A stretch of DNA of 64,000 bases from Diplonema papillatum (Eukaryota > Euglenozoa > Diplonemea > Diplonemida > Diplonemidae), in contig JAPJBO010000264.1 of the NCBI GenBank assembly GCA_030068145.1, positions 124,001-188,000 of the forward strand, written 5' to 3'. Both the position numbers and the translations under genes were made by a program. Shown here one piece after another: positions 1 through 64,000 of this stretch. Within the stretch, counting starts at the first letter, position 1, and each line of letters opens with the position of its first letter. Below the pieces are notes generated by a model, which saw only the letters and a program-made list of their open reading frames with translations, ran no database searches and had not been told where the DNA came from.

Positions 1-630
1 TTGATAGACCAGGCAAACCTCGGTGATCACCTCGGACTTCTTCTGAAATAGATATGCAATCACCTTGGTAATAGGTCGGCACGTGATGTACCTTGACCTT
101 TCAGGAGCAGACCTATTATTCACGCTCAGCGTACGGAAGCCCTGTTGCCTCAGGTGGTCCTGTGATTGACCTCACGAGAATCTAGTCTTGGGTTCACCTC
201 GATGTAATTACAGCAGGGGCAGGCCTATGATTTACGCTCGCCCTGTGGGAAGCCTTGTTACCGAGGTGGTCTCGCGATCCCGGGGTAGCGTAGTCTTGCA
301 CTTACTTCTGATAAGGTAGTCGTGCGGCGGTCCTTCTGAAAACTAGCCTCGGGAAAATACCTGCGGCTTACACGTTCTTCTGTTCCCCCTCTCCCCTTCC
401 CTCACCTTGCCTTAAAACCCCTGCTTCTCCCCGGTTCTATGACAGAGGCCGGCTGCCCAGACCCTACCTTTTCCCGGCCGTTCAATCCGAACCGGTTCTT
501 TAGCACTGGTACTCGTTCTCTCCGACGAAACGGCTGGCACCTGGTAGACCCCCGTTTCCTTGGGAGTCTCGCTCTCTGTACCTACGAAGAACAACGTGAT
601 AAAAAGCGACAAGCATTTCCATGCAGTTCC
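1..630. other. Non-genic flank, no gene recognised
   Basis: No ORF here looks coding. Positions about 75-180 and 205-290 form an imperfect direct repeat: both have a segment like cctattattcacgctc/cctatgatttacgctcg followed by a shared 'gaagcc.tgtt' segment and 'gaggtggtc' or 'caggtggtc'. I see nothing else. Confidence 0.4.
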
Positions 631-874
631 GACGGTCGAGAAATGTCCTGGATAGAGGTACCCTATGGCTTTCCTAGAAAAGCGGGGTAGCTCGCTAGAG
701 AGCTACCTTTGAGAAGTTCAAATTTTCCAAACCTCTAGACTCGGAAAATGACACCACCAAGACGTCGAAGAATTCGCGCGAGCCTCCTGTGGCTTTATGC
801 TTCGAAGCACATATATACCCCCTCGAGAAAGTTGATCACACAAAACGAAATAAAAAGAAGAGGGGAGAATCAGC
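630..874 (+). repeat. Upstream flank of the TatD-fusion gene, copy 1
   Basis: This block of about 240 bp (beginning near 'gcagttccgacgg' and ending 'gaggggagaatcagc' just before an ATG) recurs at about 1355-1560 and 3905-4165. In the third place it lies directly before the intact TatD-Mut7-C gene, so it is probably that gene's promoter and 5' leader. Here it precedes a broken gene copy. Differences between copies are mostly point changes. Its promoter role is inferred only from position. Confidence 0.55.
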
Positions 875-1228
875 ATGGACAACGACGGAGCGGAGAGCGA
901 CGACCCTTTGAAAATGATGCTGCAGCAAAGGGTGCCGATGATCGACAGCGGGGCGAACATCAACACGCTCAAGCTGACGAACGCGCAGGTAGCCGCGATG
1001 CTCGTCCGCGCGAAGCTCGCCGGCGTCGATGCCGTCCTGCTGCTCGGGATCGCGTTCGAAACGACCACCAGCTGCCTCCGCCTCGCCACGAGCCAGTGGG
1101 CCGCCGACACCGGCGTCGCGGTCTACTTCACGGCCGGGCTGCACCCGTGCTTCGCGAAGTTCTGGAGCGACGACACCACTTCCTCTCTCACAAACGTCCT
1201 GTCCCACGAGCGCTGCGTTGCTGTACGC
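875..1228 (+). pseudogene. TatD N-terminal fragment, broken copy 1
   Basis: From the ATG at 875 the translation matches the first ~117 residues of the intact fusion gene at 4166: an MIDSGANIN metal-site strand, a LLGIAFETTTSCLRLA helix, and TAGLHPCFAKFW. Homology stops after LSHERCVAV, just before the essential GECGID motif, and the frame runs on into unrelated sequence to a stop near 1465. It therefore lacks the rest of TatD and the whole Mut7-C region. The break falls at the same point as in the other broken copy at 3449, so both probably derive from one rearranged ancestor. Expression as a short chimeric protein cannot be excluded. Confidence 0.7.
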
Positions 1229-1564
1229 AGGCCCACCCTCCTTATAGACCGTGATAGACGACGTATACAGCTCCAGGCACACACTGCTGGGGGGGTAGGA
1301 AGGGACCACATAAACCGTGGTGTACTGTTCACCGGGATAAAAAGCGACAAGCATTTCCATGCAGTTCCGACGGACCCTATGGCTTTCCTAGAAAATCTGG
1401 GCAGCGATAGAGAGTTAAATATGAGAAGGTTCAAATTTACTGAGCTCTCTAGACTCGGAAAATGACACCGCCAAGACGTAGAAGAATTCACACGAGCCTC
1501 CTGTGGCATTATGTTTACAAACACACAATAACACCTCCTCGAGAAAAGTTGATCACACGAAACG
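1229..1564 (+). repeat. Shared breakpoint sequence plus second upstream-flank copy
   Basis: After the break in the TatD fragment comes about 125 bp (with 'cctccttatagac' and 'agctccaggcacacactgctg') that is also found after the second broken copy, near 3797-3900. It is followed by the conserved upstream flank again (about 1355-1560). Here that flank leads into a 609-bp repeat, not into a gene. Confidence 0.55.
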
Positions 1565-2644
1565 AATTGTTTGTGCGTGCCGGTTGATCGTTTTCCCACT
1601 TGTATTTACCCTGTGTGTATTCAGGTAAGGAATTCTGATCAACCACCAAAACACGCTGCCTACGTCTTTTTAGCCTGCACAATACATTGAAGGGCAACCC
1701 ACAAGATTGTTAGTACTAAAAAGACAGGCGCTTCGTTTTGTTTGTGCGTGCCGGCCCTTTGCGTATTTGATGTTGTTTCCATCACGCCGGGTAGGAAGGA
1801 CACGGACGAACCTCGCCGCGGCCAGTCACCTCATTCTGGATCGACTCTGTCGAACTATGAGGTCCCATGGGGCGACGTTGAGTTTTCAGAACGCATATTG
1901 ACCGACCGTGGTGTTCTGAACCTTGGTCGTTTTGGCCAAACGGAACCGCTAGATTGCTGCGGTGCTCGAGCCGCTTCAGGCTCAGGGTGTCTCTGAACCC
2001 TACGGCCGACAGCTTTGGCCGCAACCAGCTTAGGGTGTTCTGAACCCTTCGAGCCGACAGATTTGGTCGCTGGAGGCTCCGGGTGTTCTGAACCCTTTGA
2101 GCTAGACAGCTAGTGGGTGTACCCTACCCAGCAAGGTTTTGGGGAGCCTGCGGGTCTGCCGCACTTACCCAAATTTTGTTTGTGCGTGCCGGTTGATCGT
2201 TTTCCCACTTGTATTTACCCTGTGTGTATTCAGGTAAGGAATTCTGATCAACCACCAAAACACGCTGCCTACGTCTTTTTAGCCTGCACAATACATTGAA
2301 GGGCAACCCACAAGATTGTTAGTACTAAAAAGACAGGCGCTTCGTTTTGTTTGTGCGTGCCGGCCCTTTGCGTATTTGATGTTGTTTCCATCACGCCGGG
2401 TAGGAAGGACACGGACGAACCTCGCCGCGGCCAGTCACCTCATTCTGGATCGACTCTGTCGAACTATGAGGTCCCATGGGGCGACGTTGAGTTTTCAGAA
2501 CCCATATTGACCGACCGTGGTGTTCTGAACCTTGGTCGTTTTGGCCAAACGGAACCGCTAGATTGCTGCGGTGCTCAAGCCGCTACAGGCTCAGGGTGTC
2601 TCTGAACCCTACGGCCGACAGCTTTGGCCGCAACCAGCTTAGGG

Positions 2645-3129
2645 CAGCGTTTTAAAATACGTAGAAAACGTTTTCCCTCAGAAAACGTTTTCCGTATTTT
2701 AACGGCGGGCCCGTTAAAAAACGCTTAGAAAACGTTACAGTGAAATGCGCGTTTCCCTTACCTGTACACCCGTTCCAATAGGAAGGACACACGGTACAAC
2801 GGGAAAAGGAAAAAGATGGCGAAACGATCGCACGAAACCATTGTCTGGCAGGGCGTGGAGGTGAAAACCGAAGGGAAGAGCATGAAGGCAGTGAAGTGCC
2901 TCTTCTGCGAGCACGAGTTTTCTGGAAGTGCATCTCGATTGCGTGAGCACTTCCTCACCGGAGGAAGCGTGAAGCGATGCGTACCAAAAGAGGCGTGAAA
3001 TAGGTGAACAAGAGTAGAACCACGTCGTTACCACGAACGTTTTCCCTTAAAAAACGTTTTCCTTTAGAAAACGTTTTCCGTATTTTAAGAATCGATTTCC
3101 TTAAAAAACGCCGTTTTCTAACAACGCTG
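2645..3129. mobile_element. 485-bp hAT-type DNA transposon
   Basis: The element begins CAGCGTTTTA and ends AACAACGCTG, so the termini are short inverted repeats of the hAT type (CAGxG...). It is flanked by an exact 8-bp direct repeat, gcttaggg, at 2637-2644 and 3130-3137, the length hAT transposases produce. The parallel repeat unit near 2037 keeps the uninterrupted site ('agcttagggtgttctgaacc'), a paralogous empty site proving insertion. Both subterminal regions are rich in 'gaaaacgttttcc' palindromes, plausible transposase-binding sites. It encodes only a BED finger, so it depends on a transposase from elsewhere. Confidence 0.88.
2816..2998 (+). CDS. Stand-alone BED-type zinc finger protein (60 aa)
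   Basis: A short ORF lies wholly inside the hAT-type element. It starts MAKRSHETIVWQG and carries the BED pattern: VKCLFC (first Cys pair), a SRLREHF helix with His, then GGSVKRC as the last ligand position. BED fingers form the DNA-binding N-terminus of hAT transposases, where they are usually fused to a catalytic domain of several hundred residues. Here the catalytic part is absent and the ORF closes with its own stop, all inside 485 bp. It could be a truncated transposase exon, or a retained DNA-binding peptide that competes with or directs a full transposase. The function is inferred. Confidence 0.6.
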   Translation: MAKRSHETIVWQGVEVKTEGKSMKAVKCLFCEHEFSGSASRLREHFLTGGSVKRCVPKEA

Positions 3130-3448
3130 GCTTAGGGTGTTCTGAACCCTTCGAGCCGACAGATTTGGTCGCTGGAGGCTCCGGGTGTTCTGAACCCTTT
3201 GAGCTAGACAGCTAGTGGGTGTACCCTACCCAGTAAGGTTTTGGGGAGCCTGCGGGTCTGCCGCACTTGCCCAAATTTTGTTTGTGCGTGCCGGTTGATC
3301 GTTTTCCCACTTGTATTTACCCTGTGTGTATTCAGGTAAGGAATTCTGATCAACCACCAAAACACGCTGCCTACGTCTTTTTAGCCTGCACAATACATTG
3401 AAGGGCAACCCACAAGATTGTTAGTACTAAAAAGAGGGGAGAATCAGC

Positions 3449-3797
3449 ATGGACAACGACGGAGCGGAGAGCGACGACCCTTTGAAAATGATGCGGCAAC
3501 AAAGGGTGCCGATGATCGACAGCGGGCGAACATCAACACGCTCAAGCTGACGAACGCGCAGGTAGCCGCGATGCTCGTCCGCGCGAAGCTCGCCGGCGTC
3601 GATGCCGTCCTGCTGCTCGGGATCACGTTCGAAACGACCACCAGCTGCCTCCGCCTCGCCACGAGCCAGTGGGCCGCCGACACCGGCGTCGCGGTCTACT
3701 TCACGGCCGGGCTGCACCCGTGCTTCGCGAAGTTCTGGAGCGACGACACCGCTTCCTTCCTCACGAACGCCCTGTCCCACGAGCGCTGCGTTGCTGT
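3449..3797 (+). pseudogene. TatD N-terminal fragment, broken copy 2 (frameshifted)
   Basis: This is a near-identical second copy of the first exon start (ATG at 3449, MDNDGAESDDPLK). One G is missing in the 'gacagcgg(g)gcgaac' stretch near 3524, shifting the frame at the first metal-binding strand. Homology then continues through TAGLHPCFAKFW and stops at LSHERCVAV, exactly as in the copy at 875. It is joined on the left to a partial 609-bp repeat at 'actaaaaaga|ggggagaat'. It is clearly dead as a TatD enzyme. Confidence 0.75.
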
Positions 3798-4165
3798 ACG
3801 CAGGCTCACCCTCCTTATAGACGACGAATACAGCTCCAGGCACACACTGCTGAGGGATAGGAAGCGTCCTCATAAACCGTCATATAGCACCGGCAGGCAT
3901 TTCAATGCAGTTCCGACGGTAGAGAGAAGTGTCCTGGACAGAGGTACCCTATAGCTTTCCCAGAAAATCTGTGCAGCGATAGAGAGTTAAATATGAGAAG
4001 GTTCAAATTTACTGAGCTCTCTAGACTCGGAAAATGACACCGCCAAGACGTAGAATACTTCACACGAGCCTCCTGTGGCATTATGTTTACAAACACACAA
4101 TAACACCTCCTCCGAGAAAAGTTGATCACACACAACGAAACAAAAAAAAAGAGGGGAGAATCAGC
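3798..4165 (+). promoter_or_regulatory. Breakpoint sequence and upstream flank of the intact fusion gene
   Basis: The region repeats the breakpoint segment (about 3797-3900) and the conserved flank (about 3905-4165). The flank is retained before all complete or partial gene starts (630-874 and here), so the promoter and 5' leader of the TatD fusion probably lie in it. A frame also opens at ATG 4034, but homology among copies supports ATG 4166 as the protein start. No core promoter motif was recognised. Confidence 0.45.
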
Positions 4166-7069
4166 ATGGACAACGACGGAGCGGAGAGCGACGACCCTTT
4201 GAAAGTGATGCGGCAGCAAAGGGTGCCGATGATCGACAGCGGGGCGAACATCAACACGCTCAAGCTGACGAACGCGCAGGTAGCCGCGATGCTCGTCCGC
4301 GCGAAGCTCGCCGGCGTCGATGCCGTCCTGCTGCTCGGGATCACGTTCGAAACGACCACCAGCTGCCTCCGCCTCGCCACGAGCCAGTGGGCCGCCGACA
4401 CCGGCGTCGCGGTCTACTTCACGGCCGGGCTGCACCCGTGCTTCGCGAAGTTCTGGAGCGACGACACCGCTTCCTTCCTCACGAACGCCCTGTCCCACGA
4501 GCGCTGCGTGGCAGTCGGAGAGTGCGGCATAGATACCTTCGTCGCACCGAGCGAGGCGCAGCCCGGCAGCCCGGTCGACGTACAGGCCTGGGTGTTCCGC
4601 CGGCAGCTGCAGCTAGCGAGGCACGTCGGCCTGCCGGTGGTCGTCCACGAAAGAGGTCCCGGCGCGCAGGATGTAGTGCTCGCATGCCTGCGAGAGGAGG
4701 GATTCCCGGCCGCGAGAACCGTCGTGCACTGCGTGACGCGGGCTAGCGTCGGTGCCCTCGCCGTATACCTGCGGGGAGGCCACTACGTCTCCTTCTCCGG
4801 CGCGGTCTGCCAGCCGGAAAAGGGCCTCCCCCTGCGCGAGATGCTGCGGGAGGTCGCTCGGCACCCGGATCTCTCCGGTTTGCTGGCCGACCGCCTGCTC
4901 GTCGAAACCGACGCGCCGTTCTTCGGCCTCGCGCACGCGATCGACGGCTCGGCACCGTGGAGCAAGCACCCGCAGACCCCCGCAGATCCAGACCCAGAAG
5001 CGGCGGAGGGGGGGACCGCGGGCACGTTCGAGGACGTGCTCGAAACGGTCGCCCGGCTGAAAAAAAGCGAGCCTGCCGGGCTGCCGTGCACGCTCGCAGC
5101 ACTGGCGGCGTGCTTGGGAACCCCGTACCCGGCGCTGGCGCGCCGGGTTCACGCGAACACGGTGCGGTTCTTCGCCCTGCAGGACCGCTGCGTCTACCGG
5201 CCGCCGGAGGGATCGCAGTCGCACAAGCAAGCCGAATCCTCGCAGGGGCGCCCTGCCGAGGGAGGTGCACGGGGCGCCGGCGTAAATTCCGGCGCCGCGC
5301 CTCCAGGGGAAGGCCGCCGCGCCGGGGGCCGCCGGGACCGCCAGCCGCCCCCGGCTGCAACCGGCGGCCCCGGTAAGGCGCGGGGGCACGGTGACCCGCC
5401 TAAGCACTCGGCCCCCGGCGAATCTGCCTCGAATCGGCCGGTGCCCTCATCGGATTCTGGCGACTTGCAAGCAGCTGAAAGCACCTGCCCCCGAAAGGTG
5501 CGGTTGCACAACACGCTCAAGCACACTGCCGTCCCTGAATCCGCCCCGAAGGGTGGACGGACGAGCACTGCGGGCGCCTCCTCAGCTACCGAGGAAGAAC
5601 AAGACAGCGGGAACCCGGAACGGGCAACCGTGCGAGATATTGCCCCCTCAGCTGCCGAGGGAGTGCTAGGCAGCAGGAACTCGGAGTTGTCACCCGAACG
5701 GACAACCGCGCGAAAGACCACCTCCTCAGCTGCCGAGGACGCACCCGACAGCGGAAACCCGGAGTTTTCGCCCGGACGGGCATCCGATGGAAGGGCCGCC
5801 CTTTCTTGCCCAGCGGGTGGCGGAACACCCGCTGCAACGGGCGCGTCCGCAGCTCCCGGCGGAGAACAGGTCAAATCGGAATTGTCACCCGAACCGGCAC
5901 CCGCGCCAAAGGCCGCCTCCTCACTGGCTGCCGAGGACGCACACGACAGCGGGAACCCGGAGGTGTCGCCCGTACGGGCATCCAATGAAAGGGCCGCCCT
6001 TTCTTGCCGAACGGGTGGCCGAGCACCCGCTGCAACGGGCGCGTCCGCAGCTCCCGACGGGGAACAGGACGAATCGGAATCGTCGCCTGAACGGGCATCC
6101 GATGGAGGGACCGCCGTTTCGAGGCCAATGGGTGGCCGGACACCCCCGGAGCTTCCGCGGGACGCTGCTTGCCGCGGGGAGGGCGTCGCGGCGGGCGGTG
6201 TAGTCAAACCGGCGGCGGGGCGGCAGGGCGAGGTGCGTTTCATGCTGCCCGGCGTGCTCGCGAAGCTGTGCAAGAAGATGCGCGGGATCGGCCTCGACGC
6301 GGAGCTGTCGCCGCACAACCGGCTCGCCGACATCGTGAAGCGCGCGGAGGAGGACGACCGCGTGCTGCTGGTCCGCCACGCGAAGCCGCTGATCCAGCTG
6401 CTGACGGGCAAACCGGGGCACCCGCTGCGGTGGCTGCGGCTGGACTCGGACCAGTTCGCGCAGCAGATCCGGCAGGTCCTCGGCCACTTCGCCATCCAGC
6501 GAACGGAGAGCGACCTGCAAAAGCGCTGTACGCGGTGCAACGGGAGCCAGTGGCTCCTGCAGACCCGCGACGCGGTGCGGGACGAGATCAACGAGTCGAC
6601 GTACCGAACGCACGACCAGTTCTGGCGGTGCGCCCTGTGCAACAAGGTCACGTGGGAGGGCTGCATGTACCAAAAGACCCTCGAGCACTTCCGCGACCTG
6701 GCCAACCCCGACTCCGCTCGGCCCGCCGACGCGGGCGCCGATGCCGGCGGGACGAGCGACAACGACAGCAACAACGAAGCCGCCGGGGGGGCACCGCCTT
6801 CGGGCAGAAAAACACCCGGCGCCCGCTTGGCGGGCAAGCCGTCGGCGGCGCCGGGCCCGGCCCGCGAGGCTGAGGCGGACGATGCGGAAGACTCGTGCGA
6901 GAGGAAGCGGGGCGAGGTGCACGTCCTCATCCGGCACGAGCAGCACGGGATCGTCCTGATGGAGTCGCGATGGCGCACCGAGTACGTGTGGGTCATCCCC
7001 CGGTGCAACGTCGTCGAGCAGCTCGCGAACCATGCTCCACAGCAAGCGTTCGAGATCTTTGGACTTCAG
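4166..7069 (+). CDS. TatD nuclease - Mut7-C RNase fusion, copy A (first exon)
   Basis: About 968 codons from ATG 4166 to a CAG|GTGTG splice donor. Residues ~20-345 are a TatD-family metal-dependent nuclease: MIDSGANIN, TAGLHPCF, AVGECGID, VVVHERGPGAQD, VVHCVT and LLVETDAPFFGLAH match the family's metal and active-site motifs in order. Residues ~345-690 are low-complexity, with ~60-residue imperfect repeats (SSAAEDxxDSGNPExSP). Residues ~691-845 are a Mut7-C RNase domain (VLAKLCKKMRGIGLD, a QIRQVL helix) with its zinc ribbon, RCTRCNGSQW and WRCALCNKVTWEG. A conserved tail follows (GEVHVLIRH, VIPRCNVVEQLA). Without splicing the frame runs through a (CA)n array to 7363, giving polyhistidine-threonine, which argues that the donor is used. 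TatD enzymes are 3'-5' exonucleases/DNases; Mut7-C is predicted RNA-binding or nucleolytic. The downstream exons of this copy are not identified. Confidence 0.75.
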
Positions 7070-7075
7070 GTGTGC
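7070..7075 (+). other. Splice donor, copy A
   Basis: The sequence CAG|GTGTGC interrupts the frame in phase 0 at the point where copies A and B stop aligning. Copy B has CAG|GTGTGT at the equivalent place (19830), also phase 0. That match at a homologous position is the evidence for a real donor. Confidence 0.6.
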
Positions 7076-7106
7076 GTCCGGAACGAAAATAAAAGCACAG
7101 CCCGCT

Positions 7107-7828
<722 letters not shown>

Positions 7829-7870
7829 GGGGAAAACCATAACGCACTCAACACATACTCAAACGGTAAA

Positions 7871-9106
7871 ATGACTACGAACAACCTCCACGCGGTCCCC
7901 CTGGGGCCCGAGGGAATACCCTCGGGCAGCGAAAGGTTCGAAGCCGAAGTGCGTGTGGTGCACCTACCCGAAACCCGTGCATACACTCTGCGTCTTGAGA
8001 CGTTGAAGGGGCGGGTAGGTGCGTACGAGCGCCTGGTCGAGCAGCTTGGGTGGGCTGGGGCCAGAGTGCGGATCAAGAAGGGAGTCGCGCACATCGAGGC
8101 GACGGAGCCACCACCAGTTGCCAAGGTGCGCGTTGGCGAGGAGGAAGGCGAAATCGTCGACGTCGAGGCGCGCGACCGGGCCCGGCAAGAGGCGCACCGA
8201 CAGGAGCGCATCCAGCGAACCCGCCAAGAGCTGGACAGCCTCGCCGCTGCAGGACCGCCGAAACGCCTGCCGGACAACGGGGCCCCCAGGGGACCCACGT
8301 ACTCCAAGCCCGAGTTCCTCGCCGAGTTCGGGAAGAAGAAGGGGGAAGACGAGTGGCGCTGGGCGCTCAAAGCGCATGAAGAAGTGCGGAAGAGGCAGCT
8401 GACGAGACTGCGGGAGCAGCTGAAGGAGCTGTCCCCGACGGACGACGCGGAGATGCGAGAAGAGAGGCGCGAGCAGGGGAACCAGGACGAGACGGCAGCG
8501 GCCTGGGAAGCCTGGGCGCAGCAGCAGAGCAGGCAGCGAGAGGCCTGGCAGAAGGAGCGAACTGCCGCGCGAGAGGCTTGGGAGGGCGCGTTCGAAAAGC
8601 GCTTCCGAAGCTGGGCTGACGCCCAGACGCAGATAGCCACCAAGCGCGAAGACAACGCCTACACGCGCCAGATAGGGTGGATGGCGGAGACGGAGCAGAA
8701 GCTGGACCGTATTACGCAGGAGATGTGCGCCAGAATCGACTCAGCGCTTGGGAGAATTGCACAGGTCGCACAGCAATCTGCCGCCGCAGGCGTGCCCGCG
8801 CGGACAGACGAGCCCGTACCTGCAATCCAACCGACTCCACCCCCTGCCGAGCCGCCGGTACCTTTAGCCGAAAACGCCGCGCAGGAGCCCCTCCCGGCCC
8901 AGCCCCTCACCACAGCTTCCAAGAAAGGGAAGAAAGCTAAGAAGGAGGCTGACGAAAAGGAGCTGGCCGAGCAGTTGAAGCAGCTCAACGAAGCTACAAA
9001 GAGACCGGTCGCCGGAAAGGCGAAGGGCGGGAAAGGCGGGGGTAAGCAGCAGCTCCTGACTGACATGGTGTCAACCAACCGCTACAGCCCCATCGATAAA
9101 AAGTAG
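7871..9106 (+). CDS. LINE ORF1-like protein (411 aa)
   Basis: The frame starts at ATG 7871, 44 nt after the CA array. The middle (~residues 90-290) is highly charged and alpha-helical with many Glu/Arg/Lys/Gln heptads, which suggests a coiled coil. A Pro-rich stretch follows (~residues 305-350), then a Lys/Gly-rich basic tail (KKGKKAKKEADEKE, KAKGGKGGGKQ) that would bind nucleic acid. No zinc knuckle or RRM is visible. LINE ORF1 proteins are usually trimeric RNA-binding chaperones; that role is inferred from position and composition. The frame ends in TAG at 9104-9106, and the next codons continue open in the same frame into the enzyme ORF. Confidence 0.7.
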   Translation: MTTNNLHAVPLGPEGIPSGSERFEAEVRVVHLPETRAYTLRLETLKGRVGAYERLVEQLGWAGARVRIKKGVAHIEATEPPPVAKVRVGEEEGEIVDVEARDRARQEAHRQERIQRTRQELDSLAAAGPPKRLPDNGAPRGPTYSKPEFLAEFGKKKGEDEWRWALKAHEEVRKRQLTRLREQLKELSPTDDAEMREERREQGNQDETAAAWEAWAQQQSRQREAWQKERTAAREAWEGAFEKRFRSWADAQTQIATKREDNAYTRQIGWMAETEQKLDRITQEMCARIDSALGRIAQVAQQSAAAGVPARTDEPVPAIQPTPPPAEPPVPLAENAAQEPLPAQPLTTASKKGKKAKKEADEKELAEQLKQLNEATKRPVAGKAKGGKGGGKQQLLTDMVSTNRYSPIDKK

Positions 9107-12100
9107 GGGGCTGGGCGTGCCGGACAAGAACTGACACCAAGCAAGGAAAACGTGTCAACTGGCGCTGTCCGGTGCGCCAACCCTACTACTGGCAAGCGAA
9201 ATCGACGAGGGGAGGAAGTCAAGAGTGTAAACCAGTCAACCGCCGTGAATCAACCGACGCCAGCTGAAAGCGGCGACACGGAACTCGACAGGGCGGCTGC
9301 GATCTTGCGCGCGAAGCGGATACCGGTTGAGAAAGATGGTAACTGCCAATTTGCCGCGCTGCTGCGAAGTAGTAAGCTGAGTCTTTCGGCTACTTCCCTA
9401 AGGCAGAAGGTAACCTGGCAGCTGCGACACCACCCGCCTTCGGCGTTCCTCCCTACTGATTCGTCTCTATCTGAGTATCTTTCCACCGTAGCGCGGGACG
9501 GACACTACGGTGACCACCTCACGTTGCAAGCCGCAGCAGAAGTGCTGAAGGCAACTGTGTGGGTACTATCAACAACGAATTTGGCGCACCTCAGGTGCGA
9601 AGGAAGAGCTGGTAATTCGTCACGCATCATCACCGTGACGTACCGGCCGCAGCACTATGACGCGTTGCACGTACCGCATGAAACTCTGCAGCTGCTGTCG
9701 ACCCTCGGCCCCGAGGTGTCACAGCTTCCCCTGAGTGAGATAGCAGCAGACAGTAAACCCAGACTCTCAGCCCGGAATACGATAGCGCCCCCTGGTCGCA
9801 CGATAGTGCTAGCAACGGCAAACGTGGGTTCCATAAATGCGAGAAGTCGGACAGTGGCGACCCTCCCGGCGGACATCGTCGCTCTGCAAGAGACCAGGGC
9901 GGGCCCAGAGACAAAAAGGACATGCGGGCTGTTTCTTGCGGCATACGGATGGGACTGTCACTGGGGCGAAGACGTGCCTGTTGTTGTGGGTGCGAACGGT
10001 ATAGGACAACGGGTGCCAGGAGGCGCAGCTGTCGCCACCCGCGGCATGGTGGCTAGTGTCTCCCAGCCCACAACAGAGTTGGAGAGAGAGTTGGCGAGGA
10101 GTACACGAGTCGCGCACGCGGTGGTGGCAACGGGAAATGCGCGTATGGTGCTGCACGTGATATCGGTGTATGCACCCGTAGGCAGGGAGGCGGCGGTGGT
10201 ACGGGATCGGGAGAAGCTCATTGCAGATGTTTTCGAAATGGCGGCAGGACTCGGGCAGGTACCGATAGCTGTCATGGGTGACTTCAACACGCCGGCAGAG
10301 GAAAGCATGTCCCTGACCACAGCCTGCCAAAGTGGATGGGTCGATGCGGCGTCAGCGGCTGCGCGAGCGGGGTCACAGGACGCACCGCCCACCTGCTGGG
10401 CGGCGGCGGCGGGCTCCCGAATAGACATGTGCTTCCTGAACGCAGTAGCAGCACAGACCGTGGTGACCGTCCAAACCGCGAAAGCGGGAGAGTATGACAT
10501 ACCGACCCACTGCCCAATCTTTGTCACACTCAACATACCGGCTTTCACGCCGCCCAAACGCAACCACCGGATACCCGCCCCTTTCCCGAGGAGAGTGCCA
10601 GTGCAGACGCAGGAGCAGAAGCAGAGCATGCTAGCGTCGGCCTTGCGTCGAAAGCGAACGGAAAGTGGGGCGGACGGGGCGTTGAGGAATGCGTCTGAAG
10701 TGGCGGAGGCGTACCTGATTGATTTGCACCGAGAGAACCTCGAACCAGGGTCGACTGCTTACCGGGGTAGAGCCGGCGGCTACCGCACACGGGAGGCGCA
10801 CGCATCTGCGAGGCAGGCATGCACGACGCGAGGAGCTATGAATTGGTCCACGAAGCAACGCGATAGAGTTCTTGGAATGCTACGCTCAGTGGTCGCGGAG
10901 GCAAGGCAGAGGCTCGGTAGCGGACAAGTGGGTGCGATGACGGTAGCAGAACGCAACGCACGAAACGCGTTGCGGAGAAGAAATGTGGAAGAGTTCTTAC
11001 CGCAGCTCACGCACTTCGGAAGCAGCGATGAGTTGCAGGAACTCGTGGCGGCGGTAGAGAGGCTGGAAGGATCCCAACGTGAAGCGATTGCCGCGCTGAA
11101 GACGCAGCGCTCACGCCTCTGGAAGGATCGAATGCAGAAGGCTTGGAGTGGCCCAGAAAAAGGCGATATATATCGGTTTCTAGCTGGACAGCAAGGGATC
11201 CCAACGGCATTTCTGCGACGACAGGATGGCACCTTAACCGCGTGCCCGACGGAGATCGATGAGATGCTGAGAGGGCCCGGCGCCTGGGGAGGTATATTTC
11301 AAAAGTATGCGGACCAACCGGAGCCAGAGTGGGAGGCATTCAAGTCGCAGTACGCACGGTATCTACCCGCGCCGCATGCGATGGAATGCGAGCCCATCAG
11401 TGCTGCTGATGTGGACGCGGCACTCAAGAAGATGAAAAAGACATCGTCCCCCGGACTACATGGATGGCGCGTGCACGAGCTACGACAACTCCCCTCGGAA
11501 ATCCTACAACTCATGGCAGATGCCATGAACGCAGTGGAAAGCGAGGGACGATGGCCGGAACAGCTAATGCATGCGATCATTCACCTGCTTCCGAAGCCCG
11601 AAAGCAACGGGGACCCCTTGTCGCAACGACCGATTTCGATAACGCCTGTCCTGTACCGGATATGGGCAGCCGTAAGGGCGAAGGCAGCACTCGCGTGGAT
11701 GGACGAGATTGCGCCGAGCGGCCTGCATGGATGTCGGAAGGAACATGGAACAGACGACCTGGTATGGCACTTGGCAGCGCTTATCGAAGAGGCGCACCTA
11801 ACGGGAGAGCCACTCTTTGGCCTAGCGCTGGACTTCCAAAAGTGCTTTGACTCGGTACCGATCGAAGTAGCCTTTAAGCTGGCCGAGGAGCTGGGGTTTA
11901 ACGAGGTTGTACTGCGGACTCTGAGGGCAGCCTACACCAACATGCGGCGTCACTTCCGGGTGGGAGCAACGGTTGGAGAAGGCTTCGTGCCTACGAACGG
12001 GATAATGCAGGGATGCCCGCTGAGTGTCATCCTAATTAACGTCATCATCAGTGTCTGGATGCGACACGTAGCGGACATCGAAGCGGCGATTCCGCTATCG

Positions 12101-14944
12101 TACGTCGATGACGTGTATGCAATGCTGAAGACGTTTGCCGATTTAGAGGAGGCAGCCAGGCGGTCAGGAATGTTCGCCGGGCTGACCGGGATGAAAGTCT
12201 GCACGCAGAAAAAGTCGCATTTTTTCACGACGGCGTCGGACACCCCGCAAACCCTTGATTATGCGGAAAGCGACGGCACAGCAGTGAACAACGGGCGACA
12301 AGAAGGTATACAAAGGCGGGTGACATTCGACGTTCTCGGCGTGATGCTAACCACAGAGAAGGTGCCACCGGGGGAGGTAATTCGGCCGTCGAAACGGATT
12401 GTGGAGAGGAACTCCGAAGCTGAGCGGGTGCTGAAAAGGGCAGCTTGCCTCCCGCTGCCAGGCGAAGCGAAGGACCTCGTGGTCAGCATGTCAGCGGGAG
12501 CTAAACGGTACTACGGTGCAGCAGTATCGGGAATGACGAAGCGGGACAGCGTGCGCCTGAGAAGATTGTTCACGGAGGCGATGTGGACTGGGCCGCCGCG
12601 CCGAGCTCAAGAGGCGGTCCTACATATCCTACATCATGGGCACCGACTCGACCCGGTAGTTGTGCCGGCATACAGAAGAATCACCACCTGGGCAGTGCAA
12701 CTCAAGAAGTGGGAGTCCGCGAGATCTCTGTCACAGACAGCGTGGGAGCACAGCGACTCGCTTGCGACATTGCATGGACCTTTCGCCTTCTTCAAAGAAG
12801 CGCTAGACGGACTCGGGTGGCGATGGGTGGCACCAACCAGCATCGCCTACACGAACGAAGCCGGAGACGAGGTAGTGCATGATGCAGCGGCACAGGACAA
12901 CACGAAGCTTCTACAGCACGACCTGCGATACGCTTTGAGACTACGCGAAATGGCTCAGCTCGCGGCAAGGCGGGGAGGAGACTTCGGGGGAGTGCGGGAC
13001 GGGGTGGATTACCAGACAACCCGGCACCTGCTGGAGATGCACGATTCCCCACTCACCGCGTATCAAGCCGGCATGCTGAAATCAGTGATTGTGGGAGCCA
13101 CGCCGGCGGCTGGACGAACAGGGGCCGGTGAAGAAAGCTGTCTATACTGCAATACGGAGGAACGAGAAACGGTGGATCACCTTTTCTGGAGCTGCCCCGC
13201 TTGGGAGCACTTGCGCGCGAAGTACGAAGACATAAGGACCATGCAGGTAAACTGGCCCCCGTGTCTGCGCTTGTGCGGGATAGCCCCAGCCCCTCAGGTA
13301 GACGAAAGCACCTCCGTGCTGCCGGCAGAAAAGGAGAAAAGGCGGCATGTAGTGAAGCGACTGCAACTGTTCTTTGTCGAAGTGCTGAGGGAACGCCAGG
13401 GTGCCGACGGCCTGCTCGACAGGTCAGCCCGGCATCACAGGACAGAGAGCTACCCGCGAGGCTGGAGACCAACTGAACCCTGCCGACTCGCAGTCCCTTT
13501 CATTGCGCCATCCGCCGTGACAACGAAATGGAAATACGGACGGGAAATGTGGATGGCGTTCACCGACTGGCTGCGGCAGGTGAAATGGGCACCCCCGGGA
13601 CACGACGAGCTGGGCATCAGCTTCATCGAGTTAGCTGTAGAGTTCGAAATGCACACCGGACAGCGGCTCCCTGACCTCAAAAGCAGGTACTATACAGCAG
13701 TACCTCAAGCACAGACAGGCAAGGTGACAGCAGCTCGCACAACGCTAGCGGATGGGGAAATGGGCGACAGCAGGTTGCTTGTGTGCTTCGATGGTGGGGC
13801 GAGAGCGAACGGAACCGCCTTCGCCGTTGCTGGCGCAGGGGCGGTGATGTACCGAGACGGCGTCAAGGTGTCGGAGGTAATCCTGCCGCTGCCCACCGTG
13901 CGCAGCAATAACGTGGCAGAGTATGAAGCGGTGCTAGCGGGCCTGCATCTGCTGAACGAAGCGAACGATGCGGACGGCACGCAGTGTACGGTGCGGGGGG
14001 ACTCGGCACTGGTAGTGGGGCAGCTTTTGCGATGCCTGGCATGTTCCGAGGAGCTCAAGCCATACCAGACACGCGCTGCCAGAATGGTTTCTTCCCTGCA
14101 GCGACGGATGACAGTGCGCATCGAGCACGTCAAGCGCGAGAGGAACACGGACGCTGATGCCCTGAGTAACGCCGCCATGGACTTGGTGCAGCGCCAGCGG
14201 CCGACTCCTCGAAGGCAAGAGAAGATGCTAACCGACTTTCGCCGGTCCGCCTTGGGCAAAGCGCTTAGCCTCGTTGAGATGGGGAAGGCGTACAAGAAGG
14301 TGACGGGGCAGCCGTGGTTCTATGGCCATGAGTACTCCTCCACCGTGCTGACATCCCTGGGAGGGACGGTTGTACGGGGCGTCTCCCGACGAGCGCAGCT
14401 GTCAGAGGCGACAGAAGGCATCATCGTGAGGATACGCGAACACGCGCAGGCGGGAATCGCGGACGAACATGAGAGCAGCCCTTACCCGCCACACCTGAAG
14501 TGGGCCGCAACCTTCTTGCCAGAGGAGGCTTACCCGGCAGGATGGACACAGGGAAAACCCGACTGGAAAGGCAGAACGGAAGAGGCCGAAAGGGGTTCAA
14601 GCACTGACCCGCGCAAAGGTGCCCCCCCGTGCGAGGCCCCAGAAGGCGCTGCTAACACTTCCCGCCCTGGAGTGGTTTGCTCGCTCCACAAAAAGCCGCG
14701 ATGCAGTGAGTGCGTAAAAAAGCGTCTACCGGCGGAGACCTGCTGTCGCCTCAAGCAGCATCATCACGGATCGGATGGTCTAAGGCCCCGGATGCACTTC
14801 TGCACAGCTCACAGACTAGGACGTTGCGGCGATTGTGTGGCTGAAAACGAAGCATTAGCCAGCTGCTGCACAAAGCATCACGCAAACAGGAGAGCGAATG
14901 GAGGCCCCCACTCCCAGCCCGGGGGTGCATCGGCCGTCACCTAG
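9107..14944 (+). CDS. LINE polyprotein: OTU - APE endonuclease - RT - zinc knuckle - RNase H
   Basis: About 1,945 codons open in the frame of ORF1. OTU cysteine protease: KDGNCQF (catalytic Asp/Cys, 9332-9352), GHYGDHLTL, and YRPQHYDAL with the catalytic His (~9640-9668). APE-type endonuclease: LATANVGSIN, IVALQET, VMGDFNTP (~9790-10540). RT: LALDFQKCFDSVP, GIMQGCPLS and YVDD at 12101-12112. A zinc knuckle, CLYCNTEERETVDHLFWSC, near 13139. RNase H: CFDGGARANG, NVAEYEAV, RGDSALVV and NTDADALSN (13770-14190). The tail (14680-14900) has repeated CSLHKKPRCSECV / CTAHRLGRCGDCV Cys/His units. No ATG occurs in this frame until 10046, inside the endonuclease, so the OTU region can be made only by reading through the ORF1 TAG, or from a non-AUG start such as the GTG at 9152. 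Confidence 0.88.
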   Translation, partial: GAGRAGQELTPSKENVSTGAVRCANPTTGKRNRRGEEVKSVNQSTAVNQPTPAESGDTELDRAAAILRAKRIPVEKDGNCQFAALLRSSKLSLSATSLRQKVTWQLRHHPPSAFLPTDSSLSEYLSTVARDGHYGDHLTLQAAAEVLKATVWVLSTTNLAHLRCEGRAGNSSRIITVTYRPQHYDALHVPHETLQLLSTLGPEVSQLPLSEIAADSKPRLSARNTIAPPGRTIVLATANVGSINARSRTVATLPADIVALQETRAGPETKRTCGLFLAAYGWDCHWGEDVPVVVGANGIGQRVPGGAAVATRGMVASVSQPTTELERELARSTRVAHAVVATGNARMVLHVISVYAPVGREAAVVRDREKLIADVFEMAAGLGQVPIAVMGDFNTPAEESMSLTTACQSGWVDAASAAARAGSQDAPPTCWAAAAGSRIDMCFLNAVAAQTVVTVQTAKAGEYDIPTHCPIFVTLNIPAFTPPKRNHRIPAPFPRRVPVQTQEQKQSMLASALRRKRTESGADGALRNASEVAEAYLIDLHRENLEPGSTAYRGRAGGYRTREAHASARQACTTRGAMNWSTKQRDRVLGMLRSVVAEARQRLGSGQVGAMTVAERNARNALRRRNVEEFLPQLTHFGSSDELQELVAAVERLEGSQREAIAALKTQRSRLWKDRMQKAWSGPEKGDIYRFLAGQQGIPTAFLRRQDGTLTACPTEIDEMLRGPGAWGGIFQKYADQPEPEWEAFKSQYARYLPAPHAMECEPISAADVDAALKKMKKTSSPGLHGWRVHELRQLPSEILQLMADAMNAVESEGRWPEQLMHAIIHLLPKPESNGDPLSQRPISITPVLYRIWAAVRAKAALAWMDEIAPSGLHGCRKEHGTDDLVWHLAALIEEAHLTGEPLFGLALDFQKCFDSVPIEVAFKLAEELGFNEVVLRTLRAAYTNMRRHFRVGATVGEGFVPTNGIMQGCPLSVILINVIISVWMRHVADIEAAIPLSYVDDVYAMLKTFADLEEAARRSGMFAGLTGMKVCTQKKSHFFTTASDTPQTLDYAESDGTAVNNGRQEGIQRRVTFDVLGVMLTTEKVPPGEVIRPSKRIVERNSEAERVLKRAACLPLPGEAKDLVVSMSAGAKRYYGAAVSGMTKRDSVRLRRLFTEAMWTGPPRRAQEAVLHILHHGHRLDPVVVPAYRRITTWAVQLKKWESARSLSQTAWEHSDSLATLHGPFAFFKEALDGLGWRWVAPTSIAYTNEAGDEVVHDAAAQDNTKLLQHDLRYALRLREMAQLAARRGGDFGGVRDGVDYQTTRHLLEMHDSPLTAYQAGMLKSVIVGATPAAGRTGAGEESCLYCNTEERETVDHLFWSCPAWEHLRAKYEDIRTMQVNWPPCLRLCGIAPAPQVDESTSVLPAEKEKRRHVVKRLQLFFVEVLRERQGADGLLDRSARHHRTESYPRGWRPTEPCRLAVPFIAPSAVTTKWKYGREMWMAFTDWLRQVKWAPPGHDELGISFIELAVEFEMHTGQRLPDLKSRYYTAVPQAQTGKVTAARTTLADGEMGDSRLLVCFDGGARANGTAFAVAGAGAVMYRDGVKVSEVILPLPTVRSNNVAEYEAVLAGLHLLNEANDADGTQCTVRGDSALVVGQLLRCLACSEELKPYQTRAARMVSSLQRRMTVRIEHVKRERNTDADALSNAAMDLVQRQRPTPRRQEKMLTDFRRSALGKALSLVEMGKAYKKVTGQPWFYGHEYSSTVLTSLGGTVVRGVSRRAQLSEATEGIIVRIREHAQAGIADEHESSPYPPHLKWAATFLPEEAYPAGWTQGKPDWKGRTEEAERGSSTDPRKGAPPCEAPEGAANTSRPGVVCSLHKKPRCSECVKKRLPAETCCRLKQHHHGSDGLRPRMHFCTAHRLGRCGDCVAENEALASCCTKHHANRRANGGPHSQPGGASAVT

Positions 14945-15001
14945 CTTAATCTGAGCGTGGTCGTACTTTCGTGAAGGGAGGCACCACGTTAAAACGGGTC
15001 C

Positions 15002-15110
<109 letters not shown>

Positions 15111-15773
15111 AGCTCCCTTTCCCTCTCTCTCTCTCTCTCTCTCTCTCCCTCTCTCACTCGTCGTGCGAGGTCTTTGCGTGTTTGTGCCTGACCAACAAGT
15201 CCACCCCCCCGCACCCCAAGTCTGCCTTTTGGTATAGTTCGTCCAGAACCTCTCACTTCTACATATCTCTCGGGAAAGGTCGGTGACCACGAGAACACAT
15301 ACAGGCGGGTGGGTGCCACGGCGAGACCACACCCTTTGACTTGTTTTGATGTGTTCTCTCTCTCTCTCTCGTCTCTCGGAGAAGGTCGCGTTGGCAGATA
15401 CGATGTAGATGGTAATGATCCAATGGTCACAAGGGTGGGGAAAATGAAAGCGAGCGTTTGGGAAGAACTCTGATTAAGGTACATGTGTGAACGAAGCGAG
15501 CGCACACAAAGTTTGCCTGATCTCGTATACCTGCTTTCCGATACCTCAATGGATGCTCTCTCTCTCCTAATCGACAAACAACAGAAGGAACCCTCCCACC
15601 CCCTCCGTCCACCCCTTTTTCTGCTTTTTGTACCCTTTTTCGCCCGCCAGTGCAACGAAGCCAACCGCGGCCTGTTTTCTCTTTTTTTAACACTTAAAGC
15701 CCCCACCCCAACCCCCCTTTCCTTTTTGTTGCGCCCGTCTCCCTTCCCCCCACCCCCGCCCGGCGGATTGCAC

Positions 15774-18700
15774 ATGACAGAGGGCGAAGGGCGGCAGCCG
15801 TCGCGGGGCGAATACGAGGCGGCGCGGCGCGATGCGGGGCTGCCGCGGCGGGCGTTCCGGACGCCCGTGATCGACAGCGGGGCGAACGTCAACGGGGCGA
15901 AGTTCTCGGAGGCGGAAATTAACGCGATGCTCGGGCGGGCGAAGGTCGCCGGGCTTGATACAATCGTGCTTCTCGGAGTTTCCGCGGAGGCGACGGTCAG
16001 CTGCCTCCGGCTGGCGAACAGTGAGTGGGCCGCCAAGCACGGCGTCGCGCTGTACTTCACCGCCGGGATCCACCCTTGCGACGCGAAATCGTGGATGGAG
16101 GAAGCCCACTCCGGGCTCTCGCACGCGGTCTCGAACAGCCGCTGCGTGGCCATCGGCGAGTGCGGGATCGACACTCACGTGCCGGGCGCGAAGAACACGC
16201 CGCTCGAAGTGCAGCGGTGGGTGTTCGCGCGGCACGTCCGCCTCGCGAAGGCGAAGAGCCTCCCGCTGCTCATCCACGAGCGCGGCCCGGGGGCGCAGGA
16301 CGCCGTGTTTTCGGTGCTGCAGGCAGAGGACTTCCCCGCGTCGCGGTGCGTCGTGCACTGCGTCACGAACCCGTCCGTCGAGGCCCTGCGCCGGTACGTG
16401 GAAGCCGGGTTCTACGTCTCGTTCTCCGGCGCGATCTGCCAGCCGGAGCGCGGGCTGGCCCTGCGGCGGCTGCTGCACGCGTTCGCGGGCGCCGGCCCCG
16501 CGGTGCTTGGGGGCAGGGACGCGCGCCGGCAGTCGCCCGCCGCGGCCCTCGTCCGGCAGCTGCTCGTCGAGACCGACACACCGTACTTCGGCCTCGCCCA
16601 TCCGGCAGACGGGTCGCACCCGTGGGCATCCGACGAGCCTGGCGAACCAGAGGCCGGGGCGGAGCCAGTCGGAAGTTCGAGTGACGCCGTCCGGCAGGGG
16701 GTCGGTGCTCTAGGGAACGATCTGCAGGGAGAACCCCGAAGGGACACTCTGCGTGGAGCAGAGCAAGGGGACACTCTGCAGGGAGAAGAGCGAAGGAACG
16801 CTCCGCAGGGAGAAAAACAAAGAGACACTCTGCGTGGAGAAGAGCAAGAGGACATTCTGCATGGAGAAGATCGGAGGAACACTCTGCAGGGAGAAAAACG
16901 AAGTGACGCTCTGCATGGAGAAGAGCAAGAGGACGTTCTGCATGGAGAAGACCGAGGGAACACTCTGCGGGAAGAAGACCGAGGGGACACCCCGCAAGGA
17001 GAAACCCCGGAAGAAGAAAAGGCCCGCGCAGATGCCGCGGCGCGCGGGCAAGACGGCCCGCTGCCGGCGGGCATCGACGGGAAGCCGCGGAAGCCGCGGC
17101 ACGGGTCCGCGAAAAGGCGAGCCGGGAAGCACCACGCCGGCCGGCGCGGCGAGCCCGCGCCCCCGAGCGACCCCCCCGCCACCTTCGCCGGGGTGCTGCG
17201 CCACGTGGCCTCCCGGAAGCACAGCGAGCCGGCCGTGGCGCCGTGCGTGCTTGCCGTCGCGGCCGCGTGCCTCGGCGTCGACGCCGACGCCCTTGCGGCG
17301 CAGGTGTACAAGAACACGGTCCGATTCTTCTCGCTGCGCAAGCGCGCGGGCAAGGTGTACGCGCCGGCGGCGGCGCAGCCCCGCCCCCCGGACAAGCCGG
17401 GGCCCGCCGCCGCGCAGGGAGCAACCGCGCCGCAAGCCGACGCCGCACTGCGCAGTGGTGACACGGCTGCGCCGCAGCAAGCGGCGGCGAAAAGTGCGCC
17501 GCTTGCTGCGGACAGCGAACCGCCGTGCCGCGCGGGAGCAACCGCGCCGCAAGCCGAAGCCGCACTGCGCAGCGGTGACGCGGCTGCGCCGCAGCAAGCG
17601 GCGGCAAAAAGCGCGCCGCTTGATGCGAACGGCATCGAACAGAGCCACGCGGGAGCAACCGCGCCGCAAGCCGACGCCGCACAGCGCGACGGTGACGCGG
17701 CTGCGCCGCAGCAAACAGCATCGAAAGTCGTGCCGCTTGCTGCGGACGGCCTCGAACCGTGCCGCGCGGGAGCAACCGCGCCGCAAGCCGAAGCCGCACA
17801 GCGCAGCGGTGACGCGGCTGCGCCGCAGCAAGCAGCAGCGAAAAGCGCGCCGCTTGATGAAAACAGCATCGAACCGAGCCACGCGGGAGCAACCGCGCCG
17901 CAAGCCGACGCCGCACAGCGCAGCGGCGACGCTGTCGCGCCGCAGCAATCAGCGGCGAAAAGCGCACCGCTTGATGCGGACAGGGTGGAAATGTGCCACG
18001 GAGGAGCCGCGCCGCAAGCGGAAGTCGAACAGCGCAGCGGTGATGCTGCTTTACCGCGGCAAGCAGCAGCAAACGGCTTGCCGCGTGAATCAGGCAGAGT
18101 GGAAACACACAACGCGGACGCGCGTCGCGGTGACGTCGAAGAGCGCAGCGGTGGCGCTGCTGCACAGCAACCAGCAGCAGCAAAAGGTTTGCCGCTTGAT
18201 GCGGCCACAGCGGTAACGTGCAAAGCGGCCGCGCAGCACGGCGAACCCGCGCCGCAAGCTGTTGCCGAACAGCGCAGCGGGGATGCCGTTGCACCGCGGC
18301 AAGCGGCAGCGAAAAGCTCGCCAATTGTTTCGAACGGAGCGGAAACGGAGTGCAAAGCGGCCGCGCTGCTGCAAGCCCCGGTTCCGGTTCCGGCCGTATC
18401 CGTCAAGGCTGAGGATACGGTGGGGCGCGAGCCGGACGTGACGGATACAAGAGGAGCGGCGGCGCCACAACGCGAGACCACGGCCAGCCTGTCGCAAGCA
18501 CCAACCGGCCCACCGCTGGCGGCGCCACCCGGGGAAACCCCAGTTCCGGCAGCCGCCGTCTCCGTCGAGGCGGACGCCGCCCGGAGGAAGGACGCAGACG
18601 CAACAGCAGCAGCGGCACCCCGCCTCGAAAACACGGCCGCCCCGGGCGAAAACGGGACGGCAGACGCCGGCCCCGCGCCGGCTTCCGGGGGCGCGCTGGC

Positions 18701-19829
18701 CGCGCTCCCCGCCCAGGCCTCCGGGCACCCGGTACCCGCCTCCGGGTCGCAGCCTGCCGGAGAGGGAGCTGGCAGTAGCGGGACCCCCGCGGCTGACGGG
18801 GACACGGGGTCCTCTGGGGAGGATGCCGCCGGAACCGGGTCGAACCGGCTGTTCATCGTCCCGAACGCGCTCGAAAAGCTGTGCCGGAAGATGCGCGGGA
18901 TTGGGCTCGACACGGTGCTCGCGCCGGACAACCGGATGAAGGACGTCCTGCGGCAGGCGGAGGACGAGCGGCGGATCCTGCTCTTCCGCCACGCGAAGGC
19001 GCTGACCCGGGAGAAGGCCGCTTTACGCGTGCCGGACGCGGTGCGGTGCGTGCAGTTGACCTCGGACCTCAGCGGGGACCAGATCCGGCAGGTGCTCACC
19101 GACTTCAAGATCACGCGGCACGAGCGGCACATCCAGAAGCGGTGCGTCATGTGCAACGCGAACCAGTGGGTCTACCAGGACCGGGAGGCCGTGAAGGGCG
19201 AAGTCGAGCCGTCCACCTTGGAGTGCCACGCGCACTACTGGAGGTGCGGCGGGTGCAAGAAGATCTTCTGGGAAGGCGCGATGTACCGCAAGGCGAAGGC
19301 CCACTTCCGCGAACTCGTCTCAATGAAGCCGGCGCCGGCCGAACCGCCTGTTCCCACCCCGACCCCCGAAGAGTCGGCCCCCACGCCAACTTACGGCGCC
19401 CCGCTGTTTTTCGTGGGGAACAAGCACCCGGCGCAGCCGGCCCCCGCCGCCGCCGCGCCGGTGGCCGCTGCTGTTGTTGCCCCGCCCGCGCACGGCGGGT
19501 ACAACGTGTCGAAGCGGCCGATGAAGTGCGTGTTCCAAAAAGAGCCCGGGGGCTGCCGCCACGGCGAGAAGTGCACGTTCCGGCACGTCTCCGCCTCCCC
19601 GCAGCCGCACAGCGACCCGCCGAAGCGGGAGGGAGGCGGCGACGCGGCGCCCGACGCGCCGAACAGGAAGAAAAGCGAGGTCCACGTCATCCTCCGCCAC
19701 AACCTCGAGGGAATCGTCCTCACCGAGGCCAAGACCCGCGCCGGGTCGGCCTGGAGCATCCCGCGCTGCAACGTGGCGGAGCAGCTCGCCAGCTTAGACG
19801 GTGCCACTTCCCTGCAACCGAGCCAGCAG
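15774..19829 (+). CDS. TatD nuclease - Mut7-C - CCCH finger fusion, copy B (first exon)
   Basis: About 1,352 codons. I chose ATG 15774 because homology to copy A begins soon after; an upstream ATG at 15483 only adds low-complexity sequence. TatD motifs: VIDSGANVN, TAGIHPCD, AIGECGID, LLIHERGPGAQD, VVHCVT, LLVETDTPYFGLAH. A Glu-rich repeat block (16720-17030, LHGEEQED-like units) is inserted before the C-terminal TatD helices (17180-17350). Then come about eight 39-residue repeats (GATAPQADA...AAPQQAAAKSAPL; 17420-18330). Mut7-C: ALEKLCRKMRGIGLD, QIRQVLTDF, zinc ribbon RCVMCNANQW / WRCGGCKKIFWEG (18850-19320). A C-x8-C-x5-C-x3-H finger (CVFQKEPGGCRHGEKCTFRH, ~19527-19586) is missing from copy A. 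The tail SEVHVILRH / SIPRCNVAEQLA matches copy A. The exon probably ends at the phase-0 donor at 19830. Confidence 0.8.
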
Positions 19830-20377
19830 GTGTGTCGTTCGTCCCTGAGCTATCCAGCAACCAAGAAGCTCGCCCGCACGCACTTCGTGCGGCGCCGCTC
19901 CGCTGCCGGCTTAGAATCGCAGGGTGACCGGCACACCCCCTTCTCCACCGTCCGCAACGGAGGAGCAAAAAGATATACACTGGAAAAAGTCACACACAAA
20001 AACGACAAAAAAAAAAGTAAAAGAACTTCAAAACAAACAAAGGGGTTTGGAGAGGTTTCTCAAGCATTGTGTGAAATAGACTCAAAATGCTGCAAACCCG
20101 TCCAAACTCGAAACCAATCGCACCAGTATCACCAACCCCCACATTGAAGGGGGATAGTGTATTGCGCCCCGTTGTCTCCGCGGGATATCTTCTGTCCCAC
20201 CGCCCAAGCGCCACGTAGCCGAACACTCGTCAGTATCCGTTTGGGGTCCTGCGACCACTTGACTTCTGCTCATTCGTATGAACAATTGTAAGAACGAGCG
20301 CGCTGGCAGCGCGTAAGGCTAGAGCTATCACGATCACTCACTACTAAAGCTAATACTCCACCCCCGGCGCGTACCAG
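19830..20377 (+). other. Predicted intron joining the nuclease exon to the TUTase exon
   Basis: The donor is CAG|GTGTGT at 19830, phase 0. Near the 3' end a branch-like TACTAA lies at about 20342-20347, then a C-rich tract and acceptors at ..TACCAG|CAA (exon from 20378) and ..CGCACAG|GCG (exon from 20393), both phase 0 for the downstream frame. The nuclease frame left unspliced would only reach a stop near 20147 through A-rich, non-coding-looking sequence. The TUTase frame is open back to 20354 with coding-like residues (LNKKQKARELLQRLQAT) but no ATG before 20501. Together these favour splicing over two separate genes. Confidence 0.5.
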
Positions 20378-23300
20378 CAAACACACGCACAGGCGCCGCC
20401 CGATCTTGCGCAGCCGGCGCCGGCGACGGAGGGCATCCGGCAGCAGCGGCTGAACAAGAAGCAGAAGGCGCGTGAGCTGCTCCAGCGCCTGCAGGCGACG
20501 ATGAACGGCGCGCGGAGCGTGCCGGGAGACGACGATGGCGGCGACGAGGGTGACGCCTCCTCGTCCTCGCCGGCGGACGCGGTGGGGACCGCGCGGCGGG
20601 CGCACTTCCGGCTGACGCCCGAGGCGTGGAAGCCGCTGCAGATCGCGGCGGTGCAGTCGTTCGTCGCGCACGAGTTCGGGCTCGACGTGCACCCGGACGA
20701 CGTCTACCCGGCGTGCGACACCGCCACCGGCGACGAGCTCGAATTCGGCCGCCGGAAGTACTTCTTCGTGACCCTCCGCGACAGCGACTCGACGCCCCCC
20801 GGAACCGACGGTGCCCGCCCTCCCATCTCCGGCAGCGCCACCTCGGCGTACTTCTGGCTGCGCTCGCGCGCCCCGTGGCGGTTCGTCGCGAGCTTGCCCG
20901 CGGCGTCGCAGATCATCAAGCAGTACGGGCCTGGCTCCGCCGGGAAGGGCGACGTCGTCGGCGCGTCCGCGCTCAAGTACCTCCGGACGGCCGGCACCGC
21001 GGCCCTCTCGCAGAAGATGGTCGCGGCCCGCGTCGGCGCTGCGAAGCCGGCGTCCGGCAAAGCCACCGCCCGGCAGGAAGGCGCGGGCGCCCCGGCCGCG
21101 GCGTCGCTCCGGCGGACCAACGCCGAAAAAAAGCGCGCGCCCGCCGTTCCCGCCGCGCCGGCGGCCGAGAAGCAGCAAGGAGAAGGGCCGCGGGCGCAGC
21201 AGCTGGGCGGCGGGGGGCAGTGCGAAGCGCAAAAAACGCACAAGACCCCGGAAGGAGAGGATGCAGAAGGGCAACGCGAACACGCACGTGCTCCGTGCGC
21301 AGAGGAATCGTCCAATTCGCAGGGCTGCGAAACGCAAGAGCACGAGACGCCAGGAGAGGATGCAGACGTGCAACAAGAACACGCACATGCTCCGTGCACA
21401 GAGAAAGCGTCCACGACGCGTGACGACCCGCAGCAGGACTGCGACAAGGAGAAGCAGAAGACTTCCGAGGGTGCAGAAGTGCAACAAGAAGACGCACATG
21501 TTCCGTGTACAGAGAAAGTGTCTAAGACGCGTGCTGAAACGCAGAGCGACTGCGAAAAGCAAAAGCACAAGACGTCAGATGGTGCAGAAGAACTAGAACA
21601 CGCACACCCTTCGTCAATGAAGCACACGACATCAGAGAGTGCGGAAGCGCAACAAGAACACGCACACCCTCCGTCAATGAAGCACAAGATGCCAGATATT
21701 GCAGACTTGCAACAAGAACACGCACACGCCGAGAAAGCGTCAAAGGCGCGCAAGCCGAAGCCGCCGGCCCCCCCCCGCACCCTCCAGCGCAGCGTCCTGC
21801 CCTTCACCGTCAGCGAGCTGAGGGACGACCAAGCCCTCGCCGCCGGCGAGTACCGCAGCACCGTCGCAGCCGCCTTCGGGAAGCTGTCGGCAAACGGCGT
21901 GCGCCGGGCGACCGAGGACAGGGCGCTGTGGGAGGTGCGCGACGCCCAGCGCCGCTGCGTGCCGGCTATCGAGGCCAAGGCCTCCAAAAAAGAGCCCGGC
22001 CGGCTGCCCGGCGAGGGCCACGCCGTGCGCTTGGCGTTCGAAGAGGCCGTCGGCGGCTTTTTTAAGACGTGCTACAGCGAGGAACGGGTGGCCTTCGTCG
22101 CTGCGCAGGCGCGCACGGTGCAGCGCACGATCGCGAAGGCGCTCGCCGCCGCCGGCATGATCTGCGAGTGCCAGGGGCGGGGCGACCCACGGGTTTGCCC
22201 GCACCTCGCGCGGAGGGGGGTTGCCGCCACCCCCGACGACACTGCGTACCACGGGCTGGTTCGCGCGGTCCACGTGTTCGGGAGCTCGTCGTCAGGCACT
22301 GCGGACCCCGACCAATTCGACGTCGATGTCTGCGTCCGCATGCACCACGCGACCTGGCGGCTGCCGCCACGCATCGATGGGCCAACCATGTGCGGTGGGG
22401 CCTTCCGGGTCCACCGCAGCGCCGCTGAAACCCCGACGCCGGAACACGCGGTTGTTGGGACGGAAACGCCGCCGCCCGTCAACGGAACCCCAGGGGTCCA
22501 GGGCAGCGCCGCCGAAAGCCACAAAAAAGGCGGAGTCCGCGAAGAACACGAGGTGCACGACCCACCATCGCCGGCACGCGTTGCCGTTGGGACGGAAGCG
22601 CCGGCCATCACGTGCGGTGAAACCCCAGGGGTCCAGGGCAGCGCCGCCGAAACCTCCGGGGAAGGAAGAATCGGCAGAGATGAATCCGGAGCGCACGACG
22701 CGCCGACGCCGGAACACGTTGTCGTTGGGAAGGAAACGCCGCCACGCGTCAACGGAACCCCAGGGGTCCAGGGCAGCGCCGCCGAAACCTCCGGGGAAGG
22801 AAGAATCGGCAGAGATGAATCCGGAGCGCACGACGCGCCGACGCCGGAACACGTTGTCGCTGGGAAGGAAACGCCGCCACGCGTCAACGGAACCCCAGGG
22901 GTCCAGGGCAGCGCCGCCGAAAGCCCCGGGGAAGGCGGGGTCTGCGAAGAATACGGTGTGCACGACGCGCCGACGCCCGAGCTCGTCGGGAAGGAAAAGC
23001 GGCTGCTCCTGTGCCTGCTGGCCCGGCTCGAAGGAGAGGCCGGGTTCGACGACCTGCAAGCCGTGCTGCCGGCGCGCGTTCCGGTGGTGAAGGCGCGGCT
23101 GCGCGGCGTGCCCGTCGACGTCACCACGCGCTTCCTCGGCTGCGTCAACACGCGCCTCTTCCGCGAGTACTTTGCCGCGTCGGCGGAGCTCGCCCAGGCG
23201 TCGGTGCTCGCGAAGCGTTGGTCCACGTGGGCCGGCGTGCGCACCGGCGAAATCGGCTTTTTCTCGGCGTACACCGTGCAGCTGCTCGTCATCCACGCCC

Positions 23301-23662
23301 TCGTCCGCCGCGGCCACGTGCGGCACATCCCGCTCGGCCGCCCGTACCTTGAGTCCGTCGCGGGCTCGCCGCCGGGCGAAAACGTCGGCGAGATCCCGGA
23401 AACATACGGCGGGCCGCCGGCGGCGCTGCGGCCGCGAGAGGGGCGCGGCGGGGTGGCGCCGCGCGTGTTCGAGCTGTTCGAGTGCTTTTTGCGGTTTTTC
23501 GGGTGGGAGTTCGACTGGCGGCGCGAGGTGGTGTGCGTCGCTGTCGGCGGCCCCGTCTTCAAGGAGCAGGTGGGCTGGACCGACGCCGCGGCGGCGGTGC
23601 GCGACCCGTTCGAAGCAGAGCTCAACCTCACGCGCAAGACTGCCGCCAAAAGGCTGGATGAT
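20378..23662 (+). CDS. Terminal nucleotidyltransferase (TUTase / non-canonical poly(A) polymerase) exon
   Basis: About 1,095 codons; if it is a gene of its own, the first ATG is 20501. An unrecognised globular region (20600-21000) precedes imperfect Gln/Glu/His-rich repeats (21230-21740). The Pol beta-type core follows: AVHVFGSSSSG (22270-22300) with the catalytic pair FDVDV (Asp codons 22318 and 22324), then an inserted block of about four 45-residue repeats (22420-22975). The third Asp is in GVPVDVTTRF (Asp at 23116), followed by CVNTRLFREYF and the FFSAYTVQLLVIHAL helix typical of Cid1/TUTase enzymes. The PAP-associated domain is at 23455-23640 (FELFECFLRFFGWEFD ... VRDPFEAELNLTRKT). Such enzymes add uridines or adenines to RNA 3' ends. 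The exon probably ends at GAT|GTATGT (23663), phase 0. Confidence 0.82.
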
Positions 23663-24335
23663 GTATGTCTCGTCGGAGGGGGAGCATTCAACACCACTTA
23701 TCATATCACCGTGTTTTTTATGGACGCTGCAAGTGATTTCACACGTTATGTTAACAACATGTCACACAGATCACGTAACGTTATGTTTTTTTTTTTTTCA
23801 CTGTATCATCACGTGATCGCATGTCGTTTTATAGTATTAGGTTGTGTTACGTGTTATACCGTATTTCCGGGCAAAACCTGTAGGGGCGGGAGGGGCGCGG
23901 CGGGGTGGCGCCGCGCGTGTTCGAGCTGTTCGAGTGCTTTTTTTGCGGTTTTTCGGGTGGGAGTTCGACTGGCGGCGCGAGGTGGTGTGCGTCGCGGCCG
24001 GCGGCCCCGTCCTCAAGGAGCAGGCGGGCTGGACCGACGCCGCGGCGGCGGTGCGCGACCCGTTCGAAGCAGAGCTCAACCTTACGCGCAAGACTGCCGC
24101 CAAAAGGCTGGATGATGTATGTCTCGTCGGAGGGGGGGATGCAAGGTGCTCAACGTACCGTGTTTCGGTCCCTGTCCTTGAAGCCACAGACACATATGTT
24201 TATGGACGCTACAAGTGATTTCACATGTTACGTTAATAACATGTGACATTGTCACATATATCACGTGAGCTTATGTTTTTTTCACTGCATCATGATGTGA
24301 CCGCATGTCGTTTTACATGTCGCGTTACGACACCA
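23436..24335 (+). repeat. 452-bp tandem duplication of the TUTase exon end and intron start
   Basis: The segment from 'ggggcgcggcggggtggcgcc' through the GTATGT donor and the following AT-rich intron occurs at about 23436-23865 and again at about 23888-24335, offset by 452 bp. The second copy repeats the PAP-associated coding stretch, including the codons for DPFEAELNLTRKT, with small indels. One extra T run shifts its frame (ctttttttgcgg against ctttttgcgg). The second copy also keeps the GTATGT donor. Confidence 0.8.
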
Positions 24336-25188
24336 TAATTGGATTAATGTTGGACTGGACTGAAGCTGGAACGGGTTAACGGACCGGGCAAGCGAGTCTC
24401 GGAACAGGACTCAAAACCGTGACCCAGGTAGTGACTGCCGACCACGACGGCTTGCACCAGGAGTTTGGAACAGCTAGTCAGGCCAAGCATTGCACAGAGA
24501 GAGCTTGCCACATCCTCGGGTGGATGTGCCGCATACTCAGCCGTTGCGCGGGGCCAAAAACCCCGTGCAGCTAACACCGCAAGATTAAAACAGAAGTCTT
24601 GAGCCGACTGCCGGATGGAGAAGCTGACAGCCTCCCACGCTCTATCCGTCCCCCAAAGGATCCCGCCCCACCCACCCTTCGGAGAGGAGCCACAGGACCC
24701 AAAAGCAGCGTGTCGGAACCTCAAAGCCGACTGGTGAAAGTGACAAGTGGGCTATACTTCGATTCAGACGTTGCCCACTCAAAGCCCTGAACCTAAACAC
24801 GTACACCCACACACGCACAGATACGCCGTCGCTTCCGGCTGTCGCACGCAGCCCTGCTTGACGGCACACTCGCCAAGATTTACCGTTAAAACGGACGATT
24901 GACAACGATGCGACCGCCCAACCCTGCGATCCACGCAGCCGACATCATCCCGTTCATGGGGAAGATCTAACTGGCAGCTTCGTTGCGGCTTTATCGCGGC
25001 GTGTCGCTCAAGAGAGTCAGTTGTCATTCCCACCGTTTGCCCGCGCTTGACCTGATCTCAGCGTTGCCGCTGCAGATGGAACAGTCTGTTCCACTTGGGA
25101 CGCACACAGCGAAGTGGCGAAAACGAACGACTCCAGAGCAGCAGCAATGTGGCGAACATCGTCGAAAACCTTGAGGTTCGTTCGGTTG
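24336..25188. other. Unassigned intronic sequence
   Basis: No coding frame, tRNA or known repeat was recognised. It lies within the predicted intron between the TUTase exon and the Cys-rich last exon. Confidence 0.4.
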
Positions 25189-25252
25189 TGGTTGATCCTG
25201 CTAGTTCCATACTAATATGCCTGTTTCAAGGCCTTGCAAGTCTCAGAATAAA
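25189..25252 (+). pseudogene. Fragment resembling the 5' end of small-subunit rRNA
   Basis: The stretch begins 'tggttgatcctgctagt', close to the near-universal start of eukaryotic 18S rRNA (tggttgatcctgccagt). It continues with 'aatatgcctgtttcaagg' and 'tgcaagtctcagaat'. The 'tttcaagg' and 'ctcagaat' spellings recall euglenozoan rather than animal or fungal 18S. Similarity fades after about 65 bp, so this is at most a decayed rDNA fragment. The comparison is from memory. Confidence 0.4.
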
Positions 25253-25422
25253 TGGAGTGATAAAGTGCTTTTCCCAACCTCTGACCATCAAGCAAGTATG
25301 GGTCTTGCTTGACACGCCAAACTTGATGGCCGTAAGCTTGAAGGTTTACACCCAATTAGCCAACTGCCACACTAGCCCATTCAAGGCGTTGCTGATGAGG
25401 GGTATCTCTTCTTTTTTTACAG

Positions 25423-25638
25423 GCCATCGTTCAAGCTTGCTCCGACCACTGCACCCTCTGCCGACACTCGCTAGCCGTCGACGCTCATGACGGCAGCCCC
25501 ATCCTGAAGTGCAAATACTGCCGACGCGTCACTGCTGCTGTGTGCGCTCGGATTGGCGCCGCTCAAGTGGCCACCTTATGTCACTCGTTCGTTTGTAAAG
25601 ATTGCTCCGTTCTTCTCCCTGACTTGTTCCCGGATTAG
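25423..25638 (+). CDS. Cys-rich zinc-binding last exon, candidate 3' end of the TUTase gene
   Basis: A strong acceptor (cttctttttttacag, ending 25422) opens a 71-codon phase-0 frame ending in TAG at 25636. The peptide has CSDHCTLC, CKYC and CHSFVCKDC, three Cys pairs spaced like a double zinc-binding fold; I do not recognise the family. The TUTase exon ends in phase 0 at 23662, so the two would join in frame over an intron of about 1.76 kb that contains the 452-bp duplication. The stop lies only 9 bp before the (TAC)n array. It could instead belong to another transcript. Confidence 0.4.
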   Translation, partial: AIVQACSDHCTLCRHSLAVDAHDGSPILKCKYCRRVTAAVCARIGAAQVATLCHSFVCKDCSVLLPDLFPD

Positions 25639-25647
25639 GATGACACA

Positions 25648-26102
<455 letters not shown>

Positions 26103-26140
26103 TAGTACACGGTAGGAACTGGAGCAAAGCGCATGGCAGG

Positions 26141-27232
26141 ATGAGCACACCACCCGAGCCTACAACAGGAGACTTCGGGTGGGCTGAGGTGGGTCTTCTG
26201 AGACTGAATTCTTCTTCTTCTATGCCTAATGATCCCCGCGCGTCCGTTTTTGACAAGCAGTCCACATCGGGCTACCAGGGATGGACGCTGCCGAAGGAGT
26301 TCTCTCTGTCGTTCACAGAGTTAGTAGGAAAGCCGTTTCCGAGGCGGTACATTGTCCTCTCGGACTTGAGCGGGTGGATCATGCACTTCTTCGGCGGTCT
26401 ACCGGAGGAGCAGCAACTGCTTTCCGCGAAGGCCGTGGTTCGGGATCTCCTGGACGTGGACGAAGGGAGTGACTTGGACGGGAAAGTGGAGGCGCTAGAA
26501 TCGTGGAAGGTGGCAGCCCTGCTCGCCGATGCGTCGCTGGTTAACCCGCGCGTTCTGAAGCTTGCGATGAAAGCTAGTTCGAAGTGGAAAGCCGGCGCAC
26601 CGGATCTCAGGCGCCCGGACGGGGACGACGATCAAGATGTACCCCGCCCACCTACGCCGCCGCGGACTCCTCCGATTTCTCCTAGGCGGGCTGCCGTCGA
26701 CGATGGCGCAGCTCTGCGATTGGAGCTCGGGGCCCTTCGCCAGGCGGTGGCGGAGCTGCAGGGCGTAAAGAAGGGCGCACCTTCGGAGTCGACTCTTCGT
26801 TCGTTCGTGGCTGAGGCAAAGAACGTGTTGGACTGGAAGGGACAGATGGCCGTTGACCCGGAGACGCTAGTCCGGGACCTTGACGTGGCGTATGTTGCTG
26901 GGAGGCGGCATTTGCCAGGTGGGGACCTGCTCCACGACGTCTTTACCAGGCTCAAGTGCTGGTTGATTTCGGCGGCGACGACAGACGGCTGGGAAAGCTG
27001 CCCCGAACAGGTGAGGCTCGGCAACGACCTTCTCCTTGACCTCCGTGCACAGCGCGTCTACGTCGAGGAGGGGATAAGCCGAAAGTCCGTCATGCGTGGT
27101 CTCCAGCAATTGACGGATGATCCGTTCGACAAGGTCGTGGCCGGGATTCGAGGACAACGGGAAAAGACGGAGCGTCCGAGGCGGCAGTACAAGAAGTCGC
27201 AGGGAAACGGAAAGGCCGGAGGAAAACATTGA
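26141..27232 (+). CDS. Gag-like protein of retrotransposon 1
   Basis: About 363 codons from ATG 26141; a second ATG is at 26222. The frame extends upstream through the TAC array as polythreonine, which I treat as artefact. The protein is mixed alpha-helical (FSLSFTELVGKPFPRRYIVL, LEALESWKVAALLADASL-type helices), has a Pro-rich segment (PRPPTPPRTPPISPRR), and ends in a basic Gly/Lys tail (RRQYKKSQGNGKAGGKH). No CCHC knuckle is present. It is called Gag from its position and basic tail only. It terminates at TGA 27230-27232, with the recombinase frame continuing in the same phase. Confidence 0.6.
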   Translation: MSTPPEPTTGDFGWAEVGLLRLNSSSSMPNDPRASVFDKQSTSGYQGWTLPKEFSLSFTELVGKPFPRRYIVLSDLSGWIMHFFGGLPEEQQLLSAKAVVRDLLDVDEGSDLDGKVEALESWKVAALLADASLVNPRVLKLAMKASSKWKAGAPDLRRPDGDDDQDVPRPPTPPRTPPISPRRAAVDDGAALRLELGALRQAVAELQGVKKGAPSESTLRSFVAEAKNVLDWKGQMAVDPETLVRDLDVAYVAGRRHLPGGDLLHDVFTRLKCWLISAATTDGWESCPEQVRLGNDLLLDLRAQRVYVEEGISRKSVMRGLQQLTDDPFDKVVAGIRGQREKTERPRRQYKKSQGNGKAGGKH

Positions 27233-28456
27233 CTGGCCGTCCTCCGGCCCCAAAAACCCTTGCCAGTTACAAAGTCTGTCCATCCGGGCAAAATCAAGCA
27301 AACTCACGTCCTCACGCCCCAGATCGTGGAGCCTCGCCAGACCCTTCACGCAAGGAGAGACCTCCCTCTTCCGAAACCGCCTGGTCGTGCAAGAGCTGTG
27401 CCTGCATTGGCGCCTTCTTCGACGTTGCTGAGCGGCTGTCCGACGTTGCTGAGACCCTCCAGCGTGTCCTCTCAGGCGCCAGGGTTGGCGAGCCGTCCGC
27501 AAACAGCTTTAGGCCGCGCCATCCACAGTCTGCTGACGGGTTGGACACCTGGGCGCACGATCCGTACGGGCGAGGCGCTGGTGACGGTGCCGCAAGCGGA
27601 AGCGCGCTTGGCTGCCCTCGCGCAGACGATGTGGGCCGAAACCACTCTCCAGGAGCGCCGTGGCTTGTGGCGGCGGCTCCAGGCCTGGACGTCGGAGCGC
27701 GGCCTCCTGATCGATGCGAATGTCGCGTGTGTCTTTCTGGCGGCTACGGGCGTGAGGCCCCAAGGGCTACTCACGTATGCGAAGTCCCTGTCGGCGGTAT
27801 TTGGGTCGATGGGCCTCGACAACAGTCCCCTGCGTGTGCTCTCTTCGGCACTGCGCAATACGGGCGCGGCAGTTCCCCTGTGCCAAGCTACCCCGGTAAA
27901 GAAGCAGACCCTCCTTTCGTGGGCGGAGGGCCAGCCGGCCACGATCAGGCTCGGGGTTTTTCTGTGTTGGAAGGCGGCAGCCCGTTGGGGGGAGGTAGCG
28001 TCGCTGTCGTCGCACCAGTTCCTGCTTGTTACGGCGGAGGAAGTCATCGTCGACTGGATGCAGACGCCAAAGGGCCGCCGCCGCAACCCCTTCAGAGCGT
28101 CGAGGTTCACTGTCGTGAAGGGGCACCTGACCGCCGAGATTGCGGCCCTCTATCAGGTCTGTGCGCCGTTCCGGCAGCTCTCGGCGATGACGGCAACGAC
28201 CTTGGACGCTACCTGGGCCCGGACCCCGACGATGAACGGGTTCTCCGCCCACTCGATCAAGAGAGGGGCGATGACGCACCTCTTCGCGCTGATGGCACGC
28301 GGGGAACCGATCTCGCCGTACCTCGTCGATCGCCTGGGCAAGCACGAGGAGAAGGGCGGCCCGGGGACGCTATCCGACATGACGATTCGGTACGGCGGTG
28401 GCCTCGTCGACATGGCACGCGCCCTGGAGACGGGGAAGGTCACGATCTTTCTGTGA
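27233..28456 (+). CDS. Tyrosine recombinase of retrotransposon 1
   Basis: The frame continues directly from the Gag frame after TGA. Catalytic motifs of the tyrosine recombinase/integrase family are in place: AARWGEVASL (first Arg), FSAHSIKRGAMTHLF (H-x-x-K-R box), LGKH (second His region) and MTIRYGG with the likely nucleophile Tyr. Such enzymes integrate a circular DNA intermediate without target duplication. The first in-frame ATG encodes MWAETT, about 120 codons in and still before the catalytic half, so the protein is likely made by reading through the Gag TGA (context UGA CUG) or from a non-AUG start. Confidence 0.75.
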   Translation: MAVLRPQKPLPVTKSVHPGKIKQTHVLTPQIVEPRQTLHARRDLPLPKPPGRARAVPALAPSSTLLSGCPTLLRPSSVSSQAPGLASRPQTALGRAIHSLLTGWTPGRTIRTGEALVTVPQAEARLAALAQTMWAETTLQERRGLWRRLQAWTSERGLLIDANVACVFLAATGVRPQGLLTYAKSLSAVFGSMGLDNSPLRVLSSALRNTGAAVPLCQATPVKKQTLLSWAEGQPATIRLGVFLCWKAAARWGEVASLSSHQFLLVTAEEVIVDWMQTPKGRRRNPFRASRFTVVKGHLTAEIAALYQVCAPFRQLSAMTATTLDATWARTPTMNGFSAHSIKRGAMTHLFALMARGEPISPYLVDRLGKHEEKGGPGTLSDMTIRYGGGLVDMARALETGKVTIFL

Positions 28457-28587
28457 CCAGCTTCTTGCGGTCGGATGTCTTCGAGAAGTCGGGCGGGCAT
28501 TCGATCACCAGACGAGGCGGCTCGACACGGCTCCCTCGGACGAAGGAAGAGAAGGAGGCTCCCCTTCACGCAGCATCCATCGACTGT

Positions 28588-30126
28588 ATGGACGTGGAGA
28601 AGTTGAAGAATCGGATGACACCGGCGGCGCGCAAGCGTTTTGACGATACGTGGCGCCTGACGTTTTCACCGGAAACCGGCGACCTTCTACCGTCAATGGG
28701 ATCGCCTTCCCGACTCGATCCTAGACATGCGCGCGAGCTGTCCAAACACGGTATCGCCAGACGAGCGCCTGGTCCGGGCCCTCTGGTAAACGTGCCCTTC
28801 ACCGTCATCGAGGAGAAGGACGGGGCGTTGCGCCAGCGATTCATTTTGTGGTCGTTCGATGGGAATCGTGTGGCCGACGCCCAGGGTTACGAAGCGCACG
28901 TGCCATTGGGGCATGTGTCCAAGTACCTTACCGCGGTACATGAGGAGTGTGGCACGACGCGGGACTTCAGAACGGGGTTCTACGCAGTGGCCATTCCTCC
29001 AGGCGCAACTCGGCTCTTCCGGTTCTGCGACGCGGAGGGCGCATGGTGGGAGTTGACACGTCTCCCCATGGGGCATTCGTGTGCCCCGGAGATAATGCAC
29101 ACTCTTGCCGCCGTTTCGGCCGGGCATCCGGACTACGTGATGCCCGAGTTTGCGGAGCGCTCTGTGGTTGTCGATGTGTGGGTCGACAACATCAGATACG
29201 CCGGAACAAAGAAGTCCGTCGTCGAAGCCACTCGACGTTTGGATCGGACCGCCTCCGACTGCGGCCTAACTTGGAAAGAGACGGATTCGCAAACTGCCTC
29301 ACGGCAGTACGAGTTCATCGGAGTCCGGTGGGATCATGTGTCACACCAGGTGGCGCTGTGCCGCAAGCTCAAGCGGAAGCTGTTGGAAACGCGCTACGTG
29401 CTGGGTGCTGCGACCGTTCCGGCGCATGAGTTGGAAACCTTGGGAGGGCGCCTGCTGCACGCATCGGCCATCGCGGGGATTTTCCCCGGGTCCTTCTGGT
29501 TTTCGCTGAAGTTTCTCCGACGTGTCACCAACGCGTTGAATCGAGGAGCCAAGCTGCCGTCCGATTACGTGTCGATTTCCCCGTGCGTGCGGGCGTCTCT
29601 GCAAACCTGGATTGATTCGGTTTTGAAACCTCGCAGTCTTCCAACCGGAGCGGCGAGGCCGTCTATAACGGCCTTTGTAGATGCCAGTAAAAAAGGTTGG
29701 GGGGGCGTCCTCGTCGACTCTCGCACATCAGAGGTGACTATCCTTGGTGCGGCGTGGTCCCGCGAGGAGTCCCTCTTTCATATAAACGAGCTCGAGGCGC
29801 TGGCTTTCGAGCGTGTTCTTTTGTGCTTGCCCGATACTGTGTCTGGGGGTCGGGTTGACGTTGTCGTCGACAACACAACCGTCAAAGGAGTCGCGCGGAA
29901 AGGTGCGTGTCTGCGGAGTTCCGTGTTGAACAACGCGGTGGTTGCAGGTTTGAAGCGGGTGCAGTCCTTGAACTGCGCTATATCGGTTCGATGGGTGAGG
30001 AGTGCAGGAAATCCCGCTGATCTCCCATCCCGGGTTCCCTTGACGGCCTTCACTCCTCAGTCCGTGGCGGCGGTGACACAAGCGGTGAGGACGTTTTTCA
30101 CTGGCGGAGTGGTGGATGGATTGTGA
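28588..30126 (+). CDS. Reverse transcriptase - RNase H of retrotransposon 1
   Basis: The frame overlaps the recombinase frame in the -1 phase and remains open far upstream; the first sensible ATG is 28588 (MDVEKLKNRM). RT-like segments: RQRFILWSFDGNRV, GFYAVAIPPGATRLFRF, LPMGHSCAPEIMH, then VWVDNIRYAG in place of the usual xxDD box. RNase H follows: ITAFVDASKKGWGGVL, INELEALAFE, VDVVVDNTTVKG and NPADLPSR supply the four acidic positions. It is related to DIRS/Ngaro/VIPER polymerases. A -1 frameshift from the recombinase or internal initiation could express it; the sequence alone does not decide. Confidence 0.82.
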   Translation: MDVEKLKNRMTPAARKRFDDTWRLTFSPETGDLLPSMGSPSRLDPRHARELSKHGIARRAPGPGPLVNVPFTVIEEKDGALRQRFILWSFDGNRVADAQGYEAHVPLGHVSKYLTAVHEECGTTRDFRTGFYAVAIPPGATRLFRFCDAEGAWWELTRLPMGHSCAPEIMHTLAAVSAGHPDYVMPEFAERSVVVDVWVDNIRYAGTKKSVVEATRRLDRTASDCGLTWKETDSQTASRQYEFIGVRWDHVSHQVALCRKLKRKLLETRYVLGAATVPAHELETLGGRLLHASAIAGIFPGSFWFSLKFLRRVTNALNRGAKLPSDYVSISPCVRASLQTWIDSVLKPRSLPTGAARPSITAFVDASKKGWGGVLVDSRTSEVTILGAAWSREESLFHINELEALAFERVLLCLPDTVSGGRVDVVVDNTTVKGVARKGACLRSSVLNNAVVAGLKRVQSLNCAISVRWVRSAGNPADLPSRVPLTAFTPQSVAAVTQAVRTFFTGGVVDGL

Positions 30127-30339
30127 TCTCGCCTGGTTGGCCCATTGACATGGTCAACAGGCACACTCTATCCCATTCGCTAGTTGCAAGTTATCAAGGT
30201 TCTGTCTGACTTCTCTTTCCTCCCCTTTCCGATGATGAATACTCCGGATGGCGTAGGTAGCCAAGCCCACCCTGAGTACAATGACCGAAGACCTAAGCCG
30301 AGACCGAGTGCGATGAGGCCAGAAGCTAGCTGCCAATTC

Positions 30340-30715
<376 letters not shown>

Positions 30716-31177
30716 AGGCCATCGATTAGTCGATTTTTTGTGGGCGAGGAGAATTGGACTGAAGTTGCGAACACGGCAGTGCATGGGTGGTTCGCTTGCA
30801 CTTCATCCAATTTGGCAAATGATCATGATCAAAAGGTCCTACTTGGGCGGTTCAGTTTCCTCACACATTGCATGTGGCTAAAAAAAGAAAAAGACTCTGA
30901 TACACAACGAAGGTGAACACCTTTGACATGGGGAGTATGGCTTTTACAGTGCCATTCTTCCTAAATTGATTGCCGCTGGAAAGTAGTCGACCATGTGCAG
31001 GCAACTAAGACAAGTGCTGTACCCAAGCAAAATCCAACTCAGCAAAGCCGCCAGAGAACCTCTATACACCCCCCCCATCCTCCAGAGTTTCGATGCTGAC
31101 ATTCACACTTGAAAATAAGCATGCCGCCCTTTCCCCCTGTTCCCCTCCGCGTGCTTTTTCCTGCTTTTCCGTTTTTT
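30716..31177. other. Unassigned sequence with a short inverted-copy repeat
   Basis: Positions about 30815-30890 (ggtcctacttgggcggttcag ... cacattgcatgtggctaaaaa) match, reversed, the sequence just after the channel's cyclic-nucleotide exon (61636-61705). A diverged version follows the first channel exon (39035-39100). No coding sequence was recognised. Confidence 0.5.
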
Positions 31178-31607
31178 TTTTGTATAAGCACCTGCTTTGT
31201 AGGAAATACTTGAGGAGGCTGCCAGTTGCAAAGATCAAAGGAGGTAAATGTGCTGTAGCCCACACGAAACACAGGTGAATCTGGGTTTAGTGGCGGGCGT
31301 AAGCGTTCAACAAAAAAGACCCATTTTGTAGTTGTATTGTTTCTCCCCCTCTAGCCTCCTTCGAAGTAAGCACAAGGCAGCCCCTCGAGTATTTTTGTAT
31401 AAGCACAGGGCTTTGTAGGAAATACTTGAGGAGGCTGCCCGTTGCGAATCTCAAAGAGGTAATGTGCTGTAGCCCACACGAAACACAGGTAAGGCGACGT
31501 AGTGGCGGGCTTAAAGCGTTCCACAACAGTGGCCCCCTTTTCTTTGTGTGGGTGTATTGTTTCTACCCCCTCGGTTGGAAGAAGCACAAGGCAGTCCCTC
31601 GAGTATT
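31178..31607. mobile_element. Collapsed copy of retrotransposon family 2 (A-B-A-B ends only)
   Basis: The order is A-type repeat (31178-31308), B-type (31312-31396), A-type (31397-31515), then a diverged B-type (about 31520-31607). These are the same A and B terminal modules that frame the intact element at 45.26-49.92 kb (A1 ... B1-A2-B2). Here A runs directly into B through the 'gcgtaagcgttcaac' string that ends A and also precedes B1 in the intact element, so the whole coding body is missing. Confidence 0.7.
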
Positions 31608-31774
31608 TTTTACTCTCTCACACAACTACGCATTTCTCTCGAGCCATCGCCCATCACGTGTGGCCAGCTTCCCCTTGCCCGCACTGCTGCCCACCACGAC
31701 GTCGATGCATGTCTTCGCAAAAGAAAAGTGTGCGCATCAGGCGCCTCTAATTATTCAGACAGCATTTGCGGTTT

Positions 31775-32560
31775 TTTTTTGTATAAGCACCCGCTTTGTA
31801 GGAAATACTTGAGAGGCTGCCAGCTGCAAAAGATCAAAGGAGGTAAATGTGCTGTAGCCCACACGAAACACAGGTAATCTGGGTTTAGTGGCGGGCGTAA
31901 GCGTTCAACAAAAAACACCCAGAAACGAGAGAGATGTCCCTACTGCCACAGCGACGGACGAACCGCGGGGAAACCACTCTTCAAAAGTCTACGACACCAT
32001 AAGCCCTGGTGCAAAAAGAAGCACTGTAAACAATGCACAGCAACGACGACTCCATCAGACTAATAACCTCACTAACCACGGGTACCCAGTGTGCCCAGAG
32101 TGCCTTAACTGTGGCGAGCAACGAACAGTTTTACCCTGCAATTCTACCCAAAAAAAACCTTATCTTAGGACGGAAACAACCCGCACCACGTGAAGCACCG
32201 CAAGTGCCGCGAAATCCAAGCACCACACTGCGAGAAAATACATATAAACGCGGACAACAGACCGGTACGGGCTACAAGGCAACCCCTGCTCAACTTGTAG
32301 AACGTGGGGGGCCCAAGACTACACTCCACGAAGGAATGTACTTGGTGTCGGTCACAAACAGTCCCGGACATGGCTAGCCATAACCCATAACGAAAGCGTG
32401 CACTAAATATACAACCCGTAACCACATAGCCCTTTCTTGCTCTAAGAGAACCCATCCATGAACGGTCACACGGAGACCCTAAAACCCCGGAATTACAAGC
32501 GAACTTTAACTCTAAAAAAGACCCACTTTGTAGTTGTATTGTTTCGCTGCTAAACAAGTG
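31775..32560. repeat. Further A-module copy and unassigned repeats
   Basis: An A-type terminal module occupies about 31778-31912. The piece at 32260-32370 ('gaccggtacgggctacaaggcaacccctgctcaac') recurs near 52.11-52.22 kb. A B-module start ('gacccactttgtagttgtattgtttc') is at 32519-32545. No gene was recognised. Confidence 0.55.
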
Positions 32561-32579
32561 CATGCTAATCCATGTGGTT

Positions 32580-33015
32580 CTCGCACTCTTTTCCTTTTGG
32601 TACTTCAACCATTGGTGCTGCACACGGCAACCCCATGTCCACTGTGCTCTGCGGAGTTTACTTCGCAGATTGCCACCGTAAAAAGAAGACAAGTCAGTGC
32701 TGCCTAGCGAGTCGCAGTCACAATCAGGGCAGGGTTTTTTAACTGATTGCTCAGACACGGTTGTAGGGGCCTTCTCCCCGTGACGGATTCGCCTGTGCTC
32801 TAGTAGCACGGGTGGTCCTGGCTGTGACGAGCTACGAACAGCCGCCTGACAAACCAGACTCACCCCGCAGTCCTGCCTGCAGACACTCAGGTTCCGCGCT
32901 GATGATGGCCCGCCTTATGTGTCCGTGGCTTAAAGGACCGAAACACGGCGCAGACGGGACCAGTGCGGTGTTGAGCACATACCCATTCCAAGCACGTTCT
33001 TGCAAACCCCCCCGG
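32580..33015. repeat. Dispersed repeat shared with 59.28-59.94 kb
   Basis: Sequence such as 'ggtacttcaaccattggtg', 'ctctgcggagtttacttcgc' and 'cactcaggttccgcgctgatg' is found here and, in whole or part, twice in 59280-59940. No coding capacity was recognised. Confidence 0.7.
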
Positions 33016-33115
33016 CGCAGAGAGAGCAGGGCCCGGTTCGACCTCTTCAGCGCCGCCACGACGCGGCGGAACGCGACGCCCCGAAACTGCGCTGACCCGG
33101 GCGCGCAGAGCGGAG
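33015..33115 (-). pseudogene. Fragment of a tyrosine recombinase
   Basis: On the minus strand the translation contains VAFRRVVAALKRSNRALLSLRRG. It parallels IPFRRVVSALKRANLSLTG and HSLRRGA of the recombinase at 46.9-47.8 kb, but with the His of the H-x-x-R box missing. The neighbouring minus-strand frame (to about 33690) is open but I cannot align it. It is probably a relic of another copy of that retrotransposon family. Confidence 0.4.
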
Positions 33116-33711
33116 GGGGCCCGGTGAGGTGAGGGCTCATTGAAACATGTCTTTCCGTGGTGTTATCCAGCAGGCCTTGCAGACGTTCTCTATTTTCCAT
33201 TTTTGGCGTCACAGCCTTTTTTGCTACATACCGGTGGTGTGAGGGAAGAGCCAAAAGAAATGTGACACACCACTCCATTTTCCATTTGGATAACTCCATA
33301 GCTGAAACAAACTTCACACGCACAAAACGGTCGTCGTTAGAAGGGGCCATCAATAGCATGATGCGATCCCCTTTGTTGCTACCTGCAGACACACCAAAAC
33401 CAGCCCAGAAACTACGATTTCTCGTAGGAAACCCCCCTGTCGTCAGGGAAGAGGAAAAAAAGGCACTCAACGAAAGGATAGGTCGAAAGACAACCCTGCA
33501 CCTCAACCTTGGTTGATTGTCGGCAACACAAGAGGAGCTCGTCACCCGCACAACCGCGGGTGATACTAAACCTGTGGTGGGAGGAGAGAGTTGCTCTCGT
33601 TGAACGCAGCGGATGATCGCAAAACTGGATGCGGTCTCGGCGGCCTGCAGGGACGAGCTTCTCGATTCCTCCAACACTTCATGCTGGCGCAAAAAGGAAT
33701 AAAAAAGCGCT

Positions 33712-34830
33712 CCCCCCCCCCCCCCCCCCCCTAGGGCTATGTAGGATGGAAACGTTGGAAACGTTTCCGTTTCCGTTTCCGTTTCCGTTTCCTTCTTTTT
33801 GGCGGTGGATGGAAACGCCGTTTCTTTTCAAAAGAAACGGCTGGTATGCCACTAGTATACTGGCTGAAGGTCCGACCGGAAATGTTTTCCGAACGGCGGA
33901 CCCCGCAATCCAGTGGGAAACCATGGACAAGGAGGCTCCGAAAAAGAAGGCGGAATGAAGCATAAGAGTTGCGACCGCGTGGAGCAGACGCAACCACACG
34001 CATCCGGTCCGGTTGTGATGCATACGACGACGGGTGGCAACCGTCACGAAGGGGCACCATCGGGCGGTGTTGTCGGAGCACAGACAGCGACGGCAGGAAG
34101 AACCCCACCGACAATGCAGAAGAGGACGGCAGATTCAAAAAGCCCCACTCGGCACGGCTACCGATACAAGTAAACATGAGAACGCGGGTTGGAAGCAGCA
34201 GAGGACGAAGTGGTAGGCACTGAAGAGTGGAATCTGGTGTCAGAAAACCTCAGCATCCGCATGTGACGACATTCTGCATCATTAGCTTGTGGTTACCTAT
34301 TTGCTCGTGTCAGATCGCCGACGAAAGAAAGCGGTGAGCATCAGCGACTGCTCTGCACAAACGAGACCGCGACGACACACAAGAAGGGGCCGAGGGGGAC
34401 GGAGGAAGAAAAGTGCCTGCTGGTAGACCAATAGAAGAAGGTGATCCCGCCCTCTGAAAGGAAAGCCAAAATTTGGCTGAAGAAAAGCCAGGCACCGGGA
34501 TCTTCCTGACGAGCACGCAACCCGGTGAACTTAATCAAGAGTCGAAGATTAGCGTCGAAACTCCCTGGCTTTTCACGCCGCAGCAGAACGACCACACCCT
34601 ACCCAAACCCAAGCACCCTTTAAACGCGTTAAGGGACTTCACAAGGTTTCACAACGGAGTGACACAACACCCGAAACGAGTCGCACTCTTTTACTTTTCT
34701 CAACACCCCGCCATACCCAAGCCTCTACGGTCAACCGGAGACTTTAAAATACCGACCTTCTAATCCACAAATAACGCTAGAAACGGCGTTTCCATCCAAC
34801 TTAGCCGCCCCCCCCCCCCCCCCCCCCCCA
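33712..34830. mobile_element. TIR DNA transposon ending in poly-C, copy 1
   Basis: The left end is a C run followed by 'tagggctatgtaggatggaaacg' and tandem gtttcc units. The right end is 'cgtttccatccaacttagccg' followed by a C run. The ends are therefore inverted copies of GGCTAnGTnGGATGGAAACG. Internal sequence (about 34080-34460) matches, reversed, the larger copy at 52445-53998. No transposase was recognised, so it is probably non-autonomous. Confidence 0.65.
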
Positions 34831-35750
34831 TCCCCCATTGGAGTTCTGCTATTCCGCGCGCGGCACGGACTGTCTCCGGGCCCGGCCACCTCGTTCTCCA
34901 ACCACTCAGGGCTTTCTCCTGCTCCAGAGTACCCGCAGATCCGGCTTTCTCCTTTCTCTCCAAGCCTTTCGCTTCGCTTTGTTCTTCAGCGTCAGAGATG
35001 AGGATTATCGAGTTGCAGGGCCAGGGAGGCTGTTCGGAGGGGTCACGAATTTGTTGCGGTAGTGTGATTGTCAGGCCGTCGACTACCCTGAGCAACGCAC
35101 TATGTCTCTCAATATAGTGTTGCTTATCAGAAGTGGCCATTCTGCGTCAGGGCGCGCCGGCGATGCCAGGATCTTCGCACCGACGGAGGAAGGAAGGGAG
35201 CGTGGTACCAGGGACCACTAATAATAAGTGAGTTATGGAACGACGCCAAACCCGTAGGCCAGTCGTTCGGTTGAAGTTAAAGTTTCCCACACACACACTC
35301 GTTCGACCTGTTTCAGCGGCCACAGTGTCTGTCTTGCAAGCTCGACGGGGTCTAGGATAGACCTGAAGATCGGTGAGCCCATGGCCGTGAACGGGACTGC
35401 ATACTCTGCGACGAACAGCGCCACTCGCTGAACAAAAGGAACACGGTACCACGGCGCCGCACTTGTGCTCGAGTTTGCCGATCGAGATTTTCTAGTACCA
35501 ACAATCTTGCGAGTTGCCCTTCAACGTATTGTGCAGGCTAAAAAAGACGGAGGCAGCGTGTTTTGGTGGTTGATCTGAATTCCTTACCTGAATAAAGGGT
35601 CAATACAAGTGGGAAACCGACCACCCGGCACGCACAAACAAAACGAAGCGCCTGTCTTCTTTGGGCGTGATTCGGGGCTGTGCTAGTGTGGGTTCTTATC
35701 TCGGTCGACTGTAATCCGACGACCGCGGTTTAGAGCCCTTAACGAACTCT
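34831..35750. other. Non-genic sequence with a 609-bp-family fragment
   Basis: Positions about 35500-35660 are a reversed, diverged part of the 609-bp repeat seen at 1.57-3.43 kb ('cttgcgagttgcccttcaacg', 'ggtggttgatctgaattcc'). Nothing else was recognised. Confidence 0.5.
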
Positions 35751-36932
35751 AGGAAGGAACAACCCCACAGGGGGACGCAGGGAAGGTAGTACGGGGGGAA
35801 CCGCGCTCAGGGCGTGAACCCATGTCCGAAGCGTGAATTCGGCCTCTCGGTTCACTCGCTCGACTAAGCGAAGTGAGCTCCGGCGAATCTGCCGTCAGAC
35901 GAACCGTGCTGAGAAGAAAGGAGACGCCCCTGTCCACTCCGGCTGAACGGGGGCCCATAGTACCGCTTTTTCCCTTCTCTCTCTCTCTCTCTATTTTCGG
36001 GTTTGGTTCTTGCCGCTTGGAGTCGGAAAAAGCCACGCCACTCCCGTCTCGTTTGTTTCCCTCTGTTCTCCCTCCCGCACCTCGTACGCGAGTCAAAAGC
36101 AACCTGCGGGAACCAACTCCGAGAAAAAAGTCGAAAAGGATTCTCAAGTCTAAAACACCAAAAAGAACACCAAACCGATCGTTCCTCGGGACGTGAACAC
36201 GAAAAAAAAAAAAAAGAAAGAAAAAGACACAAATAACGCTACAAAACGAGAAAAGGAGACTCGACGGACAGGCATCCCACAACCTGTCTTGTACGATTTC
36301 CCAATTCCAACAACAACCGCCCCCGCACCTCGTCACGTGGGGGAAGAGCACACGTCCTGTAGAAGGGCATCGACGCCGCCACGGTGCATGACAAAAAAAA
36401 AAAGACGAAGAAACAAGAACCAACAAGAAACGTCGAAAGATACCAGACTGACACACACAACGGCAACAACAAAGAAGCCAGACGCCAACCCAACCAACTT
36501 CCGCCCGTACAGAAACCCCGAAGTGAAGAAATCCCTCGACGCAGACTGGACAGAGGCAGCATCAACACAACTACAAAGTTGGTCTTTTTTCATATTTCTT
36601 TTGGTTGAACGCTTGTGCCCGCCGCTGAGCCCAGATTTTCCTGTGTTTCGCGCGGGGCGCTGCGGCGCATTTTCGTCCTTTGAGGTTTTTGCGACTGGCA
36701 GCCTCGTCGAGTATATCGTCGACTGTACGAAGCAGGCGACTCGTCGTATTTCGTGCGAAGCAGGCGGCACTCGTCACGGATTTGGACAAAAAGCAGCAGC
36801 TTGCGCGAAAAGAAAAAGCGCAAGAACCGTCGAAAGACACCAGACTGTCGGACCTCACAAAACGAACAAAAGGTCGAAAGACAACCACGTATCTGCGCGA
36901 CCCACGGGATCGTCGGAAACACGAAGGAGAGA
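35751..36932 (+). promoter_or_regulatory. Upstream region of the channel gene
   Basis: This stretch has no convincing ORF. It contains a (TC)n tract (35975-35992), an A-rich tract (36198-36216) and, at about 36598-36760, a diverged reversed A module of retrotransposon family 2 (ttgaacgcttgtgcccgccgctgagcccag...). The channel start codon follows at 36933. A promoter is expected here from position only. Confidence 0.35.
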
Positions 36933-39013
36933 ATGGTGCTGATGGACGCAGCGCCATCCGAGAGCTCGCTGCGGCGGCTGATCGAGGACGACGGCGGTGG
37001 AGGGGGCGCCGCGCCCGCGGCGCCGCCGCAGGGCGGTGGTCCGGGCGGCGGCGGTGGAGGGAGGCCGGCAGTGGACACGGCCAGCTCAGCTGGGTCAGTG
37101 CGGGGGGGCTCGCAGGCGCTGGCGGGGACACTGAGCGATCCTGCGTTCGCGGAGGGCATCCTGCGGGCCCTGCGGTCCGTCGAGACGCGGGTGGCGTGGC
37201 TGCAGGCGAAGATGGGCGACCTCGACCGCGATGTCCACCGCATCGCGTACAAGAGCGACATGTTCACCGCGAGCCCCGGGTCCATCCGCCACGACCTCCG
37301 CAACCGCGCCGGGCCGAGCACCCGGCGCTCGGTCCAATCGATGGCCGCGCGCCGGCCGAAGCAGGCCGCGCACGACCACGACGCGCAAGCCTCCCTACCC
37401 CAGCCGTCCTTCCGGACCCCACCCAGTCCGTGCTCGTCCGTCGTGCACCCGCAGTCGGACTTGGTCGCGACGATGGCGGAGAGCGTGGTCGTCGGGGAGG
37501 AGAGGCCGCGGACTGTGCGCGACCGGTTTCGGCGGGCGATCAAAAAGCTGACGAAGGAGCACCGGGAGAGCGAGTACCGCCGGTTCGTGACGGCGCTGAA
37601 GCAGCAGGAGATGAACGGGATCCTCGCGGGATCGTCGCGGGGCTGCAAGAAGGCGGGCGAGCAGAGCGTGGCGTCGTCTCGGCACGTCTCCGTGACCTCG
37701 CAATACGTCGACAGCCCCAGGACCAGCACGGCGGCGCCGAACGAAGCCGCGCTGTCGCTGTCCCTCGGCAGCGAGCAGCAGGCCGTCCTGTGGAACCAGG
37801 ACAGCGGCGCCACCAACGACGCCGCCGCCGCCCCGCCGCGGCCGGGAATGCCGACCGCGCCCAGCAACACCAGCAGCAACAGCAACAACTACAGCGGCAA
37901 CCACAACAATTCCCACGGCGGCGGCAACAGCATCAACACGGGCGACTCGGCCGCCGCGGCCCGCCCCGCGGGCCGGACGCCGTCGGCCGGCAGCGCCGCG
38001 GCGGAGGCTGCGCCCGCGAAGGGCCAGCAGGGCCGCCCCGTCGAGCAGCACGCCGACAACGACAACGGCGCCGGCGCGGCCCGTCACTCGATAGAGACGC
38101 TGGAGGACCCGGAGGAGATCGAGGAGGACCGGCCGCGGGACGTGTTCCTGCCCGACTCGCTCTTCCGCATCGCGTGGGACGTCTGCTACATGGTCGTCGT
38201 GTACGCCGAGTTCTTCCTGTGGTGCCTCGTGATCCTCTCGAGCCGGGACGGGCAGTGCTCCGTGGAGCGAACGCCGTTGGTCTTTTCCCTGCGGACGGCC
38301 GCGTTTTGCTTCTGGTTCGCCGACCTGTGGGTCCAAATGCGCACCGCGAAGCTCGACGACTGGGTCATCATCGAAGAGAAGCCGGAGCTCCAGCACGACT
38401 TCTTGTGGTACCGGCTGCCGTTCGACGGGATCGTCACGCTGCCGCTGGATCTGGTCGTGTCGGGCCTCGGGCACGAGCTGCTGAGCTACCAGCTGATGAG
38501 CATCAAGATGTTCCGCCTGCTCCGGGTGCCGAAGCTTTTCGCGCACAGCACGCCGACGCGCGAGACGTCGAACCTCATCGAGAGCATCGCCTTCGCGTTT
38601 TGGTTCCTCGTCGCCATGCACTTGTGCGCCTGCATTTGGCTGCGGGCTGCCTCGATAGAGGAGCAGTCCCTCACCGAGGAAGAGTGGGAGGACCTGTACC
38701 ACGTGTACGTGAAAGCCTACTACTTCACGTGGACGACCATCTCTTCGGTCGGATACGGCGACATTTCCCCGAAGACGTCCGGCATGCGCATCTACAACAT
38801 CTTCATGCAGCTGCTCGGCGTGGCCATCGTGATGCTCGTCTCCGGGCGGACAGGGGCGTACTTCATCACGACGGACCCCTACAAGCTGGTGCACATCGAG
38901 CGGAAGCGGCGCCTGGAGCACCTCATGGCCAACGCCGGGATCCCGTGGTCCGTGCAGAAGGAGGCGTTCACCATCTACCCGTCGCTTCTCGATGCCAACA
39001 CCAAAGACTACCA
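36933..39013 (+). CDS. K+-selective CNBD-type channel, membrane exon
   Basis: ATG 36933 (MVLMDAAPSESSLRRL) is the first in-frame ATG. About 400 residues of Gly/Ala/Asn/Ser-rich cytosolic sequence come first. The six-helix voltage-gated-type core follows: S1 (IAWDVCYMVVVYAEFFLWC, ~38168), S2 (FSLRTAAFCFWFADLWVQM), S3 (FDGIVTLPLDLVVSG), a weakly charged S4 (IKMFRLLRVPKLF), S5 (AFAFWFLVAMHLCACIWL), the pore with SVGYGD at 38744-38761, and S6 (IFMQLLGVAIVMLVSG). GYGD predicts K+ selectivity, as in EAG/CNGK-type channels. A C-linker begins (YKLVHIERKRRLEHLM, then WSVQKEAF) and breaks off at TKDY. The donor A|GTATGC at 39014 (phase 2) would carry the gene to 58.7 and 60.9 kb. Unspliced, the frame stops at 39044. 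Confidence 0.82.
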
Positions 39014-39529
39014 GTATGCGCCGCGCCGGCTTTCTTCGTTTTAACCGCACGCAATGCGTGACGGTACGCTGAACCGGACCCTCTGATCCTACGAACAATT
39101 CAAAACCACGTCCATCTGGGTTGAGGGGTGTGTGTGGCTGTAAACGGAACCGCCCCAAGTAGAGAAGTAGGAACCATGGATCCTGATCAATTTAAATCCA
39201 CGTCCAGGATCTGCGTTCAGGACGTGGAGAGGGGAGTAGCGCCGCCAAGGGGAAAAAATCTTGTTCTTCCGGTCGAACCCGGACAGGAATAAGCCCAGCA
39301 CGTACCTGGCGCGCCTGACCCAGCGAGCTACGAGGGTCTCAACAAAATATCAAGTTCCCAATTACTTCCAACTTTCTCCTTTACCTTGCATCAAATAGGT
39401 GTCACGGCAAGTTTTGGCAGCCGCTGCACACAGTGCATGCTAATCCATGTGGTTCATGTACTTAAAAAAACTCAATGCTTAACAAAAATTTGACGTGGGC
39501 GGTCTGAATGACACCTCAACCACAATATG

Positions 39530-39785
39530 ATAAGATGCCAAAACCCCCCCCCCCTCCCCTTTGCACTAATAAAACATTTTTTGACGTCATCCTATACTGT
39601 ATGCCGGCCCCGAAACCCTGTCTGTGCGGCCGAAAACGGGCCCTAAACGGTTTTCGGCGGGTTAAGTGGAGGTAAAGGGGCCTCAGAAGGCACACCAGTG
39701 GGCCCAGATGGGTTCGGGGCCAGTAAGGGGGGACGTCGAAAAGTAGTTTATTAGTGCAAAGGGGAGGGGGGGGGTTTGGCATCGT
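39530..39785. mobile_element. MITE-like palindromic element (~255 bp)
   Basis: The ends are inverted copies: 'gatgccaaaacccccccccc' ... 'ttgcactaataaa' on the left, and 'tttattagtgcaaaggg' ... 'gggtttggcatc' on the right. The centre has no ORF of note. Related ends occur at 39826 (start of the next element) and near 57858-57870. Confidence 0.65.
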
Positions 39786-39825
39786 CTCATATGTTGTCGA
39801 CAACAAACAAGTGGTACGATGCCAA

Positions 39826-41115
39826 ACCCCCCCCCCCCCTTTGCACTAATAAAAAAAATTTGATGTCACCCCATACTGGTCCCGAAACCCCACTTGTGTG
39901 GCTCAAAACGGTTCCCAAACGGTTTTTGGCGGGCTGAGTCGAGGTAAAGGGGTCTCTGAAGGCCCACGAATAGGCCCAGGTGGGCCCAGGTGGGCCCCGG
40001 AGCGGGCACTCAGTGCGAGGGGGGGTGCCCCAAAAATGGGGTCATTTTCAAAGCCTCGCCACTTCTCAAGCTAGTCAAACACCTTCTGGCCTCCAGCGGG
40101 AAACCCAGACTACACAACGACAAGATCGGCTGTGTTCCGCTGTAGATAGCCACCAGCGGGTCCTCTTGAAGCCGAAGAATGTTCTCAGGGGTCTCAGATA
40201 GCCCTACTTGGCCACCCCGCCTGCAGCGCCTGCGGTGGGCAGGCACACCTTGTAAATAGAGTGGGTGCAGCAGGTGCACCCTGCCTAGAATCCGGCTTTA
40301 CCAGCAATACGAATTAAGAATACAGGTTGACCCAGGAAAACGGAAACTAAGAGAGGGAAAATGCCAAAGATCACGGGTCTGGAGTTCGTGGAGTCATCGG
40401 TGAGAGCAATGCAGAAGTTGTCGCCGTTTCATGAGGAAACGAGACGTGGTCAGTCCATGCAGAGACGACTCGTAGCCAGCAGGACCTTTTGCGAAAAGGT
40501 CTCTGGTGAGGACCTGATCGGTTTCTTTCTCGCCCTAATGACAGAGGAGGAGAACGTTGACATCTGGAAGCGCCTTTCTGGTAGGCTTTCAGAAGCCTTC
40601 AACAGCCTTGACGACGAGGCGAGCCGGCGACGCATCGTGAGCGGTTTGGACTGGGCACGTGCCCGGTACAGGGCTGTTGGAATGGTCGTGGGTGACAATC
40701 TCTGAAAGAACCGGGGAAAGGCTGCCGAGATTGGCGTTGGCGGGGGGGCCCACAGTCCTCATCTTGGTTCTTTTGAATTTTTCCACCTTATGTTCTGCGT
40801 TTTCCTTGTAAGCACTGTGTTCTCAAAAGCGGGTGAAGCCGGATTCTAGGCAGGGTGCACTTGCATACCACACATTCTGAGCGTGTGCCTGCCCACTGCT
40901 GGCGCTGCACACATGGGGCTAACTGTGACCCCCGAGAGCATTCTTCGGCTTCAAGAGGACCCGCTGGTGGCTATCTACGGCTGAACACAGCCGATCTTGT
41001 CGTTTTGAAGTCTGGGTTTCCCGCTGGAGGCCAGAAAGTGTTTGACTAGCTTGAATAGTGGCGAGGCCCGAAAATGACCCCATTTTGGGGGGCTCTCCCC
41101 CCATGGGTCGAAATA
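39826..41115. mobile_element. Long-TIR transposon with one small ORF
   Basis: Two arms of about 285 bp, at 40015-40300 and 40836-41105, are inverted copies: 'gaatccggctt' against 'agccggattc' inside, 'tagccaccagcgggtcctcttgaagccgaagaa' reversed at 40950-40980, and 'aatggggtcattttc' against 'gaaaatgaccccatt' outside. Only about 530 bp lie between them, with a single ORF of 114 codons. The left side extends to 39826 with the same C-rich 'gatgccaaacccc' end as the MITE. I do not recognise the family. Confidence 0.65.
40361..40705 (+). CDS. Unknown 114-aa protein between long inverted repeats
   Basis: ATG 40361 is followed by an uninterrupted, well-composed frame. The protein is charged and mostly helical (QKLSPFHEETRRGQSMQRRL, GEDLIGFFLALMTEEENVD, DEASRRRIVSGLDWARARYR) with one Cys and no zinc motif, signal peptide or membrane segment. 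I recognise no family, and it is far smaller than any transposase. Being the only ORF between the arms, it may be the element's own accessory protein, or a host gene fragment it picked up. The ATG context gaaaATGCC is reasonable. Confidence 0.5.
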   Translation: MPKITGLEFVESSVRAMQKLSPFHEETRRGQSMQRRLVASRTFCEKVSGEDLIGFFLALMTEEENVDIWKRLSGRLSEAFNSLDDEASRRRIVSGLDWARARYRAVGMVVGDNL

Positions 41116-41920
41116 AGCGGACGCCGAACGCCACCCCCAATTATAGGTGTTCCTCCGGTGGCCCGCGCAGCGGCGATTTTTTGTTTTTTTTGCGAGCGGG
41201 ATTTGGGCAGGGCCTTATATATAAAAATTCCTCCCATGTAACTGTCCAAAAGTTGCTCGGAGGTACTAAAAATCCCAGTTGCGGCACAACTGCACTTTTA
41301 TGTATCCGACAGGGTGCACCTCTTTGTGGTTGTCACTACTGTCCATCACAGAGACTGTCCTTCGGAAGCAAAAGAGCCATGCGAAGAAGGCGAGTGTTGG
41401 GGTACTTTAGCAGTGTGCCGGGATCATTCAAGAACACTTGGCAGTAATCTGCAACAGCAGGGCGGACAGCCGCGGTCTTCGCTCTCTTGGCAACACGTCA
41501 TGAAACAATACACAAGCCAGAAATACCAGCGCCGCAGGCGCGGAATTTTTTTTCAAGCTATCGGGCCAGTCGCAGGTTCCAAAATTGAGGCTGTACGTTG
41601 CTTCAACGATGATCCAAAGGTGCAGTAACCGGTTGTGTACTGCTAGTGTGACTGCTGTACTGTAGCATTACTACTGGGCCCCTCAGCCAGGGCATTCTGT
41701 GCGTTTTCTTTTTTTTTTCCCCCGACGACAACTTGTGTCAGACTAGCCTACCCGAAGGCAGTTGATTTCTTTAGGCAAGGTTTCTCTGCCGGCGGAAGTT
41801 GTTTGGGTTAGCGTTTTTTTTTTTTTTTTTTTTTTTTTTGTATAAGCACCAGGGATTTATATAGCTTTTGCTCCTCTGAAGAAAAGTCCTTTTTCCCCTC
41901 GGGGTCCTGTCCCGGATCCA
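41116..41920. other. Unassigned AT/T-run sequence
   Basis: No supported gene. It contains poly-T tracts (41710-41720, 41814-41840). The piece 'aataagcggacgccgaacgcc' (41113-41133) recurs, slightly changed, next to the USP-like ORF at 50500. Confidence 0.4.
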
Positions 41921-42297
41921 AAATTAATTAGAATTGGTAGTCAACAGGCACCGTGCCAGCCCAGCCCAGCCCGCCCAACAACTCCAGCCCAATAACCCAG
42001 CCCAGCCCAGTCCAACATACAGCCCAGCCCAGCCCAGCCCAGCAACCAGCCCAGCCCAGCCAACAACTCAGCCCAGCCCAGCCCAGCCCAACAACTCCAG
42101 CCCAATAACCCAGCCCAGCCCAGTCCAACATACCAGCCCAGCCCAGCCCAGCCCAGCCCAACAACTCAGCCCAGCCCAGCCCAATAACCAGCCCAGCCCA
42201 GTCCAACATACCAGCTCAGCCCAGCCAGCCCAGCCCAGCCCAGCCCAGCCCAGCCCAGCCCAATAACCCAGCCCAGCCCAGTCCAACATACCAGCCC
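41918..42297. repeat. CAGCC minisatellite
   Basis: Tandem cagccc/agccc units are arranged in a longer period of about 95-100 bp ('cccagtccaacata' and 'caacaactcagccc' recur). Just before it, at 41918-41943, is one copy of the 43-bp satellite motif (taattagaattggtagtcaac). Confidence 0.85.
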
Positions 42298-42534
42298 AAC
42301 CTCAGAGCTTCTCTCCCTTCGGGATGAGCGTAACAAAGGCTGTATTTACTGCCTCTAGTACTGCTACTTCTGATAGCATGCTGTGAGCTTCTGTCGTCAT
42401 GCTACCTCTGACCGCCCAGCTTGGAGTGAACGACACTGGAAAGAAGGGATGACGGTGTAGAAAAGGAAGCAACGACGATCAAGGGTCGCTGGGGGGGCGC
42501 TTGGTCCGCTTGGAAAAAGAGGTAGGCCGAAAGA

Positions 42535-43968
42535 CTAGACCAAAGACACAGGATTCTGCTCCCTGCGCGATCTCCAAGCCAGAATGGCCTTCGCCGCTTC
42601 GAAGTAGACCGAAATCTTCGCAAATTGCAGTCGTGTTCTTCGCACATTGGTGTACGAAATATTGTCATCGTCCTCTTCGCTCTCGTTACCTTCGGGCCTT
42701 GGAGGAGTCGCAAGGTACTCCCTCAGAAGCAAATCGAGGAACTCCTCTGTGATCTTCGGGACGTTGTAAGACACAAACAGGCACATGCGGACAGTTTTGT
42801 TTGCAAGCCTGTTCCGAAGGTAGGTTCGGAGGAGCTTGACCTTTGAAAACAAGCGTTCAACAGATGCTGTTCCGAGGGGCAACACAAGGGCAATGCGAAG
42901 TAGGCGGGTAGTGTGGGGGTACTGTAATCGCAATGCCTGGTTGTTCAGGAATTCCTTGCAGTATTCTGTGAACGAAGTCTTGGGGGCACTTGCCTGTATT
43001 CGAGCAAACTCCACAAGGGCAGAAGGAAACTCCGTGCGGGTGTCGCTTATCGTACCCTCGTCAAAAAATGCGGGGGTCTCGGTTTCAGCCACCGTTCCTG
43101 CAGCGTTTTCAACGGCCATTGTTTTTTCGGTCCCGAAGTGGTCCAGGGCAGCTTCGAGCATTCCCTCGAGCGCCTCTAGGTTTCCCGGTTGGATGCGGGC
43201 AACAACTTCCGGTGTCGTTCCATGAAGGGAAACGTCTTGAAAAGCCCGCTTGAAGTGGCGACCACGGGGGTCAAATACCCCAAGGCCCTGCAGGACCGGC
43301 AACCCGCTCAGCCTCTTGTCCACTGCCTTGATAAGAGAGTCGATGAACGTTTTTCCTATTTGCATGTGAAACTGCTCCACAAACTCGTGTGTGACGGATG
43401 GTGTTCCCCAGTCGGCAGGCTTCGCCCAGTTGATTTGCAAATGGCAGGAGCTGTACTCAGGAAACTTTGTTGGGCTATCCATTAGGGTCTTGAGCTCGTT
43501 CACATAGAACCCCTTTAGGTACCCAACCTCTGCCCAGCACAAGTCCGCACGTTGCAACTGGGCACTGAAGCGTGACAGGATAGGAGATGCAACTGAAAGA
43601 AGAAACAATGCAACGAGAACCGAATTATTAAGTTGAGTGCGCAATGCCTGTGCCTGCTCTTTCGCGTTCCCTTCACCGTGACAAGACAAGGAAAACACGG
43701 CGTGCATGCATGTCTTCAGCGTGGTCACGAGTGTGGATGCAGCTCGAAAATGTGACACCCAACGAGTGTCTCCCACTTCCACCAACTCGAGAGAGCGGAA
43801 AAAGAAAAAGTTATCCGCGACCTCATGCATGCGCCTGACATCCTCTTCGGCTTCTTTGAATGCACGCACCTTGGCCTGTGTGTCCCCCCTTCCGGTTTCC
43901 GACCTTTTGGCGGCATTCCGGTTGTCTCTTAGGATTATCGTGTGTTCTCCTATAGAATTGGGTAGTCA
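42535..43968 (-). pseudogene. hAT-family transposase, N-terminally truncated
   Basis: A minus-strand frame of about 475 codons is open from ~43968 to the stop at 42535. It contains DTRWVSHFRAASTL near its start and ends with the hAT dimerisation domain (HTTRLLRIALVLPLGTASVE, then RLFSKVKLLRTYLRNRLA, region ~42810-42950). The acidic residues before that region are not separately identified. The N-terminal BED finger and first catalytic part are missing: the frame opens at IGEHTIILRDNRNAAKRSE and meets a stop inside the adjoining 43-bp satellite. No ATG precedes the conserved part. A full hAT transposase is usually 600-800 residues. It could once have mobilised the BED-only element at 2.6 kb, but nothing here shows that directly. 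Confidence 0.72.
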
Positions 43969-44996
43969 ACGTCCAATTTCCGATCCCAAATTTAATTAGA
44001 ATTGGTAGTCAACGTTCAATTTTGAATCCAAATTTAATTAGAATTGGTAGTCAACGTCCAATTTCCGATCTCAAATTTAATTAGAATTGGTAGTCAACGT
44101 CCAATTTCCGATCCAAATTTAATTAGAATTGGTAGTCAACGTTCAATTTTGAATCCAAATTTAATTAGAATTGGTAGTCAACATCCAATTTCCGATCTCA
44201 AATTTAATTAGAATTGGTAGTCAACGTCAATTTCCGATCCAAATTTAATTAGAATTGGTAGTCAACGTTCAATTTTGAATCCAAATTTAATTAGAATTGG
44301 TAGTCAACGTCCAATTTCGATCCAAATTTAATTAGAATTGGTAGTCAACGTCCAATTTCGGATCCCAAATTTAATTAGAATTGGTAGTCAACGTCCAATT
44401 TCCGATTCTGAATTTAATTAGAATTGGTAGTCAACGTCCAATTTCCGATCTCAAATTTAATTAGAATTGGTAGTCAACGTTCAATTTTGAATCCAAATTT
44501 AATTAGAATTGGTAGTCAACGTTCAATTTTGAATCCAAATTTAATTAGAATTGGTAGTCAACGTCAAATTTCCGATCCCAAATTTAATTAGAATTGGTAG
44601 TCAACGTCCAATTTCGGATTCTGAATTTAATTAGAATTGGTAGTCAACATCCAATTTCCGATCCCAATTTAATTAGAATTGGTAGTCAACATCCAATTTC
44701 CGATCTCAAATTTAATTAGAATTGGTAGTCAACGTCAATTTTGATCCCAAATTTAATTAGAATTGGTAGTCAACGTCCAATTTCGGATCCTGAATTTAAT
44801 TAGAATTGGTAGTCAACGTCCAATTTCCGATCTCAAATTTAATTAGAATTGGTAGTCAACGTTCAATTTTGAATCCAAATTTAATTAGAATTGGTAGTCA
44901 ACGTCCAATTTCCGATCCCAAATTTAATTAGAATTGGTAGTCAACGTTCAATTTCCGATCCCAAATTTAATTAGACTTGGTAGTCAACGTCTCGCC
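43958..44996. repeat. 43-bp satellite array (~24 units)
   Basis: The consensus unit includes 'aatttaattagaattggtag' and 'tcaacgtccaatttccgatc'. Units differ by point changes and 1-2 bp indels. The array abuts the broken 5' end of the hAT transposase, and a lone unit lies beyond that gene's 3' side at 41.92 kb. There are no unique spacers, so it is a satellite and not a CRISPR-like array. Confidence 0.93.
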
Positions 44997-45259
44997 TCCC
45001 ACCACCCCCTTTGGCCCTCCGCCCCTGGCCCTCCTGCCTCCTCTTTCCCCGCCTCCGTTTTACTCTTCCTGCCCCCATGGCTTCGCCATGGCTTTCGCCA
45101 TGACTTCGCCATGGCTTCGCCATGGCTTCGTCCCTCACCCCCGCTGATCCCGGTTGGTAGTGACCCGGCCCTACCCCAACCCCCAGCCCAAAATTATGTC
45201 AATTTTTTTTTTTCGCGCTCGGGGTGGCCCCGAGCCCCAGACCCATATATAAATCACTG
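44997..45259. repeat. Short ccatggcttcg palindromic repeat and flank
   Basis: Units like 'gccatggcttc' repeat about five times at 45076-45130. The rest is C-rich and non-coding, up to the first terminal module of retrotransposon 2. Confidence 0.6.
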
Positions 45260-45392
45260 ATAAGCACCTGCTTTGTAGGAAATACTTGAGGAGGCTGCCA
45301 GCTGCAAAAGATCAAAGGAGGTAAATGTGCTGTAGCCCACACGAAACACAGGTGAATCTGGGTTTAGTGGCGGGCGTAAGCGTTCAACAAAA

Positions 45393-46868
45393 ATGCCGAA
45401 GCAACTCGACAGGTCGGGCGCGGTGAGTTGGGTGAAGAGGGTGGTCGGGACTGATGTCCCGTCCCTTCTTTCATTCACCGCAAACAACCGCCGACTCGCG
45501 GCGGTACTCAAGGTCGCGCGCGACGTCGAGGGGACCGCGGAGGCGGGGCTGAGGCGCCTTCTGGGCGCCTTGGGGTACACGGACGAGGAGGCCCCCCCCG
45601 AAGGCGTGGCCCAGTGGGTCCTCGCGTGGCTGGCGGTCGCGTCGGCTCCGTCCGCCACCGCGGACGAGTTCGCGGACCTGCTCCGCTCGTCTCCGAAGGC
45701 CACGCCCCCGCCGCAGACGCCGGGGCACATGCCGCTCCCCGCGACCGTTTCTCCCGCTGACGACTCGACCACCGCTGCATTGTTCGGCCCATCTCCCCCA
45801 GCCGCGCGACGTGTCTCTTTCGCCGAGAGCGACGATCCCCTCAGCCCAGATGACGACGATCTGAGGGAATGCAACTCCGCCGGGGGCGGCCGGGACGACC
45901 ACGCGTCGGACATAGGCCGGCTGCAGCGTCAGATCGACCGCCTCACCGAGTTGGTGATGGCGGCCCTCCCAACGCGCACCTCGCCACCCGTCCGGCCTTC
46001 GCCCGCCCCTGAGGCAGCACCTGAGGCGGCACCCGCGGGCTCCCGTCCCGTTCCGCCCACGTCGGTGGGCACATGCCCCGGTCCAGTGCTGCATCAGCTT
46101 CCGGCGTTCACGAGACCACTCCCGCCGCCTCCGCCCCTCGTTGACGTTTCTCGCCTTCCGCGGGCTGTCCTGTTGCCGGACAATCCTCGCAACCTTCCGC
46201 AAGCCGTCGTGGGCGGTCCTCTGCCAGTGGGCTATCGCTGCCCGCCAGCCGCATCCTGCCACCAGCCGTACGCCGAGCCCCGCCAGCCCTACGCCAGCCA
46301 TCCACTTCCGGATTTTCCGGAGGACCCGTCTTCGCTGGGGGGAGGCGGGTCGGTCCAGGGCTCCCACACGCTTCTCTCTCCCGGACCAGAGCTACTCGAC
46401 CCCGAGCTCTGGGTGAGCCTCTCTCCCGTCGAGAGGTCTCTCGCGCTCGTCCACATCCGCGGCTTCTTCGCGGATATACTCGACGCCGTCCCGAGCATCG
46501 CCAACGACGCAGGACACCTGCTCAGCCACGCAACGTCCATCATGCGTCTGATGGACGACTCCTCCGACCCCGACGCCCTGGTAGAGCTGGGGAGGGACAC
46601 CATCCACCGCATGATGGTCCTCAAGACGGCCTTGAAGGCCGGCTGGTCGTTGGCCGCCGGCCTCCAACACCGCCACCAGCACGAGGCCGGGTTCCCTCCG
46701 TATCTTCGGAACGCCTTTCAGGCCCTGCAGAAAGCCGAGGAACAGCCCGCCCCCAAGCCGTCCAGGAAGCGCAGCCCGAAGTCCCGCACCCAACACCCGG
46801 GCGAAGCTCACCCCGACTCCCAGCACCCTCAGCGAGCAACCTCAGCCAAGGGGAGGGCCAGGCAGTAG
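45393..46868 (+). CDS. Gag-like protein of retrotransposon 2 (491 aa)
   Basis: The ATG at 45393 follows module A1 immediately. The N-terminal ~90 residues are helical (SWVKRVVGTDVPSLLSFTAN, RRLLGALGYTDEEAP). Then come a long Pro/Ser-rich linker with acidic patches, a helical C-terminal block (LWVSLSPVERSLALVHIRGF, LLSHATSIMRLMDDSSDPDA) and a basic tail (KPSRKRSPKSRTQHPG). There is no CCHC knuckle. The stop TAG is at 46866. The recombinase frame is open at least 65 nt upstream of this stop in the -1 phase, so a -1 frameshift near the end of this ORF is the simplest route to the recombinase. Confidence 0.65.
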   Translation: MPKQLDRSGAVSWVKRVVGTDVPSLLSFTANNRRLAAVLKVARDVEGTAEAGLRRLLGALGYTDEEAPPEGVAQWVLAWLAVASAPSATADEFADLLRSSPKATPPPQTPGHMPLPATVSPADDSTTAALFGPSPPAARRVSFAESDDPLSPDDDDLRECNSAGGGRDDHASDIGRLQRQIDRLTELVMAALPTRTSPPVRPSPAPEAAPEAAPAGSRPVPPTSVGTCPGPVLHQLPAFTRPLPPPPPLVDVSRLPRAVLLPDNPRNLPQAVVGGPLPVGYRCPPAASCHQPYAEPRQPYASHPLPDFPEDPSSLGGGGSVQGSHTLLSPGPELLDPELWVSLSPVERSLALVHIRGFFADILDAVPSIANDAGHLLSHATSIMRLMDDSSDPDALVELGRDTIHRMMVLKTALKAGWSLAAGLQHRHQHEAGFPPYLRNAFQALQKAEEQPAPKPSRKRSPKSRTQHPGEAHPDSQHPQRATSAKGRARQ

Positions 46869-47809
46869 GTGCCTTGGACCGTTTCCCACCTCCTGTGGCG
46901 GGGCGACGCGGACGTCCTCTCCTGTCGGAGCCCCCGCTCTCCCCCGGCGAGCGGGAACGTCTTGTCCGGTCCGCGAACACGTACATTGGGGATGCCCTGG
47001 CGCTGTCCACGCGTCGCGGGATCCACTCCGTGTATCGCCGTTTTCTGGAGTTCCGGCGCCACTGGGAAGCGGTGTCCGACGATCCCCTCGACGTCCCGAC
47101 GGCGCTGGTCCTGTTTGTGACTCGGCTGCTGGCCCGCGGGGATATCTGCGCAGCTTCTGCGGTGCAGTACGTCGTGAACGTTCAGTCGGCCGAGAAGCGT
47201 TTGGGGCGACCTGTCGACAGCCAGCTCGTCAGGGATTTTGTCAGGTCTCTGAAGCGGGCGGGCGCGATGAAGCCATCGAAGCAGGCCGTCCCGGTGACGA
47301 AGGACGAACTGCATCATGCTGTTCGTTTGGAGTCGGATCCCGGCGTGCGGGTTGCGTTGGCCTTGGCATGGCAGGGGGCTGCGCGCGTGGACGACGTCCT
47401 GACGAGGAAGGCCGAGCACATCACCGAGGGTGCCGGTTTCTGGGCGGTAAACTGGGTGGGCTCGAAGTCGGATCCTTTCCGCCTAGGTCAGGTTACGGGC
47501 GTGATTCTTCCGCCAGCTCAGGACCAGGAACTTCGCTCGCTGCTGTCTCAGACGCCGCCCGGCCGCCTCCTGTTTCCAGACATCCCTTTTCGGCGAGTTG
47601 TGTCCGCGCTGAAGCGCGCCAACCTCTCCCTCACGGGCCATTCCCTCCGGCGGGGTGCCCTGTTCCACCTGTTGAGAAGCGGGGTCGACCTGCGAGTGAT
47701 TCAGAGCGTGTCGCGTCACACGACGCTGAGTGCTCTGATGCGGTACCTTCCGGAAGCGGAGGTTCCGCTCGTCCGGAACACCGCGGAGGCGTCGGCGAGT
47801 CTCCTATAG
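46862..47809 (+). CDS. Tyrosine recombinase of retrotransposon 2
   Basis: About 315 codons overlapping the end of Gag in the -1 phase; the first possible initiator is a TTG at 46874 and no early ATG exists. The N-terminal SAM-like helices (SPGERERLVRSANTYIGDAL, then STRRGIHSVYRRFLEF) precede the catalytic domain: QGAARVDDVL (first Arg), LTGHSLRRGALFHLL (H-x-x-R box), VSRHTTLSALMRYLP with His and the Tyr nucleophile. All catalytic residues of the family are therefore present. It would join the circular cDNA to the genome. The adjacent RT frame overlaps it in the next -1 phase. Confidence 0.82.
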   Translation, partial: AVGALDRFPPPVAGRRGRPLLSEPPLSPGERERLVRSANTYIGDALALSTRRGIHSVYRRFLEFRRHWEAVSDDPLDVPTALVLFVTRLLARGDICAASAVQYVVNVQSAEKRLGRPVDSQLVRDFVRSLKRAGAMKPSKQAVPVTKDELHHAVRLESDPGVRVALALAWQGAARVDDVLTRKAEHITEGAGFWAVNWVGSKSDPFRLGQVTGVILPPAQDQELRSLLSQTPPGRLLFPDIPFRRVVSALKRANLSLTGHSLRRGALFHLLRSGVDLRVIQSVSRHTTLSALMRYLPEAEVPLVRNTAEASASLL

Positions 47810-48042
47810 CCTTTCGCCTCGAACCCCCCTTCCCGTTCAAGCTACCGAAGAGGAAAGTCCCCGACCCGCTGGCGGCGATTTATCCAGGGCCGGGGAGGAT
47901 CCCTGACGTGGAGCTACCGCCCTCTACGTTCACCCCGTTTGTTGGTGTCGCGTACGGAGGCGATCTCCTTGTCAACAACTCTACGCCCCCCCCGTCGCAA
48001 AGCAGAAGAGGAGAGGACCTCGCGCCCATCTCGTCGTCATTC

Positions 48043-49575
48043 ATGAACCTTGACAGGTTGTCAGCTTTGGACAGCCAGGGTTTGCTGCGTGGCGTGCTGG
48101 ATGTGATTCGCTCTTGGGAGTCCTTCCGTTCTGCCCTACTCCCGGGAGCGGAGGAAGCGCTGACAGAAAGAGGGTTCACGCGGACGACGTCAAGGCGCAT
48201 GCTTCGTCATCTCCCGGATCTGGTTAAGTATGGAGTGACGGAGCTTGCTTCGAGCCCGTCAAAGGTCGTCCTCCCTGCCTTCACTGTCGACAAGAAGAGC
48301 GGGGGGCAACGATTCGTATGTGACGGGCGGAAGCTCAACGCGATCATGGCGCGTCCGCCTCCGATGCTGCTTCCTTCCGTGCACGAAGTCATCGACCGCG
48401 TCCTGGCCTCGTCCGTGGTTTTTCTCGCAGACGCCAGGAGCTATTTCTATCAGTTCCGGCTGGACGCGAGAATCCGCCCATTTTTTGGCATGCACTTGGC
48501 CGGACCGCGGGGCCATTTCGTGAAGGCTCAGCTCGTGGCCATGTGCATGGGCTGGAGCTGGGCTCCGGCGATAGCGCAGAGGGCCTCTCGAGTACTCCTG
48601 CCGGAGTCTGACGGTCTGCCCTGGGTCGACAACTTCGTCGTCGTTGGGGATTCGTTGGGAGAAGCAACTTCGCGGTTTGACTCTTTTTTGCAGCGCTGCA
48701 AGAGCGTCAACTGCGAGCTCAACGAAAACGACGAGCAGTTTGGAATACCGCTCAGGGAGTTCGACCTTCTGGGCCTCCACTTTGACCTTTCCCATTCGAA
48801 CCGCCCCGCTCGATACAGAATGGCGGACGCATGGGTGACGAAGTTACTTGGCTCTGCCGAACTCACCAGAGTTAAACGCGGAGGGGCGTCACCCCGCGAG
48901 TTTTACCGGGTGTTTGGGGCTTTGGTCTGGTTTGCCTACACCACGCATTTCCAGCTGGCCTACGCCCGGTGTTCACTGTCCTTCCTGCAGAGGCTGGCCT
49001 CATCCCTGGTGGAGCCAGCTGACTGGGACATCTCCAGGACGGTTCCGCCCTCGACCGTGCGTGAGGTGGAGCACCTCACCTCCCTCGTCGAAGACAACCG
49101 CTGGGTCAGTCGTTCGAAGTCGATCTCCTCATCGGTGACTCTCTGGACAGACGCCTCATCATCATGGTGGGCCGCAGTCCTGGAGGGCGAACCTGAGCGG
49201 ATATCGCAGGGCCCGTTCTTGAAGTTGAGACACACTCACATCTTTTTAAAGGAGTTGTTTGCGGTCCTTAGGGGCATAAACCTGACCGCAAGGTTTCACA
49301 CGAATACGCGCATGAGACTCATGGTTGACAACCTTCCGGCTGTCCAGTGTCTCGTCAAGGGGCACTCGAAGAACTTTGCAGCAAATGTCCTTTTGGCGAG
49401 GATTTTTGATGCTGCGCGGGCGGCCGGCCTTGTCATCAGTGCCGAGTGGGTACCGACTGATAAACAGAGAGCCGACCCGTACACCCGCGGGGTGCTAGCC
49501 AGAGAGGACGACACGCCAGAGGGCGTCTGGTCGCCTCAAGCGGAGGACCTTGCTCCGCCTTCAGATTTGGTGTAG
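48043..49575 (+). CDS. Reverse transcriptase - RNase H of retrotransposon 2
   Basis: The frame is open from 47368, through the recombinase in another phase; the first ATG past the recombinase stop is 48043 (MNLDRLSALDSQG). RT: VVLPAFTVDKKSGGQRFVCD, VFLADARSYFYQFRL (catalytic Asp), FVKAQLVAMCMGWSWAPAIA, then PWVDNFVVVGDS at the active-site box, with VDN rather than xDD. RNase H: VTLWTDASSSWWAAVL, LKELFAVLRG, RLMVDNLPAVQ and DKQRADPYTRG. It is of the same type as retrotransposon 1 but clearly diverged from it. Translation probably needs a -1 shift or reinitiation after the recombinase. Confidence 0.85.
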   Translation: MNLDRLSALDSQGLLRGVLDVIRSWESFRSALLPGAEEALTERGFTRTTSRRMLRHLPDLVKYGVTELASSPSKVVLPAFTVDKKSGGQRFVCDGRKLNAIMARPPPMLLPSVHEVIDRVLASSVVFLADARSYFYQFRLDARIRPFFGMHLAGPRGHFVKAQLVAMCMGWSWAPAIAQRASRVLLPESDGLPWVDNFVVVGDSLGEATSRFDSFLQRCKSVNCELNENDEQFGIPLREFDLLGLHFDLSHSNRPARYRMADAWVTKLLGSAELTRVKRGGASPREFYRVFGALVWFAYTTHFQLAYARCSLSFLQRLASSLVEPADWDISRTVPPSTVREVEHLTSLVEDNRWVSRSKSISSSVTLWTDASSSWWAAVLEGEPERISQGPFLKLRHTHIFLKELFAVLRGINLTARFHTNTRMRLMVDNLPAVQCLVKGHSKNFAANVLLARIFDAARAAGLVISAEWVPTDKQRADPYTRGVLAREDDTPEGVWSPQAEDLAPPSDLV

Positions 49576-49920
49576 CCACTGCGTGGTCCCTGGGGGTCCT
49601 GATGCGTAAGCGTTCAACAAAAAAGACCCATTTTGTAGTTGTATTGTTTCTCCCCCTCTAGCCTCCTTCGAAGTAAGCACAAGGCAGCCCCTCGAGTATT
49701 TTTGTATAAGCACCTGCTTTGTAGGAAATACTTGAGGAGGCTGCCAGCTGCAAAAGATCAAAGGAGGTAAATGTGCTGTAGCCCACACGAAACACAGGTG
49801 AATCTGGGTTTAGTGGCGGGCGTAAGCGTTCAACAAAAAAGACCCATTTTGTAGTTGTATTGTTTCTCCCCCTCTAGCCTCCTTCGAAGTAAGCACAAGG
49901 CAGCCCCTCGAGTATTTTTT

Positions 49921-50474
49921 GTTGCTCGGTGAAATTCTCGACGATTTCCGCCCCCTTCGTTTTCTATCCGCACAAGGAAGCTCTACCCCGTCTTTCATCT
50001 TCGAAAAGCCTTCTGTATGCTGTCGTAGGGTTGAGAGGGACATGAAAAGACCGGGTAAATGAAAAGGCCACCCAGTTCTCCGGGAGAACGTCCACGTCAG
50101 GCATCTCATGCGAGAGTTCGGAAGCGACTTCGCAGCTCCGGATCTCTCACGTGGCACAGCTGCAAATATTTGCGAACAAGCGCGTGCGCCGCGTGGAGTA
50201 GATGACGACTGGCTACTTGTCACTACGGTTTGCTACAAACTGGCGTTTTTACTTGACTCAGTTGGGCACGCCGCAATGTGCCTCACAGGTTCCCTGCAGT
50301 AGCTAGCATCAGGTTTGCCACACAACCAGCATGCTAGCTCCTCTTGGGGCCCGGATCTGCTGATTCGCACGGGTTTTAAGCTCAGAATTCAGTTTCGCAG
50401 GGAGAAAAAGCTGGTGAAATTTTTGAAGTGTTGTGTGACTGATTTCGAAAATTCTCTAAGTACAAAAATGGCCA
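49921..50474. other. Unassigned sequence right of retrotransposon 2
   Basis: No gene or known repeat was recognised between B2 and the repeat that precedes the USP-like ORF. Confidence 0.4.
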
Positions 50475-50620
50475 GTACGTGGTCACCCCCCACAAAAATA
50501 AGCAAACGCCGAACGCCGGCCCAGATTCTTATTTCTGCCTATGTCTCCCCCTCGCGCTGAGTGCCCGCTCCGGGGCCCACCTGGGCCCATTCGTGGACCT
50601 TCGGAGACCCCTTTACAGCT
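50475..50620. repeat. Outer-arm fragment of the long-TIR family
   Basis: 'aaataagcaaacgccgaacgcc' matches the outer side of the right arm at 41.11 kb. 'gctgagtgcccgctccgggg', 'cccacctgggcccattcgtgg' and 'agacccctttac' match, reversed, the outer left arm at 39.95-40.02 kb. It ends abruptly at 'ctttaca|gctcctg', inside the 5' part of the USP-like ORF. Confidence 0.6.
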
Positions 50621-51773
50621 CCTGCTACGGGTTGGGCCGATCAGAGAGATGTACTGGAGCCTTGCGCAGGACCTCCCCAACTGCCGTGGATTTCTCGGGG
50701 ACTTCCTGGCTTACTTTGCCATGCTGTCAAGCTCTCGCGACAGTGGTGACCAGCGTAGCCGGGATTGTCGGAGAATGGGTGTCCAAGCCATCCTGAGCAT
50801 GTTCGCAAACTTCTGCGATGCACGGCAGCACGATGCGCACGAAGCTCTGGTAGCGATACTCAGCGCGACTAGTGCGACGCTGGGTCCGGACGAAACGGGG
50901 ACCCCCTGCCCGGGCTACCAACTCTTCGTAACATGCTTGGAGAACGGCTGGACCAGCTCAGTACGATGCAGTGCATGTGGACGCACTTCTTCCAGCAGTC
51001 AGGTAATGCAATGTTTGCAAATTCCTTGCGGAAGGAAGCTGGAAGACTCTCTCCACGTGCACGGGTTTGTGAATCCGGAGAGAGTATGCGACTGCAAGGC
51101 TGTAGGTACGGTGGTTGAAAGCATGGATCTCCGTCTGACAGCTGAATGTGTTCTGATGCAGTTTGGCATCTACACGAGAAACGGTGCCAGGCGCCAGAAT
51201 GACGTGAAACTGCCCCCCTTCTTCGGACCGCCGGACCATCTGCTACGCCTCGCGGCCGTCGTGGTGCACATGGGGGAGGATACGGCTAGCGGGCACTACG
51301 TCACGTACGTTGCGCAAGACACGGGGTGGATCCTCTTCGACGACCTGCACGTCACCTCTGTCGACGACATTCCGTGGGGTGACGTTTACCTCGCGGCCTT
51401 TGTCCGGATCCCCCGGAATGCCCACGACATGACTGTCCGTGCCCCGTCACCCTCCATGGTGCTTCCCACTCAGGATCGGCTACCCGACTTGCCTGCACCC
51501 CCAGGTTCAGCCGGTAATTTGATGAGCCGGCAGTCGGAAGGATCACCTGACTCCTTCTGCCCCTTTGGTAATTCGCCACCCTGCCCGCCCTTGCCGGACT
51601 CCCAATGTCTGACACCGCATGGTCAGTTGTTTGAACAGCAGTTAACAGGTTCCCCGGTGCTGCGATGTCAACACTGCTCCGTCGAATGCACGAAGGATGG
51701 CCAGACGTTCCAAGGTCTGAGGGGACTCCGCGCGCATGAGAGACGTTGCCACCTCGCGGGTGTGAGATTCTGA
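50541..51773 (+). CDS. USP-type deubiquitinase fragment with C-terminal zinc finger
   Basis: The ORF has 410 codons. Residues 1-26 are translated repeat sequence. From about residue 30 the protein follows the ubiquitin-specific protease fold: ARQHDAHEALVAIL (the QQDAHE-like box), CSACGRTSSSSQ (one Cys pair of the fingers), and the His box GHYVTYVAQDTGWILFDDLHVTSV with catalytic His and Asp/Asn region. The N-terminal Cys box (GNTCxxN type) that supplies the nucleophile is absent, apparently cut off at the repeat junction. The C-terminus has CQHC ... FQGLRGLRAHERRCH, a C2H2 finger of the GLxxH kind often seen in LINE proteins. It may be the remains of a protease-bearing transposon ORF, or of a host USP gene. 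As it stands it should be catalytically dead. Confidence 0.65.
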   Translation: MSPPRAECPLRGPPGPIRGPSETPLQLLLRVGPIREMYWSLAQDLPNCRGFLGDFLAYFAMLSSSRDSGDQRSRDCRRMGVQAILSMFANFCDARQHDAHEALVAILSATSATLGPDETGTPCPGYQLFVTCLENGWTSSVRCSACGRTSSSSQVMQCLQIPCGRKLEDSLHVHGFVNPERVCDCKAVGTVVESMDLRLTAECVLMQFGIYTRNGARRQNDVKLPPFFGPPDHLLRLAAVVVHMGEDTASGHYVTYVAQDTGWILFDDLHVTSVDDIPWGDVYLAAFVRIPRNAHDMTVRAPSPSMVLPTQDRLPDLPAPPGSAGNLMSRQSEGSPDSFCPFGNSPPCPPLPDSQCLTPHGQLFEQQLTGSPVLRCQHCSVECTKDGQTFQGLRGLRAHERRCHLAGVRF

Positions 51774-52444
51774 TCCGCGTCGTTTGAGCCTCATCGGATT
51801 CTTGATTGCTGGCTGGTCTATATTTCACTCCGCACCCGTTTACCCTGACTAACGGGAAAAACTCGAAGTGTCTGTACGAGTGAACGCACACTAACATGAG
51901 AGGATGAAGGCACGTATATGCCGCCTGGCCCTGTGCTAGGCGTAGTTTGAGGTTGTACTTATTTCCGAACAACCTACCACGAGCTTATCCACCCACACCC
52001 CCATTTTTCCCCTTTCTTTTTATTTACTTTTTCCCGCCCGATGTCGCTGATGACTAACGGACCGTCGGACCCGTCCCAACGGGGGTGCTTATGGAAGCTG
52101 CAATGAAGGCTTAGACCGGTACGGGCTACATGGCAACCCCTGCTCAACATGTAGAACGTGGGGGGCCCTTGATCACATTCATTACGGGTGTGGTCGTGGT
52201 GTCGGTCGCAATAGTCGCTTTGCTAGCCAAAGAGAGAGATAGAGAGAAAAAGAGCGCCAGAGAGAAAAGAAAAGATAACGTTATCTTCCGGAAAAGAAGG
52301 GTTACGCGAACCCCCGAAAAAATAATTACCCCCAAAAAAAATATACAGAAAAAAATAAAAACACAAACCGACGGTGACCCCCAAAACCTTTTTCAACCTT
52401 TCCAACACCCTTCAAGCTAAACCATTATACAACGACCCCCCCCT
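51774..52444. other. Unassigned sequence
   Basis: Positions 52114-52215 repeat the 32.26-32.37 kb sequence. The following A-rich, (AGAG)n-like tract (52232-52400) has no recognisable gene. Confidence 0.45.
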
Positions 52445-53998
52445 AGGGCTAAGTTGGATGGAAACGCCGTTTCTTTTAGTTTTTTCGAAATAAGGAAACG
52501 GAAACGGAAACGGAAACGGAAACGTTTCCGTTTCTTTTAAAAGAAACGCCGGAAGGCTCTTCATGCTGAGGGGTCCTATAAGATACCACTTCGCGGGTCC
52601 TTCTGTGTGTCCGTCGGGTGTCCGTTTCCAGCCAATTTTCGGCTTTCCTTTCAGAGGGCGGGATCACCTTCTTCTTTTGATCTACCAGCGGGCACTTCTC
52701 TTCCTCCGTCTTTTGGCGGGCTCTCTGACTCTTCAGGGCCCTTCCTGGGCTGTTCTTCGACTTGGCTCGGCCCCTTCTTGTGTGTCGTCGCGGTCTCGTT
52801 TGTGCAGAGCAGTCGCCGGTGCTCACCGCTTTCTTTCGTCGGCGATCCGACACGAGCAAATAGGTAACCACAAGCTAATGATGCAGAATGTCGTCACATG
52901 TGGATGTTTTCTGACACCAGATTCCACTCTTCTGTGCCTACCACTTCGTCTTCTGATGCTTCCAACCCACGTTCTCATGTGAGTGGGGCTTTTTGAATCT
53001 GCCGTCCTCTTCTGCACTGTTGGTGGGTTCTTCCTGCCGTCGTTGTCTATGCTCCGACAACACCGCCCCTTCCGGTGACGGTTGCCACCCGTCGTCGTAT
53101 GCAAGGTGCACTGTGGCAAGCGATGTTTAACGCACACGTTACTGCGTGGCCATCGCTTTTCTGGCGGGTTCAACATTGCCCCGGCATACGTGTGCCCTTC
53201 TCACCTCCTGATGCTGATTGCACTCACTCTTTGTCTTACACCGCCGAAAGACCCGTCTTGTAGCCTGTGGCGCTGAACGATCGTATCTGTAGAGTCTATT
53301 ATAGTAGTTTATTGGAGCGGATGTGCTTTCCCGATCGTCTTCAGCGCGTTGGCCAACAGCCTCGCATAACAGAGCATCGTCGCCACAACAGCCATTGGTG
53401 TAAAGAGCTGCAGACCTCAAAAGTCAGCACAACCGGATGCGTGTGGTTGCGTCTGCTCCACGCGGTCGCAACTCTTATGCTTCTTTCCTCCCTCTTTAGG
53501 TACCAGGGAAAACCTGCTACACGGGAGCCAAGCTTCACGTGTTCGGCGGTACTGCAGCGGCGGCCACCGATTTCCCAAACTAAAGCATCAAGGCTTGGCG
53601 CACCTTGGGGCTTGGCGCTCGCGCTGAACACAAGCTCGTCGAGGCGGTCAGCCACAGGGCAAAGCGGACGGGGTTGTGGCACTGTGCTGCCTCGACTCAA
53701 GCTTTGCAAGCTGTGGTTGACCGTCACGTTCCTGGACCAGGAACGGCCTTTTTCTTTTCTTCTTTCTGTCTTCCTCCCTCTTTTCGGAGCCTCCTTGTCC
53801 ACTGGATTGCGGGGTCCGCCGTTCGGAACACATTTCCGGTCGGACCTTCAGCCAGTATACTAGTGGCATACCAGCCGTTTCTTTTGAAAAGAAACGGCGT
53901 TTCCATCCACCGCCAAAAAGAAGGAAACGGAAACGGAAACGGAAACGGAAACGTTTCCAACGTTTCCATCCTACATAGCCGGCCCCCCCCCCCCCCCC
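52445..53998. mobile_element. TIR DNA transposon ending in poly-C, copy 2
   Basis: This is the same family as 33712-34830, in the opposite orientation: the left end is 'ctaagttggatggaaacg' after a C run, the right end 'cgtttccatcctacatagccgg' before a C run. It is about 1.5 kb because of extra internal sequence (about 53090-53760). Part of that sequence (53605-53760, 'cttggggcttggcgctc') recurs reversed at 63.03-63.20 kb. No transposase was found. Confidence 0.65.
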
Positions 53999-54245
53999 CC
54001 CCTCTACAGTGCAGTTGCCTTGGAGGCTGGGTGGTCAAATTCTCTAAGGTGAAATGGTCAAAATTCCCTGCCAAAAGTGGGCCCACAAAAATTTTCCAAA
54101 GTGTGGTATTTGGGGTATTTGGGGCAAAAAAAAAATTTTTTTTTCTGACCGCCCACCGTGGTGACCACCTTAGAGTGTGACAGGTAGCGTCTCCCCCCTC
54201 CACAGTGAAAATAGCCTGAGGGGGGGGGGGGGGGGGGGGGGGGGG
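53999..54245. other. C-run / G-run bounded spacer
   Basis: Short sequence between the poly-C end of the TIR transposon and the poly-G run that starts the 21-bp repeat block. It contains an AT palindrome (caaaaaaaaaatttttttttc). No gene. Confidence 0.4.
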
Positions 54246-54790
54246 TGTGGGGTTCGTTTACTTTTGGAAGGTTCGTTTCTAGTTTTGGAATCGGTTCGTT
54301 TACTTTTGGAAACTTCGTTTCTAGTTTTGGAATCGGTTCGTTTACTTTTGGAATCGGTTCGTTTACTTTTGGAATCGGTTCGTTTACTTTTGGAATCGGT
54401 TCGTTTACTTTTGGAATCGGTTCGTTTACTTTTGGAAACTTCGTTTCTAGTTTTGGAATCGGTTCGTTTACTTTTGGAATCGGTTCGTTTACTTTTGGAA
54501 TCGCTTCGTTTACTTTTGGAAGTGGTTCGTTTACTTTTTCGAAAAGTTACGAACCACTTCCAAAACTAGAAACGAACCGATTCCAAAACTAGAAACGAAC
54601 CTCTTCCAAAACTAAAACGAGATCGGCCGAAATTCCAAGGGAATCGTGTCAAAAATCGACTGCGACCACCAGAAACGAACCTTTCCAAAACTAGAAACGA
54701 ACCTTCCAAAACTAGTTTCGAACCTTCCAAAACTAGAAACGAACCTTCCAAAACTAGAAGCGAACCTTCCAAGACTAGAAACGAACCTGC
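54246..54790. repeat. 21-bp satellite, left block (flips orientation)
   Basis: Units of 'ggttcgtttacttttggaat' type run forward to about 54540. The sequence then turns into the reverse complement (cgaaccacttccaaaactag) and continues to about 54790 with interruptions, so the block is itself a palindrome. The long ORFs through it are artefacts of the repeat. Confidence 0.85.
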
Positions 54791-55425
54791 GAAGAGGGTC
54801 GAAAGAGTTCCCCCCAAAAAAAAGACGCCAGATACGCAAACTCTTTCGAACGCTGCACACGGGTATCCTTCAAGTGACCTCTAACTATCTGTTGCATACG
54901 CGTATCCGGATCTGAAAGCCGAAGACTTCGTAACACTTTACCGCAACCGAAGTCGCGAACCGGGTTCGGCTTGCACTGCAAAAGCAGCATAATCGTGTCT
55001 TGCGCCCGAGCGCGGAAATCCGCCACCCGCCATTCGGCTAGAGTGCAAGAACACAATTGCGAAGCGTACTACAAACGGATAGTGTTACAAAGGCGAACGA
55101 ATCATGCGAGAACCTATGGAGGGGCCCCTCGACAGCTTTCAGAACACGGCATAGTAAGTCAAGAGTCGGATAAGCGTGTGCACATTCTACTCCCGTTTGA
55201 TCTGCATTTTCCACCTTTGCCCCCCTTTCTTTGATCTGCTGTGTGTATTTGCGGACAATTTTATGTCATCCGGTTATCGTGTATGCTAATAGCCGCTAGG
55301 ATAGAAAGAATTTAGTTAGTTATAAGAATGCAGTGTTAATAGTCTAAAATAGCTACAATGCTTGTTTCGATCCAGTACACAACCAGCTAGCATCCATCAG
55401 AAATATTCCTCCGACCCAGGGTCAC
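54791..55425. other. Unassigned sequence inside the inverted-satellite block
   Basis: Ordinary-looking sequence without a supported gene, lying downstream of the minus-strand SHOCT-like gene. It may hold that gene's 3' exons or untranslated region. Confidence 0.35.
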
Positions 55426-55872
55426 TCAACAGCTCGCAACGGCCTTGCAGCATGCGCCCAGGCCTTGTGACCCTGGGTGGCGTTTTCCCCCTTTTTTTTG
55501 TGTTTCCGTCTCTGTGGCACTCCCTTCCTGTGCCTGGGTGCTTGGCATGGGCGCTGGTGTCTGTGGGACAGGCGCAGGGGTGACTGGTGATGGTGGGATG
55601 ACAGGCGCTGGTGTGATTGGTGATGGTTGTGGTGTGACAACAGGCGCGGGGGTGACTGGCGATGGTGCAGGTGGTGGAACGACCGGATCAGGCATGGGCG
55701 GTGGCGTTTCGAAGACAGGGGGCGGTCCGAGTGCGGCTGGCAGGCCGGCGTTGTTGCGCGCAGCATTTGTCATTATGTCCGATTTCATGATCTGAAATTC
55801 AGACTCGCTCACGTAACCCGCCTGCTTCAACTCCACGAGCCGAAGCAAAGCCTCCATTGAAGAAGTGGACAT
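55426..55872 (-). CDS. Small SHOCT-like protein with Pro/Thr-rich tail
   Basis: ATG at 55872 on the minus strand, 148 codons. Residues ~7-34 (ALLRLVELKQAGYVSESEFQ, then IMKSDIM) fit the SHOCT motif, a short two-helix oligomerisation module (L..L..L...G.IT..EF...K..IL) usually found at the C-terminus of bacterial and some eukaryotic proteins; here it is N-terminal. A repetitive PxPVTPAPV region follows, then a basic tail ending in CCKAVASC. Composition differs clearly from the AT-rich repeats around it. Upstream (55870-56250) is a plausible AT-rich 5' flank. The 3' end may be spliced, since the proline repeat would suit a linker. Function unknown. Confidence 0.55.
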   Translation of the reverse strand: MSTSSMEALLRLVELKQAGYVSESEFQIMKSDIMTNAARNNAGLPAALGPPPVFETPPPMPDPVVPPPAPSPVTPAPVVTPQPSPITPAPVIPPSPVTPAPVPQTPAPMPSTQAQEGSATETETQKKGGKRHPGSQGLGACCKAVASC

Positions 55873-56404
55873 CTTGTTTCCTTTTTGGGGTGAGACTAGA
55901 TTTCGTTTTCATGCTTAAAGGCTTCGTACCGGATCGAAACAAGGAATATGCAATTAGTACAAGCTGAATGAGTTCCACTAGGCATTCATCTTTCAACAAT
56001 CGACTATATCACGACGCAAGTTAGAGACAGGTCATGGGTTATGTCGCACACAAAGTAAATATGGTTCGGTTCGAAGTTCGAAAGGAAGGGCCGATAGTCA
56101 TTCATTGGAAAAACTCAGGTAAAATGGAAAGAACCGCGTAGTTTTGTTTTATTCGAACGATATGAATCCAGCCGACTCTTCCCGGCTACTCGTGCCCTTC
56201 CTCGGCACAAAACGGAAGAGCGAAGATTCCGATTCCTTTTCAATTTACGAATGTCAGTAACAGCAGCAGATGCAACCGACGGGTTCACGACAAAACGGGA
56301 GTCCAACCAAGCGAAGGGTTGGCATAGTGACACTCATTTGACAAGACATCGGCTAGCTCTGTGTGTGTGTGAAAATTTGGAAAAACATAGCAATAATGGA
56401 TTTG

Positions 56405-57300
56405 GCAAAAAATGGCCAAAAAAAAAAATCTGCCAAAAATGGCCAGAATCGGAAAAATGGCAAAAATGGCCAAAATTTGGAAAATTTGGCAAAATGGCCA
56501 AAATCTGGAAAATTTGGCCAAAATGGCCAAAATCCGGCAAAAATGGCCAAAATCTGGAAAATTTGGCAAAAAATGGCCAAAATCTGGCAAATATGGCCAT
56601 TTGGAAAATTTGGCCAAAATGGCCAAAATCTGGCAAATATGGCCATTTGGAAAATTTGGCCAAAATGGCCAAAATCTGGAAAATTTGGCCAAAATGGCCA
56701 AAATCCGGCAAAAATGGCCAAAATCTGGAAAATTTGGCCAAAATGGCCAAAATCTGGAAAATTTGGCCAAAATGGCCAAAATCTGGAAAATTTGGCCAAA
56801 ATGGCCAAAATCCGGCAAAAATGGCCAAAATCTGGAACATTTGGCAAAATGGCGAAAATCTGGAAAATTTGGCAAAAATGGCCAAAATCCGGCAAAAATG
56901 GCCAAAATCTGGAAAATTTGGCAAAAAATGGCCAAAATCTGGCAAATATGGCCATTTGGAAAATTTGACCAAAATGGCCAAAATCTGGCAAATATGGCCA
57001 TTTGGAAAATTTGCCAAAATGGCCAAAATGGCCAAAATCCGGCAAAAATGGCCAAAATCTGGAAAATCCGGCAAAAATGGCCAAAATCTGGAAAATTTGG
57101 CCAAAATGGCCAAAATCCGGCAAAAATGGCCAAAATCTGGAACATTTGGCAAAATGGCGAAAATCTGGAAAATTTGGCAAAAATGGCCAAAATCCGGCAA
57201 AAATGGCCAAAATCTGGAAAATTTGGCCAAAATCTGGAAAATTCGGCAAAAAATGGCCAAAATCTGGCAAATATGGCCAAAATCTGAAAAGTATGGAAAT
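56405..57300. repeat. Short-period satellite (aaaatggccaaaatctgg type)
   Basis: About 0.9 kb of tandem units built from 'aaaatggccaaaatctgg' and 'aaaatttggcc' in a period of about 28-30 bp, with higher-order reiteration (two stretches around 56820-56900 and 57130-57210 are nearly identical). All six frames contain long ORFs (WPKSGKNGQ repeats) solely because the repeat lacks stop codons. Confidence 0.9.
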
Positions 57301-57324
57301 TGTGGAAAACTGTGGTAACTCAGC

Positions 57325-57785
57325 CAAAAGTGAACGAACCGATTCCAAAAGTAAACGAACCGATTCCAAAAGTAAACGAACCGATTCCAAAAGTAAACGA
57401 ACCGATTCCAAAACTAGAAACGAAGTTTCCAAAAGTAAACGAACCGATTCCAAAAGTAAACGAACCGATTCCAAAAGTAAACGAACCGATTCCAAAAGTA
57501 AACGAACCGATTCCAAAACTAGAAACGAACCGGTTCCAAAAGTAAACGAACCGGTTCCAAAAGTAAACGAGCCACCCAAAACTAGAAACGAACCTTCCAA
57601 AACTAGTTTCGAACGTTCCAAAAGTAAACGAAGCACTCCCCAAGCTAAATCAGCCCAAAAAGAGCCCAGAAACGAACCGATTCCAAAACTAGAAACGAAG
57701 TTTCCAAAAGTAAACGAACCGATTCCAAAACTAGAAACGAACCGATTCCAAAACTAGAAACGAACCGATTCCAAAAGTAAACGAA
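57325..57785. repeat. 21-bp satellite, right block
   Basis: About twenty units of 'gattccaaaagtaaacgaac' type, the reverse complement of the forward part of the block at 54.25 kb. With the left block it forms an inverted pair around 2.5 kb of sequence. It ends in a G-rich run (57790-57810). Confidence 0.88.
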
Positions 57786-57809
57786 GCGGACCCGGGGGGG
57801 AGGGGGGGG

Positions 57810-58723
57810 TCAGCCGGCTGATGGATGGATGGATGGTTCTTAACAAGATGCCTGGGGGGGGTTTGGCATCGTCTCAAGTGAAAGAATAAAACAAAATTAC
57901 GCAGTTCTTCTACCCACCCTCCTATCGCAAGGTACGTTTTTCGGATCAACTCTCTTGAACGGGAAAACCACGCAGTCTTTTATGCCCGAGTTAGGTTTTA
58001 TTGTCCCGCAATCGAACCGGGTTGTAATACCCAAGCACATTCACACCCTCTCCGGTAGCTCCCGCTTGTTCGGCTGACTTCCGCGGCCTTCTTAAAAGGC
58101 CCAGTGTCCTTCCGCATGGAGGCACACGGAAGAGCTCCCCCGCAAGGGTGCTTACCCCCGCGAGTAAAAGGGTGCTTCTTTCCAGGGCAGGTATTCATCT
58201 CATCTTGCAAGGTGGCCGGTGCTTCCTCACGGGCCCCGACGCACGCCTGCGTCCTCTCCATCCAACCCTCTGCTTTTGTTCTTTCTCTGTATACTCCAAG
58301 CCCTCCCCTCGTGTTGGCACCACGAAGCGAGGTCCGTCGCTGCTAGCGGGCCCAGAGAAGGGAAATAAAATGGGTCCGGTATGGAGACAGCCGGAAGGTC
58401 CAGCTCTTGTGACTGTGTACAACCTTCCCACAATGTGGCATCAGAATAGCCACAACATTTACCCACAATATATTGTACGCCAGCCTCAGCAGTCAACCGT
58501 GTAGGGCGCAAGGAGACTCTGACGCCTGGATTGAACTCGAAGAAAGGGTTAAGGCGTCGAATACGTAGGTACGTTCTCTGCACTGCAGAAAAAAGCGGTC
58601 GCTCGGGGCTGGCTGTTCCAAATGATTCGTCTCGGAAGGGGGGTCGCAAATCAACCTTTGAACGAGGCAGGTGCCTCTCAATTTCTGCAGCAGCTCTTCT
58701 TAAACTCGAAAACCACCCGGCAG
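57810..58723. other. Unassigned sequence before the linker exon
   Basis: A MITE-type end ('gggtttggcatcgtctcaagtg') lies at 57858-57880. The rest shows no supported gene. It is the 3' part of the predicted channel intron. Confidence 0.4.
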
Positions 58724-58781
58724 GTCTATGCTAATGGAGCTTCCCGATTTCATTCAGACGAAGGTCAGCAAGCACATCAAG
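58724..58781 (+). CDS. Probable 58-nt channel exon (C-linker)
   Basis: Between acceptor CGGCAG (ending 58723) and donor AAG|GTCTGC (58782) the frame reads SMLMELPDFIQTKVSKHIK. This fits the C-linker segment of CNBD channels, which has the form LxxLPxxIxxxVxxHI just before the cyclic-nucleotide domain. The first base completes the split codon left by the membrane exon (CA|G), so phase agrees. It ends in phase 0, like the start of the 60950 exon. About 30 residues normally found between these two segments are still unaccounted for, so at least one more exon must lie in 58.8-60.9 kb, or the splice is different. Confidence 0.5.
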
Positions 58782-60949
58782 GTCTGCCATCTCTGACCAT
58801 CTCTATGCGGCGTTTCGTTTGTACAGTGTGTAGTGATGGTTTCACGTCTGGAGCCCAGGCGTTAGGCTGTCGTGAAGGTGTTCCGTGACTGTTAGTCGAC
58901 CGAAGAAGAGAGCACCAGGGGTCCAGCAAGGACGAGACGCGTCTCATGAAGCGTTCGGCTGTGGTGACGCTCTGAGTGAAACATAGGATACTCCCGCGAC
59001 GAGTACCAGTCGCAGTCGCTCGCATATTGATCCTTTAGATTGCGGAACTATGGATACTATCTGACTAACACCGAGCTGCACTACCCCAAAAGCAGCAAGC
59101 ATGCACGAGAGACAGTGTTCTGTCTAAACACAACCAGCGGAGGATGGATGTTGTCGGGGTTGTTCAGGGTTGACGTAAATACGTGTCCCCCTTCGTTAAG
59201 GATTAAGTACGAGATCAGTACACACACACATACAAAATGCAGGCAGGCCATATCCTAAGATTTCCGTCCCCCCCCCGAGGACCCCCGGACTCACACCGCA
59301 GTCCTGTCTGCAGACACTCAGGTTCCGCGCTGATGATGGTCCGCCTTATGTGTCCGTGGCTTAAAGGACCGAAACACGGCGCAGACGGGACCAGTGCGGT
59401 GTTGAGCACATACCCATTCCAAGCACGTTCTTGCAAACCCCCCATTCCAGTAGGGTACTTCGCGCAACGCGACTTGCTGCCCTCAGCACGCAGGATTACT
59501 TCCTCGCACTCTTCTTCCTTTTGGTACTTCAACCACTGGTGCTGCACACGGCAACCCCTGCTCTGCGGAGTTTACTTCGCAGATTGCCACCGTAAAAAGA
59601 AGACAAGTCAGTGCTGCCTAGCGAGTCGCAGTCACAATCAGGGCGAGTGCCCTGAGTTTTTTAGCTGATTGCTCAGACACGGTTGTAGGGGCCTTCTCCC
59701 CGTGACGGATTCGCTTGTGCTCTAGTAGCACGGGTGTACCTGGCTGTGACGAGCTACGAACAGCCGCCTGACAAACCAGACTCACACCGCAGTCCTGTCT
59801 GCAGACACTCAGGTTCCGCGCTGATGATGGTCCGCCTTATGTGTCCGTGGCTTAAAGGACCGAAACACCAGTGCGGTGTTTGAGCACATACCCATTCCAA
59901 GCACGTTCTTGCAATCCCCCCGAGGACCCCCGGGGACCGAAAGTCCCCGTCTGAGGGCCAGTCCCTCTTGAGTTCATCCCCTATTCACAGAGTCTTTTTG
60001 CTATCATTTGCCCATTTTCGTCGAAAAAGAATTGTTGCTAGCGTCAAACAAGTAGCAAACAGGAGAGGCGGTCTTTGCTGAAGCATTAAACTAGCTTCCG
60101 CGGCACTTCTTTCTCGCTCACGCAACTGATCCCTCACAAAATCGCGACAGATTAAGCTGATCCAAAATGTTCCGATGTTTCGCGGCATGAGCAAAAAACT
60201 GCTGTGCCATTTGGCTAACGTGCTAGACGAGGAGTATCACGGCTCGAGGGTATGCCATTTTTAGTACTAACAATCTTGCGGGTTGCCCTTCAATGTATTG
60301 TGCGGGGTAAAAAAGACGTAGGCAGCGTGTTTTTGGTGGTTGATCAGAATTCCTTACCTGAATATACACAGGGTAAATACAAGTGGGAAAACGATCAACC
60401 GGCATGCACAAACAAAACGAAGCGCCTGTCTTTTTCAGCACTACTATTCTAGTAATCTTGCGGGTTGTGGCTTGTGAAGTGCTCAGTAACTGGCTTGCGG
60501 GATGTCTGTGCTCGTTTGATTGTGTTCGTCGCTCTCGTTCTTCACTCCGCCTGGCTGCAGCGCGCTGTATGTGCAGTCTTCTGGGGAGACTCTGGGTCTA
60601 ACTCAAGAGTTTTCTGACTTCACAATGAGGAACCTGGGGCTCCTTGGAAACTTCTTGTAGCACATCTGTTCACAGCAGCAAAAGCGGGTCCTTATTGGGT
60701 GCTGACAATGCATTGCTGGTACTAAGAACTAGTAGTTGTCAGCGTACTACATGAAACTTTCCAAAGCAGGTGAGTTCCGCTCGTGCGCACAAACAAGTTT
60801 CTTCTTCTTTACTCTGGAGAAGCAGTGTTCGAACTCCAGCTCGGGTTCGGATTTCTTCGTCATATTATCAATGCTCCTCTCAACTGTAGGGAGGGGGAGG
60901 GTTAAAAACTCGATACATGTCCAAAAACGAAAATACGTGGAACACACAG
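58782..60949 (+). repeat. Intron with dispersed repeats
   Basis: 59280-59450, 59515-59760 and 59780-59935 are copies of the 32.58-33.01 kb repeat. 60255-60440 is a reversed fragment of the 609-bp repeat ('cttgcgggttgcccttcaatg'). A consensus donor-like CAG|GTGAGT at 60768 was seen but no coding frame leads into it. Confidence 0.55.
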
Positions 60950-61627
60950 GAATACCTGATTCGGGCGGGGGACGTCGGAGAGGAGATGTACTTCCTAAAC
61001 CACGGGATCGTCGAGGTGCTGGTCCCGGCGCCGTCGGACCCTTCGAAGGAGATCTGGGCCGCGACGCTGAAGGCGGGGAGCTGGTTCGGGGAAATCGCGC
61101 TGCTGCGGCGGACGACGAGGATCGCGTCCGTGCGGTCGATATCGAGCTGCATGCTCTACCGGCTGAACACGTTCGACTTCGCGACGATCCTGCAAAGCAG
61201 TGAAGAGCTGAGGAAGCGGTTGCAGGAGGAGACGGAGCGCAGGATGCAGGCTTCGAACTATGTCCAGCACTTGGCCAATACGAAGAGCATCGTTACGACG
61301 GGCAGCCACGACGAGACCGCGTCGCTGACGGATTCGGTGCCCAGGCACGTGGGCGGCGTCGTCGGGTCGCTGTCCATCGACACCAACCAGCGGGTCTCCA
61401 GCGCCATCGTGCACGCCTTGCGCAACGAGGAAAACCACTCGCCCGTGTCGCCCACGATCCCCGCCAACCAAACCCGGCGGGAGCTCGTCGCAGAGCGGCT
61501 GTCTCACGTGAGCTTCAGCAACAGGGTGAGCATCCCCACCATGGATCCGGCGCCCGACGACTACCTGTCGGCGTCCACGCCCCCTTCCGGCGCCCAGCCC
61601 AAGTCGCCTCGCGTCGCGAATCCTTTG
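60950..61627 (+). CDS. Channel exon with cyclic-nucleotide-binding domain
   Basis: Starts after acceptor ACACACAG (phase 0). EYLIRAGDVGEEMYFLNHG opens the beta-roll, and FGEIALLRRTTRIASVRS is the phosphate-binding cassette with its Glu and Arg. The C-helix follows (SEELRKRLQEETERRMQASN). After that is a Ser/Thr/Pro-rich cytosolic tail of about 110 residues. The exon probably ends at TTG|GTACGG (61628, phase 0), so a C-terminal exon may lie beyond 61.6 kb. cAMP or cGMP binding would gate the pore encoded by the 36.9-kb exon; the two are placed in one gene because each lacks what the other supplies and they share a strand and compatible phases. Confidence 0.72.
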
Positions 61628-64000
61628 GTACGGGCTTTTCTTTTTAGCCACATGCAATGTGTGAGGAAACTGAACCGCCCAAGTAGGACCTTCTGATCAT
61701 GTTCATTTGTCAGTTTGCTACCTGAAACCACGTCCAGGATTTGTGTTCCAACGAAAAGATCTAGTTCCTTCCTTCCCGGCAAGCTACGCCCCCGACAGGA
61801 ACAAAGCGATGGAGACCGCCGCCGCAAGTTTTCCGGCCTTCCCTTCTTCCTCAAAACCAGCACCCAGTAACAACGACCCCACCCGACAGGTCAAACGAGT
61901 GTGGTCGTCGAATATCACCTGAAGTTCCTTTTGCAGCTGCGGGCGTACGTGTAGCGTTGACGGGGGCGCAACCCTGCGGCGCGGCCAGGGGCTTACCACA
62001 GGAGCGTGGGAAGCGGTGTTCGGTGACTTCATGGCTGGCTGCTCGCACGATTTCGACGGCAGGGCATAGGTGTGGATGCAACGCCATCCTGAGGGTATCA
62101 GGATACGGGTGAGGATACCCACCACCCGAGAGAATCGTGACTTCGGAGTCAAGCTGTCGTGTTAGCGCTAGAAGGCGCGGGTCCGCGAAAAAAAAAGCAC
62201 CCCTCGCTGTAGGTGAAGCTCGGGCTCTGAACCGTATCCTCGTCAAAAAGAGAGGGGGGGCCCAGAGGTACAGTCACTACAGTCCTACGGCTAGCCAAAA
62301 GAAAAGAAACACACCAAAACGTACAGAAAATGTGTGTATGACAGAAACGCACGTGTGGTGGCCCATCCACCTGCTTCTGCGGATACAACATGCAAACACC
62401 CGGCTTTGTGATATCAGGACGCGGCCTACTATATGGGTGTGCAAAGCAATGCCACCCTGCTCTCCAGGCTGCAAACCCTGTCGCAAGCCGCCTTCCCCTG
62501 CCAAATGCGGTGGACGGCAAGTGGACGAGCGTCGCGCATTCACCCGGACGGAGGTGTCAAGTCGAACAATTTCTTTTCTTAATAGTACATCTGTACGCGC
62601 GCTGCTTCGTAGGTAATCCCTGAGGAGGCTGCCGGTTGCGAAATCTCGAAGGAGGTAAAAAATGTGCTGTATCTCCCACACGAAACCCAGGAAAATGTGG
62701 GTTTGGCGGCCAGCAGTAAGCGGCACCAACAAAAAAAACTCGACGTAGCTGCTTCGACTCCGAATGGAAGGGGGGAAATATAGAGGTAAGGGGCAAATAC
62801 AATACAATACAAACACAGTCTGATTTGTTCTTCGCTTACACCACCGTGTGTTGTTTTCTCACTCAGGACTTTTGACCTGTTGTGTTTGTGTGATTTGTCG
62901 TGTAGGGGTAGACCCGCATGACCTCACGTCCGTTCAACACGTGGTTCGGTAGTTACAGCACTTGGGATCCCTTCTGTTCTTTGTCGGGCAGCATTGTCGA
63001 GCATTTCCTTTCAAGCTGGCGCTCATGAAAGAAGAAGAAGAAAACAAAAAGGCCGCTCCGGGTCCAGGAACGTGACGGTCAACCACAGCTTGCAAGGCTT
63101 GAGTCGGAGGCAGCACAGTGCCACAACCCCGTCCGCTCTGCCCTGTAGCTGACGTCTCGACGAGCTTATAAGCGCCAAGCCCCAAGGTGCGCCACGCCTT
63201 TGCTTTAGTTTGGGAAATCGGTAGCCACTTGACCCGTAGGCCCGTGGCTCTGCAGTACCGCCGAACACGTGAAGCTTGGCTCCCGTGTAGCAGGCTTTCC
63301 CTGGTACCTGTCGCTCATCATGCGGCTCATGAAAAAAAAAAAAAAAAAAACGGAAACACAAAAAGGACCCACTTTGTAGTTGTATTGTTTCTGCCCCCGT
63401 CGTGACAAGCACAAGGCAGTCCCTCGAGTATTTTTAGTGGGGTAAACCATTCCAGAGCCGTGCTGCCGCACTCTGGTGGGAAGAGTCCGGGGTGTATACC
63501 ATGCAGGGTCAGAACCTTGTGTCTTTTTAAAACGCTCCCGCGGGGCCGATGGACCCCAAAAAGGTTTGGAAAAAAAAGAAATTGCTCAACTTCCTTAAAA
63601 ATTACTGCAGAGTTTGTTCCAAACTTTTAAAATTCAAAAACCCCAATTTTTTTCCGGATTTTTTTTTTTTTTTGCCATTTTCAAAAAGACACAAGGTTTT
63701 GACCCTGCATGCTACCCCGTTCGCAAGCAGGGCCCTATGACCTCTTACCTCCTTTGTTTCTTTGCCAATGCTGCCCCCTTACGTTTCCACGCAAGGGAGC
63801 GAAACCATCGTTTTCATCGGCTAGTATCATTGTTGTACATTTTCGTCTCGAGAAAGGCCAAAATTCTGAGGAGGGTGGTCGACTACGCAAAAAAAATGGT
63901 GAAACCCTGCCCCAGAAGCTGGAGTTGTATTTCTGGCAGAAAAGAAAGTGCGCGCAGGAGTGTACTTACTCTCCACCCTTTTCTTTAGTACCAACGATCT
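61628..64000. repeat. Right-hand repeats, no further gene recognised
   Basis: 61636-61805 is shared, diverged, with 39035-39300 (and partly reversed with 30.82-30.89 kb). 62590-62725 is a diverged A module and 63365-63436 a B module of retrotransposon family 2. 63035-63200 is the reversed piece of the TIR transposon insert at 53.60-53.76 kb. Between them I see only short, unsupported ORFs. Confidence 0.55.

Follow-up and report, generated by a model that had tools for sequence, protein, structure and literature searches.

A locus in Diplonema papillatum that may encode a TatD domain, a Mut7-C domain and a terminal nucleotidyltransferase in a single chain

Results

Two coding frames lie in succession on the plus strand of the window (the whole 64,000-nucleotide stretch of DNA analysed). 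The first encodes TatD and Mut7-C domains (15774-19829), the second a terminal nucleotidyltransferase (TUT; 20378-23662), and both most likely belong to a single gene as separate exons. The predicted splice joins 19830 to 20378 (or 20393), and a second, of which we are less sure, would join 23663 to 25423. The features below are compared with P0001 (ENA, 1603 aa), an independent protein that was the only match in a protein search, and with an upstream paralogous copy A of the first exon.

15774..19829 (+): putative exon 1B, with TatD, a repeat linker, Mut7-C, CCCH and the start of a conserved region with no assigned domain; ends CAG/GTGTGT, phase 0
15870..16595 (+): TatD domain, Group I, with a GAN motif and metal-binding motifs
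16155-16172, 16266-16286, 16350-16370 and 16566-16583 (+): TatD metal-binding motifs GECGID, LLIHERG, VVHCVTN and VETDTP, in that order
16714..17003 (+): 27/81-bp coding minisatellite in a linker
17409..18234 (+): 117/111-bp coding minisatellite in an Ala/Gln-rich linker
18852..19301 (+): Mut7-C domain with a Cys4 zinc site (CVMCN at 19143, CGGC at 19245)
19527..19586 (+): CCCH finger pattern C-x8-C-x5-C-x3-H, below the Pfam cut-off
19668..19829 (+): exon 1 tail (KKSEVHVILRH...PRCNVAEQLA...QQ), conserved in copy A and P0001
19830..20377 (+): putative intron 1, 548 bp, GT-AG, phase 0; alternative acceptor 20393
20378..23662 (+): putative exon 2, a conserved block and a Cid1-type terminal nucleotidyltransferase
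20702..20995 (+): block also conserved in P0001 (39% across 98 columns)
22274..22330 (+): nucleotidyltransferase palm VFGSSSSGTADPDQFDVDV with the first two catalytic Asp
22433..22977 (+): 135-bp coding minisatellite separating the second catalytic Asp from the third
23066..23650 (+): remaining palm (third Asp, VPVDVT at 23108) and PAP_assoc region (DPFEAELN at 23603)
23663..25422 (+): putative intron 2, GTATGT...TTCTTTTTTTACAG, phase 0
23886..24136 (+): 97% identical repeat of the exon 2 3' end, within intron 2
25423..25638 (+): possible exon 3, a 71-aa Cys-rich tail and stop; no Pfam match above cut-off

The donors at 19830 and 23663, the acceptor at 20378 and the Cys-rich exon, all of which the initial annotation had described, are indeed in place, and all are in phase 0.

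The TatD frame of exon 1B opens at ATG 15774 and scores 127.8 bits against the TatD_DNase Pfam model (cut-off 27), with 138.2 bits for exon 1A and 135.9 for P0001. Under the Group I definition and residue roles given in PMC4176340 and PMC10085689, (G/A)xN replaces HxH, and the metal-binding E, H, H, E and D are all there. IDSGAN, GECGID, LLIHERG and VVHC align with two solved TatD proteins and VETDTP with P0001, and a Group I TatD with 3'-5' exonuclease activity is predicted. In E. coli TatD the H127A and H152A variants are reported to retain nuclease activity, so not every ligand is essential (PMC4176340).

The Mut7-C domain (PF01927) scores 87.6 bits against a cut-off of 23.3, and its CxxC...CxxC zinc site aligns in all five sequences compared (the window, P0001 and three bacterial proteins). 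The acidic residues (FxxD, a loop D and T(R/Q)D), present in all three bacterial sequences aligned, of four matches, are replaced in copy B (FIVPN at 18852, LLFRHAK at 18978), in P0001 and, judged by motif, in exon 1A (FMLPG, LLVRHAK). An RNase with a PIN-like acidic site was rejected on these grounds. It is doubtful that the acidic residues of bacterial Mut7-C form a nuclease site, because the relation of MUT7-C to PIN domains is described in PMC11347159 as merely distant; the same account has MUT7-C helping MUT-7/EXD3 to bind and degrade RNA. With the acidic residues lost and MUT7-C reported as an aid to RNA binding, the RNase label first given to this domain does not hold. The CCCH finger proposed at the same time has exact spacing, yet it scores 15.5 bits against a cut-off of 24.6, and the pattern is confined to copy B, being absent from P0001 and paralogue A.

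In exon 2, the palm G-S...D-x-D and the third Asp align with TUT7, other enzymes and P0001; the PAP_assoc region scores 27.0 bits (cut-off 22.6; P0001 34.1), and the palm falls under the Pfam cut-offs (NTP_transf_2, 18.9 vs 21; MTPAP-like, 24.0 vs 27). This part of the protein matches the RNA-tailing enzymes TUT7, TUT4, GLD2, URT1 and others, and the sequence matches among solved structures are TUTases, but the GLD2 poly(A) polymerase as well. By sequence it is a nucleotidyltransferase of the Cid1/TUTase type, the three catalytic Asp included, and it is predicted to tail its substrate with U or A. The low palm scores would fit a fused gene with a single working enzymatic half, TatD or TUT being vestigial or regulatory; the loss of acidic residues from Mut7-C counts in the same direction, because it shows that domain change happens in this protein. 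We consider this unlikely, as the TatD metal-binding motifs are retained in both window copies and P0001, and the palm Asp positions in the window TUT and P0001.

The donor (first intron base 19830) and the phase-0 AG acceptor that would open exon 2 at 20378 agree in phase, which is weak evidence because 68 of the 168 GT/AG combinations tested keep the frame; 20393 is a phase-0 acceptor as good as 20378, and codon statistics place the highest-scoring start of the TUT frame at 20390. The TatD frame stays open for 105 codons past the donor, to a TGA at 20145, and we infer that it ends at the donor. Taken whole, 19830-20145 is non-coding (codon score -54.7), and the maximum-likelihood coding end falls past the donor at 19958 or, with another background, before it at 19790; the position of the donor is left unfixed by codon statistics. 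Over 20378-20500, the codon log-likelihood is +24.0 in the TUT frame and the two others score -5.5 and -9.5, bearing out the claim that this frame is coding upstream of ATG 20501.

Separate support for the donor comes from the paralogous head upstream, which the initial annotation did not mention.

4166..7069 (+): paralogous exon 1A, with TatD, Mut7-C (81.0 bits) and the same tail
3429..3797 (+): 98.6% repeat of the exon 1A 5' end (4146-4515)
607-1224: further copy of the exon 1A 5' region, 90.4% identical to 3891-4515

Exon 1A is stop-free for 968 codons and ends CAG/GTGTGC in phase 0. The sequence CAGGTGTG occurs on the plus strand of the window at 19830 and 7070 only (0.92 expected from dinucleotides), at 7070 closing exon 1A after a tail like that of exon 1B. 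A and B being paralogues, this 8-mer might instead be coding sequence (Gln-Val-Cys) that both have kept. Beyond the donor the two copies are not alike (257/2000), and a complete TUT exon belonging to exon 1A was not found within the window. Both heads, 1A and 1B, are closed by a putative CAG/GTGTGY phase-0 donor.

Comparison with P0001 bears on the junction from another side. The exon 1 tail corresponds to a stretch of P0001 that follows Mut7-C and precedes the TUT half; against the part of P0001 after Mut7-C it scores 49, with shuffles at 27.4 +/- 4.2 and 1 of 2000 as high, and against the whole of P0001, 4 of 2000 shuffles score as high. The unspliced continuation 19830-20145 does not resemble P0001 (865/2000 shuffles as high). 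Neither does the pre-ATG part of exon 2 (638/2000), which counts against one gene.

These results must be weighed against two adjacent genes in a polycistronic cluster, a TatD-Mut7-C gene ending at 19.83-20.15 kb and a TUTase gene starting at ATG 20501, with a spliced-leader acceptor near 20378 and the fusion confined to the lineage of P0001. Such an arrangement would suit the genome, as Diplonema genes are reported to be clustered and essentially every mRNA, by extrapolation from validated genes, to bear a spliced leader (PMC10161547); the stop at 20145, the coding end at 19958, the dissimilar pre-ATG stretch and a relative that ends after TatD (P0002, below) also favour it. It is nonetheless improbable, given a TUT frame already coding ahead of any ATG, an exon 1 tail homologous to a P0001 stretch that runs into the TUT half, a continuation past 19830 unlike P0001, and a like phase-0 CAGGTGTG end, with no stop there, in paralogue A.

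The one-gene reading draws further on P0001 as a whole, in which TatD, Mut7-C (77.8 bits) and PAP_assoc lie in one chain. The joined window protein aligns with it in five colinear blocks, with identities of 36% (TatD), 47% (Mut7-C), 39% (post-junction), 63% over 19 aa (palm) and 40% (TUT). Both proteins thus have TatD, Mut7-C, a middle conserved block and a Cid1-type transferase in equal order, whereas P0001 is without the CCCH pattern and the Cys-rich tail and has shorter linkers. P0001 and the donor common with the paralogous exon back the proposed single chain, and because of the comparison with P0001 and paralogue A the fusion stands above chance. The sole further relative found, P0002 (a Rhynchopus humris transcript product), is 90% identical to P0001 over 420 columns including TatD and stops shortly after TatD, with no Mut7-C and no TUT; this is either a truncation or a true end. 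A third protein search returned no matches, and structure prediction gave a model of no use (mean pLDDT 38.2).

The last exon is less secure. It has phase 0 and its own stop, as first described, but judged by the codon use of this gene it does not look coding (score -15.5, the best of three frames yet negative), and P0001 has no counterpart. Its Cys richness is unusual, not decisive: of 8312 overlapping open stretches of 71 aa, 22 contain three or more CxxC together with 8 or more Cys, and 147 contain 9 or more Cys.

Discussion

Taken together, 15774-23662, perhaps to 25638, is probably a single spliced gene whose product, of ~2,500 aa, acts on RNA 3' ends. It reads best as an enzyme that trims and re-tails 3' ends in one chain, and it may have two TatD heads used in alternation. 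Specifically, the Mut7-C module would grip single-stranded RNA, TatD would then take off 3' nucleotides, and the nucleotidyltransferase would extend the trimmed end while the RNA stays bound. Such a product would correspond, in a single chain, to complexes like the trypanosome mitochondrial processome (the DSS1 exonuclease with the RET1 TUTase). DSS1 belongs to a nuclease family other than TatD.

The TatD family is known chiefly for its DNases, which counts against an RNA 3'-end role. One gene with a DNA substrate or a repair-like role, in which TatD is a 3'-5' DNA exonuclease or AP endonuclease and the nucleotidyltransferase domain a tether or template-free end-filler, would agree with reports that TatD proteins act as AP endonucleases and as exonucleases on ssDNA (PMC10085689) and with the diplonemid mitoproteome, which has two TatD-related DNases in its DNA metabolism category (PMC12699882). 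We regard it as quite unlikely in view of the matches to RNA-tailing enzymes and of MUT7-C as a reported RNA-binding module (PMC11347159).

It is tempting, if speculative, to see 1A (4166-7069) and 1B (15774-19829) as long-diverged tandem heads on one nucleotidyltransferase exon, possibly with a role in mitochondrial U-appendage; we give this limited credence. Were it true, one locus would yield two single-chain trim-and-tail enzymes with differing RNA-trimming heads. In diplonemid mitochondria, many transcript pieces are reported to be joined and Us appended, and the primary published candidates for U-appendage are DIPPA_04001 and DIPPA_34584 (PMC12699882). The protein proposed here would be a concrete candidate for the enzymes that mature and uridylate diplonemid RNA ends, with an architecture kept in two related lineages, both probably diplonemid. 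With nuclease, RNA-binding module and terminal nucleotidyltransferase in one polypeptide, coupling would be testable with one recombinant protein.

It is informative to set this architecture beside known systems. The palm Asp and PAP_assoc region align with RNA uridylyltransferase 4 (2ikf), which we take to be a T. brucei protein, and with terminal uridylyltransferases 4/7 (PDB), all of them without TatD or Mut7-C. Where 2ikf reads DPYELNLN the aligned window protein has DPFEAELN, and neither has the His that Cid1 carries at this site. In the window TUT a repeat is inserted after the second Asp and before the third; the insert described in RET2 is a domain of 107 residues lying within the N-terminal domain (PMC5485530). 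E. coli TatD, also Group I, shares the GxN and metal-binding motifs and is reported to digest ssDNA and RNA 3'-5', but is a single domain of about 30 kDa (PMC4176340). MUT-7/EXD3 likewise joins a 3'-5' exoribonuclease to MUT7-C in one chain, although, as described in PMC11347159, the nuclease is DEDD-type (RNase D-like) rather than TatD and is accompanied by no nucleotidyltransferase. A functional parallel is the trypanosome mitochondrial 3' processome (MPsome: DSS1 and RET1), in which, by the account in PMC6329795, 3'-5' trimming and re-tailing by 3' uridylation are coupled via a multi-protein complex of separate polypeptides with further structural subunits, where the window protein would bring the two steps together in one.

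Results

Upstream frame and its paralogue

The initial annotation proposed a single chain carrying a TatD nuclease, a Mut7-C RNase domain, a CCCH finger and a terminal uridylyltransferase (TUTase). For the upstream frame, here called exon 1B, TatD and Mut7-C are borne out, both scoring well over the Pfam cut-off; the CCCH finger has exact spacing and a Pfam score under the cut-off. A second such frame lies upstream of it:

15774-19829, plus strand: putative exon 1B, TatD/Mut7-C/CCCH frame starting at ATG 15774 (TatD 127.8 bits, Mut7-C 87.6 bits)
4025-7360, plus strand: second TatD/Mut7-C ORF, containing exon 1A (TatD 138.2 bits, Mut7-C 81.0 bits)

By its (G/A)xN motif the TatD domain belongs to Group I. 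The residues to which metal binding is attributed in E. coli TatD are retained; the available text of two papers describes that enzyme as a Mg-dependent 3'-5' exonuclease with single-stranded DNA and RNA as substrates (PMC4176340, PMC10085689). The Mut7-C domain retains all four cysteines. However, in an alignment with three bacterial members (three of four plasmid matches, with the Thermomicrobium protein trimmed of its N-terminal 70 residues beforehand), the acidic positions common to those members are substituted both in the window and in P0001, a 1603-amino-acid ENA protein, and exon 1A likewise departs at two of these positions, with P and RHAK. We therefore reject the view that this domain is an active RNase, and with it that part of the initial annotation. 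A query made of two Mut7-C sequences gave no matches to solved structures with E up to 10.

Downstream frame

The second frame, putative exon 2 (20378-23662), contains PAP_assoc (27.0 bits; cut-off 22.6), and its palm falls under the Pfam cut-off. Its matches among solved structures include RNA uridylyltransferase 4 (2ikf), URT1, terminal uridylyltransferases, TUT4/TUT7, GLD2 and others, and alignments show that the three Asp are retained. Judged by these features it is a terminal nucleotidyltransferase despite the sub-cut-off palm. Cid1 carries a His within the stretch matching DPFEAELN of the window; the window frame has none there, and in the alignment neither does 2ikf. The base added would be U or A, and the sequence gives no basis for a preference.

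The frame had been thought to be coding upstream of its first ATG, and this holds: over 20378-20500 it has a codon score of +24.0, and the other frames score -5.5 and -9.5.

The junction between the two frames

High GC at codon position 3 marks the TatD frame to about 19.85 kb and the TUTase frame from about 20.36 kb; the repeat-coded linkers are the exception, with low values. The TatD frame stays open until a stop at 20145, and the maximum-likelihood end of coding is 19958 with one background and 19790 with another; codon statistics therefore do not place the donor. Two acceptors, 20378 and 20393, fit phase 0, and 68 of the 168 GT/AG pairs tried are in frame, so that phase agreement was discarded as weak evidence for a fusion.

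The paralogue is more informative about the donor. From ATG 4166, exon 1A runs through 968 stop-free codons to 7069 and ends CAG/GTGTGC in phase 0, with no stop codon at that point, and exons 1A and 1B share a CAG/GTGTGY end. The 8-mer CAGGTGTG occurs at only two sites on the plus strand of the window, 7070 and 19830 (0.92 expected from dinucleotide content), and once on the minus strand. The exon tails preceding it are 58% identical over 43 amino acids; none of 2000 shuffles scored as high, either for the two tails or for the 1A tail against P0001, and the 1A tail has an in-frame codon score of +24.8. Past the two donors there is no likeness (257 of 2000 shuffles as high). Because 1A and 1B are paralogues, it is possible that the shared CAGGTGTG is retained coding sequence (Gln-Val-Cys) and has nothing to do with splicing; however, the 13-14 codons preceding it have diverged between the two.

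The two exons are 52% identical in TatD and 47% in Mut7-C, and their duplication is therefore old. The tandem repeats of the exon 1A 5' end, which are partial copies lying upstream, are recent; they are listed here together with a repeat of the exon 2 3' end:

3429-3797: repeat of exon 1A 5' end, 98.6% identical to 4146-4515
607-1224: repeat of exon 1A 5' end, 90.4% identical to 3891-4515
23886-24136: repeat of exon 2 3' end, a 251-bp, 97% copy in putative intron 2 (23663-25422), with its own GTATGT at 24117

Beyond exon 2 and this 251-bp repeat, no TUTase-like sequence was found in the window. Exon 1A may be an alternative head on the same TUTase exon, may join another exon not found, or may have lost its partner.

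An independent counterpart

A composite of the window exons with one linker taken out, its search words drawn from TatD and Mut7-C, had a single match at E <= 0.001 among 7983 candidates scored, namely P0001 (each of the three protein searches scored the 7982-7992 candidates with most words in common). Encoded on a 1.75-Mb contig, P0001 carries TatD (135.9 bits), Mut7-C (77.8 bits) and PAP_assoc (34.1 bits) in one chain and is colinear with the joined window protein over five blocks, an independent counterpart for the proposed single chain. The last 54 residues of exon 1B align with P0001 past Mut7-C with a score of 49, equalled or exceeded in 1 of 2000 shuffles (4 of 2000 against the whole of P0001), and the in-frame continuation past the 19830 donor shows no similarity to it (865 of 2000 as high). 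Nor does the short stretch of exon 2 before the ATG, which sits where linker lengths vary (638 of 2000); from 20702 onward, 98 columns match at 39%. Homology to P0001 thus starts before putative intron 1 (19830-20377) and picks up again on its far side, the pattern that a single protein would give.

The conserved region spanning the junction had no Pfam match with E up to 10 as either trimmed piece. A Nudix fold, guessed from its first strand and a W-x-(I/L)-P motif, is unsupported by Pfam and was rejected, which leaves the region without an assignment. A structure prediction that took in P0001 890-1603, a section of the exon 1 tail and window exon 2 had a mean pLDDT of 38.2 and was set aside.

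With P0001 as query, the best-word candidates scored gave one match besides P0001, namely P0002, from a Rhynchopus humris transcriptome. The 90% identity of the two over 420 columns makes a diplonemid close to Rhynchopus the very probable source of P0001. P0002 ends shortly past TatD, without Mut7-C or TUTase; it gives no transcript-level backing for the fusion and counts slightly against it. Its residues 1-627 place about 600 residues ahead of TatD that are unmatched in P0001, either a genuine extra N-terminus or a chimeric assembly. The query of the third search (A1) found no match in a length range that excluded the 1603-residue P0001.

A possible last exon and neighbouring elements

The initial annotation also proposed a Cys-rich last exon. 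The acceptor TTCTTTTTTTACAG and a CxxC-rich frame at 25423-25638 are present, but the frame scores -15.5 with the codon use of the exon 1B/TUTase gene, which lowers our trust in it; it has no Pfam match over cut-off and no counterpart in P0001. Such an exon is possible only. A (TAC)n array begins nine bases past its stop.

Other elements of the window are as follows:

9107-14944: retroelement ORF, 1945 aa, uninterrupted (endonuclease, reverse transcriptase, RNase H)
7110-7277, 7652-7825 and 15005-15104: (AC)n tracts
25648-26100 (151 units) and 30341-30715 (125 units): perfect (TAC)n arrays
36684-39041, plus strand: ion channel ORF (Ion_trans_2, 45.8 bits)
60890-61693, plus strand: ORF with cyclic-nucleotide-binding domain (55.9 bits)

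The retroelement ORF sits between exons 1A and 1B and has an OTU-like protease domain close to its start (23.6 bits; cut-off 23.3). The (TAC)n arrays flank a retroelement-like stretch, with a weak, sub-cut-off RT_RNaseH match in 27121-30123.

Discussion

Taken together, these observations make it highly likely that exon 1B and the TUTase exon belong to one gene, which would be expressed as a single mRNA through the putative junctions. It is somewhat favoured, with appreciably less assurance, that the product acts on RNA by trimming and re-tailing: most simply, TatD would trim the RNA while Mut7-C grips it, and the transferase would then extend the 3' end. In the open-access literature we found nothing pairing Mut7-C with a TUTase or TatD with Mut7-C, and papers on TatD with uridylyltransferase were, judging by their titles and the opening lines of their abstracts, bacterial or antibacterial in subject; in our view the combination is undescribed as far as that literature goes. 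For diplonemid mitochondrial U-appendage, the available part of one paper puts forward DIPPA_04001 and DIPPA_34584 as candidates (PMC12699882); that paper also describes tagging and affinity purification as in place for Diplonema papillatum.

The repeats have a precedent, as far as the accessible text of the report goes, in Diplonema papillatum tandem repeats of gene 5' ends and of first-exon 3' ends within first introns (PMC10161547). The window resembles this, and its recent copies of the exon 1A 5' end are like the repeat-bounded genes described for that species, although the repeated 3' end here is that of exon 2. The pattern accords with a diplonemid origin of the window.

The predicted activities also invite comparison with the trypanosome processome, whose trimming nuclease DSS1 belongs to another family than TatD. 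There, according to the portion of the report available, DSS1 trims and RET1 uridylates (PMC6329795). The likeness to the window protein goes no further than function: in the processome, DSS1 and RET1 are distinct polypeptides, unlike the putative one-chain protein of the window.
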